A stretch of 64,000 nt of DNA from Puniceicoccaceae bacterium (GCA_028285755.1 JANQOQ010000014.1:186001-250000); one strand, 5' to 3'; counted from the first letter of the stretch, positions 1 to 64,000 are shown. Numbers and translations: made by a program. Notes: generated by a model not told the origin, from the letters alone.

Positions 1-2
1 AG

Positions 3-98
3 GAAGGAAAGCATCGCTTCCTGATCGTAGATGATATCCAGATCGCTCGCCTCCGCGAAGCATTCGTTCAACTCTGCAGCCAGCCCCCGGCAAAATGA
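3..98 (+). CDS. C-terminal fragment of an upstream gene (partial)
   Basis: Reading frame 3 is open from the window edge and ends at TGA 96-98, encoding about 31 residues ending ...FVQLCSQPPAK. The stop overlaps the next gene's start as ATGA (95-98), which suggests translational coupling and one operon. Too little is visible to assign a family. Confidence 0.55.
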   Translation, partial: EGKHRFLIVDDIQIARLREAFVQLCSQPPAK

Positions 99-1087
99 AG
101 CCACTCTGCCTCCAGTTAGTTTGGTTCATCATAGCAGGTTTAGCCTGCGCTAGGCCTGCATCCATTATTCTGGATACGGATATGGCCGGTGATTGCGATG
201 ACGCGGGCGCCCTCGCTGTATTACACGCCCTCGCGGATCTAGGCGAAGCCGGAATTTTGGCAATCGTAACCAATCGCCGCGATCGGAGTAACGCATCCGC
301 CGCTGCATGTTCGGCGATCAACCACTACTACGGCAGGCCGGATATCCCGATCGGCACTGACAAAGACGGGGCGAAGACAGGTAGAGGTAGACCCAGCCCC
401 TATGCCCCGGCCCTACGGGATGAATTTCCGCACTCCGCGCTCCCCGACGATGAAATGCCGGACGCATTGACTATTTATCGCAAAACGCTCGCTGCCCAGC
501 CGGATAACAGTGTGGTTATTTGCAGCATAGGTCTGCTCAGCAATTTGGAAGACCTCATACGCTCACAACCCGATGAATTCAGCTCGCTCAATGGTTTGGA
601 ATTAATCCGCAAAAAAGTAAAATCTACTGTGATCATGGGCGGCGGATTCCCGCGTACCCGTTTACCGGAGACGAATCTCCGTCTCGACCCCGCAGCAGTC
701 GTTACAGTCGTAAATGAATGGCCCGGCCCGATTCTCTGGAGTGGATTCGAAATTGGCGCGGCGCTTTTTTGCGGTGAACCCCTGAAACAGCTAAGCAGCG
801 ATAATCCCGTTCGCCGTTCCTTCGAGTTGCGCCCTTATCGTGACGGCTTTGCGATTGATAAAGGCAAACCCGCCCACGATCAGGCGGCCGTACTCCTGGC
901 AGTGCGGGGTGCACAACCCGAATACTGGGAGCTTATTTCAGACGGTCGTGTGGTGGCAGATTCGGATGGGCACACCGTTTGGAAAAATGACCGCAATAGG
1001 GCCCACAGCTACGTCAAAATCAAACAGAGCCCTGACCCCATCGCAACGCTCATTGATGATCTTATGATCGCACCGCCCAAACGCTAA
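95..1087 (+). CDS. secreted nucleoside hydrolase-like protein
   Basis: The 330-residue product resembles inosine/uridine-preferring nucleoside hydrolases, which cleave the N-glycosidic bond of ribonucleosides. The N-terminus is hydrophobic and ends near Ala-Arg at residue 20 (likely signal peptide). It is followed by the family calcium/ribose-binding signature D27-T-D29-M-A-G-D-C-D35-D36-A. A later 'VIMGGGFP' segment fits the family's central sheet. The length is close to the family norm of 310-340. The start overlaps the upstream stop (ATGA) and a sulfatase gene follows after 6 bp, so it sits in a catabolic operon. Secreted members near sulfatases may act on glycan-like substrates rather than nucleosides, so the substrate is uncertain. 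Confidence 0.8.
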   Translation: MKPLCLQLVWFIIAGLACARPASIILDTDMAGDCDDAGALAVLHALADLGEAGILAIVTNRRDRSNASAAACSAINHYYGRPDIPIGTDKDGAKTGRGRPSPYAPALRDEFPHSALPDDEMPDALTIYRKTLAAQPDNSVVICSIGLLSNLEDLIRSQPDEFSSLNGLELIRKKVKSTVIMGGGFPRTRLPETNLRLDPAAVVTVVNEWPGPILWSGFEIGAALFCGEPLKQLSSDNPVRRSFELRPYRDGFAIDKGKPAHDQAAVLLAVRGAQPEYWELISDGRVVADSDGHTVWKNDRNRAHSYVKIKQSPDPIATLIDDLMIAPPKR

Positions 1088-1093
1088 CTTGTC

Positions 1094-2905
1094 ATGAAAC
1101 TATCTCTAGCGCTCGCTTTACTCTTACTTACTCAAAACGTTTTCGGAACCTCCCGACCCAATATCATCATCGTGGTGACGGACGACCAGGGCTACGGTGA
1201 ATTCTCGATAAACGGGAATCCAATCGCCGATACCCCGCATATTGATAGGCTGGCCAGTCAGGGCATCCGCTTCACGGATTTTCACGTCGCGCCCATGTGC
1301 ACCCCCACACGCGGCCAGCTTTTAACAGGGCTCGACGCTTTTAGGAACGGGGCCATCAATGTTAGCAGCGGGCGCACTTTACTTCGCCCGGAGCTACCCA
1401 CCATCGCGGATATCTTTGCCGCAGCCGATTACCGCACAGGCTTATTCGGCAAATGGCACATGGGTGATAATTTCCCCTTCCGCCCGGAAGACAGGGGTTT
1501 TGAAGAGGCTATCTGGTTTCCCTCATCGCACATCAACAGCACGCCTGATTATTGGGATAACGATTACTTCGACGATATCTACATCCACAATACCCAAAGG
1601 CGACAATTCCACGGTTATTGCACTGATGTCTTCTTTGATGAAGCTATGGATTGGATGCAAAAACAAGCCGAGGTGGGTGATAATTTCTTCACTTTTATCG
1701 CATTGAATTCCGCCCACTGGCCGTGGTTTGTGCCCGATGAATATCGACAACCCATTCGCGATGCCATGACTGAAAACCCGGAGTCCGTCACCGGGCTCAG
1801 CGACAAAAGACGGGAAGACTTGGTGAGCTTTTTGGCAATGGGCGCCAATATCGATTACAACATGGGCAGGCTGCAGCAATTCCTCACAGACTCCGGTTTG
1901 GAGGAAAATACAATTGTCATCTTCACCACAGATAATGGCAGCACCTTTGGCCCCGAATACTACAACGCAGGCATGCAGGGTAAAAAAACAACCCTCTGGG
2001 AGGGTGGGCATCGTGTCCCCTTGTTCCTCCGATGGCCTGGCGGGAATATTGGCGGTAATCGCTCAATAGATGAGCTATGCCACATTCAGGATTTATTGCC
2101 CACACTCACCGAGTTTGCAGGTATCAAAAATCTCCCGAAAGATCTTGATGGTATTTCGCTCGCGCCCCTGCTGCGGGGGGATGTTACGGAGCTTGAAGAC
2201 CGCATGCTGGTCATCAACTACAGTCGCATGCCCCACTTCAAAGTGACCTACACGGGTGAAAATCCGGCGATTCCCCGCAAAGAAGGGGCCGCTGTCTTAT
2301 GGAAGCACTGGCGCCTGTTGGAGGATCGCATGTTATTTGATGTTAGCAAAGATTTACATCAGGATCACGATGTAGCGGCACAGCATCCCGAAGTCGTTGC
2401 CAAAATGCGAGCGCATCTGGATGAATGGTGGCAAGGTGTTAAAGATACCGTGCTCGAACCCCAGCGTGTGATCATCGGTGATGATCGCGAAAACCCGATG
2501 CTGCTGACCGCTTGCGAATGGCTGGATGTCTTCATCGATCAGCAAATCCAGGTACGGCGTGGGGTGCAGGCAAATGGTATCTGGCATCTCAAGGTCGCTC
2601 AGGCCGGAACCTATCAACTGACGCTGAGTCGCTACCCGCCGGAATCCGGTCTCAAGCTCCGCGATGCTCCCCAGGAAGTAAAGGTGACCGATGGCACCTT
2701 CGTAGCGGGGCCCGCTTTTGATATTGCGACTGCCCGCTTGCAAATCGGTGATCACATTCTTGAGAAATCAGTATACGAAGACGTCGAAAACATTTCATTT
2801 GAGCTATCTCTTTCCAAGGGTGACACTACCATGCAGACTTGGTTCATCGATCCCCGGGGCGAAGATATCGTGGGGGCATACTATGTGATCACTGAGAGAA
2901 TGTAG
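1094..2905 (+). CDS. S1-family sulfatase (arylsulfatase type)
   Basis: The 603-residue secreted sulfatase hydrolyses sulfate esters, probably on a polysaccharide. A signal peptide covers residues 1-18. Metal-binding D30-D31 lies in 'VVTDDQGYGE'. The formylglycine motif is C69-T-P-T-R73, the canonical CxPxR. A second metal site, 'TTDNGS', lies near residue 280. After about residue 450 there is an extra beta-rich C-terminal domain of some 150 residues, making it longer than the 450-500 residues usual for the fold. It starts 6 bp after the nucleoside hydrolase-like gene and is followed after 26 bp by another sulfatase. Activity needs a formylglycine-generating enzyme, which is not in this window. 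The substrate cannot be named. Confidence 0.92.
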   Translation: MKLSLALALLLLTQNVFGTSRPNIIIVVTDDQGYGEFSINGNPIADTPHIDRLASQGIRFTDFHVAPMCTPTRGQLLTGLDAFRNGAINVSSGRTLLRPELPTIADIFAAADYRTGLFGKWHMGDNFPFRPEDRGFEEAIWFPSSHINSTPDYWDNDYFDDIYIHNTQRRQFHGYCTDVFFDEAMDWMQKQAEVGDNFFTFIALNSAHWPWFVPDEYRQPIRDAMTENPESVTGLSDKRREDLVSFLAMGANIDYNMGRLQQFLTDSGLEENTIVIFTTDNGSTFGPEYYNAGMQGKKTTLWEGGHRVPLFLRWPGGNIGGNRSIDELCHIQDLLPTLTEFAGIKNLPKDLDGISLAPLLRGDVTELEDRMLVINYSRMPHFKVTYTGENPAIPRKEGAAVLWKHWRLLEDRMLFDVSKDLHQDHDVAAQHPEVVAKMRAHLDEWWQGVKDTVLEPQRVIIGDDRENPMLLTACEWLDVFIDQQIQVRRGVQANGIWHLKVAQAGTYQLTLSRYPPESGLKLRDAPQEVKVTDGTFVAGPAFDIATARLQIGDHILEKSVYEDVENISFELSLSKGDTTMQTWFIDPRGEDIVGAYYVITERM

Positions 2906-2931
2906 CTGAAAATTCTAATCTGGTCTAAACA

Positions 2932-4356
2932 ATGATACGCCCCATTATTCGCTTCATTCATTCAATTTTTCGACTCAGAGTATTCTTGTTATTATCATTT
3001 GGTAGCTTATCGGTAGCGGTGGAAGAACGCCCCAATTTTCTCATTATCGTTATCGATGACCTGAATGATTACGTGGGTGTTCTGGATGGGCATCCGAATG
3101 CATATACACCGAATTTAGATCGAATCGCCGGTCAGGGCATCGTGTTTACTGCTGCCTATTGCAATTCGCCGGTATGTAACTCCTCCCGCGCAAGCATCTG
3201 GACAGGACTCCGCCCAACAACCACGGGCATCGTGTCCAATCGCTCCGGATGGTTTCGGGATCGTCCGGGATTTGAGCATATATCTACTTTGCCAGAGACG
3301 ATGGGGCGAGCCGATTATGATACCATGGCTTACGGTAAAGTATTTCATATGGGGCATGGTAACAAGCCTGCAAATGAGTGGCATCTCTTTCTACGTTACA
3401 ATTACGGACCTCTACAGGACCCTAAACTCAATTATAATTATGGAGACCGGTTGACCGATTGGGGGGTCCTGTCCGAGGATAATGAGTATGCGGCTAGTCA
3501 TGATCCCAGGATTGCTGATCATCTAATTGAGGCTCTAGAAGATACCCACGAAAAACCATTCTTCCTGGCGGGTGGTTTTATTCGTCCGCATACGCCCCTG
3601 TATGCGACACAGCAATGGTTCGATAAACATCCCAAGGAACATATCGAATTACCTGATATCATTGCGGACGATAACAAGGATTTGGTTTACTTTGGCAAGT
3701 ATCCCAGAGCCGATAAAGATATTGAGGCACCCGGCCTGTTTAATCAGGAGTACGCCGAAGAAAATGATAAATGGAAGGATCTGCTGCAAGCATACCTGGC
3801 GAGTACTTCCGCAATGGACTACCAACTCGGACGAGTCTATGATGCTTACCTAAAAAGCGAATATAGGGACAATACCTACCTGATCATTTTTTCTGATCAC
3901 GGCTGGCATTTGGGAGAGAAAAGACATTGGGGTAAGGCAGCGCTCTGGGAACAAACCACCCGCATTCCTTTGATCATTCTGGGGCCTGATATGCCCGCTG
4001 GTATTCGTTACAATCATCCGGTAGATTTACTCAGTATATACCCAACCGTTATCGATTATGCAGGGTTAAACGCTCCCCACACGATTGAAGGGCATTCACT
4101 GCGACCAGTCTTGGAAAATCCTGATACCGAATGGATACATCCGGTAATCACTACTTTTTCGGATCACCATGCATTGCGCACTCAGCATTGGCGATACATA
4201 CGCTATGTTAATGGCAGTGAAGAGTTATATGACCATCGTGATGACCCCCACGAGTTTGAAAACTTAGTGGTAACCAATGCATCGTCAGAGCAAATTCAGA
4301 AAGTCCTGATAACGCATCGCGATAAATTATTGGAAGCGCTGAATATTTTAAAATAA
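2932..4356 (+). CDS. S1-family sulfatase (iduronate-2-sulfatase-like)
   Basis: The 474-residue secreted sulfatase resembles the iduronate-2-sulfatase-like branch ('IDDLNDYVG', 'SDHGWHLGEKRHWGK'). Metal ligands D42-D43 and the modification motif C82-N-S84-S-R86 (CxSxR form) are present. The N-terminus is long and basic before the hydrophobic stretch at residues 16-30. The ATG follows 'ctaaaca', the same A-rich leader seen before the receptor at 30149, with no clear Shine-Dalgarno. It lies 26 bp after another sulfatase, so the two probably remove different sulfates from one glycan. The exact substrate is not deducible. Confidence 0.92.
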   Translation: MIRPIIRFIHSIFRLRVFLLLSFGSLSVAVEERPNFLIIVIDDLNDYVGVLDGHPNAYTPNLDRIAGQGIVFTAAYCNSPVCNSSRASIWTGLRPTTTGIVSNRSGWFRDRPGFEHISTLPETMGRADYDTMAYGKVFHMGHGNKPANEWHLFLRYNYGPLQDPKLNYNYGDRLTDWGVLSEDNEYAASHDPRIADHLIEALEDTHEKPFFLAGGFIRPHTPLYATQQWFDKHPKEHIELPDIIADDNKDLVYFGKYPRADKDIEAPGLFNQEYAEENDKWKDLLQAYLASTSAMDYQLGRVYDAYLKSEYRDNTYLIIFSDHGWHLGEKRHWGKAALWEQTTRIPLIILGPDMPAGIRYNHPVDLLSIYPTVIDYAGLNAPHTIEGHSLRPVLENPDTEWIHPVITTFSDHHALRTQHWRYIRYVNGSEELYDHRDDPHEFENLVVTNASSEQIQKVLITHRDKLLEALNILK

Positions 4357-4429
4357 TTCGAAATAGTATTATACAGTCAGTGATCTTTTTGATCTATGAT
4401 GACAATATGCATGAGTGTAGCCACGGCTT

Positions 4430-5893
4430 ATGAAATTCCCCTTTCTTCTACTCTGTTTAGTTGTAATAAATACGAATTTGATAGGAGCACAGCCTCCGCG
4501 TATCGTCCTCGATATTCCCGATTATCCACTGGTTTTTGAATTGGATAAAGGTTCTACTTTCGAGCTAACACGATCCTTTAATAATTCTACCACCACCCGT
4601 GAAATCCGTTTGATCGACTACCGTTTAACCAGCGAAACCAACTACTGGTTCCCGGATGACCAAAAGCAATCGCATTACATATCCGCTGAAGTGGATATCG
4701 AGATCGATGGTAGACCCTACACCCTGATTCATCGCCCCTTTCAGATGCCTGTAGTTATCGAAGGATTAAGGCTTTATGTGGAGAATATTCGCGAATGGAC
4801 GGATGGGTCTTACCCCCAGGTATACGCAGACAGTATACAGCGGGACGTCCGCTTATCGGCAACTTTAGAAAGGGAGCCCTGGGGTCCCGTATCTTTTGAG
4901 TTCCCCCTGAATGACTTCCGCCTGTTCGCCAATAGTTATAACAATACCTGGGCTGCCCTGGTTCCTTATAACCAATACTATTATCACCGGGGTGAAGATT
5001 ATGGGCTCATACCTGACCTCACGGAGATAGTCGCTCCGTTTGATGGCAGGATTTTTGCCAACCCATTACCGGAGGGGGATGGTAAATCCAACGCCATCAT
5101 CATTCAGCATGCCAACGGTATCCTTTACCGGGCCTCTCATATGAATATCGAGACGATTGATTCTTCTTTAGACGTTGGCAGCAAAGTGAAACGGGGTCAG
5201 GTGATAGCGAAAACGGGCATGACCTGGGACGGCCGCAAAGCCCAGCATAACGATCATCATTATCACGGAGAGCTACGTATCGGATTGAGCGATACGGCTC
5301 ATACCAAATTATCGACCTATCCTTTATTTGCAGAAGCCTATTTTCGTAAGTACCCGGATAAAGTCGTCGCTGTCGCCGGAGGTTACTACTTCGGTTTACA
5401 GGATCAGGAAATCACCTTGGATGCTTCACGTACATTATTGCGCAACGGCGAAATCGTTGACCGTTACGAATGGCATCTCTCCGACGGCCGGATTGTCGTA
5501 GGAGAAACATGCCAGGTCAGCTACAGTCAGCCTGGTCAGTATTCGGAAGAACTGCGAGTTTTCACAAAAAGGGGTGCAGAGAGCCGTTCATTTGCACACA
5601 TCCGTGTGTACGGGCAGAATGTGGATCGCAATATTTCACGGGGCTGGATCTACCACAACAAGCTTCGCGGAGCCAAAGTGGGCGAGAGTGTTCACATTCG
5701 CAATCGCCTCAACCGCCTGCAAGGCTCTGTGACCATCGACTTTGGCGATGGCAAGCAAACCGAGCTTCAGAGCCTCCGGGAAATTTACCACATCTACGAA
5801 AAGCCCGGTATTTACACCATTACCATTTCCTCGATAGGCATCCGCAATGAGCCGATTATGGCGCAAATAGCGATTCGCGTATTGAGCAAATAA
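4430..5893 (+). CDS. secreted M23-family (LytM-like) peptidase with PKD-like domain
   Basis: The 487-residue protein has a signal peptide (residues 1-20) and an N-terminal beta-rich region. An M23 metallopeptidase domain spans about residues 180-290: H186-x3-D190 ('YHRGEDYG'), H237 in 'YRASHMN', and the HxH pair H277-Y-H279, which are the usual zinc and catalytic residues. After about residue 310 come PKD-like repeats ('LDASRTLLRNGEIVDRYEWHLSDG', split here only as a description). M23 enzymes usually cut peptidoglycan cross-links or glycine-rich peptides. Its place behind two sulfatases suggests a role on extracellular glycoprotein or proteoglycan, but that is inference. It converges with the gene ending at 5908. 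Confidence 0.82.
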   Translation: MKFPFLLLCLVVINTNLIGAQPPRIVLDIPDYPLVFELDKGSTFELTRSFNNSTTTREIRLIDYRLTSETNYWFPDDQKQSHYISAEVDIEIDGRPYTLIHRPFQMPVVIEGLRLYVENIREWTDGSYPQVYADSIQRDVRLSATLEREPWGPVSFEFPLNDFRLFANSYNNTWAALVPYNQYYYHRGEDYGLIPDLTEIVAPFDGRIFANPLPEGDGKSNAIIIQHANGILYRASHMNIETIDSSLDVGSKVKRGQVIAKTGMTWDGRKAQHNDHHYHGELRIGLSDTAHTKLSTYPLFAEAYFRKYPDKVVAVAGGYYFGLQDQEITLDASRTLLRNGEIVDRYEWHLSDGRIVVGETCQVSYSQPGQYSEELRVFTKRGAESRSFAHIRVYGQNVDRNISRGWIYHNKLRGAKVGESVHIRNRLNRLQGSVTIDFGDGKQTELQSLREIYHIYEKPGIYTITISSIGIRNEPIMAQIAIRVLSK

Positions 5894-5907
5894 CGAATGG
5901 TTTCTCT

Positions 5908-7383
5908 TTAGCTCGCTTCCGGCTCAAACAAGAAGGTGCTCACCACGTTGCCTTCCACATCACAGTGTTCGAACACCAGCGTGGGCGTGCTATCAATACG
6001 TTTCACCGTACCTTTGAGAAATCCACCTTTGACACGGAGGAAACGGTGCTCCGGGCGAAAATCTTCCTGCTTCCAGCCGCTGGCATGAGCGTCTGCTCCC
6101 GGTCCACATCCAAACTCCCAGAGGCGCGTATCTTCCCAGTGAGTTGCGTACTGCCAGTGACGGTCACCATTAGCCATATAAACATTGGGCATACTATTGA
6201 TAAAATCCCGGATTTCATCCCCCTCATATTTAAAGTTGGAATTGGCATAATTGTCACTTTTACCGCCACGGTCCGGGCCAAGGATAGGATTCGCACTGAT
6301 GATTACCTTAAAAGTCGCGTCCGATTCCTTAAGAGTCCGAAAGAGCCATTGCTTTTGCTTTTCGCCGAGTAGGGTCTTGCCAGGTCCGTCCGGGTCATCA
6401 TTCGCACTGCGATAATTACGCCCTTCGGTGATCCAGATTTGTAGATCCTTGCTCCAGCGGATAGTATCATAGGGGGGATCATTGGTAGGAAATTGCTCCT
6501 TATCAAATATTTCAACTCCGCGTTCCCAGCTTACACTGCCGTAAGTCATCCCCGGCCACGAATCATTGCGCAGCACATCATGGTCATCCTTCTGGAAATA
6601 GCTGCTCGTTTGGTTCCAGAAATTCCGCTGCAGGGGCAGGGAAAACAGGCGATCCCATTTAAAATACATGAGCGGTTCGGTCATCGCCCAGGGATTGGGC
6701 TTGTCGTAATATTCGATATCGCCGGTATGCACAAAAAAATCGGGTTTCATCTTCATCATCGAATCATAGATGATATGCCCGTCCGGATGATCCTTGCGTA
6801 TATAATCGTGGCAGGTAACTATCGTGAACAGCACCTCTTCCACGTTCTTCTCACCTCCTGCAGTTAATACACTCCCCATCAGCGTATCCGATACAGCGGA
6901 ATCCGCATCCTTACGCGCATCAAGCTTCAGCGTATAGCGGGTGCCGGGTTTGAGCCCTTCGAGCTTCCATTGTCGTGTATAGTTCTTATCTTCCTCTACA
7001 TTTACCCAATCCAAAATTACCGAATGTGCTTTATTACCTTGCGGCCAATAGCTCAGGCGCACCTGCCCCGCACTCCCCGGGCATGCCCCTTTCATTTCTT
7101 CAAGGGTGTAGCCTTCAGGAATTTGTCGTGCATGGATGGCAGCTTCATCGGTCATCCACCTCAATACATTTTGGTCTTCCTCCTTAGTGACCACGATCCA
7201 GTCACCCCCTTCAATGTTGCGCTCAGGCTGGCTGGTCAGGCGTGTCCAGATCACTACCGAATCCGGCTTCGCCCATCCGTTATGTACCCCATTGCCAAAA
7301 TAAGGACCATTATCATCCGCATTTATAAGTGAGAAAACGCCGATTTGAAGGATGAGTAACAGCGGAATAAGGCGAACTTTCAT
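5908..7383 (-). CDS. PhoD-like metallophosphatase
   Basis: The 491-residue protein resembles the alkaline phosphatase D (PhoD-like) family, calcium/iron phosphodiesterase-phosphomonoesterases of the cell envelope. Visible metal-site motifs are 'TCHDY', 'HTGDIEYYD', 'KDDHDVLRND', 'SANPILG' and 'NGDRHWQYA', in family order. The N-terminus has a signal peptide (about residues 1-22), followed by the beta-sandwich domain that precedes the catalytic domain in the family. It is transcribed towards the M23 gene and divergently from the TonB receptor at 7529. Natural substrates of this subgroup vary, so phosphate scavenging is likely but not proven. Confidence 0.85.
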   Translation of the reverse strand: MKVRLIPLLLILQIGVFSLINADDNGPYFGNGVHNGWAKPDSVVIWTRLTSQPERNIEGGDWIVVTKEEDQNVLRWMTDEAAIHARQIPEGYTLEEMKGACPGSAGQVRLSYWPQGNKAHSVILDWVNVEEDKNYTRQWKLEGLKPGTRYTLKLDARKDADSAVSDTLMGSVLTAGGEKNVEEVLFTIVTCHDYIRKDHPDGHIIYDSMMKMKPDFFVHTGDIEYYDKPNPWAMTEPLMYFKWDRLFSLPLQRNFWNQTSSYFQKDDHDVLRNDSWPGMTYGSVSWERGVEIFDKEQFPTNDPPYDTIRWSKDLQIWITEGRNYRSANDDPDGPGKTLLGEKQKQWLFRTLKESDATFKVIISANPILGPDRGGKSDNYANSNFKYEGDEIRDFINSMPNVYMANGDRHWQYATHWEDTRLWEFGCGPGADAHASGWKQEDFRPEHRFLRVKGGFLKGTVKRIDSTPTLVFEHCDVEGNVVSTFLFEPEAS

Positions 7384-7528
7384 GAGCAGAAGGGATTAGG
7401 ATGATTTAGCGCATTTTAGAATGTATTTTGAGCTGATTTTTCCCAGCCAATTAACATTAAACTTTATTAATTTTAATAAAACTGTTCCGGTTTGACAACT
7501 AGGTGTCAGCCGTCATTTTTTTGCAACT

Positions 7529-9592
7529 ATGCCTTACTTACGCTTCCAGCTTTCACTTGCAATCGCTCTGACACTCTGTCTCTCCGGGTTCCTAAAAGCT
7601 CACGAAGCTATTATCCAGTTTCAACCATTTACAGTTTCCGATCGTTCGGATGCCATTATGGGGCAAACCATTTCCGCGTCTCAGGGCGTTGTGGGGCAAA
7701 ATGACATCCAGTATCGCCCCCTCCTGCGAACCGGCGAGGTGCTGGAGACAATTCCCGGCCTGATCGCCACCCAGCACAGCGGCACCGGCAAGGCTAACCA
7801 GTATTTCCTGCGGGGCTTTAATCTCGACCATGGGACGGACTTCGCGACTTACATTGACGGTATGCCCGTCAATAAGGTGACGCACGGTCACGGGCAGGGC
7901 TACAGCGATGTGAATTTCCTCATCCCTGAGCTCGTCGGCAGCATCGAATACCGCAAGGGTCCCTATTATGCGTCACTGGGTGACTTTTCATCCGCCGGGG
8001 GGGCATTGATTTCAACTGTGGATACACTCGATCGTGGGTTCGTGGTGCTTAATGTAGGGGAAAACAATTTCCTGCGTGGCGTGGTAGCGGACTCTTTTGC
8101 CATGGACCAGGGTGAACTGCTCGTAGGGATCGAGGCGCAATCCTACGATGGCCCTTGGGACTTGGAGGAAAACCTCAGTAAGATCAATTCCCTCGTAAAA
8201 TACTCCCAATACTATGAAAATTCGACATATACCATCACCTTTATGGGTTATGATTCCGACTGGAATTCCGCCGATCAGATTCCCCGGCGCGCAGTGGATT
8301 CCGGCTTGATCAGTGCTTTGGGTTCGCTGGATAACGATCTCGGGGGCGAATCCTCCCGCTATAGCCTTTCGTTCGATTACGCGAATATCCGGGGGGATAA
8401 TGCCACCTCCGCAAACGTTTATGCCATCTACTATGACCTGAATCTATGGTCAAACTTCACCTACTTCCTGGATAACCCTATCAATGGCGATGAGTTTGAA
8501 CAGGAAGATCAGCGCATGATCTATGGGGGCAGCATCACGCATCTGCTCAGTTACCGGGAATTCATGGAGCGTGAAATGAACCAGGTTATCGGGGCGCAGT
8601 TTCGCTACGACGCGATCGATGGGGTAGGGCTTTACAATACCATGGGCCGCAGCCGCTTTAATACCGTGCGTGCAGATGCTATCGATCAACTGTCACTTAG
8701 TGCCTTTTACGAGAATCGGATCCAATGGACGGATCATCTGCGGTCGGTTTTTGGTCTCCGTGCGGATTACTACGATTTCGATGTCACCAGCAACATTGCA
8801 GCCAACTCCGGCAGTGCGGACGATGCGCTCATTTCACCGAAGCTCAACTTCATCTACAGCCCGGATGATAATACAGAGCTCTTCCTGAGCCTGGGCTATG
8901 GCTTTCACAGTAATGATGCGCGCGGCACCACGATATCCGTCGACCCCACTGATCCGGAGACTCCGGTAGATGCGGTAGACCCACTCGTACAATCCCTCGG
9001 CGCTGAGATCGGCTCTCGCCATACCTGGAATGATCATCTGAATACCTCGGTTTCGCTGTGGTATCTCGAGCTGGATTCTGAGCTCCTTTTTGTGGGCGAT
9101 GCCGGAATAACCGAGGCTTCCCGTCCCAGCCAGCGTTATGGTTTCGAAATTGCTAATTATTATTCGCCGATTCCCGGTTTAAGCTTCGAGCTGGATGCTG
9201 CCTTCACCGAAGCGCGCTTTGATGATAATGACCCTGCAGGGGAAGACATCCCCGGGGCGCTCAATGCAGTGATCAGTGCTGCGGTTACGGGCGTTATGGA
9301 GTCCGGTTGGGTAGGATCTCTCCGCTTGCGGCATTTCGGCCCGCGTTCCTTGATTGAGGATGGCTCCGTAGAGTCCGATGGCTCGACCATCGTCAATTCC
9401 CGCGTGGGCTTCCAGGGGGATCGATTCGCCATTTTCCTGGATGTGCTCAATCTCTTCGACTCCGACGATGACGATATTACCTACTTCTATGGCTCACGCC
9501 TCCCGGGCGAACCCGAAGACGGCGTAGAGGACATCCACTTCCACCCGATCGAGCCCCGCACCCTGCGTGCATATCTTAGCTATCGGTTTTAA
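7529..9592 (+). CDS. TonB-dependent outer-membrane receptor
   Basis: The 687-residue receptor has a signal peptide (to about residue 24) and a short TonB-box-like segment, 'FQPFTVSD'. A plug domain follows ('TGEVLETIPGLIATQHSGTG', 'YFLRGFNLDHGTDF', a His-rich 'THGHGQGY' loop, 'SIEYRKGPYYASLGDFSSAGG'). The rest is a beta-barrel ending in the terminal strand '...LRAYLSYRF' with the expected aromatic last residue. It imports a ligand using TonB/ExbBD energy. The His-rich plug loop is typical of one receptor subgroup whose ligand I cannot name; metal or a small organic compound are both possible. A TTGACA hexamer lies at about 7493, a possible -35 element without a convincing -10. No partner SusD-like gene is present. 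Confidence 0.9.
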   Translation: MPYLRFQLSLAIALTLCLSGFLKAHEAIIQFQPFTVSDRSDAIMGQTISASQGVVGQNDIQYRPLLRTGEVLETIPGLIATQHSGTGKANQYFLRGFNLDHGTDFATYIDGMPVNKVTHGHGQGYSDVNFLIPELVGSIEYRKGPYYASLGDFSSAGGALISTVDTLDRGFVVLNVGENNFLRGVVADSFAMDQGELLVGIEAQSYDGPWDLEENLSKINSLVKYSQYYENSTYTITFMGYDSDWNSADQIPRRAVDSGLISALGSLDNDLGGESSRYSLSFDYANIRGDNATSANVYAIYYDLNLWSNFTYFLDNPINGDEFEQEDQRMIYGGSITHLLSYREFMEREMNQVIGAQFRYDAIDGVGLYNTMGRSRFNTVRADAIDQLSLSAFYENRIQWTDHLRSVFGLRADYYDFDVTSNIAANSGSADDALISPKLNFIYSPDDNTELFLSLGYGFHSNDARGTTISVDPTDPETPVDAVDPLVQSLGAEIGSRHTWNDHLNTSVSLWYLELDSELLFVGDAGITEASRPSQRYGFEIANYYSPIPGLSFELDAAFTEARFDDNDPAGEDIPGALNAVISAAVTGVMESGWVGSLRLRHFGPRSLIEDGSVESDGSTIVNSRVGFQGDRFAIFLDVLNLFDSDDDDITYFYGSRLPGEPEDGVEDIHFHPIEPRTLRAYLSYRF

Positions 9593-12184
9593 TCACTCAT
9601 TGATCGGTGAAACAATCACCTTGAGCAACTGATTGCCCGGCACGGTCAATTCGACATCTGTGTAAACACCCTCACCCACATTCAACGAGCGGTTAAGGTT
9701 TTTAACACCCGCTTCATCCATCATCCGAAGCTCGTATTTACCCTCGGGCAAACGGAAAAACCGCATCCGAATGTTGGCTTTTTCCTCCTGGTGTAGAAAC
9801 ACTTCAAACGCCCGTTGGTCCGGTTGGTATTCGGTGATCAGACTTGTCAGCGATTCAGGGGCTTCCAGCCAGATATGACTCATATACGGGGACATACCAT
9901 TTTCTGCAGCGCTGCCCGTGAGCATGGTCATAATCATTTCGGTCCCGTCTTTGGTGGGTTTGCGGGTAGAGACATGCACCCGGTCGGTAAAGAGTACCTC
10001 CGTGGTCTTCAGGGGCAGGTTATAAGCAAGGTGCTCCAGAATTGCCTCCTGGATCCCTTCGCTCAGGTAGCGCGTGTCCTTGCTTAGCCAATACTTGAGG
10101 AAACTGGGGCCGACCTGGAGCAAATAGTCGTCAAAACGGCGATCCCCTGTAAACATTCGCCATTGGGTGACCGTGCTCCAGAATGCACCTCTGCTGAGCA
10201 GGTGAGCGGCCGCCCATTTTTCACTTCCCATCTCAAATTCAGCAGGGTCAGGCATTTCACTACGAGCGTCTGGAAAGTGACGTTGGATCAACTTAAGCGT
10301 TTCGATAAGAGGCTCCAAATATTTCTCTTCTCTGGAAAGCGTGTAACTGTAAAACAATTGGTCATAGAGTTTGCCATCCCCTCTCCACTCAAAATAGGGC
10401 CAATACATTTGAGCGTTATACCACGTGGGCAGGTCTCCGTTAAAAGCAGCGTCCGGGTAGCGCATGGAAGAGGGAAAAAGCCCGTAAGGCTTTCCCTTAT
10501 CGGTTCGCTGGGCAGCGTCAAGCCACGCATCAGCCCATGCTGTAAGCAGCTCTTTGTATGCGGGGTTGGAATCCAGCATGGCCAGGTAGCGGAGTGCCTT
10601 GATCGCCCGTGAATTCATAGCAAGATCCCGGTTTCTCGGGGGTTCCGTGAGTATGTTCCGTGAGCCGATCCACGCCGACTTAAACTGCAGGTACCCCCGG
10701 TCATTAACACCAGTCCACAAGTGCTTCATTAGGTGATACGTCGGGCGCAAACGATCAACATACGTTGCTCCGCCGAGAAAGACCGCTGCGTCCGGAGCCG
10801 TATCCGAAATCGGCTCTGCCGAGTGCTCTACATCCCTCGGGACAACGGAGTAGCCGTTTTCTACGCGAGTACTATACCACATGCCGTCCGCCAGTCGCTT
10901 AAACCCTTGCCTTACCAACGGATCACCCGCGTAGGCCGGTACCCGCCACCAGCGCAACATCTCCACATCATCGTCGGCTTTACCGCCCATTTCACCATTG
11001 GTGATCTGCTTTTCCTGAATCCAATAGTAGGCGATGTGCCGCAGGCGGTAGAGTACCTCCAGTTGCAGCTGCGACCATTCAGGGGCGGTTTTTAGCAGTT
11101 GACCCTCCGGTATGCCGGGGGCAGGAATTTTTTGACCGGCATACATTTGCACCAGTTGATCATCCGGGAATTTCGCCAAAAGTGCGCTCATGGCCTCTTT
11201 GGTAGCTATGAGGTCATTGGGGAAATGCTGCTCCTTCCATACCCAGTATAACAGCTTGGCACGCAGCCAGTAGGCGCGATCGTATAACAAGTGCTGCTCT
11301 CCCACGCCATTTGCAAGGGTCAGGCCGTCCAGTATACAGATTGCCTGCTTGAAGCGGGTAAAAATACTGCTTTGTGTGGTGGCGCGCACATAGTCCCAGC
11401 CCAGTAATCGGTAATACCTCTCGGCATCGATCAGCAGTTGGACTTGCAAAAGCCAGTAAGCATAAAATGTTGGGTCCTCTGCCCTCACGGTTTGAATGAA
11501 AAGTTCGGTCAGCAATGAATCGAGAGAAGCTTCCGAGCGGTGTACGCCAAGTTCGTGAATTCGCTTTAAAAACCATTGTTCTTTGGGACTTTCTGCCTCC
11601 TTTACCGGGATCAGATACAAGCCCAGTAGCCGCACGGATCCAGAAGGATGCTGCAATCGAATATTCGTGAATTCCGAGCCGGCCTCAAACCTTTCCTGAA
11701 TCACACGGTAGCGATTGATTGGGAGATTTTCAGGTTCCGCGGGCGGATCAAATGCATGACCCTGCATCGGCAGGACTTTTTGGTTGATCGTCGCCTCCAG
11801 CTCCCAGAAATCGAGGTAGCCCGCATCCAGTAACAGGACTACTGTCCACTCGCCCGGGCTAAGTGCAGCCTGGAATTCAATTGTTTTATCGGAGACTCCC
11901 TGCGTGTAGGCAACCTCCCGATTATGCAGCCAGTTTTCCTGCCCGAAGTCACCCTCAGGCACTTTTACCCAACCATAAAGGGTTTCCGTGCTGTAGCTGG
12001 GAACCGATTCGAGCGTGTGATAGATCACTCCGCCTTGGGCAAGCATTTGCATTTGTGACTTCTCAGCACCTTCCAGAAATAAAGGGCTGGAGATGCGATC
12101 AACAGGCTTTGCTCCCAGCCAACCAAATGAAAGAACACTAAGCAGTACAATAAAGCGTAGAGAATGAGGGTAAATAGAATACAT
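9593..12184 (-). CDS. large secreted protein, predicted alpha-helical toroid; unknown
   Basis: I do not recognise this 863-residue protein. It has a signal peptide (about residues 1-25). A beta-rich N-terminal region (30-200) reads like a carbohydrate-binding or sandwich domain ('SGSVRLLGLYLIPV'). A long helical region rich in Trp and Tyr (about 205-760) has repeated hairpin-like units such as 'NAQMYWPYFEWRGDGKLYDQ'. A short beta domain ends the protein. This layout fits alpha/alpha-toroid glycoside hydrolases or polysaccharide lyases, but no catalytic signature could be placed. It ends directly against the TonB receptor (9592/9593) and is divergent from another predicted toroid protein at 12362, which suggests a shared substrate. 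Confidence 0.75.
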   Translation of the reverse strand: MYSIYPHSLRFIVLLSVLSFGWLGAKPVDRISSPLFLEGAEKSQMQMLAQGGVIYHTLESVPSYSTETLYGWVKVPEGDFGQENWLHNREVAYTQGVSDKTIEFQAALSPGEWTVVLLLDAGYLDFWELEATINQKVLPMQGHAFDPPAEPENLPINRYRVIQERFEAGSEFTNIRLQHPSGSVRLLGLYLIPVKEAESPKEQWFLKRIHELGVHRSEASLDSLLTELFIQTVRAEDPTFYAYWLLQVQLLIDAERYYRLLGWDYVRATTQSSIFTRFKQAICILDGLTLANGVGEQHLLYDRAYWLRAKLLYWVWKEQHFPNDLIATKEAMSALLAKFPDDQLVQMYAGQKIPAPGIPEGQLLKTAPEWSQLQLEVLYRLRHIAYYWIQEKQITNGEMGGKADDDVEMLRWWRVPAYAGDPLVRQGFKRLADGMWYSTRVENGYSVVPRDVEHSAEPISDTAPDAAVFLGGATYVDRLRPTYHLMKHLWTGVNDRGYLQFKSAWIGSRNILTEPPRNRDLAMNSRAIKALRYLAMLDSNPAYKELLTAWADAWLDAAQRTDKGKPYGLFPSSMRYPDAAFNGDLPTWYNAQMYWPYFEWRGDGKLYDQLFYSYTLSREEKYLEPLIETLKLIQRHFPDARSEMPDPAEFEMGSEKWAAAHLLSRGAFWSTVTQWRMFTGDRRFDDYLLQVGPSFLKYWLSKDTRYLSEGIQEAILEHLAYNLPLKTTEVLFTDRVHVSTRKPTKDGTEMIMTMLTGSAAENGMSPYMSHIWLEAPESLTSLITEYQPDQRAFEVFLHQEEKANIRMRFFRLPEGKYELRMMDEAGVKNLNRSLNVGEGVYTDVELTVPGNQLLKVIVSPINE

Positions 12185-12361
12185 GATACAGTATACACTT
12201 TAATTATATCACAAACAGCAAACTTCTATCTACTCTAACGTTTGAATTGCTCCGGTTATTCTTATAAATGAAGCCTGAGTTCAACAATTGTACTATCTCT
12301 ATTATTTAAGTGACGAATTTACGGGATACAGTATATCGTAATATTCAACCCACTATTTACT

Positions 12362-14254
12362 ATGAAGCTCTACCCTCGAAGACTCGCTGTGGCATTTGCT
12401 GCTTGTTGCACTATTTTACTTACAAATTCGGCATCAATCCTCGCAGGGCAGCAGGATCCCCGGGATGCTTACAAAGAAGTTTTGACTCTGTTGGGCGAAA
12501 GCCTCTATGGACTCCAGGAACACGACCCCGATCATCCCGAATTCGGAGGCATTCGTGACCCCGAGACTGATATCTACTATACCCGCGCGGCGGAAGCACT
12601 TTACCCATTTGCGGTCCTTTACAAGCATACCGGGGATGAAAAGTGGTTATCCGCCTGCATCAATGCGGGCAACTGGCTGATCACCAAGCAGGAGGAAACC
12701 GGAGAATGGGTTGAGAACCCCTGGGAGTGGACAGGGACCACCGCCGATCAATTGCTGATGATGGCGATCGCCTGGCCGATAATCGAAGACTCGCTCACCA
12801 AGGCTGAGCAGCAGGCCTGGCGGGATTCTATGCAGGCGGCTGCCGACTATCTGGTCGAAATGATGAGCCCCGACTGGGCAAGCTTCAACTACGTGCCAAC
12901 CAGTGCCGGGTGCATGGCTGCGGTCTATTACAACGTTACCCAGGATCCCGCACATCTCGAAAAAGCCCATGTCCTTGGGCGTCAGAGCGTTGCCAAACTG
13001 AACCGGGATTACTTCTTCGAAGGGGAGGCTGCTCGTGTTTACGGAGTAAAATACGGAGTCGATATCGGCTACCAGCTCGATATGTCCCTTTGGGGCCTCA
13101 CCATGTATGCCCGCTTAACAGGTAATCGTGAGGTCGAGGATATCATCGCAAAATCCATGGAAAGCTCCATCTGGTTTGTCTACCCCAATGGGGCCATTGA
13201 TGGTTCCTGGGGTTCACGCGGCTACAAATGGACTTCCTACGGCAGCAAAACGGCGGATGGCAGCCAGGTGACTTTTAGTATGTGGGCGGATAAGGACCCC
13301 CGCTATCAAACGGCCGCCCTCAAAAACCTCGAGTATCTTAAGCTCTCGATCAAGGACGGTTTGGTCGGCTACGGTCCCCACATTTGGGCGATGCCTGGAA
13401 AACTGCCCAATATCTACCCGACCTTTGCCCGCGCCAAGAATCTTGCGATGGCCATTGAGTTTGGTCGCCACCAGTTGGGAGAGACACCGCCCTTGGTTAC
13501 AGAATCCGGTGACTTCCTCCAGCACTTTCCTTCGCTCAATCTCGCCATGGTAGGCACGGAAAACTTTATGGCGACTATCTCAGCCTACGACTATGTAGAC
13601 TTTACGGATTGGGGTGAGGGCAAATATACGCATTTCCCCCGGGGAGGTGCCATGTGCAACCTTTACGTTAAGGATATGGGCTTCCTGACTACCGCCAGCC
13701 AGACACACTACTCGCGAGGGGAGCCTATACACATGCCGCCGGTTGAAGACATACTGCCGCTGACGCCCCGGATCGAGTTTGAAAACGAAAACGGATACTT
13801 TACGAACCTCTACGATACTTACGCTGACCTTGAGATCATCGAAAATGGCCCGCGCAAAAAGATCCAGGTATCCGGAAAACTCTCGGATATGAAATACTAC
13901 CCCGGTGGCGTAGCCTACCGTATCCTATACGACCTGGGGGACCGGGACGTGCGCAAGACTATCTCCCTGCGCTACCATGATCGTTTTCCGGATGTGCGCA
14001 TCCTCGAGCCTATCGTTAAACATGAGGGCATCCGGGTCACCCAAAAGGATACAAATACGATCCACATAGACGGTGCTAGACAACTGGAACTCACGCTCGA
14101 TTCAGGCAAAGCCAATATCGCATTGGGCGATAATGCGGATCAGTTTTGGTATCCCTTCCCGGGCATGCGCGCAATCCCCATCGTGATGGAGGTAGATACT
14201 CCCGAGGGGGAGCATTTCCGCGAAATCACTTATACATACCATCTGCTGGACTAA
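12362..14254 (+). CDS. secreted toroid plus beta-sandwich protein, polysaccharide-lyase-like
   Basis: The 630-residue protein has a signal peptide (about residues 1-29). A helical region (40-370) has Trp-rich hairpins ('YPFAVLYKHTGDEKWLSACI', 'ENPWEWTGTTADQLLMMAIAW', 'YGVKYGVDIGYQLDMSLWGL'). A beta-rich C-terminal half begins near residue 400. This two-domain layout is shared by many toroid polysaccharide lyases and heparinase-II/III-like proteins. The segment 'SWGSRGYKWTSYGSKTADG' is a plausible active-site loop by position only. It is divergent from the gene at 9593-12184 across 177 bp, so a shared regulatory region is likely. The specific family is not assigned. Confidence 0.75.
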   Translation: MKLYPRRLAVAFAACCTILLTNSASILAGQQDPRDAYKEVLTLLGESLYGLQEHDPDHPEFGGIRDPETDIYYTRAAEALYPFAVLYKHTGDEKWLSACINAGNWLITKQEETGEWVENPWEWTGTTADQLLMMAIAWPIIEDSLTKAEQQAWRDSMQAAADYLVEMMSPDWASFNYVPTSAGCMAAVYYNVTQDPAHLEKAHVLGRQSVAKLNRDYFFEGEAARVYGVKYGVDIGYQLDMSLWGLTMYARLTGNREVEDIIAKSMESSIWFVYPNGAIDGSWGSRGYKWTSYGSKTADGSQVTFSMWADKDPRYQTAALKNLEYLKLSIKDGLVGYGPHIWAMPGKLPNIYPTFARAKNLAMAIEFGRHQLGETPPLVTESGDFLQHFPSLNLAMVGTENFMATISAYDYVDFTDWGEGKYTHFPRGGAMCNLYVKDMGFLTTASQTHYSRGEPIHMPPVEDILPLTPRIEFENENGYFTNLYDTYADLEIIENGPRKKIQVSGKLSDMKYYPGGVAYRILYDLGDRDVRKTISLRYHDRFPDVRILEPIVKHEGIRVTQKDTNTIHIDGARQLELTLDSGKANIALGDNADQFWYPFPGMRAIPIVMEVDTPEGEHFREITYTYHLLD

Positions 14255-14350
14255 AAAATTGGCAGTCGGATTCGGAGTGTAGTTATTTTTTTGAGATTGA
14301 GTCTTAATTTCTTGACGGACCCACATTGATATTGTTTTTGTTCTCCCTAA

Positions 14351-16576
14351 ATGAGAATGAAATTCAATATCATAACGACCTTCATTTTAACCACAGCCCT
14401 CTCGCTGCACAGCCAATCCGGCGATTCCCTCGTCGAGCTGGATGCCTTTACGGTCACGGCGTTTGAGCGCGAATATCGGGAGTTGGTCAGTTCCACAGCC
14501 CTCGGGTTTTCCGCCTCCACCTTGCAGATTCCACTAACGACGACCGTTATACCGACGGATATCCTGGATGACCAGCAGGTCAATCGCGTGGAAAATGCGT
14601 TGCGTAATGTGGCGGGGGTGCAGCGCTACAAAACAGGTAACGGGGGAGAGGAAGAGTTCGCGATACGCGGCTTTGACTCCGGTGAAAATATTTATAAGGA
14701 CGGTATCCGCATCAACAGTCGTTTCAACGCCTCCAATATCGCGACGACTGAGACCGCAAATCTTGAGCGTATTGAGGTGCTCCTCGGTGTCGGTTCGATC
14801 CTCTACGGGCAGGGTTTGCCCGGTGGTATTGTAAACTACATCACGAAAAAACCGCAGTTTGAGCAATCCGGCTCACTGGAAGTGCTCTATGGATCTTGGG
14901 ATTCGCTGAGAGCCGAAGCAGACATTACGGGCCCATTGACCCTGGGTGGGGACGATGAAACCCTCGCATACAGACTGGTCGTTGCGTATGAGAATTCAGG
15001 AGACTTTCGGGACTTTATCGAGCGCGATCGCCTGCTGATCAACCCTTCAATGACCTGGGAGATTTCGGACAATAGTCGGTTAACGGTTTATGCCGAGTAT
15101 ATGCAGGACGCCTATACCCAGGATCGGGGCCAGATACTGGACGGGAATGGGATCGACGGTTATACATACTCTGCGCGTCTGGACCCGGAGATGTTCTTCG
15201 GTATTCCCGGCCACAATACTGAGACTGATCTGGACTCCCTGCGACTGTATGCAAAGTACGAGCACCAATTCACCGATACCTGGAAAACCGAGCTGCTCCT
15301 GTCCACTACCGACGTCGAAAAGACCAACGTGGACTCCTCCCCCACATTTATCAGAAACCAGGAGCTTGAAGCCGTCGGCGAAAGCCCGGAAAACCTTCAG
15401 TTTCGCCAAACAATATCAGATAGTGGTTGGGCTGCGATTCAACCCCGATTCACCGATGGAGAGGGTGGGGCAGATAGTCTGGTTTGGAACCATTTCGTTG
15501 ATTTCACTACAGATACGATCCAGCACCAGGCTCACGTCTCCTTAACTTATGAGAATCTGACCACGGAAAACTCCAATTTCCGGGGCACGAACAACGTGCT
15601 GTTCAATGTGGTTGATCGACGCTACCTGGGCACTGATTTTACGCTGCGTGAGCGTGCGGGCGCTGAACGTGAGACGGAGGAGTGGGGCGTGCTCGCTCAG
15701 GATCTGATGTCCATCGGAGACCACTGGAATGTGTTGCTCGGCGCGCGCTACAGCAATCATGAATTTGTGGCTTTTAGCGGTGGGCTCAGCGAGCAAAGCT
15801 CGGAGGCGTTCACCCCCAGAGCTGGAGTCATCTACCGCCCGGAATCCAATTGGGCGTTCTATGTAAATGCCGCGCTCGGCTATCTGCCTTCTGAGGCAAT
15901 CGATGTAAACGGCGATATTCTGGACCCCGAAACCAATCAGCAACTGGAAGCCGGGATAAAGTGGGAAAATGAGGACGGCAATCTCTCAGCGAGTATTGCC
16001 GTGTATGAAATCACGCGGGAGGATATCGCCGGTTTCGATCCCGCATCCATTGGTTCGGATGAGGCCATCCTGCAGAATTTTGGAGATACCCGCAGCCGGG
16101 GTCTCGAGATTCAGACAATCGGTGAGTTATTGCCGGGTTGGCGCTTTATCGCGGGATATTCCTTTGTAGATTCAGAAATCACCCGCGCAATCAACCAACT
16201 GGGCAGTCAGGGAGTGAATGTGGATGTCACCGGCAACCGTGAGCCCGGAGTACCCGAGCATGGCTTTAACTTTTGGAGCGTTTATGAGTTTCAGGACGGT
16301 CCGTTGGAGGGCTTCGGCTTTGGCGGCGGCGTGTTTGCATCCTCTGAGGTTTTTGTCAGTCGTGAGAATCGTGCGGAATACGATGGCTGGACCCAGGTAG
16401 ACGCCGTAGCCTACTACAAAAAGGATAACTGGAAGGTGCAACTTAATATCGAAAACCTCTTCGATGAGCAGTATAACCTTGCCCAATCCAGTGTGCCGAC
16501 TGACTTCTTTGGCGCGATCCGCGTGGGCACTTCACGTCCATTGAACGCAACGTTTTCGGTGGCCTACGGTTTCTAG
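14351..16576 (+). CDS. TonB-dependent siderophore-type receptor
   Basis: The 741-residue outer-membrane receptor resembles ferric-siderophore receptors of the FhuA/FpvA type. It has a signal peptide (to about residue 23) and a TonB-box-like 'LDAFTVTA'. The plug carries 'VENALRNVAGVQRYKTGNGG', 'FAIRGFDSGENIYKDGIR', 'LERIEVLLGVGSILYGQGLP' and 'GGIVNYITKKP', the last a hallmark of the siderophore group. A 22-strand-type barrel ends '...LNATFSVAYGF'. A PepSY membrane protein follows after 9 bp, a pairing often found in iron-uptake loci, so ferric siderophore import is likely. I see no convincing Fur box in the 96-bp leader. Confidence 0.9.
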   Translation: MRMKFNIITTFILTTALSLHSQSGDSLVELDAFTVTAFEREYRELVSSTALGFSASTLQIPLTTTVIPTDILDDQQVNRVENALRNVAGVQRYKTGNGGEEEFAIRGFDSGENIYKDGIRINSRFNASNIATTETANLERIEVLLGVGSILYGQGLPGGIVNYITKKPQFEQSGSLEVLYGSWDSLRAEADITGPLTLGGDDETLAYRLVVAYENSGDFRDFIERDRLLINPSMTWEISDNSRLTVYAEYMQDAYTQDRGQILDGNGIDGYTYSARLDPEMFFGIPGHNTETDLDSLRLYAKYEHQFTDTWKTELLLSTTDVEKTNVDSSPTFIRNQELEAVGESPENLQFRQTISDSGWAAIQPRFTDGEGGADSLVWNHFVDFTTDTIQHQAHVSLTYENLTTENSNFRGTNNVLFNVVDRRYLGTDFTLRERAGAERETEEWGVLAQDLMSIGDHWNVLLGARYSNHEFVAFSGGLSEQSSEAFTPRAGVIYRPESNWAFYVNAALGYLPSEAIDVNGDILDPETNQQLEAGIKWENEDGNLSASIAVYEITREDIAGFDPASIGSDEAILQNFGDTRSRGLEIQTIGELLPGWRFIAGYSFVDSEITRAINQLGSQGVNVDVTGNREPGVPEHGFNFWSVYEFQDGPLEGFGFGGGVFASSEVFVSRENRAEYDGWTQVDAVAYYKKDNWKVQLNIENLFDEQYNLAQSSVPTDFFGAIRVGTSRPLNATFSVAYGF

Positions 16577-16585
16577 AAGCTTCCA

Positions 16586-17935
16586 TTGATCCGCATTATG
16601 AAGTTTCCGACCCGCAGGCTATGGCAGATCCACAGCATCAGCAGCATTTATGCATCCGGATTTATCGCGTTTCTGTGCATTACGGGGGTGATGGCGCTGT
16701 TTGCGCCCCATGCCCTGCGCTGGGAAAACCGAAGTGCGGCTTACATTGAAGAAGCACCCGATTTTAGCATCGGGCAAATGGGGGTGGTCCTTGAGTCTGC
16801 CGGGCAGGCAGCAAAAGAGGATTCCGAGGGACTGATATTACGCAGTGTGGATCTGCCCGCACGACCTCACCATGCCGTAAAAGTTCACTATGTGGATCCC
16901 GCTCAACAGCCTAAGGGCATTACATCCACGTCTCCTCACTTTTTACGAACGTATTTTGTGGATCCGGTGGATAATCAGGTTACCGGCTCCGCAGATGCGG
17001 CTCGGGGTCTGGACCACTGGCTACGCGGCATTCATGTGCGCTTCTTTGCGGCTACTCTCGGGCGAAATCTGGCGGGAATCTTTGGGCTTTTTATGTTGAT
17101 ATCGACGATCAGTGGTTTACTGATAGTGGCCAAATTTCTAAAAGGCAAAAGCCTGGTAAAATGGAAAACGGGCACTTTGAGAAATGGGTCAAGTGATGTT
17201 CACAAATTTGCGGGCGTGAGCATGATTGTGTTTTTCCTGATTTTTTCCATTACGGGTACCTGGTTGGGGTTGCAGGGCCGATTGATGCAGGCACTGGATA
17301 TTGAACGCCCCGAAAGCTGGAGCCGCGAAGCTCCCATAACTGCGGTTGAAGACATAAAAATCATGTCTGATTGGAATGCCATCGAAGGCATGGTTAAAGC
17401 GGAATTTCCCGACTTAATCCCCCAGATGATCGATTTTTCCTTTAACGGGGATCGCATAGTAAACATCCGTGGCAAGATTGAGGGTACTGTCTACGAACGC
17501 AAGGTACCGAGGATTATTCTGGATAAGGAAACCCTGGAGACTCTTTTCCTCTACGATCCCCGAAAAGCCGGTTTCGGAGATCACCTATTCCTCTTGCAGG
17601 AGCCCCTGCATTTTGGCGATTTCGGGGGTAATATTACGCTCATTATCTGGCTAATTGTTGGCCTTATTGTCACCGCTGCTCCGATTACCGGGCTCATAGT
17701 GTATCTCAAGCGTACCAAACAGAACCTGCGCCCATTCTGGATTTGGACAGGAGTGGCTACGGCATACGTCCTTTATACACTAATCTTCCATAAATGGCTG
17801 GGTCTGCATCCAGCCATGATGTTGGGCACACTCACATTCTTTATTTTCCTGTTACTGCTCATTCTGGTCAAAACTAGCATTGCGATCATCATGCGTGCCC
17901 GCAAAAAAAAAGCTTCAAAAATCCTAATTGAGTAG
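16586..17935 (+). CDS. PepSY-associated transmembrane protein (iron-uptake type)
   Basis: The 449-residue membrane protein belongs to the PepSY_TM family, often found next to siderophore receptors and thought to reduce or handle iron-siderophores at the inner membrane. Hydrophobic segments lie near residues 18-40 ('ASGFIAFLCITGVMALFAPH'), 150-175, 205-225, 345-370, 385-405 and 410-435. A large periplasmic PepSY-like part lies between segments 1 and 2 and another between 3 and 4. His residues at membrane edges ('WLRGIHVRFF', 'DVHKFAGVSM') fit heme or metal binding. It starts 9 bp after the receptor. Its 3' end overlaps the convergent VOC gene by 12 bp (17924-17935). Confidence 0.85.
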   Translation: MIRIMKFPTRRLWQIHSISSIYASGFIAFLCITGVMALFAPHALRWENRSAAYIEEAPDFSIGQMGVVLESAGQAAKEDSEGLILRSVDLPARPHHAVKVHYVDPAQQPKGITSTSPHFLRTYFVDPVDNQVTGSADAARGLDHWLRGIHVRFFAATLGRNLAGIFGLFMLISTISGLLIVAKFLKGKSLVKWKTGTLRNGSSDVHKFAGVSMIVFFLIFSITGTWLGLQGRLMQALDIERPESWSREAPITAVEDIKIMSDWNAIEGMVKAEFPDLIPQMIDFSFNGDRIVNIRGKIEGTVYERKVPRIILDKETLETLFLYDPRKAGFGDHLFLLQEPLHFGDFGGNITLIIWLIVGLIVTAAPITGLIVYLKRTKQNLRPFWIWTGVATAYVLYTLIFHKWLGLHPAMMLGTLTFFIFLLLLILVKTSIAIIMRARKKKASKILIE

Positions 17936-18943
17936 AGGGCCCAGCAGCAAAAATGCCGACAGCACAAGCCATGTGCCCATTATAAGCCAGTAGAGGATAG
18001 GCTCATTCCGTCGATTGACAGGCTCGATAAAGTAGGTCACGCCGCTCTTCAGATCCGGGATCACCCAAAACAGGAACAGCACCCCCCAGACCCAGTCCGC
18101 TTCGAGGAGCACCGCACAATAGACGGCGATTAACCCAAGGAAACTGCGCCATTTAAAGGGGTTTGCATGTTTTGCAGGGCTTGCCGCTTCTCGGCCAGAT
18201 CCCTTCCCCAACTCGATTAAATAGAAATTGCCGCCCTGAGAATCGGTTACCTGGCTCACCGCATTCCCTGAGATCTGATAATCATAAACGACACTGCCCC
18301 CGGAGGATACAACCTGCTTTTTCACATTCTCTATATGGTTAACCCCGAATAATACTCCCCAGTATTCCTTGTTACCCTTGATCTCGTTGCTCACCACCTG
18401 CACTGCACTGACAGTCTCTCCCTGGCTGTTGATGAGATAGCGGTCAGCGTTCGTGGCATCCGCCTTAAACACCCACCCAAAGAGCGCCTCGTAAAATCCC
18501 TGCACTACGCCCAGGTCGGAGACAAATAACTCGCTGCGTATATATTGCCCCTGTGAGGGTGTCCCGGATGGGCGGGTCGGTCCCCCCTCAATACACGTGA
18601 AGCCCGCCCCCGCAGGATCCCGTATCAGTGCGATCCTTCCGATCGCATGCTCATCCACCAGCTCGACTTTACCCCCCTTTTCCTTTGCGATGGCCACGAC
18701 TTGATCGACACTCTCCACGCGGATGTAACTCATCCAGAAGGACGGCATATTGATCTTTCGGAAAAACTCTGGCATATCAAAAAGGCCGGCAACCGGATTA
18801 CCCCCGGTTATTCCTGTATGATAACCATCTGCCCCCGCGTTAACCTGCCAGCCCAATACCTTACTGTAAAAGGATTCGGCCTTCCCTAAATCAAGCGCCG
18901 ATAAATCTACCCATGCAAAATGTCCATGCTTCATAACTATCAA
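17924..18943 (-). CDS. two-domain VOC (glyoxalase-fold) protein with membrane tail
   Basis: The 339-residue protein has two glyoxalase/bleomycin-resistance (VOC) modules, about residues 5-118 ('FAWVDLSALDLGKAESFYSK') and 127-250 ('YIRSELFVSDLGVVQGFYEA'), as in the CFP30B-like branch. It then has a hydrophobic tail with three probable membrane segments (about 265-335), which is unusual for soluble VOC proteins. It follows two thioredoxin-fold genes in the same direction (28 bp gap) and could belong to the operator-controlled redox cluster. The substrate is unknown; detoxification of electrophiles is a reasonable guess. Confidence 0.78.
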   Translation of the reverse strand: MIVMKHGHFAWVDLSALDLGKAESFYSKVLGWQVNAGADGYHTGITGGNPVAGLFDMPEFFRKINMPSFWMSYIRVESVDQVVAIAKEKGGKVELVDEHAIGRIALIRDPAGAGFTCIEGGPTRPSGTPSQGQYIRSELFVSDLGVVQGFYEALFGWVFKADATNADRYLINSQGETVSAVQVVSNEIKGNKEYWGVLFGVNHIENVKKQVVSSGGSVVYDYQISGNAVSQVTDSQGGNFYLIELGKGSGREAASPAKHANPFKWRSFLGLIAVYCAVLLEADWVWGVLFLFWVIPDLKSGVTYFIEPVNRRNEPILYWLIMGTWLVLSAFLLLGPLLN

Positions 18944-18971
18944 ACATGGATAAACGAATTAGAAGAATGCC

Positions 18972-19562
18972 TCAAACATTATTGATCCGCGAGAGCTCGG
19001 TGATGATTTGTGAGCCTGTTGCACGTTGAGTGTAGTCCCGCTTGGCGTGCTTAAACAGGATGCGCCCGTCCCCTGCATTAATGATATAAGTCGCTGGCAC
19101 ATTGAGCTCACTGGTATCGTAATAGCCCTCGACCTCGCTGCCCAGTCCCAGCTCCTCGTAGATCTGGGTCATTTCCTTGGTTGCATAGTAGGTCATCCCG
19201 AGCTCTTTGCCAAATGCATTGGTCGTATCCGTGATCAGGTGTAGCTTGTCACTCTTGAACGTAGATTCCTCAGGAGTCTCCCGGCTGATGACGGCAATAT
19301 CGCAACCGATTTTTTTGAAAGAATCCGCCATCCCATTCAGCATTTCCAGCTGAGCCCGGCAATAGGGGCACCAGGAAGCACGCATAAAAGCAAGTAACAA
19401 CGGCTTTTCTCGATACAATTCCTTAAGCGGAAGCTTTTGTCTATCAAAGGTTTCGACCTCGACATTCGGCAAAAGACTGCCGACGGGTGTTATTTTCCGC
19501 TCAATCCTTTCATTCAGGATGTCGATCGCACGCAGTTTTAAGTGTTCAGTTTTGGATATCAT
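18972..19562 (-). CDS. thioredoxin-fold peroxiredoxin-like protein (AhpC/TSA type)
   Basis: The 196-residue protein is likely cytoplasmic. It has an AhpC/TSA-type fold with a redox motif C65-P-Y-C68 in 'FMRASWCPYCRAQLEML', then 'CDIAVISRETPEE' and a C-terminal '...ATYIINAGDGRILFKHAKRD'. The CxxC pair makes it closer to BCP/Q-type peroxiredoxins or thiol oxidoreductases than to 2-Cys AhpC. It lies 23 bp after another CxxC redoxin gene and 28 bp before the VOC gene. The cluster is probably controlled by the TetR protein encoded upstream. Confidence 0.82.
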   Translation of the reverse strand: MISKTEHLKLRAIDILNERIERKITPVGSLLPNVEVETFDRQKLPLKELYREKPLLLAFMRASWCPYCRAQLEMLNGMADSFKKIGCDIAVISRETPEESTFKSDKLHLITDTTNAFGKELGMTYYATKEMTQIYEELGLGSEVEGYYDTSELNVPATYIINAGDGRILFKHAKRDYTQRATGSQIITELSRINNV

Positions 19563-19585
19563 TTGGATTTGAAGTTAAGGGTTAT

Positions 19586-20116
19586 TTATTGTCCATAAGT
19601 TCCGCGGATCGGGTAGTCATTCTCACGAATCCAGATCACGGTATCGAGCAGCTCATCCAGATCGGAGCGATTGAATGGGGTGTTCGATTGATCAATGAGC
19701 TGAATTTTGCCATCGGTGTTTATCGCGAACAAAGCCGGCTCCGCAAAGGGACGATCCGTCTCCTGCTCCGAGCGCGGCTCGGATATCCATAAGCCGAGCT
19801 GCTGCATTTGTTCAATCGATAGTCCATAGGCTACATCAAAGCCAATACGTTCCTTCTGCACCATGGTTTCCGCTTTGGCCTGGGGATCGCCCGATACTGC
19901 GATGATTTCCGTTTTGGCTTCAGCGAATTTATCCGCAAGTGAATTAAGCTTGCGCAGATATTTGCGGCAGATGGGGCAGTGCATCCCCCGGTAAACGAAA
20001 ACCAAACGCCAATGATTCGCCTGCTGGGCATCGCCGAGTGTAGCCTCTCCTCCACCCACGAGTGGAAGGGTTATGGAAGGGAGCACCCCTCCGGAATCTA
20101 ATTTATAATTACTCAT
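19586..20116 (-). CDS. thioredoxin-fold peroxiredoxin-like protein (redoxin)
   Basis: The 176-residue protein carries C47-P-I-C50 in '[19 protein letters not shown]' followed by '[14 protein letters not shown]', matching the AhpC/TSA or redoxin family. It likely reduces peroxides or acts as a thiol-disulfide enzyme. It is the first gene of the set below the TetR gene. The ATG (20116) lies 22 bp downstream of a degenerate copy of the TetR palindrome at 20138-20155, so the regulator probably controls this promoter. The paralogue at 18972-19562 shares the fold and CxxC but only limited sequence. Confidence 0.84.
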
Positions 20117-20137
20117 GGATATTACTTGTTTAAAATT

Positions 20138-20155
20138 TTCTATCGATCGGTCGGT
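20138..20155. promoter_or_regulatory. probable TetR operator, degenerate copy (O2)
   Basis: Read on the minus strand, the site is ACCGACCGATCGATAGAA, which matches 14 of 18 positions of the perfect palindrome at 20771-20788. It sits just upstream of the first redoxin gene. Two copies flanking the tetR-type gene are good internal evidence for a shared regulon. Confidence 0.7.
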
Positions 20156-20199
20156 AGGTAAAAAGATAAGGTTAAGCCATAGTTATTGAATATGATTAG

Positions 20200-20754
20200 T
20201 TATCGGATGAGACTTGAGATATAGGACTCTACGGAACTTGAAAACACATTTAGGTCATTGCTGTAGCGTGCGATTTGTTGGGAGCCTTGCAAAATCGCGA
20301 GGAAGCTGCGGGCCGCGTCAATGGGCTCTCCGCCAAAATGCAGTGTACCCTCCTCACGTCCTTGCTCAAAGACACGGGCAAATATTTGAATGGAAGCATT
20401 CGCAGTTTCTTGTAATTCTGCCTGCAGTGCCTCCGAGAGGGTAGCCTGGCTACTGCCTAGGGCAGCCAGCAGGCACATCCTGCCTTCCTTTAACTCCATT
20501 TCAAAATACCCGGCCAGTTTACGTAGCTTTGAAGGAGCCGTATCATCGTTCGATACGATAGCTGTATACCGGGTGCCGTATTTAGAGCTGCAACGCTCAA
20601 TCAGGGCATGGGCAAGCGCATCCCGACTGGGAAAATGATGAAAAATACTCGCCTTGCTCAACCCAACAGCATCTGCCAGTTGTTGAAAGCTGACACTGGC
20701 CAACCCCTCCCGTTGCACCATCGCTTCTGCACTATCAAGTATTACATTCTTCAT
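20200..20754 (-). CDS. TetR-family transcriptional repressor of the redoxin/VOC cluster
   Basis: The 184-residue regulator has an N-terminal helix-turn-helix ('VSFQQLADAVGLSKASIFHHFPSRDAL') and a C-terminal TetR ligand domain. I chose the ATG at 20754 rather than the in-frame one at 20793, because the longer form would encode 'TDRSV' from inside a perfect 18-bp palindrome that is almost certainly its own operator. With the shorter start, the operator ends 16 bp upstream of the start codon. It probably senses an electrophile or oxidant and represses itself and the downstream redoxin and VOC genes. Confidence 0.85.
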   Translation of the reverse strand: MKNVILDSAEAMVQREGLASVSFQQLADAVGLSKASIFHHFPSRDALAHALIERCSSKYGTRYTAIVSNDDTAPSKLRKLAGYFEMELKEGRMCLLAALGSSQATLSEALQAELQETANASIQIFARVFEQGREEGTLHFGGEPIDAARSFLAILQGSQQIARYSNDLNVFSSSVESYISSLIR

Positions 20755-20770
20755 TTCTTTAATAAACCAA

Positions 20771-20788
20771 ACCGACCGATCGGTCGGT
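20771..20788. promoter_or_regulatory. perfect 18-bp palindromic TetR operator (O1)
   Basis: ACCGACCGATCGGTCGGT is its own reverse complement. It lies immediately upstream of the chosen start of the TetR gene and about 130 bp upstream of the divergent ThuA-like gene. ACCGACCGNTCGGT-type sites are typical of TetR repressors of this HTH class (established knowledge, from memory). Confidence 0.8.
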
Positions 20789-20915
20789 GTCAAATGGATT
20801 TCGTATCATCATTTCCCAATCGGTATGGCTTTTTTGGGAAATTGGGGTATATTCGCGTCTTAGAACTTGTTATCTCAAACACTGAAAACGCCCATATCCA
20901 TTCACTTGTAAGATT

Positions 20916-21842
20916 ATGCATTCTAAACCCAAAAGTAATATTCTGATATTTCTGATCCTTAGCCTTGGCTTCACAGCTATTCTCAGAGGCTATGAAATGA
21001 CCCCTGAGCAAAAGGCCCAGATTGATGCTGCATTGCCCAACAAAGCCCTGGCTGCTCCTGACAAACCACGGCTTATGCTGGTGACCACTTTAGCCATGCG
21101 CGATGGCAAGCTCTGGCAGGGGAGCTCCGCCGCAGCAATCCCGGCACAAAGTTATGCTATCGAGCAGATGGGCAAACTTACCGGTGCCTACAAACCTGTT
21201 TTTAATAATGATATCGAAATGTTTCGGGCGGAGAATCTTAAGCAATTCGATGCGGTCTGCTTCATGAACTCCATCGGCGTTCTCTTTGAAGATCCGGAGC
21301 TGAAGGAAGATCTGCTCAACTATATTCGCGAAGGGGGAGGGATCGTGGGAATCCATGATGCCATTGCGACCTTTGTTCAGTATCCTGTCTATGATCAGTG
21401 GCCCGCATTTGGGCAAATGATGGGCGGTACTGAAAACGGTGGACACCCCTGGAATGGTGAAATGATGACCATCCGCATCGATAACACAAACAGCCCGCTA
21501 ACCTCCATGTTCGAAGAAACCACCTTTCAGATTGCCGATCAGGCCTTTCAGCTTCAGGAGCCCGAGTTTCGCGATAAACTGCACATACTCATGAGCATCG
21601 ATGTGGAGAAAACCGGGCTGGCGCCCGGGCGTCATATTCTGGATGTTCGTTCCGAGGACCTCGACTTCCCCATGAGCTGGGTGCGCGATTACGGCAAAGG
21701 CCGGGTATTTTACAGTGGCCTCGGCCATACTGTAGAAGTCTTCTATCGCCCGGAGCTACTCGAATACATGCTCGCGGGCATCCAATTTGCCCTGGGCGAC
21801 CTCGATACCGACACCACCCCCAGCGGTAAACTCGCTGAGTAA
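20916..21842 (+). CDS. secreted ThuA-like domain protein
   Basis: The 308-residue protein has a hydrophobic N-terminus (about residues 8-25) and a ThuA-like (trehalose-utilisation-type, class I glutamine amidotransferase-like fold) domain: 'FDAVCFMNSIGVLFEDPELK', 'YIREGGGIVGIHDAIATF', 'GGHPWNGEMMTIRI', 'FPMSWVRDYGKGRVFYSGLGH'. These proteins are common beside oxidoreductases and glycan-degradation genes in Planctomycetota and Verrucomicrobiota, and their reaction is mostly uncharacterised. It is divergent from the TetR gene and may share its operator region. A sulfatase gene follows 196 bp later. Confidence 0.85.
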   Translation: MHSKPKSNILIFLILSLGFTAILRGYEMTPEQKAQIDAALPNKALAAPDKPRLMLVTTLAMRDGKLWQGSSAAAIPAQSYAIEQMGKLTGAYKPVFNNDIEMFRAENLKQFDAVCFMNSIGVLFEDPELKEDLLNYIREGGGIVGIHDAIATFVQYPVYDQWPAFGQMMGGTENGGHPWNGEMMTIRIDNTNSPLTSMFEETTFQIADQAFQLQEPEFRDKLHILMSIDVEKTGLAPGRHILDVRSEDLDFPMSWVRDYGKGRVFYSGLGHTVEVFYRPELLEYMLAGIQFALGDLDTDTTPSGKLAE

Positions 21843-22038
21843 TCGAGTCTGTTTATGAACTGACAGAGAGAGTTATAGGATTCGCGACTGAAAAGTTCAG
21901 CAACGCGAACTAAATACTTAATGGTCTGGCAAGATACATGATGGGTTGCCTGTTTGTTCAGTCTGACGGGGTTCCTTGAATTTTACTCAATTCTGCTACA
22001 ATGTTCAGGAAGAAATGCTAATGTACCCTGCTTAAATA

Positions 22039-23502
22039 ATGAAACCCTGCCCATATTTAGTCCTTTTATTGCTTCTTGCGACCCTCTGGAACTTACAGAC
22101 CACGTCCGCAAAACCCAATATCCTGTTCATCAGTATCGATGACTTGAACAACTGGGTGGGCTACATGAATCAACACCCTCAGGTGAAAACACCGAATCTG
22201 GATCGCTTAGCGCAACGGGGAGTAGCGTTCAGTAATGCCTATTGCACGACCCCGGTCTGCAAAGCGTCCCGAACGGCTTTCTTGACCGGTATCAGTGAAA
22301 CGAAAACCGGCGTTTACACCAATGACGATAAGTTTGATCCGAAAGATTATACCTTATTGCCCGAGTATTTTGCAGGACACGGCTACAAAACCTATGGGGC
22401 AGGGAAAGTCCATCATATGAATATTAACCAGCGGATGTTCCAGCAGGGATTTGAACCGGAGCAACGTTGGAGTCCCTTTAACCGCAAACAGGTTAACTAC
22501 ACTCCCGAAGAATTACCGAGTAAGGGGTCTCCCAATCCACGCCACGTGATCCTGGACGGCCCGGGTGGCAAGGATTACGTCATGCCCTTTAACCGAATGT
22601 TCAGCGAACGCACTCCCAATGATCCGAAGGCTGAGTCCTTTGACTGGATGTCCTTCGATTTGCCGGATAGCGCCTTTGGAGATGGTCTGATTACCGACTG
22701 GGGCTTGGATCGGCTGAAAAGCCACGACTCTCAGACCCCCTTCTTTCTGGCACTGGGATACTATCGCCCACATATCCCGCTTTACGCTCCCCAGAAGTAT
22801 TTCGATCTGTATCCCTTGGAAAGTATTCAACTGCCGGAGGTGATTCCCGATGATTTAGCAGATGTCCCGGATCCTGCCATTCGCCGTATTCTGACAGCGG
22901 CCAACGGGGGAGCCGCCACGCATCAACATGTGATTTCTCACCACAATCAATGGAAGCAGGCCGTCCAGGCCTACCTGGCCTGCATTTCGTTCATTGACGC
23001 TCAAATTGGAAGATTGCTGGACTATCTGGATGCAAGTCCTTTCGCCGATAATACGACCATTGTGCTCTTCAGTGATCACGGATGGCACCTTGGCGAAAAA
23101 GAAGCCTGGGGGAAAATGACCGGTTGGGTCCACTCTATACAGACCCCATTGATTATTGCCGCCCCCGGATTTGAACAGGGTGCGATCTGCGATGAGCCGG
23201 TAAGCCTGCTGGATCTCTACCCAACTTTACTCGATATTGTTGAGCTACCGGGAAAGGAATTAGATGGGATCTCGATCCTGCCCTTGCTTGAAGATCCTTC
23301 TCAGAATACCAACCGTGTGGTAAAAACCCACGTCGGCAAAGGAAATTACTCACTCAGTAGCAAGGAGTGGCGATACATCCAGTATTCAGATGGAAGCGAG
23401 GAACTTTATAACCTTATCGATGACCCCCGGGAGTATGAAAACCTCATCCCTAAAGGGGACTATTCTTCAATCATTGAAGAGCTGAAAAGAAACACCCGCT
23501 AG
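22039..23502 (+). CDS. S1-family sulfatase (iduronate-2-sulfatase-like, C-x-A-x-R)
   Basis: The 487-residue secreted sulfatase has a signal peptide (1-24) and metal ligands D34-D35 ('SIDDLNNWVG'). The modification site is C74-K-A76-S-R78, and 'LFSDHGWHLGEKEAWGK' lies in the second half. It resembles the sulfatase at 2932-4356 in length and motifs and is probably its paralogue. The third motif position is Ala rather than the usual Pro or Ser, a variant seen in some S1 subfamilies, so formylglycine conversion is still expected. It sits alone between the ThuA-like gene and a convergent reductase gene. The leader 'cttaaataATG' has no Shine-Dalgarno. Confidence 0.9.
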   Translation: MKPCPYLVLLLLLATLWNLQTTSAKPNILFISIDDLNNWVGYMNQHPQVKTPNLDRLAQRGVAFSNAYCTTPVCKASRTAFLTGISETKTGVYTNDDKFDPKDYTLLPEYFAGHGYKTYGAGKVHHMNINQRMFQQGFEPEQRWSPFNRKQVNYTPEELPSKGSPNPRHVILDGPGGKDYVMPFNRMFSERTPNDPKAESFDWMSFDLPDSAFGDGLITDWGLDRLKSHDSQTPFFLALGYYRPHIPLYAPQKYFDLYPLESIQLPEVIPDDLADVPDPAIRRILTAANGGAATHQHVISHHNQWKQAVQAYLACISFIDAQIGRLLDYLDASPFADNTTIVLFSDHGWHLGEKEAWGKMTGWVHSIQTPLIIAAPGFEQGAICDEPVSLLDLYPTLLDIVELPGKELDGISILPLLEDPSQNTNRVVKTHVGKGNYSLSSKEWRYIQYSDGSEELYNLIDDPREYENLIPKGDYSSIIEELKRNTR

Positions 23503-23541
23503 CGCAGCTTTCAGGCATCCTATATAGCCTTCAAAATTAGG

Positions 23542-24954
23542 TCATGCCTCATGTTCCTGAATCTGTTGAATTGCAGTGTTCGCCGCGTCTACGAATATCT
23601 CGGGAAGTGCGGGGTGGATGTGAATCATCTTGGGGATTTCGCGCACGTCGTTTTTCAGGTGGATGAGCATGAGCATCTGGTGAATCAGGGTTGAAGAGTC
23701 CGGTCCGATAAGGTGACACCCGAGGATTGCGTAGCTTTGCGGACAGACAAGTAATTTGACACGCGGATATTTCAGCTTGCTCGCCATTGCGCGGGCACTT
23801 GCACGCCAGTTGCGCACGGCAGACACATAGGGAGTGCCCTCGTTTTGAAGTTGCTCTTCAGTTTGGCCGACAGAGGCCAGCTCAGGTTCGGTAAAGACAG
23901 CGTAGGGCACTTGATTATAGTCAATGGGCTCCTCGGCCCCTTCCAGTAGCTTTTGCCGCAGATAATACACGTCATGGCTCGCCATATGCCTGAGTATATG
24001 CTTACCCGCAATGTCACCGGCAGTGTAAATAGCGTCGACGGTGCTGCACTGATAGTCATCAGTGAGTATGAATCCGCGCCTGTCTAACTGAATATCCGTA
24101 TTTTCGAGTCCCAGTGTGTCGGAGTTGGGGATACGGCCGGTGGCGAAGAGGATTCGTTCCGATTGCCGTATATGTTGGCTTCCATCCGCCTGGCTGAATG
24201 TTGCCGTAAACTGGCTGCCGTCATACTCAAGTACAGTTAAATTCGAGTGGTAGTGTACGGGAGTATGGGTTGAGAATTCCTTTTTAAAGATATCTGCGAT
24301 TTCTCCGTCCGTCTTGGGGAGGAGTGTATCCTTGCGAACATACAGATTGGTTTCTGTGCCAATTGCAGAGAAGAAGGCAGCTAACTCACAGCCAATAAAT
24401 CCGCCGCCGATCACTGTCAGCGATTTCGGCGGGTTCTCTTTCAATGGAAAAATACTGTCACTCGTCCATACTGGCATAGCTGCGTAAGTCTCCGGTGCAG
24501 GGCGTGGACGTGTGCCAGTAGCGATGACGATGGTCTCCGCTGTGAGCCGAGCAATTTCTTCACCCTGAAGATTTTCGACAGCGACTACCTTGTTCGAGAG
24601 GAATTTTCCATGACCTCTGTAAAGCGTTGCTTTTTCAGGCATTCGCGACTCATAGCGCCCATCGACACTCGCTATCCACGCATTGACCTCATCGAATATC
24701 TTCTGGCTGTCGATGCCATGGAGAGTGGCATCGATATGGTGCCTGCCCGCCTCGCGTACCCGACGGGCGACTTCGGAGTGACCAATGAGCAACTTGGAGG
24801 GAACACAGCCCCGGTTAGGACAGGTGCCGCCCAGCCGGTCACGTTCGATCAGGGCGACGGTTTTGCCGGCATTGGCGGCTACGTTCGCCAGGTCAGCAGC
24901 GCGACCCCCGCCAACAATGATAATATCAAAAGATTTCGCTGGGAAATTTTCCAT
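23542..24954 (-). CDS. FAD-dependent pyridine nucleotide-disulfide oxidoreductase
   Basis: The 470-residue flavoprotein is of the dihydrolipoamide dehydrogenase / mercuric reductase / mycothione reductase class. The FAD-binding start 'FDIIIVGGGRAADLA' is followed by redox-active C45-P-N-R-G-C50 in 'GGTCPNRGCVPSK'. An NAD(P)-binding 'LTVIGGGFIGCELAAFF' lies in the middle. The second FAD motif is 'AIYTAGDIAG'. The C-terminal dimer-interface catalytic His-Glu is in 'HIHPALPEIF'. All catalytic elements are present. No pyruvate-dehydrogenase-type E1/E2 genes are nearby, so a low-molecular-weight disulfide reductase role is more likely than a role in a 2-oxoacid complex. Confidence 0.88.
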   Translation of the reverse strand: MENFPAKSFDIIIVGGGRAADLANVAANAGKTVALIERDRLGGTCPNRGCVPSKLLIGHSEVARRVREAGRHHIDATLHGIDSQKIFDEVNAWIASVDGRYESRMPEKATLYRGHGKFLSNKVVAVENLQGEEIARLTAETIVIATGTRPRPAPETYAAMPVWTSDSIFPLKENPPKSLTVIGGGFIGCELAAFFSAIGTETNLYVRKDTLLPKTDGEIADIFKKEFSTHTPVHYHSNLTVLEYDGSQFTATFSQADGSQHIRQSERILFATGRIPNSDTLGLENTDIQLDRRGFILTDDYQCSTVDAIYTAGDIAGKHILRHMASHDVYYLRQKLLEGAEEPIDYNQVPYAVFTEPELASVGQTEEQLQNEGTPYVSAVRNWRASARAMASKLKYPRVKLLVCPQSYAILGCHLIGPDSSTLIHQMLMLIHLKNDVREIPKMIHIHPALPEIFVDAANTAIQQIQEHEA

Positions 24955-25100
24955 AGACTAAATTCGGTGAACCGGAAGGCTCTATCCACACTAAGCATAT
25001 TAAAAATTCGGGTAAATACCAAAGTGCTTGAACCCAAATATAGAAAGGTGCTCGCAGGAAGGCCATTTGATGATTTTCTGTCACCAATTCTGAGACTTAA

Positions 25101-25128
25101 GCTCCCCTAACTATACCAAAGTAGGGAG
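25101..25128. terminator. stem-loop after the alpha/beta hydrolase gene
   Basis: GCTCCCCTA pairs with TAGGGAGC (one bulged C) around a 12-nt loop. It lies 3' of the minus-strand hydrolase gene and 5' of the reductase gene. There is no T-run, so it may be a processing or barrier structure rather than a simple intrinsic terminator. Confidence 0.35.
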
Positions 25129-25149
25129 CCTAGGTGTCCACTATGTTTA

Positions 25150-26226
25150 CTAATTGAAGAATCCAGCAACGGCGTCTGTAGCTACTTTGACGGCCTCAGG
25201 TTTGTAGTAGAAATCTACATGACTGAACTCATCTAATGCCAAGATTTCATGCTCATTGGTGAGTCTCTCAATGAATTGAGTTGAGCAAGGAGCCGTCGAA
25301 GCAGTTGTGCCATACACAATCAAAGCGGGCTGCACAATTTTATCTGCATAAGCCTCTCCAATAGAGATTAGAGACTGCATGCCTTGATCACCAATATGCG
25401 AATTGGTGAAGTTGGGAACCGCCACTGGCCCTTTTACCCCATCTCTTCCATAGTAGTCATAAGTCTCGCCAGCCATTGCTGGATAGGCTGCAGCTGAAAC
25501 AAAGTCCTCTTTTGACATACCGTCGTCTAATCCAAATGGGGCAACATAGTCTGGTTCACCAGTTTCATACATCTTCTGCATTGAAGCATTTGAAGCAGCA
25601 ATCTGTTGGTTTACTATTTCTCTATCAGCCCATTGAAAATCATCGGCTGCCATCATTCCAGAAACCATCGCGAGTTTCTTAATGCGGTGATCGGTTACGG
25701 ATGCGGATGCAATGATTGATCCACCTTGGCATACACCGAGCCCGTAAATCTCTTCTACAAAGGAAAGTGTTCCTAAATATGAAACCGCATCCCATGTGTT
25801 TTCTATAAGCCTAAACATATAGCGGGATTGTTTAAACTCTCCTGGTAATGCGGGTGAATCGCCCATGCCTAAATAATCAAAGCCTAAGAACACAAATCCT
25901 CGATCAGCCATTTCTGGCCCATAGGTTGCCATGACTTGATCCTTCACCTGTGGGAACGGGCTAGCACTTACTATGGCCTTGTATTGTTTGTTGGGGTCAA
26001 AATTTTCTGGGACGTAGAGGTCGCCGACTAAGTCGACCCCAAAAGATTTAAAGGTAACTGTATTTTTGCCTGATTTGATTTCCTGTGTCATATTGTTTTC
26101 TTTAGTAGTGGTTTGGATAAATGTTTCTGCGTTCGCTTGACTGTAAGCTCCTACGTAGAACGCGCAGAGTAAAAATGAAGTAAGCTTGATCGTCATTTGT
26201 GTAAGAGAATTCGTGTTCTTTTTCAT
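25150..26226 (-). CDS. secreted alpha/beta hydrolase (dienelactone-hydrolase-like)
   Basis: The protein is 358 residues from the ATG at 26226, with a signal peptide ending near 'SQANA' (residue 33). An upstream in-frame start would run into the TetR gene, so this start is preferred. The alpha/beta-hydrolase core shows 'YKAIVSASPFPQVKDQ', 'FLGFDYLGMGDSP' and a nucleophile elbow G164-V-C166-Q-G168. Cys replaces the usual Ser, as in dienelactone hydrolases. 'EFSHVDFYYKPE' near the end provides the likely catalytic His. It lies 1 bp after the TetR gene and is probably repressed by it. Codon use is more AT-rich than upstream genes. The substrate is unknown. Confidence 0.8.
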   Translation of the reverse strand: MKKNTNSLTQMTIKLTSFLLCAFYVGAYSQANAETFIQTTTKENNMTQEIKSGKNTVTFKSFGVDLVGDLYVPENFDPNKQYKAIVSASPFPQVKDQVMATYGPEMADRGFVFLGFDYLGMGDSPALPGEFKQSRYMFRLIENTWDAVSYLGTLSFVEEIYGLGVCQGGSIIASASVTDHRIKKLAMVSGMMAADDFQWADREIVNQQIAASNASMQKMYETGEPDYVAPFGLDDGMSKEDFVSAAAYPAMAGETYDYYGRDGVKGPVAVPNFTNSHIGDQGMQSLISIGEAYADKIVQPALIVYGTTASTAPCSTQFIERLTNEHEILALDEFSHVDFYYKPEAVKVATDAVAGFFN

Positions 26227-26227
26227 A

Positions 26228-26815
26228 TTAACTTTCACAAATAACATTAACTGTTTTCCGCACATGCATTAAGAATTCATCGCGTTCTTGATGCACCAAA
26301 CATATGCCTTTGCTGGTGTAATATAGCATTTCAGCTAAATTAAATGCTGATATTATTTTGCTAGGATTTGCTGGAATCCCACTGTTACTTAATGTCTTTT
26401 CCAGCAAGCCAATATAAGCCTGCTGTCTATCGGTAATAAAATCTCCGATCATTGCCATGCTTTCATCTATAATCTCGGCACTATGCGGAGAGGATTGAAG
26501 GTATCTGTATTGTTTACCGTGCCAAATATCGATAAGTTGAATGAGTTTTTCCTGAACATTAAGTGCATCATCTTTTGCTGCTGCTTCACAATTACGGAAT
26601 ACAGAATCCATCATGTTGATCATGGATAGCTCAAAGACGTTCTTTTTGTTCTTATAGCGAACATACAGAGTTTGACGAGATACCCCAATCGCTTGCGCCA
26701 GATCATCTAAGGACGTTTTACGGTATCCATATCGGTAGAAAATTTCGAGCGCGTGGGTTAAATCTCTATCTTCTTCACTGCCAATATTAGCTGCCTTGTT
26801 GACTTCATCATTCAT
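26228..26815 (-). CDS. TetR/AcrR-family transcriptional regulator
   Basis: The product is about 195 residues from the ATG at 26815, which is preceded by GGTGAG at Shine-Dalgarno distance. An in-frame TTG at 26875 is less likely. The HTH is 'TSLDDLAQAIGVSRQTLYVRYKNKKNVF'; the remainder is a helical ligand domain. The hydrolase gene follows after 1 bp, so the pair forms an operon, likely autoregulated by the inverted repeats just upstream. Confidence 0.85.
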   Translation of the reverse strand: MNDEVNKAANIGSEEDRDLTHALEIFYRYGYRKTSLDDLAQAIGVSRQTLYVRYKNKKNVFELSMINMMDSVFRNCEAAAKDDALNVQEKLIQLIDIWHGKQYRYLQSSPHSAEIIDESMAMIGDFITDRQQAYIGLLEKTLSNSGIPANPSKIISAFNLAEMLYYTSKGICLVHQERDEFLMHVRKTVNVICES

Positions 26816-26838
26816 GGTTTTTCTCACCAGGTTAACTA

Positions 26839-26848
26839 AACGTTCGTT
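26839..26848. promoter_or_regulatory. short palindrome upstream of TetR gene (candidate operator)
   Basis: AACG-TT-CGTT lies 24-33 bp upstream of the chosen TetR start, within a wider imperfect symmetry. The site is typical in position and style for TetR autoregulation, but it is short, so this is inference. Confidence 0.35.
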
Positions 26849-26910
26849 ACACACCCTTAGCTTACAGTAGCCCAAAATACTGTCATTTCCGAGGCGCTTT
26901 CAATTATTAA

Positions 26911-26945
26911 CCAGTTTACAGATTATACAAAAATTGTAAACCTGG
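26911..26945. promoter_or_regulatory. inverted repeat upstream of the TetR/hydrolase operon
   Basis: CCAGTTTACA and TGTAAACCTGG are inverted around a 14-nt AT-rich centre, with one extra G in the right arm. It may be a second operator or a transcript end for whatever lies to the right. The stretch 26876-27202 otherwise holds no gene. Confidence 0.35.
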
Positions 26946-27050
26946 CTTTGTATGACGAATTATCTACGAGCGGATTGAGATGCTAGAAACTTGATAGTTA
27001 TTCGATCAACTGGCACAATACGGATTAATTAGTATTAACTCTCTTTTGAA

Positions 27051-27070
27051 GAGGTGGCGGGAGTCGAACC
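27051..27070 (-). other. tRNA/tmRNA 3'-end-like remnant, possible attachment site
   Basis: The minus strand reads GGTTCGACTCCCGCCACCTC, the T-loop/T-stem/acceptor pattern found at the 3' end of tmRNA and some tRNAs. The 5' half of the T-stem and the rest of the gene are missing, so it is not a functional RNA. Such remnants are left by integrases that use tRNA or tmRNA genes. Around here the composition changes and unknown small genes begin. Confidence 0.4.
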
Positions 27071-27202
27071 AAAACACTCGTAATCCGCTTAAAATAAGGG
27101 ATTTAAGGAAGTCGGTATTTCGATTTGTGCAACAATTAATAGGTCTAATATTGTTTATTGAAGATAGATTGTTTGTGGGCTATTTATGCCAAACTGTAGG
27201 TT

Positions 27203-27667
27203 CTATTTGCCTGTTATGGCTCTTACAACCTTCTTGATTATTGGAGTTTGGGTAGCGGCGAATCTTGCGCTTCTTCTTTCTTTAGTCCAATCGTGTGGCC
27301 AACATTCAACATGGCATAAATACATCCCAGTCCTTCCACTCTGAGTAACAGCTATTGAAATCCCACATGTGAATTTCTGTGATCCATCGGGATACCTTCC
27401 ATCTCTGAAAAAAGACAGTCGACCTTCAATGGAGTCTAAATCATGACGGACTAATTTATCTGTTATGACTTTGGATTCAGACAATTCATAACTATAAATC
27501 CTGATGATTTCACCAGGACGAATCTTAAAACTTATCTTACGCCTCTTGTCGCTTAAGGTAGCTTTGCATAGGAATCCAATACCCCAATAGCCAATTATGT
27601 CGTTATTGCGGGAACAAAGATACTCGCACAATGACCGTGCTGCTGAGTTCATTTGCCTTTTCTTCAT
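27203..27667 (-). CDS. hypothetical protein
   Basis: The product is 154 residues from the ATG at 27667; a TTG one codon upstream is possible. I recognise no family. It is basic, probably soluble, with a Cys-rich C-terminal part ('KFTCGISIAV', 'YLCHVECWPHDWTKERR'). It is the last of five small minus-strand genes. Its reality rests on length and on the shared orientation of neighbours. Confidence 0.5.
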   Translation of the reverse strand: MKKRQMNSAARSLCEYLCSRNNDIIGYWGIGFLCKATLSDKRRKISFKIRPGEIIRIYSYELSESKVITDKLVRHDLDSIEGRLSFFRDGRYPDGSQKFTCGISIAVTQSGRTGMYLCHVECWPHDWTKERRSARFAATQTPIIKKVVRAITGK

Positions 27668-27707
27668 CAACTACTAAAATAACCCCATATTTCACCTAAA
27701 AGAGTAT

Positions 27708-28199
27708 CTACTTGTGTTCAATAGTTTCTTTAAGGGCTTTTTCAAAATCTAATAACAATGATGGGTCTTTAATTTCGTTCTTAGGAACAATGTGCGCAGC
27801 AAATGCAGTTATGAAAATATAAAGGTAGTTTTTAGTGCTTTTAACTGCGTGTAACTCACTCATTTTGTGGCTTGATTGATTAACGCTGGTTGTTTCAACC
27901 AAATTGCCGTCAATTATCTCTAGGCTATGCTTTCCTAGTGTGCCTTTGCCTTTAAAGAAAATAGTTATCAAAAGAATAAGTAAAAGTGTCATTCCAAATA
28001 CAAGGCCATAGCAAAATACCAAGAAGAAGATTGTATAAAGTGTGAAAGAATACTCTATATCGGGAGGAGATAAATAAAGACTGATTAAAGCAAATATCCC
28101 AATAAAAACATAAAATCCCTGTATTACCTTTAGGCGAAAATTGCTATATACTTGGAATAGGAAGAAATCCTTCCTGTTGATTTCATATTCAAGTTTCAT
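27708..28199 (-). CDS. YcxB-like membrane protein
   Basis: The 163-residue protein starts 'MKLEYEINRKDFFLFQVY'. Two membrane segments follow (about 30-48 and 55-85). The C-terminal part 'MSELHAVKSTKNYLYIFITA' leading into 'AHIVPKNEI' resembles YcxB-like proteins, a widespread uncharacterised family. It lies 1 bp after the gene at 28201-28566 and is probably co-transcribed with it. Confidence 0.65.
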   Translation of the reverse strand: MKLEYEINRKDFFLFQVYSNFRLKVIQGFYVFIGIFALISLYLSPPDIEYSFTLYTIFFLVFCYGLVFGMTLLLILLITIFFKGKGTLGKHSLEIIDGNLVETTSVNQSSHKMSELHAVKSTKNYLYIFITAFAAHIVPKNEIKDPSLLLDFEKALKETIEHK

Positions 28200-28200
28200 G

Positions 28201-28566
28201 TTATTGAGTTTTTTCTTTGAATCTATTCTGAATTAGTCGAATTGAATTAAGGAGAAAGCCTAAAACATAGCCTACGCTTAGCCAAATTAGATAACCCTGA
28301 ATTAAAACAAATCTACTATAGGTATCTATCTCTAAATTAGTTGCTCCATTTCCTGGCCAAGGGTAAAAACTATCGAAGCTGTCAACATATGTCTGCATGA
28401 AATAATGGGTAATCCAGACGATGTCATCCAGAGGATCAATTATTGATATTTCATCATTATCCCCATATCGGAATAAAACCGCTACTGTAAGGTATAGTAT
28501 CCCAAAACCTAATGCTAGGGTTAGCGAAATTCTACTGAAAAGCAGCTTGTCCAGAGCTTGTAGCAT
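28201..28566 (-). CDS. hypothetical membrane protein
   Basis: The 121-residue protein has two predicted membrane segments (about 10-32 and 85-108) and a Trp/Tyr-rich middle ('SFDSFYPWPGNGATN'). No family is recognised. It sits between two other small membrane protein genes in the same direction. Confidence 0.55.
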   Translation of the reverse strand: MLQALDKLLFSRISLTLALGFGILYLTVAVLFRYGDNDEISIIDPLDDIVWITHYFMQTYVDSFDSFYPWPGNGATNLEIDTYSRFVLIQGYLIWLSVGYVLGFLLNSIRLIQNRFKEKTQ

Positions 28567-28608
28567 TCAAATTCGATCTAGAAACCTTATTGCATTCATA
28601 TCAGATTC

Positions 28609-29028
28609 CTATGTTATTCCATTATCTTCAGTTCGCTGTTCTCGTAATACTTCAAAATAGAAGAGATGGTATAGTTGAGTTGAATAACGAAATGCTACAG
28701 CAGAGCCAATAACTGGCATAAGAAGCATCATTATGCAAAAAAATTTGCTAAGGTTATCACCCTCCATATGCCCATTTAAGAATAACCATGCTGTCGCAAC
28801 CGAAAGAGCTACTCCTGTTCCGATCCAAATGAAGGATAGCATCATTAAAGCAATAAATGCTATGCTTTGCGATACAGACTCTTGGTTTTCTATTTCACTA
28901 AAGATGTAGGCCGTGACAAAAAAGTAAGATAAACAAACTATGGTAAGAACAACATGAGCTAAGAATATCTTTCGAGTAACTTTGAATAGACTGCTTATCT
29001 CTTCTTTACTGCTTAGTTGCTGCTCCAT
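28609..29028 (-). CDS. hypothetical membrane protein
   Basis: The 139-residue protein has a short charged N-terminus and four likely membrane segments (about 22-45, 52-75, 80-90 and 98-118, the last near 'FFCIMMLLMPVIGSAVAFRY'). No family is recognised. It may form an operon with the genes at 28201 and 27708, downstream on the same strand. Confidence 0.55.
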   Translation of the reverse strand: MEQQLSSKEEISSLFKVTRKIFLAHVVLTIVCLSYFFVTAYIFSEIENQESVSQSIAFIALMMLSFIWIGTGVALSVATAWLFLNGHMEGDNLSKFFCIMMLLMPVIGSAVAFRYSTQLYHLFYFEVLREQRTEDNGIT

Positions 29029-29153
29029 AATTCAAATCTGATAGTCTTAGGTTTTATTATGCAACGAATTTTGCTTAGTGAGTTTTAGGAGATGTCCACC
29101 ATCAAATGAATAAGCTATTTTAGTTGGTTATCCCGAATTATAGGCGTCATAAT

Positions 29154-29771
29154 CTATTGTTTTCTGCCTATCTTTTTATCGAAGTGATCAGGAAGTTCAG
29201 AAATCGGTCTAGAATACTCAAAATACTCAGATTCTCTATTTAGAAAATCAATAGCACCAACATGTTTTTCTACGTCATATTCACCTAATGCTTCATCCAG
29301 AAATAGATATCCAACATTAGCCCAAAACGATCTTTCTCCTTCATCGTAACCTTCAATGAAAATCATAATACCAACTTTTTCTGGATCATCATCTTCAGAA
29401 ATAGCGTAGTGGATGTCCTTGAATTTGAATTTCTTCTCACCAAATTCTAGGTCAAGAAGTGGGTCTCTTCTTTGTCGAAATTTCACGAAATCCCAATTTT
29501 TTAATTTGGGCGCAACCTCATAGAGTTGTTCTACGGCTGGAAATGCGCTCAATATGCCTCCTGCGCTAATAATAAATTCCCTTCTACTATTTTCAAAAAT
29601 TGGACTGAATTCGAAGGTTAGATCAGGATGAACTTTTCCAAGTGCGATACTAAGCTTATTAAATATCAGTTCTTGATCTTTTTCGAAGTGATAGATGTCG
29701 CTCTGGTTGGCTTGAAACCACTTCCAGAATAATTCTTCTTTTGTTCTCTTTGCGAATAGGTTGAGAGGCAT
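29154..29771 (-). CDS. hypothetical soluble protein
   Basis: The 205-residue protein begins 'MPLNLFAKRTKEELFWKWFQ'. It is acidic, with no signal peptide or membrane segment. The arrangement 'FWKWFQAN...LIFNKLSIALGKVHPDLTFEFSP' followed by an alpha/beta region recalls small proteins of unknown function that occur singly in many genomes. An immunity-protein role is conceivable but unsupported. It is the first of the minus-strand small genes; a ~125-bp repeat begins 14 bp upstream of its start. Confidence 0.6.
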   Translation of the reverse strand: MPLNLFAKRTKEELFWKWFQANQSDIYHFEKDQELIFNKLSIALGKVHPDLTFEFSPIFENSRREFIISAGGILSAFPAVEQLYEVAPKLKNWDFVKFRQRRDPLLDLEFGEKKFKFKDIHYAISEDDDPEKVGIMIFIEGYDEGERSFWANVGYLFLDEALGEYDVEKHVGAIDFLNRESEYFEYSRPISELPDHFDKKIGRKQ

Positions 29772-29784
29772 CTTTTAAACGAGG

Positions 29785-29911
29785 AAATGGCACGCCCTGT
29801 AGTAGACTTCTTCTGAAATCACTAAACCACTGGTATTAAGTGCCTTGCGGAATTAGCGAATTTGGCGGTTCACCCTAAAATGTAACCACTTTTTGTAGCC
29901 AAAATCAATCA
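29785..29911 (+). repeat. interspersed ~125-bp repeat, copy 1
   Basis: It begins 'aaatggcacgccctgtag' and ends 'ttgtagccaaaatcaatc', with the shared core GGCGGTTCACCCTAAAATG at its 3' part. It is the most diverged of four copies (others near 40704, 49661 and 52944), all in the same orientation. It contains no coding frame. Possibly a MITE-like or insertion-sequence-derived element. Confidence 0.85.
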
Positions 29912-30148
29912 AGAAATACATCTATCAAATCTAGGATCTAGTAAGAACACTTAACCGGGTTACATACACTGAATTTTGAAGAAAATCCGTTTCCTCAAAT
30001 AGCAGAAACTACAAAAAATTTCTCAATTATTGAGCAAAGGATTAAAAACCTAATTTCAGGCTATTCTGATATTGTGGTCGCTGAATTATGTGTGGCTGAT
30101 GTCGGCACATTTACCCAAAACCCAAATATTCTAAGAATATCCTAAACA

Positions 30149-33100
30149 ATGAAGACAATGAAGTTATTAACTGTTAATGCACGTACAGATGCATTAACCC
30201 GTGTGGTTAAATTTCCGGTAATCGGTATTATCACACTACTATTGGCTGTCTGGCTAAACGCTCAGGAAGATGATGACGAAAATGTCTACTTGCTTTCTCC
30301 GTTTGAGGTAAATTCATCAGAGGATGTTGGTTATCTCAGCACGAATACACTTGCGGGTACCCGTATCCGTACGGATCTCAATGATGTTGGCTCGGCCATC
30401 TCTGTAGTCACCCAGGAATTTTTAAGAGACACAGGTGCTACGGATAATGAATCATTATTGATTTACACCACGGGCACAGAGATTTCAGGAGTCAACGGCA
30501 CTTTTGGTGGTATCGGTAATGCTGAGCAAGCGGAAGGTAGAAATTTCGTAAGGCCTAATACAAATAACCGTGTGCGTGGGCTCGATGCAGCTGATAATAC
30601 CCGAAACTTTTTCCTAACGGATATTCCCTGGGATAGTTATAATACAGATCGCATTGACATTCAGAGGGGGCCTAATGCTATCCTTTTTGGTATTGGTAGT
30701 CCTGCCGGTATTATTAATGCAAATATAACGGGCGCAGATTTTTTAAATACCCGGAGTGAAATTGAGTTTAGATTTGGTAGCCATGGTTCATATCGAGCTA
30801 GCTTTAATACGAATCAAGTGGTGCTCGAAGATGAGCTCGCATTCCGTGTTGCGGGTCTGTATGATGAGCAGGAGTTTAAGCAAGATCCTGCCTTTGAAAG
30901 AGATCGCCGCTACTACATTGCAGGTAGATATGCACCTGCTTTTTTACAGACGGACAATTCCACTTTCACGTTAAAGTTCAACTACGAGGACGGGAACATT
31001 GACTCCAATCGGCCCCGTACGCGCCCCCCGGAAGATCGCATTACCGATTGGTTTGGCGGTGCGAATAAAATAACAGCCGGTATGGTTGAAGCGTGGAATG
31101 ACATACCCGGCAATCCAAACTCCAATATAGTGAGCCGAAATGATGGTGCGGCCGCCTATGTTAATCAGATATTCGGTGGACATAAAGTATACTTTGAGAA
31201 TCCTGCCGATGGGAACGCGACTTCATTTGAAGCGTCCGAGATCCAATATGTGGATCAGTTTTCTATTGGCCCGGATGGTAGTATGGATGGCGGCACGATA
31301 GATGGGTTTCCTTTCCAGCGTGCAATTGGTCTGGTAGATTATCCCACCTTGGCCAGAAATCTCGGTTTACCGTTTGCAGATACACTGGCACCTTATGTGC
31401 GTAAATCATTAACGGACACTTCCATATTTGATTACGAGAATATCCTTCTGGATGGTCCGAACAAAGCGGAGTGGCGCGATTTTGAAACCTACAATGTGGG
31501 TATAGAACAGAGCTTCTTTGATGGCCTATTCGGTGTGGAAGCCACCTATGATTATCAGCAGTATACCGATGGACGTTCATCGATTTTTGGTGATGAACAG
31601 CCCATAACCGTTGATATCAACAGCACACGGGCAGACGGCTCTCCGAATCCTAATGTAGGTAGGCCTGTTGTTTATAACCGTCAAAAATTCAATAATACTT
31701 CAAGGTCGAGTTTGCGTGAATCTTATCGTGCAACAGCGTATCTTGATTTGGATTTTGAGAAAATCCGCCAGGATGATGGCTGGCTAACCAAACTTCTTGG
31801 CCGCCATGTGTTAACCGGTCTTTACTCAAATCAGGACATCACTGTCGAGGATCGTGATTGGTATCGTATGGACCAGGGGGGTGAACTGGCAGCAGCTATG
31901 GGCACAATCAGTATACGCGATAACAATCGTGAAATTCAGACGGTCAGTTACCTGGGTGACTCACTTCAGAATGTATCCAGTGCTTCTGGTTTGAATTTGC
32001 CAGGCCTGACTGCGGTTCAAGTTCCCAATGCAGCTTTGTTTCATACATTTGATTCCCGTTGGAATACCTCATTGGGGGTTGATCCATCCGCTCCGTGGAC
32101 AAATCCGTTTGACGGTTCTGCATCCACGCAGTCCGAAAACCCTGCGAATTACTTGGGTTGGGTGGATATACCTGCAAATGCGACATTTAATCCACGTGGT
32201 ACGGTTCCGGGTTTATATAGCTCGGGGCAGAAGAACTTCCAAAATATAGAATCAACCGCATTTATTTGGCAGGCTTATCTGTGGGATGAACTGTTTGTAA
32301 TCACCTATGGCCACCGAAGAGATGAAGCGGAGTCTACCACTGTAATAGCTCCCCAGGCAGCGGGAACTGAAGAATCGCTGGTGTATGATCCTGCCTACAC
32401 GTTTGGTGATGAACCCGATAATACAGTGTTGGGCAGTTCGGATTCATGGAGTATCGTTATGCATACCCCCGACTATATTATGGATAAGGTTGGCTTCCTG
32501 AATTCATTGAGTTTCTTCTATAATGAATCCCGGAACTTCCAACCTGCAGCGAACCGTGTGGATCAGTTTGCTCAACCGATTGGTGCACCCAGCGGCAATA
32601 CGACAGACTACGGATTTACAGTGAGCGCACTCGATAACAAGCTGGCCCTCAAGGTGAATTTCTACGAATCAACAGTGGCGAATGCATCATTTGACCCAGG
32701 CAATCTATGGTTCCTCGGTGCCGTTGAAACCCGTGCGTGGGTGGCAGCAAAAGGCTTCGAAGCCGGTTTAAACGGTGATCCGGCTTTCCAGAATAACTCA
32801 GGCCTTTACACTGCCCAGGGTTCACAAACGCTTGAGGAGGCACGTGCCCTACAGCAAACCCATGTGAATGCGGTTCTTTCGAACGTTGCCTCTGACGAGT
32901 TCTGGTCAGCATGGGGCGCTCAACAGACGGAAACCCGTTGGAGAGGGCGTCGTTGGGATCCATGGGCAGAGGGTGGTTTTGTTCCCCCGGGACTTACTTC
33001 CACTGCTGATAAAACTTCTGAAGGTATGGAACTTGAGCTGTTCTACAACCCTACTGATAACTGGACCCTCACATTCAATGCAGCGCAAGTTGAGGCAATG

Positions 33101-33664
33101 AACTCAAACATGGCTGGCACCCTTAAGGATTGGGTCGAAGAACGCAATGCGGTCTGGAACGGTCCTGCAGGCGACATTCGCATGTGGTCAGGTTCGGGTA
33201 CTGACACGATGCGGGGGCAATGGAATCGCACCTTCTATTCACGTTATCTGCTGGCGATACAGCAGGAAGGCACCGCAGTCGGAGAGCTTCGTGAATGGCA
33301 GTATCGTGCAGTGACTAATTACTCCTTTAGGGAAGGCCCTCTGACAGGCTTTAATATTGGAGGTAGTTTGCGTTGGGAGGACGATGTGGTTATCGGTTAC
33401 CCGGTATTTACAGATTCCGATGGTCAGGACAAGTTCGACATTGATAACCCTTATAAAGGTCCCTCTGAATCCCACTTTGACTTCTGGATCGGTTACGGGC
33501 GAAAGATCAAAGGTGATATTGATTGGCGAATCCAACTCAATGTCCGAGATGCATTTGCAGATGGCGGTCTTATACCGATATCCGTGCAGGCGGACGGTAG
33601 TCCCGGTCAGTATCGGATTGCCCCCGATGCGCGTTGGGAAATTCGAAACACTTTTGAATTTTGA
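30149..33664 (+). CDS. TonB-dependent receptor of the mannan locus
   Basis: The 1171-residue outer-membrane receptor has a signal peptide ending near 'WLNAQ' (about residue 31). The N-terminal block is 'LLSPFEVNSSEDVGYLSTN' then 'TLAGTRIRTDLNDVGSAIS'. The plug has 'RVRGLDAADNTRNFFLTDIP' and 'RIDIQRGPNAILFGIGSPAG', and a long barrel ends '...RWEIRNTFEF'. Large size and plug style match sugar-importing receptors of Verrucomicrobiota. It lies in a mannan-utilisation module, so mannooligosaccharide import is likely. The ATG follows 'cctaaaca' with no Shine-Dalgarno. It is paralogous to the receptor at 43609. No SusD-like partner is present. A terminator follows at 33717. Confidence 0.9.
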   Translation: MKTMKLLTVNARTDALTRVVKFPVIGIITLLLAVWLNAQEDDDENVYLLSPFEVNSSEDVGYLSTNTLAGTRIRTDLNDVGSAISVVTQEFLRDTGATDNESLLIYTTGTEISGVNGTFGGIGNAEQAEGRNFVRPNTNNRVRGLDAADNTRNFFLTDIPWDSYNTDRIDIQRGPNAILFGIGSPAGIINANITGADFLNTRSEIEFRFGSHGSYRASFNTNQVVLEDELAFRVAGLYDEQEFKQDPAFERDRRYYIAGRYAPAFLQTDNSTFTLKFNYEDGNIDSNRPRTRPPEDRITDWFGGANKITAGMVEAWNDIPGNPNSNIVSRNDGAAAYVNQIFGGHKVYFENPADGNATSFEASEIQYVDQFSIGPDGSMDGGTIDGFPFQRAIGLVDYPTLARNLGLPFADTLAPYVRKSLTDTSIFDYENILLDGPNKAEWRDFETYNVGIEQSFFDGLFGVEATYDYQQYTDGRSSIFGDEQPITVDINSTRADGSPNPNVGRPVVYNRQKFNNTSRSSLRESYRATAYLDLDFEKIRQDDGWLTKLLGRHVLTGLYSNQDITVEDRDWYRMDQGGELAAAMGTISIRDNNREIQTVSYLGDSLQNVSSASGLNLPGLTAVQVPNAALFHTFDSRWNTSLGVDPSAPWTNPFDGSASTQSENPANYLGWVDIPANATFNPRGTVPGLYSSGQKNFQNIESTAFIWQAYLWDELFVITYGHRRDEAESTTVIAPQAAGTEESLVYDPAYTFGDEPDNTVLGSSDSWSIVMHTPDYIMDKVGFLNSLSFFYNESRNFQPAANRVDQFAQPIGAPSGNTTDYGFTVSALDNKLALKVNFYESTVANASFDPGNLWFLGAVETRAWVAAKGFEAGLNGDPAFQNNSGLYTAQGSQTLEEARALQQTHVNAVLSNVASDEFWSAWGAQQTETRWRGRRWDPWAEGGFVPPGLTSTADKTSEGMELELFYNPTDNWTLTFNAAQVEAMNSNMAGTLKDWVEERNAVWNGPAGDIRMWSGSGTDTMRGQWNRTFYSRYLLAIQQEGTAVGELREWQYRAVTNYSFREGPLTGFNIGGSLRWEDDVVIGYPVFTDSDGQDKFDIDNPYKGPSESHFDFWIGYGRKIKGDIDWRIQLNVRDAFADGGLIPISVQADGSPGQYRIAPDARWEIRNTFEF

Positions 33665-33716
33665 CGGGGTATAAAATAGAGGAGAACTCTACAGAGAAAT
33701 CTTCATTACAGAACCA

Positions 33717-33741
33717 GGCCGGGCTTATGCCCGGCCTTTCT
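33717..33741 (+). terminator. intrinsic terminator after the TonB receptor
   Basis: GGCCGGGC and GCCCGGCC form a perfect 8-bp GC stem with a TTAT loop, followed by TTTCT. It sits 53 bp after the receptor stop and just before the lipoprotein start at 33754, so the lipoprotein may be expressed by read-through or its own promoter. Confidence 0.8.
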
Positions 33742-33753
33742 GCTTATCGAATT

Positions 33754-34176
33754 ATGAAACTTATGGTTTTGATATCTGCGCTATTACTCGTTTCTTGTGC
33801 CACTCCTCCTGAAATTGAGGATGCAGGCACTAAGGAAGAAGCCCTGGAAATAAATAGGGGGATGACCGGGGAGCAGGTCCTTGGAATACTGGGTGAACCT
33901 GAGAAGATTGAGAATTTCCTGATAGATCAAAATCAGGTGGTAACCGTCTGGTTTTACAAAAGGGAAGTGAGTCGTTCTACAGAAATGGTAACGACGGGTA
34001 CTAGAACCGAGTTACGCTACAATCCTCTATTACAAAGAGAGGTCGAGGTCGAAGAGTACATTACATCCCCCGTTATCAAATCAGTAATCCAGAACATAAA
34101 AATCGCATTTCGGGAAGGCAAAGTTTCGAACTGGGAATCAAATCTGATTGAGGACAAAAACCTTATCGATGATTAA
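33754..34176 (+). CDS. BamE/SmpA-like lipoprotein
   Basis: The product is 140 residues from the ATG at 33754. This start is chosen because it gives a clean lipoprotein signal, 'MKLMVLISALLLVSCATPP', with lipobox Cys15; the longer frame from 33661 runs through the terminator stem. 'INRGMTGEQVLGILGEPEKIE' matches the start of SmpA/OmlA (BamE-like) domains. BamE is part of the outer-membrane barrel assembly machinery, but stand-alone relatives have unknown roles. It lies directly after the large barrel receptor. Confidence 0.7.
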   Translation: MKLMVLISALLLVSCATPPEIEDAGTKEEALEINRGMTGEQVLGILGEPEKIENFLIDQNQVVTVWFYKREVSRSTEMVTTGTRTELRYNPLLQREVEVEEYITSPVIKSVIQNIKIAFREGKVSNWESNLIEDKNLIDD

Positions 34177-34231
34177 TGCACTTTTAGCATTCATAAATCA
34201 TCTGCTACACGTGAGTTGAGCTTTTTAATTA

Positions 34232-35404
34232 CTATTCAATCGAGCCCCGAATCTTTTTCCGGTATTGGTTCGGTGTGATTGATGTGAGTCTTTTAAAGAC
34301 TACGCTCATATATTCCGGGTGTTCAAAGCCAGTGAGTTCTGCAATATTTGCCAGCGTATAATCGGTTTCCCGGAGTAGACTCTTTATACGGTGTAACTGT
34401 ACATTGCGGATTTCAGCCTGCGGGGATTTACCCACATACTTTCTGAATCTTCTTTCAAGTAAACTTCTGGAAACGTGGACTTCATTAATCAGCTCATCCA
34501 CAGTGAGCCCCTTGCAGGCCCGATCCTTAATAATGCGAACTGCAGCTGAGACATGGGGGTCCTCAATATCCAAAAAGTCAGTTGACCTTCGGGTGACAAC
34601 ATCCAGCGGCTCTACGTATTCTGTCTGGAATTGTGGTTTAATTCCGTGGATGAGATTAGTAATAACTTTGGCTGCTTTTTGCCCGTAATAATCGGCATTT
34701 AAAGGTATGCTGCTTAATTGGGGTAGCGATAATTCACATCGAATCGTTTCGTTATTCGCACCCAGCACTGAGACCTCTTCCGGTATCGCTATTTTGGCCT
34801 TTCTGCAGGCGTTGATGACCTGCAAGGCGCGTAGATCATTACAAGCCATAATTCCGATAGGCTTAGGCAAACCTTTCAACCAATTTGCTATAGTTTCCTG
34901 TTCTTTATCATCCCAATGGGGATTACTGACTTTGGGGTAGGGGCTTTCAAAGTATTCATGGTTTTCGCTGATCACATCCAATGCCTGGATAAATCCATCA
35001 CGACGCTCATTTGCCCATGCTTCTGATGAAAAACTACAAAAGCCAAAATACTTTAAACCATGATCTTGAAAGTATTCAGCACCAATATTACCAACCGCCC
35101 GATTATCAGGACGTATTTTGGGGATCCCTTCGATCGACAGGGCATCATCACTCAAGTCTACACACGGGATTCCTCTTTTGAGGCACTGCATCAGCAGTTC
35201 GGGGGCTGAGTGCTTACAGATTATACCATCCCAGTTGGTTTGATCTAACAACCAGTTAGGATCATTTTGGGAGATTGCCTGATCGTCGATAAACGCGTGC
35301 CATTGCTCGTGAAAGCGGTTATACTTGGAGATACCGTTGAGGATATTAATATTCTCCTCTAAGCGGGTTTTAAATACCAGCGCAATTTTAAGGGGGGTTT
35401 TCAT
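34232..35404 (-). CDS. XylR-type AraC-family regulator with LacI-like sensor domain
   Basis: The 390-residue regulator has an N-terminal periplasmic-binding-protein-like sugar sensor (about 1-275: 'KIALVFKTRLEENINILNGI', 'IPCVDLSDDAL', 'RPDNRAVGNIGAEYF', 'GIMACNDLRALQVINACRKA', 'VSVLGANNETIRCELSLPQLS'). A C-terminal AraC double helix-turn-helix (about 285-388) has 'GLTVDELINEVHVSRSLLER' and 'YTLANIAELTGFEHPEYMS'. This layout is that of E. coli XylR, a sugar-responsive activator. It is divergent from the GH26 mannanase gene across 211 bp and probably activates the mannan operon in response to mannose, mannobiose or a related sugar. Confidence 0.88.
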   Translation of the reverse strand: MKTPLKIALVFKTRLEENINILNGISKYNRFHEQWHAFIDDQAISQNDPNWLLDQTNWDGIICKHSAPELLMQCLKRGIPCVDLSDDALSIEGIPKIRPDNRAVGNIGAEYFQDHGLKYFGFCSFSSEAWANERRDGFIQALDVISENHEYFESPYPKVSNPHWDDKEQETIANWLKGLPKPIGIMACNDLRALQVINACRKAKIAIPEEVSVLGANNETIRCELSLPQLSSIPLNADYYGQKAAKVITNLIHGIKPQFQTEYVEPLDVVTRRSTDFLDIEDPHVSAAVRIIKDRACKGLTVDELINEVHVSRSLLERRFRKYVGKSPQAEIRNVQLHRIKSLLRETDYTLANIAELTGFEHPEYMSVVFKRLTSITPNQYRKKIRGSIE

Positions 35405-35615
35405 GGAATTATCACCACCTCAGAATATAAGTTCTAATACTCAAAAAATCCAGCAGAATTCTTGAGAAATATTTCGAATGAAATCCGGCATCCCATGAAA
35501 AAAAGTGAAATATACCTTAAATTTTAGGATAACATTCTCATCGATCCTCACTAATCGAAAGCTTATCATTAGACAACTTGGTAACCCCTTGATCCCAAGC
35601 TAAATAAGAATAACA

Positions 35616-36818
35616 ATGCATAACCCTATTTTAAAAATTAAGCTCTATATTCTAGTTATAACCATGTTGTCACAACCCTTAAAATCGGTCGCTCATAATT
35701 CGAGCTCTACAAATTCTTATGCTTTGGTTGATTCAAATGCTACATGTCAAACGCAGCATTTATATTCCAATTTACTGAGCTTATCAAAGGATTACACGCT
35801 GTTTGGCCACCAGAATACTAATCTCTACGGAGTGAATTGGGTAGATGATGCGTTTAACTCGGATGTATTTGAAGTTACAGGTTCGTTCCCGGCAGTGTAT
35901 GGGTATGACTTTCTAAGCATTGGCATTGCTGATTACTTCAAGGAAGAGAGAAGCGCCACTTACGATGATTTTATTGAATATACCAAATGGGCTATTGGAA
36001 AAGGCTCCGTGGTTACGTTTGCATGGCATCAGGCCAATCCTGTGACCCAAGACAGTTTTTATGATAAAACTCCTGCACTGCACACTATTTTGCCGGGGGG
36101 TGATAATCATGAGGAATACAAACAACAGCTAGACAAAATCGCAGCATTTTTTCTAAAAGTATCGCCCTATCCAATCATCTTCAGGCCCTTGCATGAGCAT
36201 AATGGAGATTGGTTTTGGTGGGGCAAGGGTCTATGCACAGAGGAGGACTATATCACCCTTTGGCGCTTCATGGTTGAATATTTGAGAGATGAAAAAGGGG
36301 TAGATAATTTGTTGTATTGTTTCTCCCCTGATAGAAGTCGTATCAATTTAGAGTCATTTAGTGAACAATACTTCTATGGTTATCCGGGAGATGACTATGT
36401 TGATATTTTCGGTTTAGATAACTATTGGGATGTAGGCCACAGAGCAAATAATAAGGCACTTGAGCTAAAAAAGGAGGATTTCGTTAGAAGTTTGGAACTA
36501 TTAAATGATCTTGGAAATACGCATTCAAAATTAACCGCTTTAACTGAAACGGGCCTTGAGGCACAGACTGATTTCAATTGGTGGACGCAAACCCTTTTGG
36601 CAGGTATCAATGCCACAAGGGAATCTCAAGGAATTGCTTATGTAATGGTTTGGAGAAACGCTAACCGGGAGCGTGAAAAAAAGGAACATTTCTATGCACC
36701 CTACAAGGGCCATCCAAGCGAGCACGATTTCATAGAATTCAGGAATCACGAAAGCATACTTTTTGAAAGCGATTTACCCAGTTTATATAAAGATAGCTTA
36801 CTGGAACCAACCAAGTAA
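35616..36818 (+). CDS. GH26 endo-beta-1,4-mannanase
   Basis: The 400-residue protein belongs to glycoside hydrolase family 26, retaining beta-mannanases of clan GH-A. An N-terminal signal peptide ends near residue 26 ('LKSVAHN'). 'YTLFGHQNTNLYG' is the usual family start. The acid/base is E194 in 'FRPLHEHNGDWFWWG'. The nucleophile is E311 in 'ALTETGLE'. Both catalytic Glu are present, so it should be active. It cleaves mannan or glucomannan to mannobiose and oligosaccharides, probably in the periplasm or at the surface. It is the first gene of the operon with the transporter, phosphorylase and epimerase. The leader 'aagaataacaATG' lacks a Shine-Dalgarno. Confidence 0.92.
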   Translation: MHNPILKIKLYILVITMLSQPLKSVAHNSSSTNSYALVDSNATCQTQHLYSNLLSLSKDYTLFGHQNTNLYGVNWVDDAFNSDVFEVTGSFPAVYGYDFLSIGIADYFKEERSATYDDFIEYTKWAIGKGSVVTFAWHQANPVTQDSFYDKTPALHTILPGGDNHEEYKQQLDKIAAFFLKVSPYPIIFRPLHEHNGDWFWWGKGLCTEEDYITLWRFMVEYLRDEKGVDNLLYCFSPDRSRINLESFSEQYFYGYPGDDYVDIFGLDNYWDVGHRANNKALELKKEDFVRSLELLNDLGNTHSKLTALTETGLEAQTDFNWWTQTLLAGINATRESQGIAYVMVWRNANREREKKEHFYAPYKGHPSEHDFIEFRNHESILFESDLPSLYKDSLLEPTK

Positions 36819-36840
36819 TAGCTGAAAACCATTCAGATAA

Positions 36841-38244
36841 ATGCAAGACAGCGCAAAATCTAAGCCGGTCAACCCGGAACCCGTGGATCCTGCTGAGAGA
36901 ATTACTTACCGGGAGAAAGTCGGCTATGCAGTGGGTGATACTGCCTCCTGTCTTTACTACAATACGTTTTCATTATTCCTGCTGTATTTTTATACGGATG
37001 TGTATGGCATAAGCGCAGCGGTGGTAGGCACGATGTTCCTGGTTACCCGAATATGGGATACGGTTAATGATCCCTTAATGGGCATTATCGCAGACCGCAC
37101 ACAGACGCGTCATGGCAAATTTAGGCCTTATTTGAGGTGGATGGTTATTCCTTTCGTAGCTGCCGGGATTCTTGCTTTTTATACACCTGACTGGGGGATG
37201 ACTGCTAAGATCGTGTATGCATATGTTACCTACACTTTTCTCAGTATGGCTTATACTGCCATAAACATCCCGTATTCGGCTTTAATGGCCGTGATGTCAT
37301 CAGACTCCACTCAACGAACATCACTGTCCTCCTGGCGATTTATTGGAGCGTTTACGGGTAATTTGATCGTTCAGTTTAGCCTGCTAAGACTCGTTTCCTT
37401 TTTTGGTAAAGGGGATGAACAGGTGGGTTTCTTTTGGAGTATAGTAGTGTTTGCTTTGATTGCCGGCAGTCTGTTCCTAACTACTTTTTACAATACTAAA
37501 GAGCGGGTCAGGCCTCCTGTTGATCAACAGGCTAGCGTTAAAAAGGACTTTGCCACACTCAGAAAGAACGGACCCTGGCTGGCACTTTGCTTTATGGGAA
37601 TATTGATGCTTCTATGGATTTCCATTAAAGGAGCATCTATTATATTCTACTTTAAGTATTTCATGGGTAATCAGGACGGCGCTTCCACTTTCATGTGGTT
37701 GGGAAGTGCTATTACTATTGGCGGTGTGGCTTGTACTAAGTATTTTACCCAGCTCTTTGGGAGTAAGCGCAGGACCTATCTTGTGCTGAATATGATCGTA
37801 GCCTTGACTATGGCAGTATTGTATTTTGCCAAACCCGAAGACACCTGGCTTATATATGGTTCTCACATTCTGGGTTCTTTTTTTACAGGACCCTTGCTGC
37901 CTCTGACCTGGGCAATGTTTGCGGATACAGCAGACTATGCTCAATGGAAATTCGGTAGACGCTCAACCGGTCTCATCTTTTCTGCGGGAACATTTTCGCA
38001 AAAGCTTGGGTGGACATTTGGTAGTGTGGCGGCAGGGTGGTTACTCGCCTTATTCAGCTTCGAAGCAAATGTTGAGCAATCGCAGGAAACCCTACAGGGC
38101 ATTGTATTGTTGATGAGCATAATCCCGGCAGCAATCGCTGTTATCGCAGGCTTGTCATCTTTAATTTATAAAATTGATTCTAAAATGGAAGCAGATCTGC
38201 GAGAGGCCTTTGCGAATGAAACGAACCCAGAGGGCAATCCATAA
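36841..38244 (+). CDS. GPH-family sugar:cation symporter
   Basis: The 467-residue inner-membrane transporter of the glycoside-pentoside-hexuronide family (MFS-related) has about 12 membrane segments. It shows 'EKVGYAVGDTASCLYYNTFS' and 'TRIWDTVNDPLMGIIADRT', the family's characteristic first-loop motif, followed by 'TRHGKFRPYLRWM'. It begins 22 bp after the mannanase gene and is followed after 27 bp by the GH130 gene. It most likely imports mannobiose or short mannooligosaccharides with a cation. Confidence 0.9.
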   Translation: MQDSAKSKPVNPEPVDPAERITYREKVGYAVGDTASCLYYNTFSLFLLYFYTDVYGISAAVVGTMFLVTRIWDTVNDPLMGIIADRTQTRHGKFRPYLRWMVIPFVAAGILAFYTPDWGMTAKIVYAYVTYTFLSMAYTAINIPYSALMAVMSSDSTQRTSLSSWRFIGAFTGNLIVQFSLLRLVSFFGKGDEQVGFFWSIVVFALIAGSLFLTTFYNTKERVRPPVDQQASVKKDFATLRKNGPWLALCFMGILMLLWISIKGASIIFYFKYFMGNQDGASTFMWLGSAITIGGVACTKYFTQLFGSKRRTYLVLNMIVALTMAVLYFAKPEDTWLIYGSHILGSFFTGPLLPLTWAMFADTADYAQWKFGRRSTGLIFSAGTFSQKLGWTFGSVAAGWLLALFSFEANVEQSQETLQGIVLLMSIIPAAIAVIAGLSSLIYKIDSKMEADLREAFANETNPEGNP

Positions 38245-38271
38245 ATTAAAAGAAACAAAAAGTGTGATTTC

Positions 38272-39465
38272 ATGAATACATCTCAAAAATTGGAAGCGTT
38301 TGATTTACGATTAAATAGCCTGAGGACTCAGCATTCGGAATTACTTGAAAAAGCGAATGTACAGGTAGAGCAAACACACGGGATATTTAGCCGATATACG
38401 AATCCGGTTGTCACAGCCGAGCATGTTCCCCTGGAGTGGCGATTTGATCTTAATCCCACAACGAATCCGTATCTTCTGGAACGTATCGGAGTAAATGCTG
38501 CCTTTAATGCGGGGGCCATCAAATGGCGCGATAAATACCTGGTTGTTGTACGGGTTGAGGGCTATGACCGTAAGTCCTTCTTTGCAATTGCAGAAAGTCC
38601 CAATGGTATTGATAGATTTAAGTTTTGGGAGCGTCCGATCACACTACCTGAGATCAGTGATCCCGATACGAATGTATATGATATGAGGTTAACGGCTCAT
38701 GAAGATGGCTGGGTTTATGGAGTATTTTGTTCTGAAAGAAAGGACCCTGATGCTCCATCAGGGGATACGAGCAGTGCGGTCGCTTCTGCGGGTATTGCGA
38801 GGACTCGTGACTTGCTAGAATGGGAGCGATTACCTGATTTGATAACTCATAGTGGTCAGCAACGCAATGTGGTATTACACCCTGAGTTTGTGGAGGGGAA
38901 ATATGCTTTTTACACACGCCCTCAAGATGGATTCATCGATACAGGTTCTGGGGGCGGAATAGGTTTCGGACTCGCAGAGGATATTACGCATGCTGAGGTA
39001 AAGGATGAGAAGATTCTGGATCCCAAGGTATACCATACAATTTACGAAGTTAAGAACGGATTGGGGCCACACCCGATCAGAACTGATGAGGGTTGGTTGC
39101 ATCTGGCACATGGGGTTAGGAATACTGCAGCCGGGCTTCGCTACGTCTTGTATTTATTCATGACCGATTTAAATGATCTCTCACGCGTCATTCACAAACC
39201 GGGAGGGTATCTGATTGCACCTATCAATGAAGAACGTGTTGGCGATGTATCTAATGTGGCATTCAGTAATGGTTGGATAGCGGATGAGGATGGCACGGTT
39301 TTTATTTATTATGCATCTTCCGATACACGGTTACATGTGGCCACATCAACGATAGAGAAGCTTGTAGATTACACAAAAAATACCCCGGAAGATGGCCTCC
39401 GCTCAGCTGCATCTGTTGAGGCAATCAATCGCCATATAGATAAGAACAATTCGATTAGTTCATGA
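38272..39465 (+). CDS. GH130 mannosylglucose phosphorylase-like enzyme
   Basis: The 397-residue cytoplasmic protein lacks a signal peptide. It matches glycoside hydrolase family 130, beta-mannoside phosphorylases: '[20 protein letters not shown]', '[20 protein letters not shown]', '[19 protein letters not shown]'. D137 in VYDMRL corresponds to the family's proposed proton donor (from memory). Subgroup 1 acts on 4-O-beta-mannosylglucose and releases mannose-1-phosphate plus glucose. The epimerase encoded next, overlapping as ATGA at 39462-39465, makes exactly that substrate from mannobiose, so this specificity is strongly suggested. Confidence 0.9.
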
Positions 39466-40682
39466 ACCCTTTGCAAGTAGATGATGCTAACATAAGTGCT
39501 TTCAATTCACAGGCTTTTGAAAGTGAATTGAAGAGTATTCTCAGTTACTGGATCGAGAAGGCTCAGGATCTGGAAAACGGGGGGTTGATTGGCGAAATAG
39601 ATAACTCAAATCAATCAGCCTTAGAAGCCTCAAAAAGTGCGATTATGCATACCCGGGTACTATGGACTTTTAGTGAGGCTTATCATCTCTTAAAAGATAA
39701 AGAATACCTAAAAATGGCTGATTGTATTTATGAGTATATTCTACAGTATTTTTTGGATGATCAGCAGGGGGGCATCTTCTGGGAATTAGATTACAAGGGA
39801 CAAGTTATAAACTCCCGAAAGCAGATCTATGCACAGGCTTTTGCGATTTATGCGCTTTCAAGTTACTATCAGATTACGGGTAATAAAGAGGCTTTGACCA
39901 CTGCAATTGCGTTGTTTGAAAAGATTGAAACTTACAGCTTTGATGCTGAGCGCAATGGATATTTGGAGGCACTGGACAGGGGCTGGCTTCTTATGGAGGA
40001 TTTCAGGCTGAGTGAAAAGGATGAAAATGCGCCCAAAACAATGAATACCCACCTGCATATTCTTGAGGCTTATACCAATCTTTACCGCATTTGGGAAAAT
40101 CCAAGACTTGAGTATGCACTCGAAAATATGATCCGGGTATACCTGACAAAAATAATCCAGTCGGATACTCATTTTGGCCTATTTTTTGATCTCGATTGGA
40201 AGGTATCGAACCGCAATGTTTCATACGGCCATGAAATTGAAGGTTCCTGGCTGCTCTATGAAGCTGCAGAGGTTTTGGGGAACGCTAATCTGCTTTCTGA
40301 GGTAAGAGAGGTTAGCGTAAAGCTAGCCTCTTTGACTGCTAACGAAGGCCTTCTTGATGGATACGCCGTGCTGGAGGAATTTGTTGAAGGTTCAGGAATT
40401 AGAGATAATAGCTTTCACTGGTGGCCCCAGGCGGAGGCTGTAGTTGGATTTTACAATGCGTATCAACTCACTCAGGACGATCAATATCTTACAATCGCCA
40501 AGCGCATCTGGGAGTTCATTCAACTCTACGTTATTGATCACCAAAACGGAGAATGGTTTTGGCATGTTAATGAAGAAGGCGAACCATTAGATGACAAATA
40601 CAAAGTCGGCTTCTGGAAAGCCCCCTACCATAACGGTAGAACCTGCATTGAGATGATCTATCGCCTTAATGCCACAAGTTAA
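39462..40682 (+). CDS. cellobiose/mannobiose 2-epimerase (AGE family)
   Basis: The 406-residue (alpha/alpha)6-barrel enzyme is of the N-acylglucosamine 2-epimerase family. It has the cellobiose 2-epimerase signatures '[19 protein letters not shown]', '[17 protein letters not shown]', '[19 protein letters not shown]' and C-terminal '[20 protein letters not shown]', giving the expected catalytic His set. It epimerises mannobiose to mannosylglucose (or cellobiose to glucosylmannose) in the cytoplasm. Its start overlaps the phosphorylase stop by 4 bp, so the two are translationally coupled in the mannan pathway. A ~130-bp repeat begins 22 bp after its stop. Confidence 0.92.
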
Positions 40683-40703
40683 TGTGGAGGTTTCTACGCA
40701 ATT

Positions 40704-40837
40704 GCGATTCGAAAAATGGCACACCCTATAGGAGACCTGTTTTTGGATCAATAAACTGCTGATTTTAAGCATCTTACGGAATAGTAGAATTTGGCGGTTC
40801 ACCCTAAAATGTAACCCATTTTTGTAACCAAAATCAA
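40704..40837 (+). repeat. interspersed ~130-bp repeat, copy 2
   Basis: It runs from 'gcgattcgaaaaatggcaca' to 'tttgtaaccaaaatcaa' and is nearly identical to copy 3 at 49661 in both end segments; the middle is more variable. It lies 22 bp after the epimerase gene. The following 350 bp (40838-41189) holds no gene, only the leader of the sigma-factor operon, with TATAAT at 41170-41175. Confidence 0.9.
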
Positions 40838-41189
40838 CTATTTTTAAGCTCTCCAAACTACGGTTTCTTCAATTGCTTACATTAAAAGCTTCAGGACTGC
40901 GATGAAGCGACGAAAGACACTGTAAACTAAAACTATACCCCTAGACTCTTACTTATCTCTCTCGAGAATCTGTGCGAGTTTGAGGCTAATATAAGGTATG
41001 CCCAAGCTGGGAACGTTCGCTATGAAACATTAAGCTATAGTGAAATCTTCAATTCTGTGATTTTCGTATTATTTGGTAGTTGCGATTAGCCAGAATTAGA
41101 AACTTAGAAAAAATAACCGTTCATTTGGCTGATAGCTAAATTTCATGTGTTATTTTAGTATAAGCTAGTTATAATACCGTGTTACCATT

Positions 41190-41729
41190 TTGAAAGAATA
41201 CGCTGACAGACAATACTCCCAATGGTTTGTTGATGAAGTCTACCCCCATGAAGAAGCGTTGAGGGCTTGGATAGAATCACGCTTTAATGGGGCTTGTGAT
41301 AGTGATGATATTGTGCAGGAAGCGTTCGTAAGAATATTGGAAGCACGTAAGCGCGGGCCAATAGTCAATTCTAGAGCCTTTCTTTTCGTGACGGCTCGTA
41401 ATCTTATCCTCAATCACATCCGTCATATGGGCTATGAGAAACCTGCCGGGTTTAAGGAAGTAGATCCTTTAAGTATTGTTGAAGAGCTTCGCACGCCATT
41501 GGAAACCATCGTTCACAGTGAAGACATCGATCTGCTAAAAATGGCTATCCAGTCACTTCCTGAGAAATGCAGGGAGGTCGTAACTCTCAGAAAAGTTTAT
41601 GGGTTATCGCAGTTAGAGACGGCTGAATTCTTAGGGATTTCACGTCATACGGTAGAAACTCAATCTGCAATCGGTCTAAAAAAATGTATGCAGTTCTTTG
41701 CAGAGCATGGATACAAAGTAAGGGGTTGA
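41190..41729 (+). CDS. ECF sigma factor (FecI-like)
   Basis: The 179-residue extracytoplasmic-function sigma factor has region 2 with 'CDSDDIVQEAFVRILEARKR' and 'NSRAFLFVTARNLILNHIR'. Region 4 is 'LPEKCREVVTLRKVYGLSQL' followed by 'ETAEFLGISRHTVETQSAIG'. The start is TTG at 41190; no ATG is available nearby. TATAAT lies 15 bp upstream of it, which would give a very short leader. The FecR-type gene follows after 1 bp, so this is a cell-surface signalling pair expected to switch on the TonB receptor and glycan genes downstream when the receptor binds its ligand. Confidence 0.9.
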   Translation: MKEYADRQYSQWFVDEVYPHEEALRAWIESRFNGACDSDDIVQEAFVRILEARKRGPIVNSRAFLFVTARNLILNHIRHMGYEKPAGFKEVDPLSIVEELRTPLETIVHSEDIDLLKMAIQSLPEKCREVVTLRKVYGLSQLETAEFLGISRHTVETQSAIGLKKCMQFFAEHGYKVRG

Positions 41730-41730
41730 A

Positions 41731-42804
41731 ATGAACAATCAAAAAGAGCAAAACACAAATTCCTCAAAGATAGAAGACGAAGCATCCGAATGGGTCATAC
41801 GTAATGAGCGTGGGCTAACTGCAGCAGAGCAGGATCAATTTAATGAGTGGTTAACATCGAAACCCGCTCATCGACAAATCTATCATAATTTTTCCAAAGG
41901 ATGGAGCGATTTGGATCGCCTGGCTGGTTTACAAACCTCATATACTGCGCCGATAGACCCTGGACTACTAGCAGAACGCAGTAAAAGGCCAAGACGCAAA
42001 CCTATCGTTCTGTTTAAACGAACAATAAAGTACTCTTTGCCATTGGCAGCATGCCTGCTGTTGGTACTAGTCTTTATATCCCAAAAACAACAGCCAGAAT
42101 CTATCCGCATCGATTCTCTTGTTCAGGAACGATCACTGGAAAGAATTCGACAGGAAACTTTGGAAGATGGATCAATTGTGTCCTTAAACTGGGATGCACT
42201 TGTAGAAGTTGAATATACACGCAGTGAACGTTTGGTTCGGCTTTGGCAAGGTGAAGCCAACTTCAAAGTAGAGAAAGACATTCAGAGACCCTTCGTAGTC
42301 GAAGTGGATGGCATTCATGTCAAAGCAGTGGGAACCGAGTTTAATGTAAGAAGAGATTCAAGTCAGTTTGACGTGATTGTTACCGAAGGGTCTGTTTTGA
42401 TTGAAGTCAGTAATTCCAATGAAGAATTAGCTGCCTTCCCCGCAAACTCTCTACTCCAGGCAAATTATAAAGCTGTAGTCGGATTACATGGGACTGAACC
42501 TACACTTGAAGTCACTGTCCTTGAGCGTGAAGAAGTTGCACATGAACTATTGTGGCAGCCTAAGTTGATCCACTTTGAAAACGCTACACTAGATGTCATT
42601 GTAGGTGAGTTCAATAAGCGTAACGCTAAGCAGATAATTTTGAATGATCCATCCCTTCAGAGCATTCGTTTGAACAGTGTTTTCTGGTCTGATAACATTG
42701 AGGGATTTGTCCGATTGCTGGAGTCAACTTTCCAGATTCAAGTGCACATAGAAGGTAACCAAATACATTTAAGCCGAGAGTTACCTCAGACTCGAGCGAT
42801 TTAG
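41731..42804 (+). CDS. FecR-type anti-sigma/sigma regulator
   Basis: The 357-residue inner-membrane protein has an N-terminal anti-sigma region (about 15-55, 'EASEWVIRNERGLTAAEQDQ'), a single membrane helix (about 95-113), a periplasmic FecR domain (about 125-225) and a C-terminal STN-like segment ('LIHFENATLDVIVGEFNKRN'). A good Shine-Dalgarno, AAGGGG, lies 7-8 nt before the ATG. It transmits the receptor signal to the ECF sigma factor encoded just upstream. It starts 1 bp after the sigma stop. Confidence 0.9.
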   Translation: MNNQKEQNTNSSKIEDEASEWVIRNERGLTAAEQDQFNEWLTSKPAHRQIYHNFSKGWSDLDRLAGLQTSYTAPIDPGLLAERSKRPRRKPIVLFKRTIKYSLPLAACLLLVLVFISQKQQPESIRIDSLVQERSLERIRQETLEDGSIVSLNWDALVEVEYTRSERLVRLWQGEANFKVEKDIQRPFVVEVDGIHVKAVGTEFNVRRDSSQFDVIVTEGSVLIEVSNSNEELAAFPANSLLQANYKAVVGLHGTEPTLEVTVLEREEVAHELLWQPKLIHFENATLDVIVGEFNKRNAKQIILNDPSLQSIRLNSVFWSDNIEGFVRLLESTFQIQVHIEGNQIHLSRELPQTRAI

Positions 42805-42807
42805 CAT

Positions 42808-43170
42808 ATGTTCCATACTACCCCTGAAATAATCACTAAATCGCGAACAGGATTTAGGATAGCAATTCTATTGATTGGGTTTTCACTACCCGTGTTCTTT
42901 TTATCCTGTTATGACAGCAATTTAATTCATTTTAATATACCCCAGGGAAGTGCAGAACAGACACTTCTCATTTTCTCTGAGCAGTCAAAAACGGAAATCA
43001 TTTTTGATTTAAAGAGCGATGTTATTACCCATTCGATTCATGGAAAGATGCACAGGTTGGATGCACTGGAAGCCATGATTAAGGATACATCTCTTATTTA
43101 TGAAGTGCACCAAGAATCTGGTGCGATAGGTATAATGGAGAGGGTCGATGAGGTCATCTCAAATATTTAA
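42808..43170 (+). CDS. STN-domain protein (secretin/TonB N-terminal short domain)
   Basis: The 120-residue protein has an N-terminal hydrophobic segment (about 15-35) with a possible lipobox, 'PVFFLSC'. An STN domain follows ('FNIPQGSAEQTLLIFSEQSK', 'IHGKMHRLDALEAMIKDTSL'). STN domains are the periplasmic signalling domains of transducing TonB receptors; here it is a separate polypeptide. It starts 3 bp after the FecR gene. Its stop TAA is in the same reading frame as the next STN-like segment, so the two may derive from a duplicated or split receptor N-terminus. Confidence 0.8.
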   Translation: MFHTTPEIITKSRTGFRIAILLIGFSLPVFFLSCYDSNLIHFNIPQGSAEQTLLIFSEQSKTEIIFDLKSDVITHSIHGKMHRLDALEAMIKDTSLIYEVHQESGAIGIMERVDEVISNI

Positions 43171-43608
43171 TCTTTCATTCGCATAAAAAATACCCCCACA
43201 GGCATATTTCATTCAATCAACAGAATTCACATCTTTCTGTGGGGATGCCTGTGTATTGTCTATCTCTATGGAACGGAGCTCTACGCAAACACTAATAAGG
43301 AAGTAGCATTCCATATACCCCAAGGGGATGCAACTGAATCACTCACTGCTTATGCGATTCAGTCGGGTATTAGTCTCTTCTATGAGCCTTCTATCGCAGA
43401 GGGAATCATCACCCAAGAATTAATGGGTGATTTTGAGCCTGAATATGCACTAAAGAAGTTGTTATCAGGTTCACCCCTTAAATCAATTAAGGATAAGGAG
43501 ACGGGTGCGTTTGCGGTCGTCCTCGATCCTGAAGCGGTAACTTCAAAACTTTCTAGCGGACAATCGGGCGGTAACCCGGTAACCGCAAACACAAACCCTA
43601 ATAAACAA
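43171..43608 (+). pseudogene. second STN-like segment without a canonical start, in frame with the TonB receptor
   Basis: The frame is open from just after TAA 43168-43170 into the receptor gene. It reads 'IHIFLWGCLCIVYLYGTELYA' in part (signal-like), then 'VAFHIPQGDATESLTAYAIQ' and 'GDFEPEYALKKLLSG', clearly an STN domain. No ATG, GTG or TTG precedes the signal-like part; the first in-frame ATG is inside the domain (43423). Either an unusual start, read-through or a small frameshift is needed to express it, or it has decayed. A 12-bp ATG frame at 43148 ends at 43186 in another phase. Confidence 0.55.
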
Positions 43609-46600
43609 ATGAAAAAAAATACAGATGAAAGCAGGCTAGTCAAGTGGCTAGCTGGCATAACAACCGCTCTGATGGCGGTTACCCCGGCTACTACTGTAGC
43701 GCAAGAAGAAGACAATGATGTTCTTCTCTTATCACCGTTCGTTGTAGAAAGCAGCGAAGATGTAGGTTACCTTGCAAATTCAACATTGGCTGGTACTCGC
43801 ATTAAAAGTAATCTCCGGGATATAGGCACATCAGTGCAAATTGTTACTCAGGAGTTTATAGGTGATACCGGTGTCACTAATGCTGAAGAACTCTTGGTAT
43901 ATACAACAGGAACTGAAGTTTCTGGCATTGGCGGCAATTTTGCTAATCCAAATTTTACTCAGCGCGAAGTTAATTTTGACTCATTACGAAGAGGTTCAAC
44001 TCAACAAACTCGTGTTAGAGGTTTAGCAGGTGCAACCTTAACTCGTAATTACTTTGCTTCATCTATTCCGTTTGATAGCTATAATACGGATCGGGTAGCC
44101 ATCAATAGAGGAGCTAACAATATATTATTCGGTATTGGTAGTCCTGCTGGTATAATCAATTATTCAACGGTTCAGGCCCTTCAAAACAACGAAAATAAAG
44201 TTGAGTTGCGTTTGGGTAGTTTTGATTCACACCGTCAAGTTGTAGACTTTAATAGAGTTGTTTTGGAGGATAAGCTAATCGTTCGATTAATTGGATTGAA
44301 TAACTACAACGGATTTCAGCAAGATCCCGCATTTGAAGAAGATCGCCGTATTTTTGGGCATGTTCTTTATAAGCCATTTAAGAATACCTCAATACGCTTA
44401 AATTTTGAAAGTGGTAATATGGATTCTTCGAGACCCCGTATAGACCCACCGAGAGATCGATTTACCACATGGTGGACCGAAAGAAACAAAACTACTAGAG
44501 TCATAGGTGAGGATTGGAGAGATCGCACTCAACAGGATGTTACAGGTCCCCCAGGTAATTGGATTTTCGATCCAGGTTTGGTCTATAATGATCCCAACAG
44601 TGTTAATTCTACAAATTTCGCATTTGTACCACTGAATAACTTCCCAAATGCTACCAATTTTCAAAATGCTGCTAATCCTGACCGAGTAAATAACTATTTT
44701 GGAGGTTTTGGTACTATGCGTGACACACGTCGGATTTTGGAGCAGAGGGGAGATCCTTTAGCTTCTTTTCAAGTGAGTGAACAAATCACAGATACTTCCA
44801 TATTTGATTTTCGAAACAAGCTGCTTGATGGAAAATCAAGCTTCCAATACACCGATTTCACTGCAGTAAATATCGCATTTGAACAGCAATTCCTTGATGG
44901 AGACGCTGGTGTTGAGCTTGTATTGGATAACCAAGATGTTACCACTGGATGGTATGATTCTCAACAAGGTTTTCGGGGTTTTTCAATAGGTATGGACTTT
45001 AATCAAGGTTTGCCAAATGGTGATCCTAATCCTAATTTTGGGCGCCCCTATCTTGCATCAACAGCATCATGGAATGAAACTGAAATTGAAGCCAATACAG
45101 TAAGACTGACCGCTTTCTATCAGTTTGATTTTGAAGAAAAACTAGAGAGTTTCTTGGGAAAGGTATTAGGAAGACATGTTGTCACAGGTCTATATAATAA
45201 CTCAGAAGAAGATCAGTATTTTCTAGGAGGTGTTGGAGCCACCATGGAAGCTTCCTATGCTGAAGCTTTAGGGTTTGCCAATAATGGAGGTCGCAGTGGG
45301 ATTTCTGAGCGTAGAGAATTGGCAACCGTTTACTATTTAGGATCTTCAGTGCTGGATCTTAACTCTCCTTCAGGAGCAAATATTGGTCACATTACTGAAA
45401 GACCGATAATACCTGACAATATAGCAGTAAGCTATGTAGATGCCCAAACGCGTGAATATACGACAAGTAATTTTAATGTGCTGCATTATGATAATACGCC
45501 TAAGGAAGGTTTGGCTACTAATGCGACCTTATCAAATACCGAAACTGAATCGTTTGCAGCCGTGTTACAAAGCCACTGGTTTGATGGCTTATTGGTTAGC
45601 ACGCTAGGATGGCGTGAAGACGATTACTTGCTAAAGAATAAGATTGCTCCCAGAAATCCTGACGACAGCGTTATTGTAACCAGTGATGTATTTTCACTAG
45701 ATCCGAGTGCAAACCCTAGCGAGTTAAGCGTTAAAAATGAAACTTTCAGTTGGGGTTTGGTATTACATACTCCCGAATTCGTTAAGGATTTTTTACCTGA
45801 AGGTGTAGATCTTAGTTTGCATTATAGTGAAGCTGAAAATTTCCAGCCGAACAGTGTTTCAAGAAATATCCTTGGAGGCTTTAATGAGGTTCCAACGGGT
45901 ATTACAGAAGAAATGGGAATTACGCTTTCTGTTCTAGATGGTCGTTTGGTCACACGTTTAAACTGGTATGAAACCTCGCAGCAAAATTTGTTGGATACAC
46001 GTTTATCTAATATCATCGACTGGGTTTTCTGGAGGTTGCCTGCAAATGTGTTGCAGTATAACACAGCTGAGGCTGTAAATGCAGCAGGTTTCCAATTGCC
46101 ACCGCAAGTTGTTCAGAACGCATATGAATACAACATATCCGCAAATCCTGATGGAACTCAAACGCTGAATTTTACAAACATCAACGCACAAGAGGTAATT
46201 GATTCTGTATCTGAAGGTTTCGAATTAGAATTAATATACAATATTACAGATAATTGGAGACTATTACTAAATGTTGCCCAACAGGAAGCAGTAAGATCAG
46301 GAACTGCTCAAACCTTTGGTCCGATTATTGATGATTTAATTGATAACTGGCTTACCGGCTCTACTGCAGACCTGGCTGCAAATCCAGTTGGTGACCCAAT
46401 CTCCTTGGTAGCAAGAGAAGCATTTACTGTGGGATATAGCAAAGCTTTGCTGGAAGATGGTGCAAAGGCTACTGAACTCCGTGAATGGCGAATGAATGTG
46501 GTTACCGCCTATGATTTTGATAATGATTCAAAATTCAAAGGTATAGGGATTGGGGGTGCATTGCGTTGGCAGGATGAAGTTGCGATTGGTTCTCCTGTAA

Positions 46601-46878
46601 TCGAAGATCCCGAATTAGGTTTCATCAATGACATTGATAATCCGATATTCGGACCTGATGAAACTAAAATAGATGCTTGGATATCATATGATCGTACTCT
46701 TTTGGATGGTAAAGTCGATTGGACGATACAATTGAATATAAGAAATCTATTGGACGAAGATGATCTCGTGCCGGTTAGATCGCAACAAATTCAAGATTCA
46801 GAAGGTAACTTCATTGTAGGTGCCTGGAGAATACCTGCAGGTAGAACATGGGAATTAACTAGTACTTTCCGGTTCTAG
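43609..46878 (+). CDS. TonB-dependent receptor of the sulfatase/GH43 locus
   Basis: The receptor is about 1089 residues from the ATG at 43609. This start is preferred because it gives a normal signal peptide ('LAGITTALMAVTPATTVAQ') followed by 'LLLSPFVVESSEDVGYLANS', exactly as in the receptor at 30149. The ORF can be read from 43423, and the open frame extends further upstream through an STN domain. The plug has 'TRVRGLAGATLTRNYFASSI' and 'RVAINRGANNILFGIGSPAG', and the barrel ends '...GRTWELTSTFRF'. It probably imports a sulfated oligosaccharide under control of the sigma/FecR pair. A strong terminator follows. Confidence 0.88.
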   Translation: MKKNTDESRLVKWLAGITTALMAVTPATTVAQEEDNDVLLLSPFVVESSEDVGYLANSTLAGTRIKSNLRDIGTSVQIVTQEFIGDTGVTNAEELLVYTTGTEVSGIGGNFANPNFTQREVNFDSLRRGSTQQTRVRGLAGATLTRNYFASSIPFDSYNTDRVAINRGANNILFGIGSPAGIINYSTVQALQNNENKVELRLGSFDSHRQVVDFNRVVLEDKLIVRLIGLNNYNGFQQDPAFEEDRRIFGHVLYKPFKNTSIRLNFESGNMDSSRPRIDPPRDRFTTWWTERNKTTRVIGEDWRDRTQQDVTGPPGNWIFDPGLVYNDPNSVNSTNFAFVPLNNFPNATNFQNAANPDRVNNYFGGFGTMRDTRRILEQRGDPLASFQVSEQITDTSIFDFRNKLLDGKSSFQYTDFTAVNIAFEQQFLDGDAGVELVLDNQDVTTGWYDSQQGFRGFSIGMDFNQGLPNGDPNPNFGRPYLASTASWNETEIEANTVRLTAFYQFDFEEKLESFLGKVLGRHVVTGLYNNSEEDQYFLGGVGATMEASYAEALGFANNGGRSGISERRELATVYYLGSSVLDLNSPSGANIGHITERPIIPDNIAVSYVDAQTREYTTSNFNVLHYDNTPKEGLATNATLSNTETESFAAVLQSHWFDGLLVSTLGWREDDYLLKNKIAPRNPDDSVIVTSDVFSLDPSANPSELSVKNETFSWGLVLHTPEFVKDFLPEGVDLSLHYSEAENFQPNSVSRNILGGFNEVPTGITEEMGITLSVLDGRLVTRLNWYETSQQNLLDTRLSNIIDWVFWRLPANVLQYNTAEAVNAAGFQLPPQVVQNAYEYNISANPDGTQTLNFTNINAQEVIDSVSEGFELELIYNITDNWRLLLNVAQQEAVRSGTAQTFGPIIDDLIDNWLTGSTADLAANPVGDPISLVAREAFTVGYSKALLEDGAKATELREWRMNVVTAYDFDNDSKFKGIGIGGALRWQDEVAIGSPVIEDPELGFINDIDNPIFGPDETKIDAWISYDRTLLDGKVDWTIQLNIRNLLDEDDLVPVRSQQIQDSEGNFIVGAWRIPAGRTWELTSTFRF

Positions 46879-46901
46879 TTTAAAAACTAGCTAAATAACA
46901 T

Positions 46902-46940
46902 ACACCCCGGATAACTTGGGGGTATCCGGGGTGTTTTAAT
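46902..46940 (+). terminator. intrinsic terminator after the TonB receptor
   Basis: ACACCCCGGATA and TATCCGGGGTGT form a perfect 12-bp stem around a 9-nt loop and are followed by TTTTAATTT. It lies 23 bp after the receptor stop and 22 bp before the sulfatase start, so the sulfatase/GH43 pair needs read-through or its own promoter. Confidence 0.88.
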
Positions 46941-46961
46941 TTCTCAACAATTGATTCAACT

Positions 46962-48455
46962 ATGCCATTTGTATTCAATCATATATTCGCCTCTTTAATT
47001 CTAATTGGTATATGCCAGAGTGTAGCTAAAAGACCGCCAAACATCATCTATATTCTTGCCGATGATTTGGGTTATGGAGATATCAGTGCACTCAATAGCA
47101 AATCAGGAATCTCAACTCCTAATATGGATAGGCTAGTTTATGAAGGCGTACATTTCTCAGATGCACATAGTAACTCATCCGTTTGTACACCCACACGTTA
47201 TGGTATTTTAACAGGCAGATATGCATGGAGGTCTCGATTAAAGCAGGGTGTTTTATGGGCCTATGATAAACCCTTAATCGAGGAATGGCGATACACAGCT
47301 GCTGACTTCCTGAAAGAGCAGGGATATCACACTGCGGTTATTGGTAAGTGGCATTTGGGTATCGATTGGCCAATCAAGGACAACAATAAACCTATACCTG
47401 ATTATGACCAATCGAAGCAATATGACGAAACGTTTAATAGTAACATTGATTATCAGGAGCCTGTATTAGAGGGACCAAATGATCTAGGCTTTGACTATTC
47501 ATTTATTATTCCGGGCTCATTGGATTTACCTCCCTATGTATATTTAGAGAACGGTCAGACAGTTGATCTGCCCACAGAATTCACACATGGTCGCAGTCCA
47601 AATGAATATGGTCGTGGTGTTTATTGGAGGTCTGGAGAGGTCTCGCCCGCTTTTGTTTTTGAAGATGCTTTACCGCAATTTACCGAAAGGGCTGTAGAAT
47701 ACATTAAAAATAAATCTAAAAAATCTGATCCATTCTTTCTCTATTTCCCCCTTACTGCGCCTCATACTCCTTGGCTGCCAAGTGATACCAATAAAAGTAA
47801 ATCAAATGCAGGAAGGTATGGTGATTTTGTTATGACGGTTGATGATGCAGTGGGGCAAATACTTGAAACCTTGGATGCTTTGGGCATAAACGATAACACA
47901 CTGATCATTGTTACCTCTGATAATGGAGCTCATTGGAATGCGAGTGATAAGCAACAATTTGAACACCGAGCAAATTATATTTATCGAGGTCAAAAAGCAG
48001 ACATCTATGAAGGCGGTCACCGTGTGCCTTACATAGCTCGATACCCAAATAAGATTCCAGCCGAGACTAGAAGTAATCAGATTTTATGCACTACTGATTT
48101 TATGGCTACTCTTGCTGGTTTGCTTGATGTTCCATTGCCTGACGGTGTTGCTGAAGATAGTTATAATTTGTGGTCTGCGCATATTGGTGAAAAAATAGAA
48201 GGTCAAATCCGAGATTACACGATTCACCATTCATTAGATGGTCTGTATGCCATTAGAATAGGCGGTTGGAAACTTGCTGAGACACTCGGTTCGGGAGGAT
48301 TCACCCAGCCAAAAAGATTATCGGGTGATAATGTCAGAGGAAGTCTATACAATCTAAAGGAAGACCCTTCTGAAAAATTAAACTTATATAATGATGAGCC
48401 TGAATTGGTTGCAGAAATGTTAAACAAACTCAATGAAACACGTAATAAAAAATGA
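46962..48455 (+). CDS. S1-family sulfatase (arylsulfatase A-like)
   Basis: The 497-residue secreted sulfatase has a signal peptide to about residue 22 and metal ligands D34-D35 ('ILADDLGYGD'). The canonical modification site is C75-T-P-T-R79 ('SNSSVCTPTRYGILTGRYAW'), followed by 'HTAVIGKWHLG' and 'IVTSDNGAHW'. All core elements are present. It overlaps the next gene by 4 bp (ATGA 48452-48455), so the pair is translationally coupled and presumably acts on one glycan, removing sulfate before or after the GH43-like enzyme. The substrate is unknown. Confidence 0.92.
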   Translation: MPFVFNHIFASLILIGICQSVAKRPPNIIYILADDLGYGDISALNSKSGISTPNMDRLVYEGVHFSDAHSNSSVCTPTRYGILTGRYAWRSRLKQGVLWAYDKPLIEEWRYTAADFLKEQGYHTAVIGKWHLGIDWPIKDNNKPIPDYDQSKQYDETFNSNIDYQEPVLEGPNDLGFDYSFIIPGSLDLPPYVYLENGQTVDLPTEFTHGRSPNEYGRGVYWRSGEVSPAFVFEDALPQFTERAVEYIKNKSKKSDPFFLYFPLTAPHTPWLPSDTNKSKSNAGRYGDFVMTVDDAVGQILETLDALGINDNTLIIVTSDNGAHWNASDKQQFEHRANYIYRGQKADIYEGGHRVPYIARYPNKIPAETRSNQILCTTDFMATLAGLLDVPLPDGVAEDSYNLWSAHIGEKIEGQIRDYTIHHSLDGLYAIRIGGWKLAETLGSGGFTQPKRLSGDNVRGSLYNLKEDPSEKLNLYNDEPELVAEMLNKLNETRNKK

Positions 48456-49597
48456 AATCTAGACTTAGCATAATTATAGTTCTGTTATTTAAAGTATGCG
48501 TTCTGGTAACCGTTGAGAGTAAAGGAACGAGCTATACCCATGATACTTTCAATCATTCCGATAATAGCCTTGAAATAGAATATGAATACATCGGTAAGGC
48601 AGTTCAAAAGAAGGACACCCATGTATGGGGAACATCACCTGTTATAGGTAAGGACGGAAGAACTCACCTATTTGTTGCAGAATGGCCCATGCCTGACAAT
48701 GATGAAGAAAGATTTAGCGGTTGGTATAAGCATTCACGCATTGCGCACTATGTAGGTGATAGTCCAGAAGGACCATTCAATTTTCTACGAATAGTAGTCC
48801 CGGATAAAGACGGCGAATTCAATGCACCTCACAACCCGACAGTTCAATACATTGATGGGAAATATGTGCTTTGTTTCATCGTCAATGAGAACGATGATAA
48901 ACGCTATCAAAGAATCATAATGCTTATTGCGGATGATCCAGCTGGAGAATGGCGGCCAGCGGCAGGACAAAACACAGATGGTACTATACTACGAAGGCCT
49001 GAGAATCTGAATTACTGGAATCATAATTCGGTAAGGGGAGTAACCAATCCTTCGCTTATTAAATTTCGTGGGAAATACATGTTATACTTTAAGTCGGTAT
49101 TACCTGCTACAGATGATCCCTTGCTAAACAAAGAAAATGACATGCATAACTGGAGGACATCTGATTATGGTTATGGTGTTGCTCTATCAGATAATTTGGA
49201 AGGTCCCTACGAGATTCATCCGCATAGAGTTACTTCAGAAGGCATGCAGCTAGAAGATGTGTTTGCATTCACGCATGAAGATAAAGTGTATTTTCTGAGT
49301 CGAGATTTCCGTGGCTCATTAGGGAGTATTGGAGGGGGTCTGCAATGGGCATCTGATGATGGTCTGTATTTTTCAAAAGAAAACTCTATCAGGGCCTATG
49401 AGGATTTAGAATACTACATAGGCAGATCTAAACTAAACGAAGTTTCATTATACAGGGGTCCTAGGGAAGGTCATCTTGAACGAGCGCAACTATTAATTAA
49501 AGACGGCAAGCCCGAATATCTATATGTCGCAACTGGTATCAATGATGAAGTTGGATATGGTAGCTGCTCGCATGTATTTCGAATAATTATTAAGTGA
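48452..49597 (+). CDS. GH43-like five-bladed beta-propeller glycosidase
   Basis: The 381-residue secreted protein has a signal peptide to about residue 23. 'DTHVWGTSPVIGKDGRTHLF' carries an early acidic residue, 'GEFNAPHNPTVQYIDGKYVL' gives a mid-protein blade, 'VTNPSLIKFRGKYMLYFKS' a later one, and 'EGMQLEDVFAFTHEDKVYFL' a Glu-Asp element. Blade repeats of the 'sP.v...dGkyyLyf' type fit GH43/GH117-like enzymes, which cleave arabinosides, xylosides, galactosides or anhydro-sugars. Family-level subgroup is not certain. It is translationally coupled to a sulfatase, so the substrate is likely a sulfated marine polysaccharide. Confidence 0.75.
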   Translation: MKSRLSIIIVLLFKVCVLVTVESKGTSYTHDTFNHSDNSLEIEYEYIGKAVQKKDTHVWGTSPVIGKDGRTHLFVAEWPMPDNDEERFSGWYKHSRIAHYVGDSPEGPFNFLRIVVPDKDGEFNAPHNPTVQYIDGKYVLCFIVNENDDKRYQRIIMLIADDPAGEWRPAAGQNTDGTILRRPENLNYWNHNSVRGVTNPSLIKFRGKYMLYFKSVLPATDDPLLNKENDMHNWRTSDYGYGVALSDNLEGPYEIHPHRVTSEGMQLEDVFAFTHEDKVYFLSRDFRGSLGSIGGGLQWASDDGLYFSKENSIRAYEDLEYYIGRSKLNEVSLYRGPREGHLERAQLLIKDGKPEYLYVATGINDEVGYGSCSHVFRIIIK

Positions 49598-49660
49598 GGC
49601 CATTTTTTCGGAAGGTAGTGTATTGCAGTAAATTACTGAATCACATAAACTTATAAAAAT

Positions 49661-49793
49661 GCGATTCCAAAAATGGCACACCCATAGGAGACCTGTTTTT
49701 GAATCAATAAACTTCTGATAGATAACATCTTGCGGAATTGATGAATTTGGCGGTTCACCCTAAAATGTAACCCATTTTTGTAACCAAAATCAA
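49661..49793 (+). repeat. interspersed ~130-bp repeat, copy 3
   Basis: It runs from 'gcgattccaaaaatggcaca' to 'tttgtaaccaaaatcaa', and is nearly identical to copy 2 at the ends. It lies 63 bp after the GH43-like gene and separates it from the next gene set. It has no coding frame. Confidence 0.9.
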
Positions 49794-49949
49794 GAACCAT
49801 ATATACTTAATGTGATTGTGCTTTGGTAGTAAAGCAATGAGTGATAACTCATGTTAAGCTTTCTAATTTGTTATTTTTTGGTAATACTAGTAGTCTAAAA
49901 AATTAGTAAGTTAGGTCAGATGAAGTAATTTCTAATCCTATAAAACCAA

Positions 49950-51356
49950 TTAATTTTTGAATTTGTAATTTAAACCAATATTAAGTGTTTCGAGCTCCTC
50001 ATAGGTATTCACCTTTAAGCCGTCCCTGTATTCGAGGGTTAAGCCAAGTTGCCCACTTAGTGCATAATCCAGGCTCGCTTCAAAAAGAAATGGATTAGTT
50101 TGGTCACCATCAATGACTTCAATTTTAGCAAAGTTTGCTGAAAACTTTACTTTAGGTGTATTGTTGACAACCGTTCTACTCCAGACATCAAAACCAATAG
50201 AGAATCCTCCTCTAAAAAAATTGTCCTCAATGTAATTTTCGAATTCGCCTTGGTCTAAATTGATACCAAAGTCCAACAGGATATGGGTATTAATTTTATA
50301 TAAATAATCCGTGCCAGGAATATTTCTAGGATAGTTAAATCCGGTTTCGGATATTATTGGATAAATTGAAAATTTGCCTCCATAAATTTGGGCATCAATA
50401 TCAAAATCCGATTGATAAAATGCCTCTAAATCATATACGAGAGTTATATCTTCTGATGGAACTATACTCATCCATGAGACATCGAATCGAAGGTCATTGA
50501 TTTCATCCTCACTGTTGTCTGCGATAGCCCTATCAAACGATAAATAATAATTCAACGTTTGATAAACATCAGTATTCTTAAAATGTGTAGTTTCAACGGA
50601 AAAAACCCCTTTTGATATCCATGTATCCGATCCATCAGAGTCGTTGAAATCCTTGTTATATGAAAATATTGCACCTGACACCCCCTTATAATCATTTATT
50701 GAGTTAACTTTGTCTTTTGCTAAATACAATGTAAAAGGTGCGGGCTCGTTCTTTGACTTAACCATTGTATTAGTGCGCGTTTGTGGATTCGTATTCTCTT
50801 CGTTTGTGTCGGTAGAACCTCTAGTGTAGTGTCTTCTTAAATCATCAAATGATAGTCTAATGAAGAATTCGCTATCAGGCGGAATGCTAACCCCGTCGTC
50901 AGTAAGTGGCAATCTACCTTCAAATCTAGCTATTTCATTGAGTAAGCCATTAAGTCTCTTACTTAATTCTGCATCCGATTCTGTAACTAGTAAGCCATCC
51001 TTGAATTTCTTTTGAGGTTTTGCAATTCCAAGCCAGCTTGGATGTTTAGAATAGAATCTATTTAACAGTTCTTCTGGTAATAGTTCTTCAGGAATCTCAT
51101 TTTCTTGTCTTATACTAAAATGCAGATACAATTCTGAGAAAAATTCAAAGTCATATCGATTTATAGCTTTATCCTTATTAAAATCAAAATGGCTCAATTC
51201 ACTAGGCATAAAATTGTAAACAATAAATGCAATTTGTTCTGGGATTTCCAAATAATTGGTTTCATCAAAATCAAATTCAGATGGGTCAATCAAAACTTCA
51301 CCTATTGCATTATTGAGCATTGAGATAACTAAAATTAGGAGGCTATGTGACTTCAT
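49950..51356 (-). CDS. putative outer-membrane beta-barrel protein with EF-hand-like loop
   Basis: I do not recognise this 468-residue protein. It has a signal peptide (1-19). An N-terminal part carries an EF-hand/dockerin-like loop ('FDFNKDKAINRYDFEF', about residues 57-72). A long C-terminal half has alternating polar and aromatic strands ending '...ETLNIGLNYKFKN', typical of outer-membrane barrels. It follows the 99-aa gene with a 4-bp overlap (51353-51356), so they are coupled. Divergent from them is an LpxR-type gene. A calcium-stabilised or Ca-dependent surface protein is possible, but the function is unknown. Confidence 0.65.
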   Translation of the reverse strand: MKSHSLLILVISMLNNAIGEVLIDPSEFDFDETNYLEIPEQIAFIVYNFMPSELSHFDFNKDKAINRYDFEFFSELYLHFSIRQENEIPEELLPEELLNRFYSKHPSWLGIAKPQKKFKDGLLVTESDAELSKRLNGLLNEIARFEGRLPLTDDGVSIPPDSEFFIRLSFDDLRRHYTRGSTDTNEENTNPQTRTNTMVKSKNEPAPFTLYLAKDKVNSINDYKGVSGAIFSYNKDFNDSDGSDTWISKGVFSVETTHFKNTDVYQTLNYYLSFDRAIADNSEDEINDLRFDVSWMSIVPSEDITLVYDLEAFYQSDFDIDAQIYGGKFSIYPIISETGFNYPRNIPGTDYLYKINTHILLDFGINLDQGEFENYIEDNFFRGGFSIGFDVWSRTVVNNTPKVKFSANFAKIEVIDGDQTNPFLFEASLDYALSGQLGLTLEYRDGLKVNTYEELETLNIGLNYKFKN

Positions 51357-51652
51357 TTTTCCGGCGATACAGTAGCTCCATTATAAACTGCTTTGGTGAT
51401 ATGAGATACTTCTGTAGCAGCTTTAAGTTTACCAATTTTGACCTTTAGTCCCCAAGGTTGAGTATATTTATCTAAGCATGGTTTAAGGGATGCTAATTGT
51501 GCGGGTCCTAATGAGTATTCTTTCGATAGATTGTGCTCTGCAAGCACTTTCCTGGATTTTGACCGAGCGAGTTCTTCGCCATGCTCTTTTTTAGCTATGC
51601 AATACGCTACGATCCAATGGGCTTTTTGTATGGTAAATGGTTTTGATGGCAT
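51353..51652 (-). CDS. hypothetical small soluble protein
   Basis: The 99-residue basic protein starts 'MPSKPFTIQKAHWIVAYCIA' and has no signal or membrane segment. It is Lys-rich and helical by eye ('EELARSKSRKVLAEHNLSKE'). Its stop overlaps the next gene's start (ATGA), supporting that it is real. No family is recognised; a small regulator is possible. Confidence 0.6.
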   Translation of the reverse strand: MPSKPFTIQKAHWIVAYCIAKKEHGEELARSKSRKVLAEHNLSKEYSLGPAQLASLKPCLDKYTQPWGLKVKIGKLKAATEVSHITKAVYNGATVSPEK

Positions 51653-51725
51653 AATTATATTATTGATTAGAGAATGATAATTAATCTTTTAAATCAATAA
51701 ATTATCATTTCAATCTTTTTTAATT

Positions 51726-52862
51726 ATGAAATCCATTTATTATTATATTATTATAAATCTTCTGTTTTTGTCGGGATTATTCGCTGATAAGCACGAGCAT
51801 TTGTCTGTTCGGTGGGAGAACGATACCTTTTTAAACACGCACTTAAGTAACTTATGGTTTAAATACACAGACAGGTATTACACCAATGGGGTATACTTAA
51901 ACTACATGTCGAGTGATAACGAGCTATCCCGAGTTCAGAATACGGATCAAAACTTCCTTTGGTCTAAGAGTTTAATGCAATTTCTCCCTAAATTGGGTAT
52001 GGAAATCGAAAGAACAAGAGGTGGTTTTCAGCTCGAGCATCAAATGTATACGCCCGCTATCATTGCATCATGCGATAACTACTATAGATTTTGTAATAAT
52101 CAACGGTTTCTAGACTACATTTTCGACTATGGGATCGGGAAAGACGCTGATCAACTTCAGGTTAATGATAGGCCATATGCAGCAATGCTGATGAGCAGTG
52201 TTATCCATGAAAGACGTGGTAATAGCAAATTTTTATCAATGCGTTCAACACCTACAGTAGATACTGTTATCATAGGCTTAGGGATGATAGGACCAGAAGC
52301 TCTTGGAGAACAATTACAAAGCGGTTGGCATCAGATATTTAACGGAGTTCGACCAGAAGGGTGGAGCAATCAATTAAAAAGTGAAGTCGGCTTATTACTT
52401 CATGCAGACCGCAAGTGGCGTATCCAAAGCTCTTCAAAAGACTCATTCTTGGCACACGAAGTCGATACTAGCCTAGGTGTTGATTTAGGCAATATTTATA
52501 GTCAGGCAGAAGCGGGAATTAGCGGAAGATTAGGCTTTGGATTACCAGAAACCTTTTATGATGAAAGCATAGATAGTTATGGAACTACTTTCTTTGGTAT
52601 AAGAGGATTTTACTTTTTTGCATCTGCAAATTACAAATGGGTCATACATAATATTTTTATTGCTGGAAATACATACAGAAATAGTCACGGCTTAGTGCAT
52701 GAGAGACTACAGTATGATTTAAAAAGTGGAATTGGTGCGAGGATAGGCGGTTCAAAATGGGATGTAAATGCTGAGCTATACTGGAACAACCAATCTAAAG
52801 AATTCAACAATCAGGTTGGATCACACTCGTATCTTACACTTTCAGTAAACCTAAGTATCTAA
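51726..52862 (+). CDS. LpxR-type lipid A deacylase
   Basis: The 378-residue outer-membrane protein matches the LpxR family (formerly DUF2219), calcium-dependent enzymes that remove the 3'-acyloxyacyl chain from lipid A. Motifs are 'SVRWENDTFLNTHLSN' with N32-D33, 'TDRYYTNGVYLNY' (T53-N54-G55), 'VNDRPYAAMLM', and 'GMIGPEALGEQLQSGWHQIF' with the likely catalytic H202, then 'PEGWSNQLKSEVG'. The signal peptide ends near residue 20 and the C-terminus is '...YLTLSVNLSI'. It is divergent from two minus-strand genes across 73 bp. A repeat copy follows 81 bp after its stop. Confidence 0.85.
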   Translation: MKSIYYYIIINLLFLSGLFADKHEHLSVRWENDTFLNTHLSNLWFKYTDRYYTNGVYLNYMSSDNELSRVQNTDQNFLWSKSLMQFLPKLGMEIERTRGGFQLEHQMYTPAIIASCDNYYRFCNNQRFLDYIFDYGIGKDADQLQVNDRPYAAMLMSSVIHERRGNSKFLSMRSTPTVDTVIIGLGMIGPEALGEQLQSGWHQIFNGVRPEGWSNQLKSEVGLLLHADRKWRIQSSSKDSFLAHEVDTSLGVDLGNIYSQAEAGISGRLGFGLPETFYDESIDSYGTTFFGIRGFYFFASANYKWVIHNIFIAGNTYRNSHGLVHERLQYDLKSGIGARIGGSKWDVNAELYWNNQSKEFNNQVGSHSYLTLSVNLSI

Positions 52863-52943
52863 TAGGATATTTTTGTTTTATGCAACCAAAACTCGGTCAA
52901 TTAACCCAAGATGCTATCTAGTTTCTATTGCTATGACAAGACA

Positions 52944-53067
52944 ACTGGCACACCCTGTAGGAAACCTGTTTTCGGATCAATAAACTGCTGATAATGAATA
53001 TTTTACGGAAATGATAAATTTGGCGGTTCACCCTAAAATGTAACCCATTTTTGTAACCATAATCAAC
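52944..53067 (+). repeat. interspersed ~125-bp repeat, copy 4
   Basis: It runs from 'actggcacaccctgtagg' to 'tttgtaaccataatcaac'. The 3' 50 bp are almost identical to copies 2 and 3. It marks the change from the LpxR set to the AT-rich VWA operon. The flanking 52863-53262 holds no gene. Confidence 0.9.
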
Positions 53068-53262
53068 TAAATTTCAATCAGTCACAGTGTTGTCTTTTCT
53101 ATTTCATTACTGCTTCTATCTTGTTTAGGTCGAAAAAATAGAACTTAAGTCTATTCATTATTTTGTTGGCAATATTTATCACACAAATTATTTGATATAC
53201 ACATCATTGTTATATATAATTTCTTAAGTCTACTCTGAGGATTTAGTATCATTAATTAAATT

Positions 53263-55503
53263 TTATGGGTTTTCTTGATCAAGTGTTTTCGAAAACACAT
53301 CAGGTCTTCCAAAAACTGCAATATTGATGTCTTCTTCATACATTGTTTTGCTGTCAGAGGTAGTTAATTTTATTGTATAGACTGCTTCGTAGTTATTACT
53401 AGGTAATTCATTAAAGATTAACTTTACTTTAATTGATTCGATTGCATCTTGCTGAGCCATCCCATAAAGCAAATTAATAGATCCATTATCTCTGTCCACC
53501 AAATATTTCTTATTCAACCCTACGACCTCATAATCTTTGACCAAGCCAAACTCATCCTCTTTTTTAAGTATTTGAAGTAACAAACTTCTTTCTAATTGAC
53601 GTATGGATTGTGAAATAAAGCTACTTATGTCTGTGTTAAATTCAATGGTATCGGTCTCAGATAAATCAAAGACCCCGATATGGGTATGCTCTGTTTTATT
53701 TTGGACATTTAAAAAATTACTGTAGTATTTATGTAGCTTTTCAGGATTATAGGTCCTGTCTTTTCCTGTTACTACTCCCATATGTATATTATTAGTAATT
53801 AGCATATGCTTTAAATCATTGATGCTGAATGTGAAAGATAAATCATTAAACGGCTTGCTGTCTATTTTCCAGGTAAGCTCCCTGTTGAAGTTCTCCTCGA
53901 ATGCATTATCATACTCGTCGGTAAACAAGAATAGCGTTTTTAACGATTCTTCTCTCCATAAGCTGTTTAGATCAAATTTCTTAGCATGAATTAATTGGTA
54001 TAGGGAGAAGAAGATACTTTCATTATTACCAGTTGTATGGGTTTTTGTATTATCTATGATAACGGGGGATTGGGTTCGATACTGTTTCCTTTTAGTTTCA
54101 TATCCTCTCATATATACTGATGAGATATTTATGTTATCGGACGTTTCACGCACTAATTCGGTGATATGTTCTTTAGCTGAAATGGCTCCATCAATTTCAT
54201 CCTCCATAGAACCTGATCCATCAAACAAAAAAACCATATCGAGATACTTTTCATCTGCTTGGGGCAATTCCACTTCGATAACATGTTCTCTATTCTCTGG
54301 AAATTCAATTATCTCTACCTGAGGTTCTGCCTCATACAACCCCATCTCAACTTTTAATGATAGTGGTGGGATGTATTCTCCAGTCCAGGTTCTTGCATTA
54401 AGTATGAACTCCTTTAGCCCTTTGTTGTTAAAATGTAGATCTTCTTTGGCAAAATGGTTCAACTCCTGTGCATTGTTAAAAAAGAGTATTTTAGTTCTAA
54501 AAGATCCATCTTCTTCATATTCTCGGATTTCTAACGAAATATTATTGAGTATCTTGTCACTAATGTGGCCGATATTTGAAACTAGTTCTATTACGCCATT
54601 ATCAAATATCAGGTTAAATTCAGGTAATATACCTCTTTCTACATTGAACGAATTACTACCTGTATAACTGATCTCCCGATGAGGATGATTAATTTCTTTT
54701 GCGATTGCTTCTATTGCTATTTCATGTTCCCCAAGAATATCAGGATGATACCTGTATTTTCGGAATTCATCTAGAGAGTTAAATTCAAGCTTTTCAATAT
54801 TGGATGCAGGATCCTTAATATTAAGCTTCAAAGACTTAAACTCATTATTATTCAAATATTCCAATACCCGCATATTTGTAATCTGGATTGAAACACTTGG
54901 GAATCCTAAAGGATCACTCTCAATTTGTTTAAAGCCCAAATTAACAGATCTATCATAAGGGTAATCAAACGTATCAATTAGCCAGTTCCTAACGGAATCG
55001 TAGTCTCTAGGTTGACCTGCTCTATCCCTATAAGTAAGTAATTTGATCGCAAGCTGATACCGCGCGTGTGGAAGGTCCTGAATTATGACATTGTTAATGA
55101 TGCCTGGCCAATTGACTCCGCTTTCTTGAATTATTTTGTTTATTTCTTCTTTGTTTGCACACTCGCTGCTTAAGGTGTAGCTCTCACTTACTCTCTCGGG
55201 AATTAACCGATATCTTCCAACTTCTGAAATGACTATATTCTTAGTGTGATTGGTGAATTCTACTACATCATTAGTAGAAGCAATTGACTTATCACCCTCA
55301 AAAGCTCTGATTTCCAGCTCAACAAGTCTTACTGTTCGCGGTAAATCTTCAAACACACTACTTCCTATGCAAATTTGTATAATTGGTTCTCCAAATAAGG
55401 ATTCTGAATCAGAGCGATAAAAATAACTGAAATCCTCTTCACTATAAATATCATTTCTAATAAAGAAGGATATAAATAGCAGCAAATAAATCTTTGTATA
55501 CAT
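53263..55503 (-). CDS. secreted VWA-domain protein, last gene of an unknown operon
   Basis: The 746-residue protein has a signal peptide (about 1-20). Several beta-rich repeats follow (about 40-400), probably Ig-like or similar ('SVSIQITNMRVLEYLNNNEF'). A von Willebrand factor A domain spans about 420-650, with an intact MIDAS site D428-x-S430-x-S432 in 'FLFDGSGSMEDEIDGA', then 'TGNNESIFFS' and 'LFLFTDEYDN' (Asp 529). A final beta-rich domain ends the protein. VWA domains bind protein ligands through a metal ion, so a surface-exposed adhesin or sensor is likely. It lies 2 bp after the preceding gene. The codon use is very AT-rich. Confidence 0.82.
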   Translation of the reverse strand: MYTKIYLLLFISFFIRNDIYSEEDFSYFYRSDSESLFGEPIIQICIGSSVFEDLPRTVRLVELEIRAFEGDKSIASTNDVVEFTNHTKNIVISEVGRYRLIPERVSESYTLSSECANKEEINKIIQESGVNWPGIINNVIIQDLPHARYQLAIKLLTYRDRAGQPRDYDSVRNWLIDTFDYPYDRSVNLGFKQIESDPLGFPSVSIQITNMRVLEYLNNNEFKSLKLNIKDPASNIEKLEFNSLDEFRKYRYHPDILGEHEIAIEAIAKEINHPHREISYTGSNSFNVERGILPEFNLIFDNGVIELVSNIGHISDKILNNISLEIREYEEDGSFRTKILFFNNAQELNHFAKEDLHFNNKGLKEFILNARTWTGEYIPPLSLKVEMGLYEAEPQVEIIEFPENREHVIEVELPQADEKYLDMVFLFDGSGSMEDEIDGAISAKEHITELVRETSDNINISSVYMRGYETKRKQYRTQSPVIIDNTKTHTTGNNESIFFSLYQLIHAKKFDLNSLWREESLKTLFLFTDEYDNAFEENFNRELTWKIDSKPFNDLSFTFSINDLKHMLITNNIHMGVVTGKDRTYNPEKLHKYYSNFLNVQNKTEHTHIGVFDLSETDTIEFNTDISSFISQSIRQLERSLLLQILKKEDEFGLVKDYEVVGLNKKYLVDRDNGSINLLYGMAQQDAIESIKVKLIFNELPSNNYEAVYTIKLTTSDSKTMYEEDINIAVFGRPDVFSKTLDQENP

Positions 55504-55505
55504 CT

Positions 55506-56459
55506 TTAGTTAAGTGACTCAATAATATACCTCGCGAAATTCTCTATAGAATCCTCTGTGTGTCTTTCATAAACAGTCTCATGCATATTTTCTCTGTAAG
55601 GGCTTTTTGACTGATACTTTTTTGCTTTTACTAGATCAGTAAACAAGCATTGCCAAAAATTATCATAAGCGATCGCAAAGTCATATTTTGGTGTTAAAAC
55701 ATGATTCAATGTAGGATAACCTATCTGTAACTTTATAACCTCCCAACTATTATAAGTGGGTAGTTTTTCGATGCCTATAGATTTAAGCACATAATCGCAT
55801 TCGTTGTTTTCTAGAAATTTTAAGTTTATTAAATTTGATCTACTATCGCCTCCTGTAAGTAGGGCAAATATCATTGTATCGTATTGCCCCTCATTTTCAT
55901 GTTTCGTAAGAGTTCCGCTGTTTAAAAATCTTAATATATTGAGGGGATAGGTTAAGTTTATTCTATTCTGTATATTCAGATTTTGGTTCTTTAGCCATCC
56001 ATCTGTGGTAAAATCTTTATTTTCCCTATACTGACGAGATAACCAAATGTCTGTTCTTCTAACTCTTTCCGCTAGTTCGTCTGTTAGGTATACATCCGAT
56101 ATCGCAACATCCATCGCCAAATTGGTTACATCATAAATTATCGTTTTAGTTCTATTCCCCAGAATGTTTATGGTTTTATCTTTATACTCATTTAACGTTT
56201 TTCTTGAAAAAATCCTTTTAAAAGTTAGTTCAATGTTTCTGGCCAAGTTATCCCTATATTTTAAGTTGTTTGTTAATTCACCATCTTCCAAGAATGCGGT
56301 AAAATCAATTGCAATAACTAATAATATAGTGTTATCAACTGGACTTTCAATGTCATCATTGTCAGCTTTAAGGTTATGATTAGAATTTAAATAAATAGTT
56401 ATTACAAATAGTAATTGAGCAAATATAATTCGGGTCGGATTATTTTTAGATTTATTCAT
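55506..56459 (-). CDS. secreted or membrane-anchored hypothetical protein (possible degenerate VWA)
   Basis: The 317-residue protein has an N-terminal signal or anchor (about 10-24). After it comes 'NTILLVIAIDFTAFLEDGEL', which resembles a VWA first strand with Asp52 but without the DxSxS residues, and later 'MIFALLTGGDSRSNLI', which could be a VWA strand. No family can be named, so this is inference. It overlaps the upstream coiled-coil gene by 8 bp and precedes the VWA gene by 2 bp, so all are co-translated. Confidence 0.65.
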   Translation of the reverse strand: MNKSKNNPTRIIFAQLLFVITIYLNSNHNLKADNDDIESPVDNTILLVIAIDFTAFLEDGELTNNLKYRDNLARNIELTFKRIFSRKTLNEYKDKTINILGNRTKTIIYDVTNLAMDVAISDVYLTDELAERVRRTDIWLSRQYRENKDFTTDGWLKNQNLNIQNRINLTYPLNILRFLNSGTLTKHENEGQYDTMIFALLTGGDSRSNLINLKFLENNECDYVLKSIGIEKLPTYNSWEVIKLQIGYPTLNHVLTPKYDFAIAYDNFWQCLFTDLVKAKKYQSKSPYRENMHETVYERHTEDSIENFARYIIESLN

Positions 56460-57963
56460 AAATTAGTAAAGTTTTAACAAAATTGTGTATTTCAGTATTG
56501 TTGTATCGTGCTTCTAATTCAGTTCTAATATTAAAAATCGATTTGTTAGACTTTTCATTAATATATACTACTAAATTATCTATTGATTCTTCTATTAGTC
56601 TCTTGTCATTGTCCCAATGATCAGCCGATAGAACTTCAATTGTCACCTCAAATTGTTTCTGAAATTTAGCTTCACTAAGGTATTGATTTGCCTCCTCAGT
56701 ATAAGATTTGATAATGTGAGCTGCCACTTTTTCTAAGTTTATCTTAAATTGCTTACAAAGTGTTGTTATGTTGCCTTCTAATTCTAGAATATTTTGATAG
56801 TCTTGATCTATTTGTATACTAACTTTTTCATATTCTTCATGCTCAGCCTTGTTAATATTCTCTTTAGTTAGAATGAAATTGCTTTCAATCTTGCTTTTTT
56901 CCGTAATAAATTTATCCTCTTCTTCACGCATGATCACTTGATTATCTTCTAAACTAGAACTTAGATTTTGTTCTATATTTAGAAATTTTATAAGTTCTTT
57001 GTTGAGCTCTCTCATTTCATTTTTATTCTTCCTAATCTTCTCTATTGCCAAATATTCCTCATGGCTCTTTTCAGACTTATACTGAACGAGTATAGCTAAT
57101 AAACCTGTTACGTGTATTGTTAAAAAAGAGAATGATTCGTATAGGCTTGCATTAAGAAATATTATAATATGTAAAAAAGCAGAATATATAAGATACAAAA
57201 AAATGAATAATAAAAACAATAATCTGAGAAAGTTAAAATCCTTAAATATATTATTTATATTAATTTTAAAATTCTGTTTATGCCTTTTAATATATCCACC
57301 TAAAAGTGAAAAAACTGCTTGATAAAGAATATAAAAAAGGACACTAATTAACGTTATGTATTGTATGCTAATCTTGAATACGCTGACATTTCCTGCTAAC
57401 AAATTTGTATTTAAGTTTTCTGTAAATTCGTGAGCTATGTAACCGCATATAAATAAAAGAAAAACTCTAATAATTACTAAAATTGATTCTCTAAAAAGAG
57501 TGCCTTTCTTGTAGGAAGGTAAGTTAAATATGAATTGCCATTCTTTTTTTATTTTATCATCTAAATCTTCCTTTTTAATTTTATAATTCTTATTTAGATA
57601 TTCATATTTTTCACTTATATTATCATAACGAGTTCTCAATTGATCATCTACATCATCTAATTGCAATTTACGTCTACTATATTTAACTTCTTCTTTTTCT
57701 ATATCTCTTGCTTTTTTATCTTCTATTTCTTTCAAACGTGTGGCATATCTTGTGCCTATGATATTAATTTTATTAGACTTGTCTGCAATATTTTCTTTAT
57801 ATTTATTGGATCTGAGTAACAAAATTGTGAGCAATTTATAAAGTCCATTGTCTCCTTTTATCAAATTTTCTTCACAAGTTATGATTTCTTTGTTATAATC
57901 AGCTTTGAAACTTTGAAGGTAGTTATTGTAGTCCGAATTAATTATATGTTCATTATTACTCAT
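56452..57963 (-). CDS. membrane protein with flanking coiled coils, unknown
   Basis: The 503-residue protein has an N-terminal charged coiled coil (about 60-145, 'IEKEEVKYSRRKLQLDDVDD'). A central membrane block has about four hydrophobic segments (around 160-180, 195-220, 240-270 and 275-295). A second long coiled coil follows (about 300-400). No recognisable enzymatic motif or P-loop is seen. The arrangement recalls structural or force-transmitting membrane proteins, but not clearly MotA/ZorA-type. It overlaps both neighbours by 8 bp (56452-56459 and 57956-57963). Confidence 0.65.
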   Translation of the reverse strand: MSNNEHIINSDYNNYLQSFKADYNKEIITCEENLIKGDNGLYKLLTILLLRSNKYKENIADKSNKINIIGTRYATRLKEIEDKKARDIEKEEVKYSRRKLQLDDVDDQLRTRYDNISEKYEYLNKNYKIKKEDLDDKIKKEWQFIFNLPSYKKGTLFRESILVIIRVFLLFICGYIAHEFTENLNTNLLAGNVSVFKISIQYITLISVLFYILYQAVFSLLGGYIKRHKQNFKININNIFKDFNFLRLLFLLFIFLYLIYSAFLHIIIFLNASLYESFSFLTIHVTGLLAILVQYKSEKSHEEYLAIEKIRKNKNEMRELNKELIKFLNIEQNLSSSLEDNQVIMREEEDKFITEKSKIESNFILTKENINKAEHEEYEKVSIQIDQDYQNILELEGNITTLCKQFKINLEKVAAHIIKSYTEEANQYLSEAKFQKQFEVTIEVLSADHWDNDKRLIEESIDNLVVYINEKSNKSIFNIRTELEARYNNTEIHNFVKTLLIYE

Positions 57964-58813
57964 ACTTTCGTTTGCTTTTGTTAAGAGAAAATAAGCTAAA
58001 ACCTTCTGCCCATCCCTTCAAGTAGTGGATGCGATTTGAACATCGAGTTTGATTGAATTTGTTGAGTTCTTTATCGCATTCGACCAGCTTTTCGAAATAT
58101 TTTGAAATAGCGCTACCTTCAACTTGTTTATCATCCTGAGTTGTTTTTTCTTTTTCTTTTGATTTAAACCTCCTTATTATCGTAAATCTGATACGAGATA
58201 GTTTAGCTCGGTAGGATTTTGATGATGAATGAGCGCCAAAAAGTAACGCTAACAGACTAACTATAATAAAGAAAACTGTTGATGATAGATCACCACCAGC
58301 CTCTAGCCTAATCCATAGTAATGATCCAATTAGTAGTAGCCCACACAAAAAAAAGAATAATGCTAAGATTGGTTTATCTTTACGAATAAAATATCCAGTT
58401 TGGTGTGCGGAATATGGTAGAAGACCACCATAAACACCAATTGGTATTATCCAGTCTAACCCCGGCAGTGCAGATAAGTTTGTAACATCTAGTTCCTCGA
58501 GCACTAAGTAAGCAATATATACTTCTACCAGGAAAACTATTACAACTGGTATATAATAATAAAGGTTTTTGTTAATATTATACTTCTTTATTCTTGGTGC
58601 TAAGTAATGAATTTTTTTTATTATTTTGTTTCTAACATTAATTATATCATCTCTATTGCTATAGTTCCCTGGTATTACATTATTAATTGCTGTGGAGGAC
58701 TTAAGTATATATTCTTCATCTATACTCTTTAATTTTTCTTTCTTAGAAATTAAGAGGCATCTTTCCCCTGCTACTTTGCCTTCTATATAATACTTATTTC
58801 TTGAAAGTATCAT
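57956..58813 (-). CDS. polytopic membrane protein, unknown
   Basis: The 285-residue protein has an N-terminal soluble part (1-75), four to five membrane segments (about 80-205) and a basic C-terminal cytoplasmic region ('RIRFTIIRRFKSKEKEK') with a short coiled-coil-like stretch. No family is recognised. It overlaps the gene before it by 4 bp and the gene after it by 8 bp. Confidence 0.62.
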   Translation of the reverse strand: MILSRNKYYIEGKVAGERCLLISKKEKLKSIDEEYILKSSTAINNVIPGNYSNRDDIINVRNKIIKKIHYLAPRIKKYNINKNLYYYIPVVIVFLVEVYIAYLVLEELDVTNLSALPGLDWIIPIGVYGGLLPYSAHQTGYFIRKDKPILALFFFLCGLLLIGSLLWIRLEAGGDLSSTVFFIIVSLLALLFGAHSSSKSYRAKLSRIRFTIIRRFKSKEKEKTTQDDKQVEGSAISKYFEKLVECDKELNKFNQTRCSNRIHYLKGWAEGFSLFSLNKSKRKYE

Positions 58814-59355
58814 AATAAGTTTTTAAATGAATAATACTTAGTTATGACATTCATTTTGTCTTTAAGAATTTCAAATTCATCTTTAGTTAAGATATGTCTA
58901 TTACTTTCCAGCTTTTCTCTAAATTGTGAGAAATAATAATAACCTTCAATTCCTACGTGATAACAATACATAACAATAGTGGATTCATTATTGTTGCGCA
59001 GTGGATTTGAGCTTTGTGGGCTCCTATAATGATTATCTTCAGTTAGTAAGTAGCAGTCTATTAATCGTGGCTGATTTGAATTACGTTCCATTGCCACTAT
59101 TACAATACACTTTTTTTTCTTACCAGATACTGCTATGTTTAGTAGTGTTCCAGCAGGAATTATATTGGTGTATGTTTCTTTAGTATATTTATCGACTAAT
59201 GACATTTCGACTACATCGTAGTAGTGCTGGTCTATGGCATTTCCAAACCTTACTATAATGGAGTATATTCCGTAGAGTGCGGTAAGAGTCCAGAAAGTAA
59301 GGAACATGTACTTAAAAAGACGGTTAGGCGATGGTGCAGGACTTAAAGTGTCCAT
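58810..59355 (-). CDS. single-pass membrane protein, first gene of the VWA operon
   Basis: The 181-residue protein has one membrane segment (about 15-38) and a C-terminal extracytoplasmic or cytoplasmic domain ('IIPAGTLLNIAVSGKKKKCI', 'IVMYCYHVGIEGYYYFSQFR'). No family is recognised. It is the promoter-proximal gene of the five-gene minus-strand set. Upstream, 59356-59895 is a 540-bp very AT-rich stretch with no gene, likely its promoter region. Confidence 0.62.
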   Translation of the reverse strand: MDTLSPAPSPNRLFKYMFLTFWTLTALYGIYSIIVRFGNAIDQHYYDVVEMSLVDKYTKETYTNIIPAGTLLNIAVSGKKKKCIVIVAMERNSNQPRLIDCYLLTEDNHYRSPQSSNPLRNNNESTIVMYCYHVGIEGYYYFSQFREKLESNRHILTKDEFEILKDKMNVITKYYSFKNLL

Positions 59356-59895
59356 AATTAATTAGTCGGATTTAGCTTATTTGTATTAGCCTACATACAC
59401 GCTGATACAAAAAGTCGGATAGTTTGTGAAAAGGAAAGTTAGTTAGAAATCGTCACTGACAAAATAATGACATTCTAATAAGTCAAGAAAAAGATACAAA
59501 ATTAATAAAAAAACGCAAAAATTACACCACAAATATGTAAAATAATAGTAATAAATTAGTAGAAATAATAAATTGCTATAAAATATGCTAATTTTATTAG
59601 AGACTGTCAGTTATAAATCTTTATCTTCGCAATACTTTTAAACTACAAAAATTATTTCTAGAGCCAATGAGCTACCTCAAATAAAATCATAGCCAGTGAT
59701 TAGCAAATTACCTCTAAAAAATCTGAACCAAAAACATCATCAATCACGAGAGTGTCAGGAGTCTGGCCAAAATCTCTATAAAACGTTTAAAATGAGTGAG
59801 TTATATAAGTTAAAGTGTCGATTTTCTAACAGTTGATTGGATAAGTTACTTACTAGGAAGCTTGTATACTGACCATTAAAGTTTAATATTTAGTA
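59356..59895. other. 540-bp AT-rich intergenic region
   Basis: No credible coding frame, repeat copy or hairpin is seen. It separates the divergent VWA operon (minus) from the small lipoprotein gene (plus) and probably holds promoters for both. Confidence 0.6.
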
Positions 59896-60169
59896 ATGAA
59901 TAGATGGCTGATTTCCTTTTGTGCTTTGAGTTGTTTTTTAGGTTGTAGTCGATCAATCAATTTTGATTCCGCTCTTCAAATCGATGTGTTAGCAGAGCAA
60001 GATATAATTCTGGAGACTACAGAGGAGGCATCAGTTTATTCCTTGAGCATAGAGGTTTCAGGAGAGATAGTTGGAGAATCAAAAATTACCTAGTTCCTTC
60101 CTAAATAGTGAGGATTCTAAAAAATACACATTTTCCGATGGTTCAAGAATCGCAGATGTTCTTAGCTGA
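59896..60169 (+). pseudogene. small lipoprotein gene with apparent frameshift
   Basis: The frame starts at ATG 59896 with a lipoprotein signal ('ISFCALSCFLGCSR', lipobox Cys17) and stops early at 60093 after 65 residues. Reading one base on from the A5 run at 60081-60085 continues in a clean frame to TGA 60167-60169, adding 'LPSSFLNSEDSKKYTFSDGS' and 'RIADVLS', about 90 residues in total. This suggests a +1 insertion in a homopolymer, either a real lesion, a sequencing error or slippage. The function is unknown. Confidence 0.5.
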
Positions 60170-60216
60170 TTGTATAGTAAATTTTCATACCTACGCTATT
60201 ATTCAATTATTCCAAA

Positions 60217-61137
60217 ATGGAAGATAAAGAAAAATTGTATCACGACTTCTGGTTTTCTTTGTTAAAAGAGGCATTTCAAGCCAGTAGTTTTGATACCTTA
60301 TGCATTCTCCTAAGACCTAGAGGTATGCACATGTCTGGATGGGATATTTTGGATGAGGCAGAGGTCACATTTGATGACTTCAATTGGATGTTAGAAATAG
60401 CAAATAAGCAGAGAGGAATATCTAGTTCTAGGCGTCTCGCTCTCCATTACTACTGTTTTATTATAGAGATGACGCCTATACATGAAATTATAGCAAATAT
60501 TCTAGGGGTAATCTCAGGGAGTCATTACAAGCCCTTTCCTCTCATGCACTTGAATCATAGAAAAGGCAAAAGATCAAAGACTCCAGGCAAGCAGATTCCT
60601 GCTAGTCTATCAGCAAAAATATCTCATATTAGGAATCTCGCAAAGGAACTGAATAAAACCGAATTATTAAGCTATATTGATACTATATTCGATGAATCTT
60701 TGAGGAATTCTATTGCCCATTCTGATTACATAATAACCGATAAAGAACTACGCTTGTTTAATGCTGAAGAAGACAGAATTCGACCTATAGAAGAAGTGGA
60801 TGACCTTATAAATTTAACTTTTGGGTTTTTATCAGGTCTATTGGTAGCATATGCAAATATGAAATTTTTTTTGGCAAGAAACAAGAAATACCACAAATGG
60901 AGTAATTATGAAGTCTTAGAAATTCTGAGAAATGATAATGGTTTATGCGGCTTTAGTGTGCATTTTTCTAACGGTAGTAAGTCTACATTCAGGCGAGATG
61001 AAAATGGAGCGACTGCCATAAATATGATAATTGATGATACAGTTGGATTTATGGTAGGCTTGATTGATGACATGGAAAACAAGTGGAAAATTGATGGCAA
61101 AGAAGTCACTGACTGGGATGCCATAAATAAAGATTAG
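60217..61137 (+). CDS. HEPN-motif protein, possible RNase
   Basis: The 306-residue soluble protein has a helical centre with 'FDESLRNSIAHSDYIITDKE'; R163-N-S-I-A-H168 is the R-x4-H signature of HEPN domains, many of which are RNases in toxin-antitoxin or defence systems. A C-terminal beta-rich part ends '...DGKEVTDWDAINKD'. No partner antitoxin of a known type is adjacent; an ExoX-C-like protein follows after 17 bp. The family is not certain beyond the motif. Confidence 0.65.
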   Translation: MEDKEKLYHDFWFSLLKEAFQASSFDTLCILLRPRGMHMSGWDILDEAEVTFDDFNWMLEIANKQRGISSSRRLALHYYCFIIEMTPIHEIIANILGVISGSHYKPFPLMHLNHRKGKRSKTPGKQIPASLSAKISHIRNLAKELNKTELLSYIDTIFDESLRNSIAHSDYIITDKELRLFNAEEDRIRPIEEVDDLINLTFGFLSGLLVAYANMKFFLARNKKYHKWSNYEVLEILRNDNGLCGFSVHFSNGSKSTFRRDENGATAINMIIDDTVGFMVGLIDDMENKWKIDGKEVTDWDAINKD

Positions 61138-61154
61138 TTAGTTGAAACGATTAT

Positions 61155-61637
61155 TTGGAAATAGCTATGATATGGACACCACTAGATTTTGGACGGCATA
61201 AGGGGTTAACACTGCCACAGGTTATGTTTAAAGACCCTGATTGGTTCTATTGGGCATATGAAGGAAGAATTTTCGACGACAAGCCCCCATTAAACTATCA
61301 GGCAGAAGATATTTTTATTAAATCTAAATCGATAAGAATTTCTAACAATAAAGGAGAAGAATTGGTAGTGGAATATAACTTCTATTATCAAGACTATACA
61401 TCAGTTGGATTTCAAATAGTTCCAAAAGAAAGACCTAAACATGAAGGTGCTACACCTACCTTCCGACAAAACCATATTGATATGACTGTTCCAAGAAATC
61501 AGAAAAATTATGATAAACTTGGATATAGGATTTTTTTGAGATCACTTAAATTGCACTTATTTGGAAATGAATCTGCCCGCATGACACGTAAGCGTTGTGA
61601 TGATTTCTACTCCGATGAATCAAATTTTACTCATTAG
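61155..61637 (+). CDS. protein with ExoX-C-like domain
   Basis: The 160-residue product starts at TTG 61155 or, more likely, ATG 61167. The N-terminus 'WTPLDFGRHKGLTLPQVMFK' followed by 'DPDWFYWAYE' matches the small ExoX C-terminal-like domain ('fGkykGk.l.ev...dp.yl.w'), which is found alone or fused to nucleases and regulators. The rest is unrecognised and basic at the end ('SARMTRKRCDDFYSDE'). It follows the HEPN-motif gene by 17 bp (to the TTG), so the two may form an operon. Confidence 0.65.
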   Translation: MEIAMIWTPLDFGRHKGLTLPQVMFKDPDWFYWAYEGRIFDDKPPLNYQAEDIFIKSKSIRISNNKGEELVVEYNFYYQDYTSVGFQIVPKERPKHEGATPTFRQNHIDMTVPRNQKNYDKLGYRIFLRSLKLHLFGNESARMTRKRCDDFYSDESNFTH

Positions 61638-61717
61638 AATCTGGGTGTTGGTTGATATATTATATGACATCCTTCCATATAGGCCAATTATGGGCTTTTT
61701 AGGGGTATTCTGGGGTG

Positions 61718-63094
61718 TTAATCGCTCTCCCTATTATTTGGATTCAGGGAATTTTGGAAGTATTCCAATGTTGCAGTGAAATGGGGGGCTACTGTGTAGG
61801 TGAGATTGCTGCCTGCCGCAGTATTTGGAGTTCGGCGTAAAACATTATATCTGACTAATTTTCTGATAGTCGCACTTAGCTCCCTTACACCACTGGGTGT
61901 TACGTTTCCTCTGCGAATAAGACTAGTAATGATGGCTTCAGCTACAGATGGGGAACTCGAATGTCTGTAAATTTGAGAATATAGAAGATGAGGAGTTCTA
62001 ACTGGTCTCCTAGGTCTTGAAGTCTCTCCCTGTATCCATTGAAGCAGATTGTTTATCTGGCGAACAGCAGGAGAAGTTTGCCTTACCATGTGCTCAGATA
62101 TTTCAGGTAGATCATAGGAGCTTCTTCTGCCATTTATGCCATCCCTATATTGCCTGAATTCAAATCTAACACGATTCAAAGTTTTTGCATAGATCACCAT
62201 TTCGCGATTACTTCCTACGACCAGAGTGATAACAGGTGATATTCTATTTTGTTCCACACTAACTGGTGTAGGGTATTCTGTAATAACGTGGTTTGCGTAT
62301 CTCCTGAAACAGGGCAAGAGATTATAAAGATAATCAATGGAGTTAATATTTGGAGGTGGCCGCATTTCACAGTAAGATTCTATCTGACGCATAGAGTAAT
62401 TAGGCGCGTCAAAACTTATTCTCACGTTATTATTGCGTGCTGTTTCTATGTATGCCCTGCGCACTTCTTCAAAATAAGCTTGGACAGTCTGCTCGAGGGT
62501 AGCATCCAGAAAATTTAACCAATTCTCCCTTGTGCAATAACGCATCCATGCTGGTAGCATTATGCAGTTATCATTGCCATCTAGCGTGAATTCATCGCCC
62601 CTAACTCTGTATAACCTCCCATTTAGGTAAGGGTTAGGGCTATGAGTTATCGTTATGGGTTCAGCTAAGCTAGTAACCGAGTTGTTGTTTCTAAGGAGGT
62701 TCTGGTGAACAAACATTCGAGTAGGATTAAATTCGAGTGTAAATCTCAGCTCACATCTAACTTGCTCTGGACTGACATCTTGTCTTCTGAAATCTAATCT
62801 GCCACTAAATAGCGGGACTGGTCTATCACTATTCCTATTCGTTGATCTAACTATCATGTAGCTTGGGTCATCAACATCCCCTGAGGGACTAGAGAATATC
62901 CACCCAGTTCGTAAGTAGCCAAATTCGCCTTGCTCCTCTTCATTATTATTAGGAGTTCTAGACAAATGCTGAGCAAAAGCAAAATAGTCATCTACATGAC
63001 AATAAATGAAAATATTTTTAATATGAATTTCTATTTTATCATTACGAATATTATTAGAGGTTACTCGTAATTGATCATTATGTTCTACTATCAT
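61718..63094 (-). CDS. 458-aa hypothetical protein, replication-initiator-like in part
   Basis: The product is soluble, with no signal. I do not recognise it. The central segment 'SNREMVIYAKTLNRVRFEFR' resembles the 'y.Kt..ilRfEvr' strand of some filamentous-phage/plasmid replication proteins. The C-terminal part 'AEAIITSLIRRGNVTPSGVR' with 'LRRTPNTAAGSNLTYTV' looks like a winged helix. Catalytic HUH or Tyr signatures were not located, so this is a weak inference. Repeat pairs lie upstream of its start (63157-63540), and a serine recombinase gene lies beyond them. Confidence 0.6.
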   Translation of the reverse strand: MIVEHNDQLRVTSNNIRNDKIEIHIKNIFIYCHVDDYFAFAQHLSRTPNNNEEEQGEFGYLRTGWIFSSPSGDVDDPSYMIVRSTNRNSDRPVPLFSGRLDFRRQDVSPEQVRCELRFTLEFNPTRMFVHQNLLRNNNSVTSLAEPITITHSPNPYLNGRLYRVRGDEFTLDGNDNCIMLPAWMRYCTRENWLNFLDATLEQTVQAYFEEVRRAYIETARNNNVRISFDAPNYSMRQIESYCEMRPPPNINSIDYLYNLLPCFRRYANHVITEYPTPVSVEQNRISPVITLVVGSNREMVIYAKTLNRVRFEFRQYRDGINGRRSSYDLPEISEHMVRQTSPAVRQINNLLQWIQGETSRPRRPVRTPHLLYSQIYRHSSSPSVAEAIITSLIRRGNVTPSGVRELSATIRKLVRYNVLRRTPNTAAGSNLTYTVAPHFTATLEYFQNSLNPNNRESD

Positions 63095-63156
63095 TCTTGT
63101 GTTTTTAGAACGTATGACCTTTAAGAATAAAGGGGAAACTATTCAGGTTGGTATCT

Positions 63157-63172
63157 GTGCAACTGGTTGCAC
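63157..63172. repeat. 16-bp inverted repeat, copy A
   Basis: GTGCAAC-TG-GTTGCAC has perfect 7-bp arms. An identical copy lies at 63525-63540. It could be a protein-binding site for the recombinase or for the regulator of the minus-strand 458-aa gene, which starts 63 bp to the left. Confidence 0.8.
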
Positions 63173-63291
63173 TGTTTTTCTTATATGAAATGACCCCTAA
63201 TTTATCAAGCTATATCGCCCTTTGTGGTGCAAATTTTTGTGTTAAAAACTGAGATCAAATAGCGGGCAATTAATCATTAAGAATTAGCCTC

Positions 63292-63321
63292 TTTTTTTAT
63301 AGTGTCAATTTGTGTCAACTA
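63292..63321. repeat. direct repeat pair, copy A
   Basis: 'ttttttatagtgt' followed by 'caatttgtgtcaac' is closely repeated at 63384-63413 as 'ttttttatagtgt' plus 'aagattgtgtaac'. On the minus strand each contains tandem TTGACAC or TTACAC-type hexamers. They may be iterons, promoter or regulator sites. Confidence 0.6.
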
Positions 63322-63383
63322 GCATATAAAAATTGGTGGTTTTATGGAGTGAAAACAGTTGCCTAAATTCCTTAAAAACAGCC

Positions 63384-63413
63384 CCTTTTTTATAGTGTAA
63401 GATTGTGTAACAT
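63384..63413. repeat. direct repeat pair, copy B
   Basis: Second copy of the element at 63292-63321, in the same orientation, 92 bp further on and diverged in the last half. The surrounding gene-free stretch 63095-63663 holds only these repeats. Confidence 0.6.
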
Positions 63414-63524
63414 TTGATAATAAAATAAGAAATTATATGTGACAGATTTTTTGGTTATATTGATGCTTTTTAGTAGAGGTTATTTGCCCTTTATAACTTT
63501 CATTGTTCCCTGCCGCAAATTTTG

Positions 63525-63540
63525 TGCAACTGGTTGCACA
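63525..63540. repeat. 16-bp inverted repeat, copy B
   Basis: Identical to the copy at 63157-63172 (GTGCAAC-TG-GTTGCAC), 368 bp away, and 123 bp upstream of the recombinase start. Confidence 0.8.
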
Positions 63541-63663
63541 GTTTTCGAAGTTGGTGACCAAGGAATCGATCGAATCATTGGTAAATAAATGTCGTGATAA
63601 TGCGGGAATAACTAGACAGCATCTGTGCCAAATAATAGCTTAGAGGGTTTTTCTTAGACATAT

Positions 63664-64000
63664 ATGAAAAAAACGATAGCCCTCACCCGCATTTCCACGG
63701 GTAAACAAGACTTAGAGGCTCAAAAGCTCTCTATACTGGAATTCGCTCAAAGAGAAGATATCAAGATTGCTGACTTCTTTGAGAGACAAGTATCATCAAG
63801 AAAAACCTTAACCGAGAGAGGAATTGATGATCTATTAGCGTTGTTAGATACAGGAGATACATTGATCGTAGCTGAGTTGTCTCGCTTAGGCCGATCTTTG
63901 AACCAAGTGCTAACGATTGTGAATGAACTTATTGGTAGAGAGATTTACTTTATTTCAATCAAGGAGAACATTCGTATCAGTGGTAAGATCAATCTACAGA
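63664..64000 (+). CDS. serine recombinase (resolvase/invertase type), cut by the window end
   Basis: The N-terminal 112 residues are visible. 'IALTRISTGKQDLEAQKLSI' carries the catalytic Ser10 in the R-x-S-T context. 'DTGDTLIVAELSRLGRSLNQ' carries the family's conserved arginines, and 'IYFISIKENI' continues the catalytic domain. These enzymes cut and rejoin DNA at short sites through a Ser-DNA linkage. The C-terminal DNA-binding part is outside the window, so resolvase, invertase or transposon type cannot be decided. It is probably part of a mobile element with the repeats upstream. Confidence 0.88.
   Translation, partial: MKKTIALTRISTGKQDLEAQKLSILEFAQREDIKIADFFERQVSSRKTLTERGIDDLLALLDTGDTLIVAELSRLGRSLNQVLTIVNELIGREIYFISIKENIRISGKINLQ

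Follow-up and report, generated by a model that had tools for sequence, protein, structure and literature searches.

Organization of the Five-Gene Operon

Five genes lie on the minus strand between positions 53263 and 59355 of the DNA analyzed here, a stretch of 64,000 nucleotides from a Puniceicoccaceae bacterium (hereafter the window). They encode P0001 (58810-59355, 181 aa), P0002 (57956-58813, 285 aa), P0003 (56452-57963, 503 aa), P0004 (55506-56459, 317 aa) and P0005 (53263-55503, 746 aa), each from an ATG start, and all of the open reading frames (ORFs) were recovered where a first, sequence-only reading of this DNA had placed them as a compact set. From gene 1 onward, the overlap at the first three junctions is 4, 8, and 8 bp; a 2-bp gap separates genes 4 and 5. 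The overlaps suggest that the five genes are co-transcribed as one unit. Promoter and terminator scans gave scores not above those of shuffled sequences.

The operon is AT-rich, as had also been pointed out: the GC fractions of genes 1-5 are 0.33, 0.32, 0.26, 0.31, and 0.34 (26-34%), against ~0.50 in the surrounding chromosome on both sides. When the same 6.2 kb was simulated 300 times at the same composition with a first-order Markov model, the longest ORF obtained was 167 aa, and the ORFs of 746, 503, 317, and 285 aa are therefore far above chance. Gene 1, with 181 aa, is just above the simulated maximum, and its coding reality is backed by its 4-bp overlap with gene 2. The codon usage of the operon correlates with that of its island neighbors with an r of 0.97, and with that of nearby chromosomal genes with an r of 0.43.

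A Predicted Exported VWA Protein

The domain plan of P0005 consists of a signal-like segment, a beta-rich N-terminal part, a VWA domain starting at residue 421, and a short beta C-terminus. The residues expected of a MIDAS site are present (DGSGS at 428, TTGNN at 490, and FTDE at 527). A small VWA profile matches residues 421-532 (E 3e-6), and BLASTP aligns residues 414-569 with the VWA protein of a crAss-like phage (41.6 bits); the Pfam models reported no VWA domain on P0005. The profile match, the BLASTP alignment and the motif residues bear out the proposal that P0005 is a secreted VWA protein with an intact MIDAS, the signal being judged by eye, and by these sequence criteria P0005 belongs to the VWA domain superfamily. 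Internal repeats, which were suspected in its N-terminal half, are not significant.

The AlphaFold2 model of P0005, built from three sequences, has a mean pLDDT of 37; its best ten-residue averages, which fall in the VWA core, reach 63. When this low-confidence model was searched with Foldseek, the top PDB matches were integrin beta chains (proteins that contain a VWA-type domain). The match may lend the VWA assignment some backing, weak because the TM-scores are ~0.2 by query (≤0.40 by target).

Predicted Membrane and Exported Proteins

The topology of the other proteins was predicted from hydropathy and positive-inside counts, and signal peptides were judged by eye. P0001 has a single TM helix (residues 17-35), and its C-terminal domain is probably periplasmic. 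P0002 is polytopic and probably has four TM helices, of which three are clear and one is weak, with both termini in the cytoplasm. P0003 has four TM helices within residues 160-295 and a long polar helical arm on each side of them, and the distribution of its Lys and Arg residues places both the N and the C terminus in the cytoplasm. The arms show a 3.5-residue (heptad) hydrophobic periodicity above that of shuffled sequences (p = 0.024 for the N-terminal and 0.003 for the C-terminal arm). P0004 and P0005 each have a short hydrophobic N-terminal segment that, by eye, resembles a signal peptide; for P0004 this is compatible with export. Hydropathy and charge thus agree with the protein types predicted earlier: one single-pass, one polytopic, one membrane protein flanked by coiled coils, and two secreted proteins.

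The suggestion that P0004 is a degenerate VWA protein did not hold up. Its hhalign score against the VWA profile is 14.0 (E 0.33), compared with 15.3 for P0003, which is not a VWA protein. The label is unsupported because the score is no better than that of unrelated proteins. P0004 has DFTAF where the VWA MIDAS has DxSxS; it may have a remote likeness to the VWA fold, and its AlphaFold2 model (pLDDT 32) is too poor for use. Homology between P0004 and P0005, or between P0002 and P0003, was suspected, and none appeared on comparison. Scans for catalytic motifs (Walker A, HExxH, and similar) found none in the five proteins.

These features also bear on the strongest rival to the trans-envelope complex that we propose below, namely that the operon serves surface adhesion or polymer binding, with P0005 a metal-dependent adhesin or glycan binder that P0001-P0003 anchor or export. 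A beta-rich N-terminal part combined with a VWA domain resembles, in outline, bacterial VWA adhesins and integrin beta chains, and the neighboring units of the array described in the next section hold genes for glycan utilization and for the envelope. However, no lipobox, outer-membrane secretion pore or export ATPase is recognized among the five proteins, such a function would not call for a pair of polytopic proteins with long arms in the cytoplasm, and the Foldseek TM-scores are low. We regard the adhesin or polymer binder as unlikely, if still a serious contender.

An Integrative Element at tRNA-Arg

The gene for tRNA-Arg(ACG) lies to the right of the window, at 72997-73073 in the window frame (15998-16074 of the flanking segment L003), and the 19-nt 3' end of the tRNA is ATGGCACACCCTATAGGAG. 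This core recurs within the window: the copy at 40716 is exact, that at 49673 carries one deletion, and those at 29787 and 52945 have three mismatches each. A 109-nt repeat occurs four times in the genome, at 29800, 40729, 49685, and 52958, every time in the window and in the same orientation, and the bases directly before each copy are the tRNA 3' end. The four copies share similar sequence over the 112 nt right of the core (shuffle z 26-59), which does not resemble the tRNA side. Left of the core, the copies at 40716 and 49673 resemble the sequence adjacent to the tRNA; those at 29787 and 52945 do not. A reading of the repeats as integron attC sites was dropped in favor of tRNA-type att sites.

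The core copy next to the operon (3 mismatches in 19 nt) and its 109-nt repeat together form a putative recombinase-distal, attL-like element end at 52945-53066 (plus strand). It contains paired arm-type TGTAACC sites (53039-53058, plus strand) that start at 53039 and 53052. At three left ends two such sites stand 13 nt apart, the second being degenerate at 29787. Another TGTAACC pair, 12 nt apart (72894/72906), is found just upstream of a gene for a tyrosine recombinase of 684 aa (L003 13829-15883, minus strand), which adjoins tRNA-Arg at a distance of ~114 bp and ends the element. The recombinase matches PF00589 with an E of 1.3e-5 and 25.5 bits, just under the curated 27.1.

A tyrosine recombinase beside a tRNA gene and, on the far side, a directly repeated copy of the tRNA 3' end are the marks of a tRNA-integrating element, and the sequence has both. 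With the core at its tRNA end and arm sites at each end, the element is organized like a lambda-type integrative element. Judged by these features, a 20-kb element (52945-72996) is integrated at the tRNA-Arg(ACG) 3' end; its in-window part spans 52945-64000, from where it runs on to the tRNA. The sequence-only reading had set the operon between a copy of the repeat and a segment that bears a recombinase. That placement is correct, and the repeat can now be read as the att/arm end of the tRNA-Arg-integrating element. Since the repeat is an att/arm end and the recombinase lies 20 kb away, the five genes are mobile-element cargo, located on this anatomy at the recombinase-distal end.

The 20-kb element appears to be the last in a tandem array with three further units, none of which has a recombinase gene. 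The unit at 29787-40715 holds genes for mannan utilization (GH26, GH130, an epimerase, and a transporter-like ORF). The unit at 40716-49672 has an ECF sigma factor together with FecR-like, TonB-receptor-like, sulfatase-like, and GH43-like ORFs, the FecR, receptor and sulfatase labels being read from translations. The unit that precedes the operon element, at 49673-52944, has LpxR (51726-52862) and a 468-aa ORF. Alternatively, 49673-52945 may be a remnant instead of a complete unit, because the core at 52945 is weaker and no conserved right end is found to its left.

The location of the operon, as the first cargo past the distal end, is what might be expected if it served the element itself, as an entry-exclusion or maintenance module that blocks the uptake of related elements. 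Related units have nevertheless piled up at the same tRNA, which argues against efficient exclusion, and no relaxase or conjugation genes are recognized in the 20-kb element. We therefore hold this self-interested role to be improbable.

Elsewhere in the genome the recombinase has a single close relative, which is 34% identical across its full length and adjoins tRNA-Glu on another contig. The two stretches have in common an Xre-type regulator (50/90 identical) and a serine resolvase (25% identical), and a TGTAACC pair is also found next to the sibling recombinase gene. Between these features and the contig end are a type I R-M set, a protein with TIR and prokaryotic STING domains, a PDC-S18 candidate, a terminase, and a deaminase. 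In the 18.6 kb at the sibling, no repeat of the tRNA-Glu end was found, nor was a far element boundary; some or all of the defense genes of this stretch may be cargo of a sibling element.

Search for Relatives

Searches of Pfam, NCBIfam, PADLOC, and PHROGs returned no meaningful match for any of the five proteins, in agreement with the earlier remark that the gene order is not known from any described defense, secretion or adhesion system. The best PADLOC-DB matches (E 0.016 and 0.25) were judged to be chance, and they point to no known anti-phage system. P0003 and P0005 have no meaningful match among PDB sequences. A toxin B-chain family suggested for P0003 (PHROG E 0.095, PDB E 0.6-1) was set aside as chance, its match beginning in the coiled-coil arm.

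In Verrucomicrobiota, only the genome itself was matched when P0005 was searched in 289 genomes, P0003 in 177, P0002 in 236, P0004 in 87 and 231, and the five genes joined in 388; these genome samples overlap. Matches at E 0.01-1 in the joined search of 388 genomes were judged to be noise. A tblastn search of plasmids and phages found only similarity to VWA domains and a single weak match to a coiled coil, and a search of viral and genome contigs by peptide pattern matched only crAss-like VWA proteins. A collection of 84,980 species was searched with short peptide patterns of P0005, a method that in other phyla detects close relatives only. A conserved gene order, earlier put forward as support for a system, failed to appear: none of the five genes was found elsewhere, in a searched set that is deep for Verrucomicrobiota only. 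Within that set, the lack of this order in other genomes is one of the outcomes that the sequence-only reading had said would refute its proposal.

The finding of conserved synteny in no genome searched invites the view that the five are accidental neighbors, unrelated orphan genes that stand in series within an AT-rich island. Three overlaps and one 2-bp gap at four junctions, the use of one strand, and products that are all membrane or exported proteins speak against such an accident, to which we give little credence.

A Proposed Trans-Envelope Complex

Models of how the five proteins may act together start from their predicted topology and gene order. P0001-P0003 would form an inner-membrane assembly, from which the arms of P0003 would extend into the cytoplasm as coiled coils, and the exported P0004 and P0005 would sit on its outer side. 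Ligand binding by the VWA domain of P0005 would be metal-dependent and take place outside the cytoplasmic membrane; from there the membrane proteins would relay occupancy, or loss of the ligand, to the coiled coils in the cytoplasm. Because no nucleotide-binding or catalytic motif is seen, we infer that binding and assembly, and not hydrolysis, would be the way in which the complex works. The structural part of this explanation we consider reasonably probable. The anatomy is compatible with the trans-envelope assembly hypothesized in the sequence-only reading; relatives or co-occurrence that would mark a system were not found in the genomes searched, and the structure predictions are of too low confidence to reveal a complex.

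The role of such a complex may be to guard the envelope, in defense against or exclusion of incoming phages or elements. Defense or exclusion is ranked first mainly because defense genes travel near the sibling recombinase. This argument is guilt by association, and the other array units point elsewhere; envelope guarding is offered tentatively, as the most likely biological role and one that could well be mistaken. The other three array units hold glycan-utilization and envelope genes and no recognized defense genes, and none of the five genes has a meaningful PADLOC match. Taken whole, role included, the proposal of a trans-envelope complex whose periplasmic subunit engages in metal-dependent binding is the one we favor, at a little short of an even chance. 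It is quite unlikely that the operon represents an envelope-spanning defense or exclusion machine of a new kind carried on tRNA-integrating elements, in which two polytopic proteins link an exported, metal-dependent VWA receptor to coiled coils in the cytoplasm and which has no nucleotide-hydrolyzing subunit of its own.

A real complex of this kind would connect the cytoplasm, with no ATPase involved, to an exported protein whose binding is metal-dependent, and its carrier would be a mobile element whose sibling adjoins phage-defense genes. The TGTAACC pairs and tRNA core copies provide a simple handle for finding more elements of this family and their uncharacterized cargo. They also offer a possible explanation for the stacking of a mannan-use locus, an LpxR gene, and an orphan operon at a single tRNA.

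Comparison with Known Systems

The carrier element is of a known kind; its cargo, a candidate system, is without a catalogued counterpart in the four libraries searched. The nearest described mix of parts is that of the VWA/FtsZl1 operons, in which VWA proteins (some of them secreted), coiled-coil proteins, and lineage-specific membrane proteins are encoded together, and which are highly diverse (Makarova and Koonin, PMC2875224). The present operon is alike in its VWA protein with an intact MIDAS, its coiled-coil protein, and its unrecognized membrane proteins, and could in principle be a divergent membrane-remodeling system of that group. It differs in that no GTPase or kinase is matched in the operon, and the defining FtsZl1 (Tubulin_2, PF13809) has no match in the assembly, which is 97% complete (the control matched in 4 of 14 genomes). 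The link was rejected on the missing match to the defining gene, and we consider membership very improbable.

MoxR/Bat clusters (BatA/BatB-type) likewise have a membrane-linked VWA protein, and VWA_2 proteins are present elsewhere in this genome. Unlike those clusters, the operon has no MoxR AAA+ ATPase and no Walker A motif in its five proteins, and P0005 has no VWA_2 match. Zorya and Kiwa are membrane complexes that couple the envelope to the cytoplasm and are located in defense islands. The operon differs from both in having no PADLOC sequence match and no nuclease or helicase partner, and in that its VWA subunit appears to be exported. For the VWA domain of P0005, the most similar sequences found are the VWA proteins of crAss-like phages (Kehishuvirus), at 23-31% identity; they differ in their small size (236-278 aa), in lacking a signal peptide, and in lying among phage genes for nucleotide metabolism or replication.

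The array as a whole is best compared with islands that accrete in tandem at tRNA or tmRNA genes, such as the vinyl chloride respiration islands of Dehalococcoides at ssrA (PMC3146451), and with IMEs, also a case of integration at RNA genes (PMC5704250). Insofar as those accounts set out the structure of such islands, the likenesses are successive insertion at one RNA gene, copies of its 3' end as boundaries, and a site-specific recombinase by the intact gene. The differences, within the same scope, are that the array described here lies at tRNA-Arg(ACG) in a verrucomicrobial genome, includes three units with no recombinase, has no recognized conjugation gene, and carries as its cargo mannan use, LpxR, and the orphan operon.

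The DNA from window 29787 to 52945 and on to 72996, past the window's end (stretch L003), appears to form a four-unit tandem array at the tRNA-Arg gene, its edges marked by cores copied from the tRNA 3' end and by TGTAACC sites. A recombinase gene is present in only the last of the four units. An LpxR gene (lipid A 3-O-deacylase family; window 51726-52862) lies between two core copies, and is possibly a mobile envelope-modification gene. To the left of the first core copy, window 26000-29780 is AT-rich and carries small unknown ORFs, several of them membrane-like; this stretch may represent an older, decayed unit.

In the operon's element, three more orphan ORFs of 306, 160 and 458 aa separate the operon from the resolvase (window 60217-63094), the 160-aa product having a weak, below-cut-off C-terminal ExoX-like match (E 0.0004). 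Further element genes encode DUF4875 and DUF4304 domains, both of unknown function (L003 9517-11121 and 12567-12995).

The sibling recombinase on contig C2 adjoins a tRNA-Glu gene (L046 1-18859). The same stretch holds a type I R-M system, a TIR-prok_STING effector and a PDC-S18 candidate, along with genes for a deaminase and the large subunit of a terminase. Among its scanned ORFs, no cyclase gene to go with the STING effector was identified.
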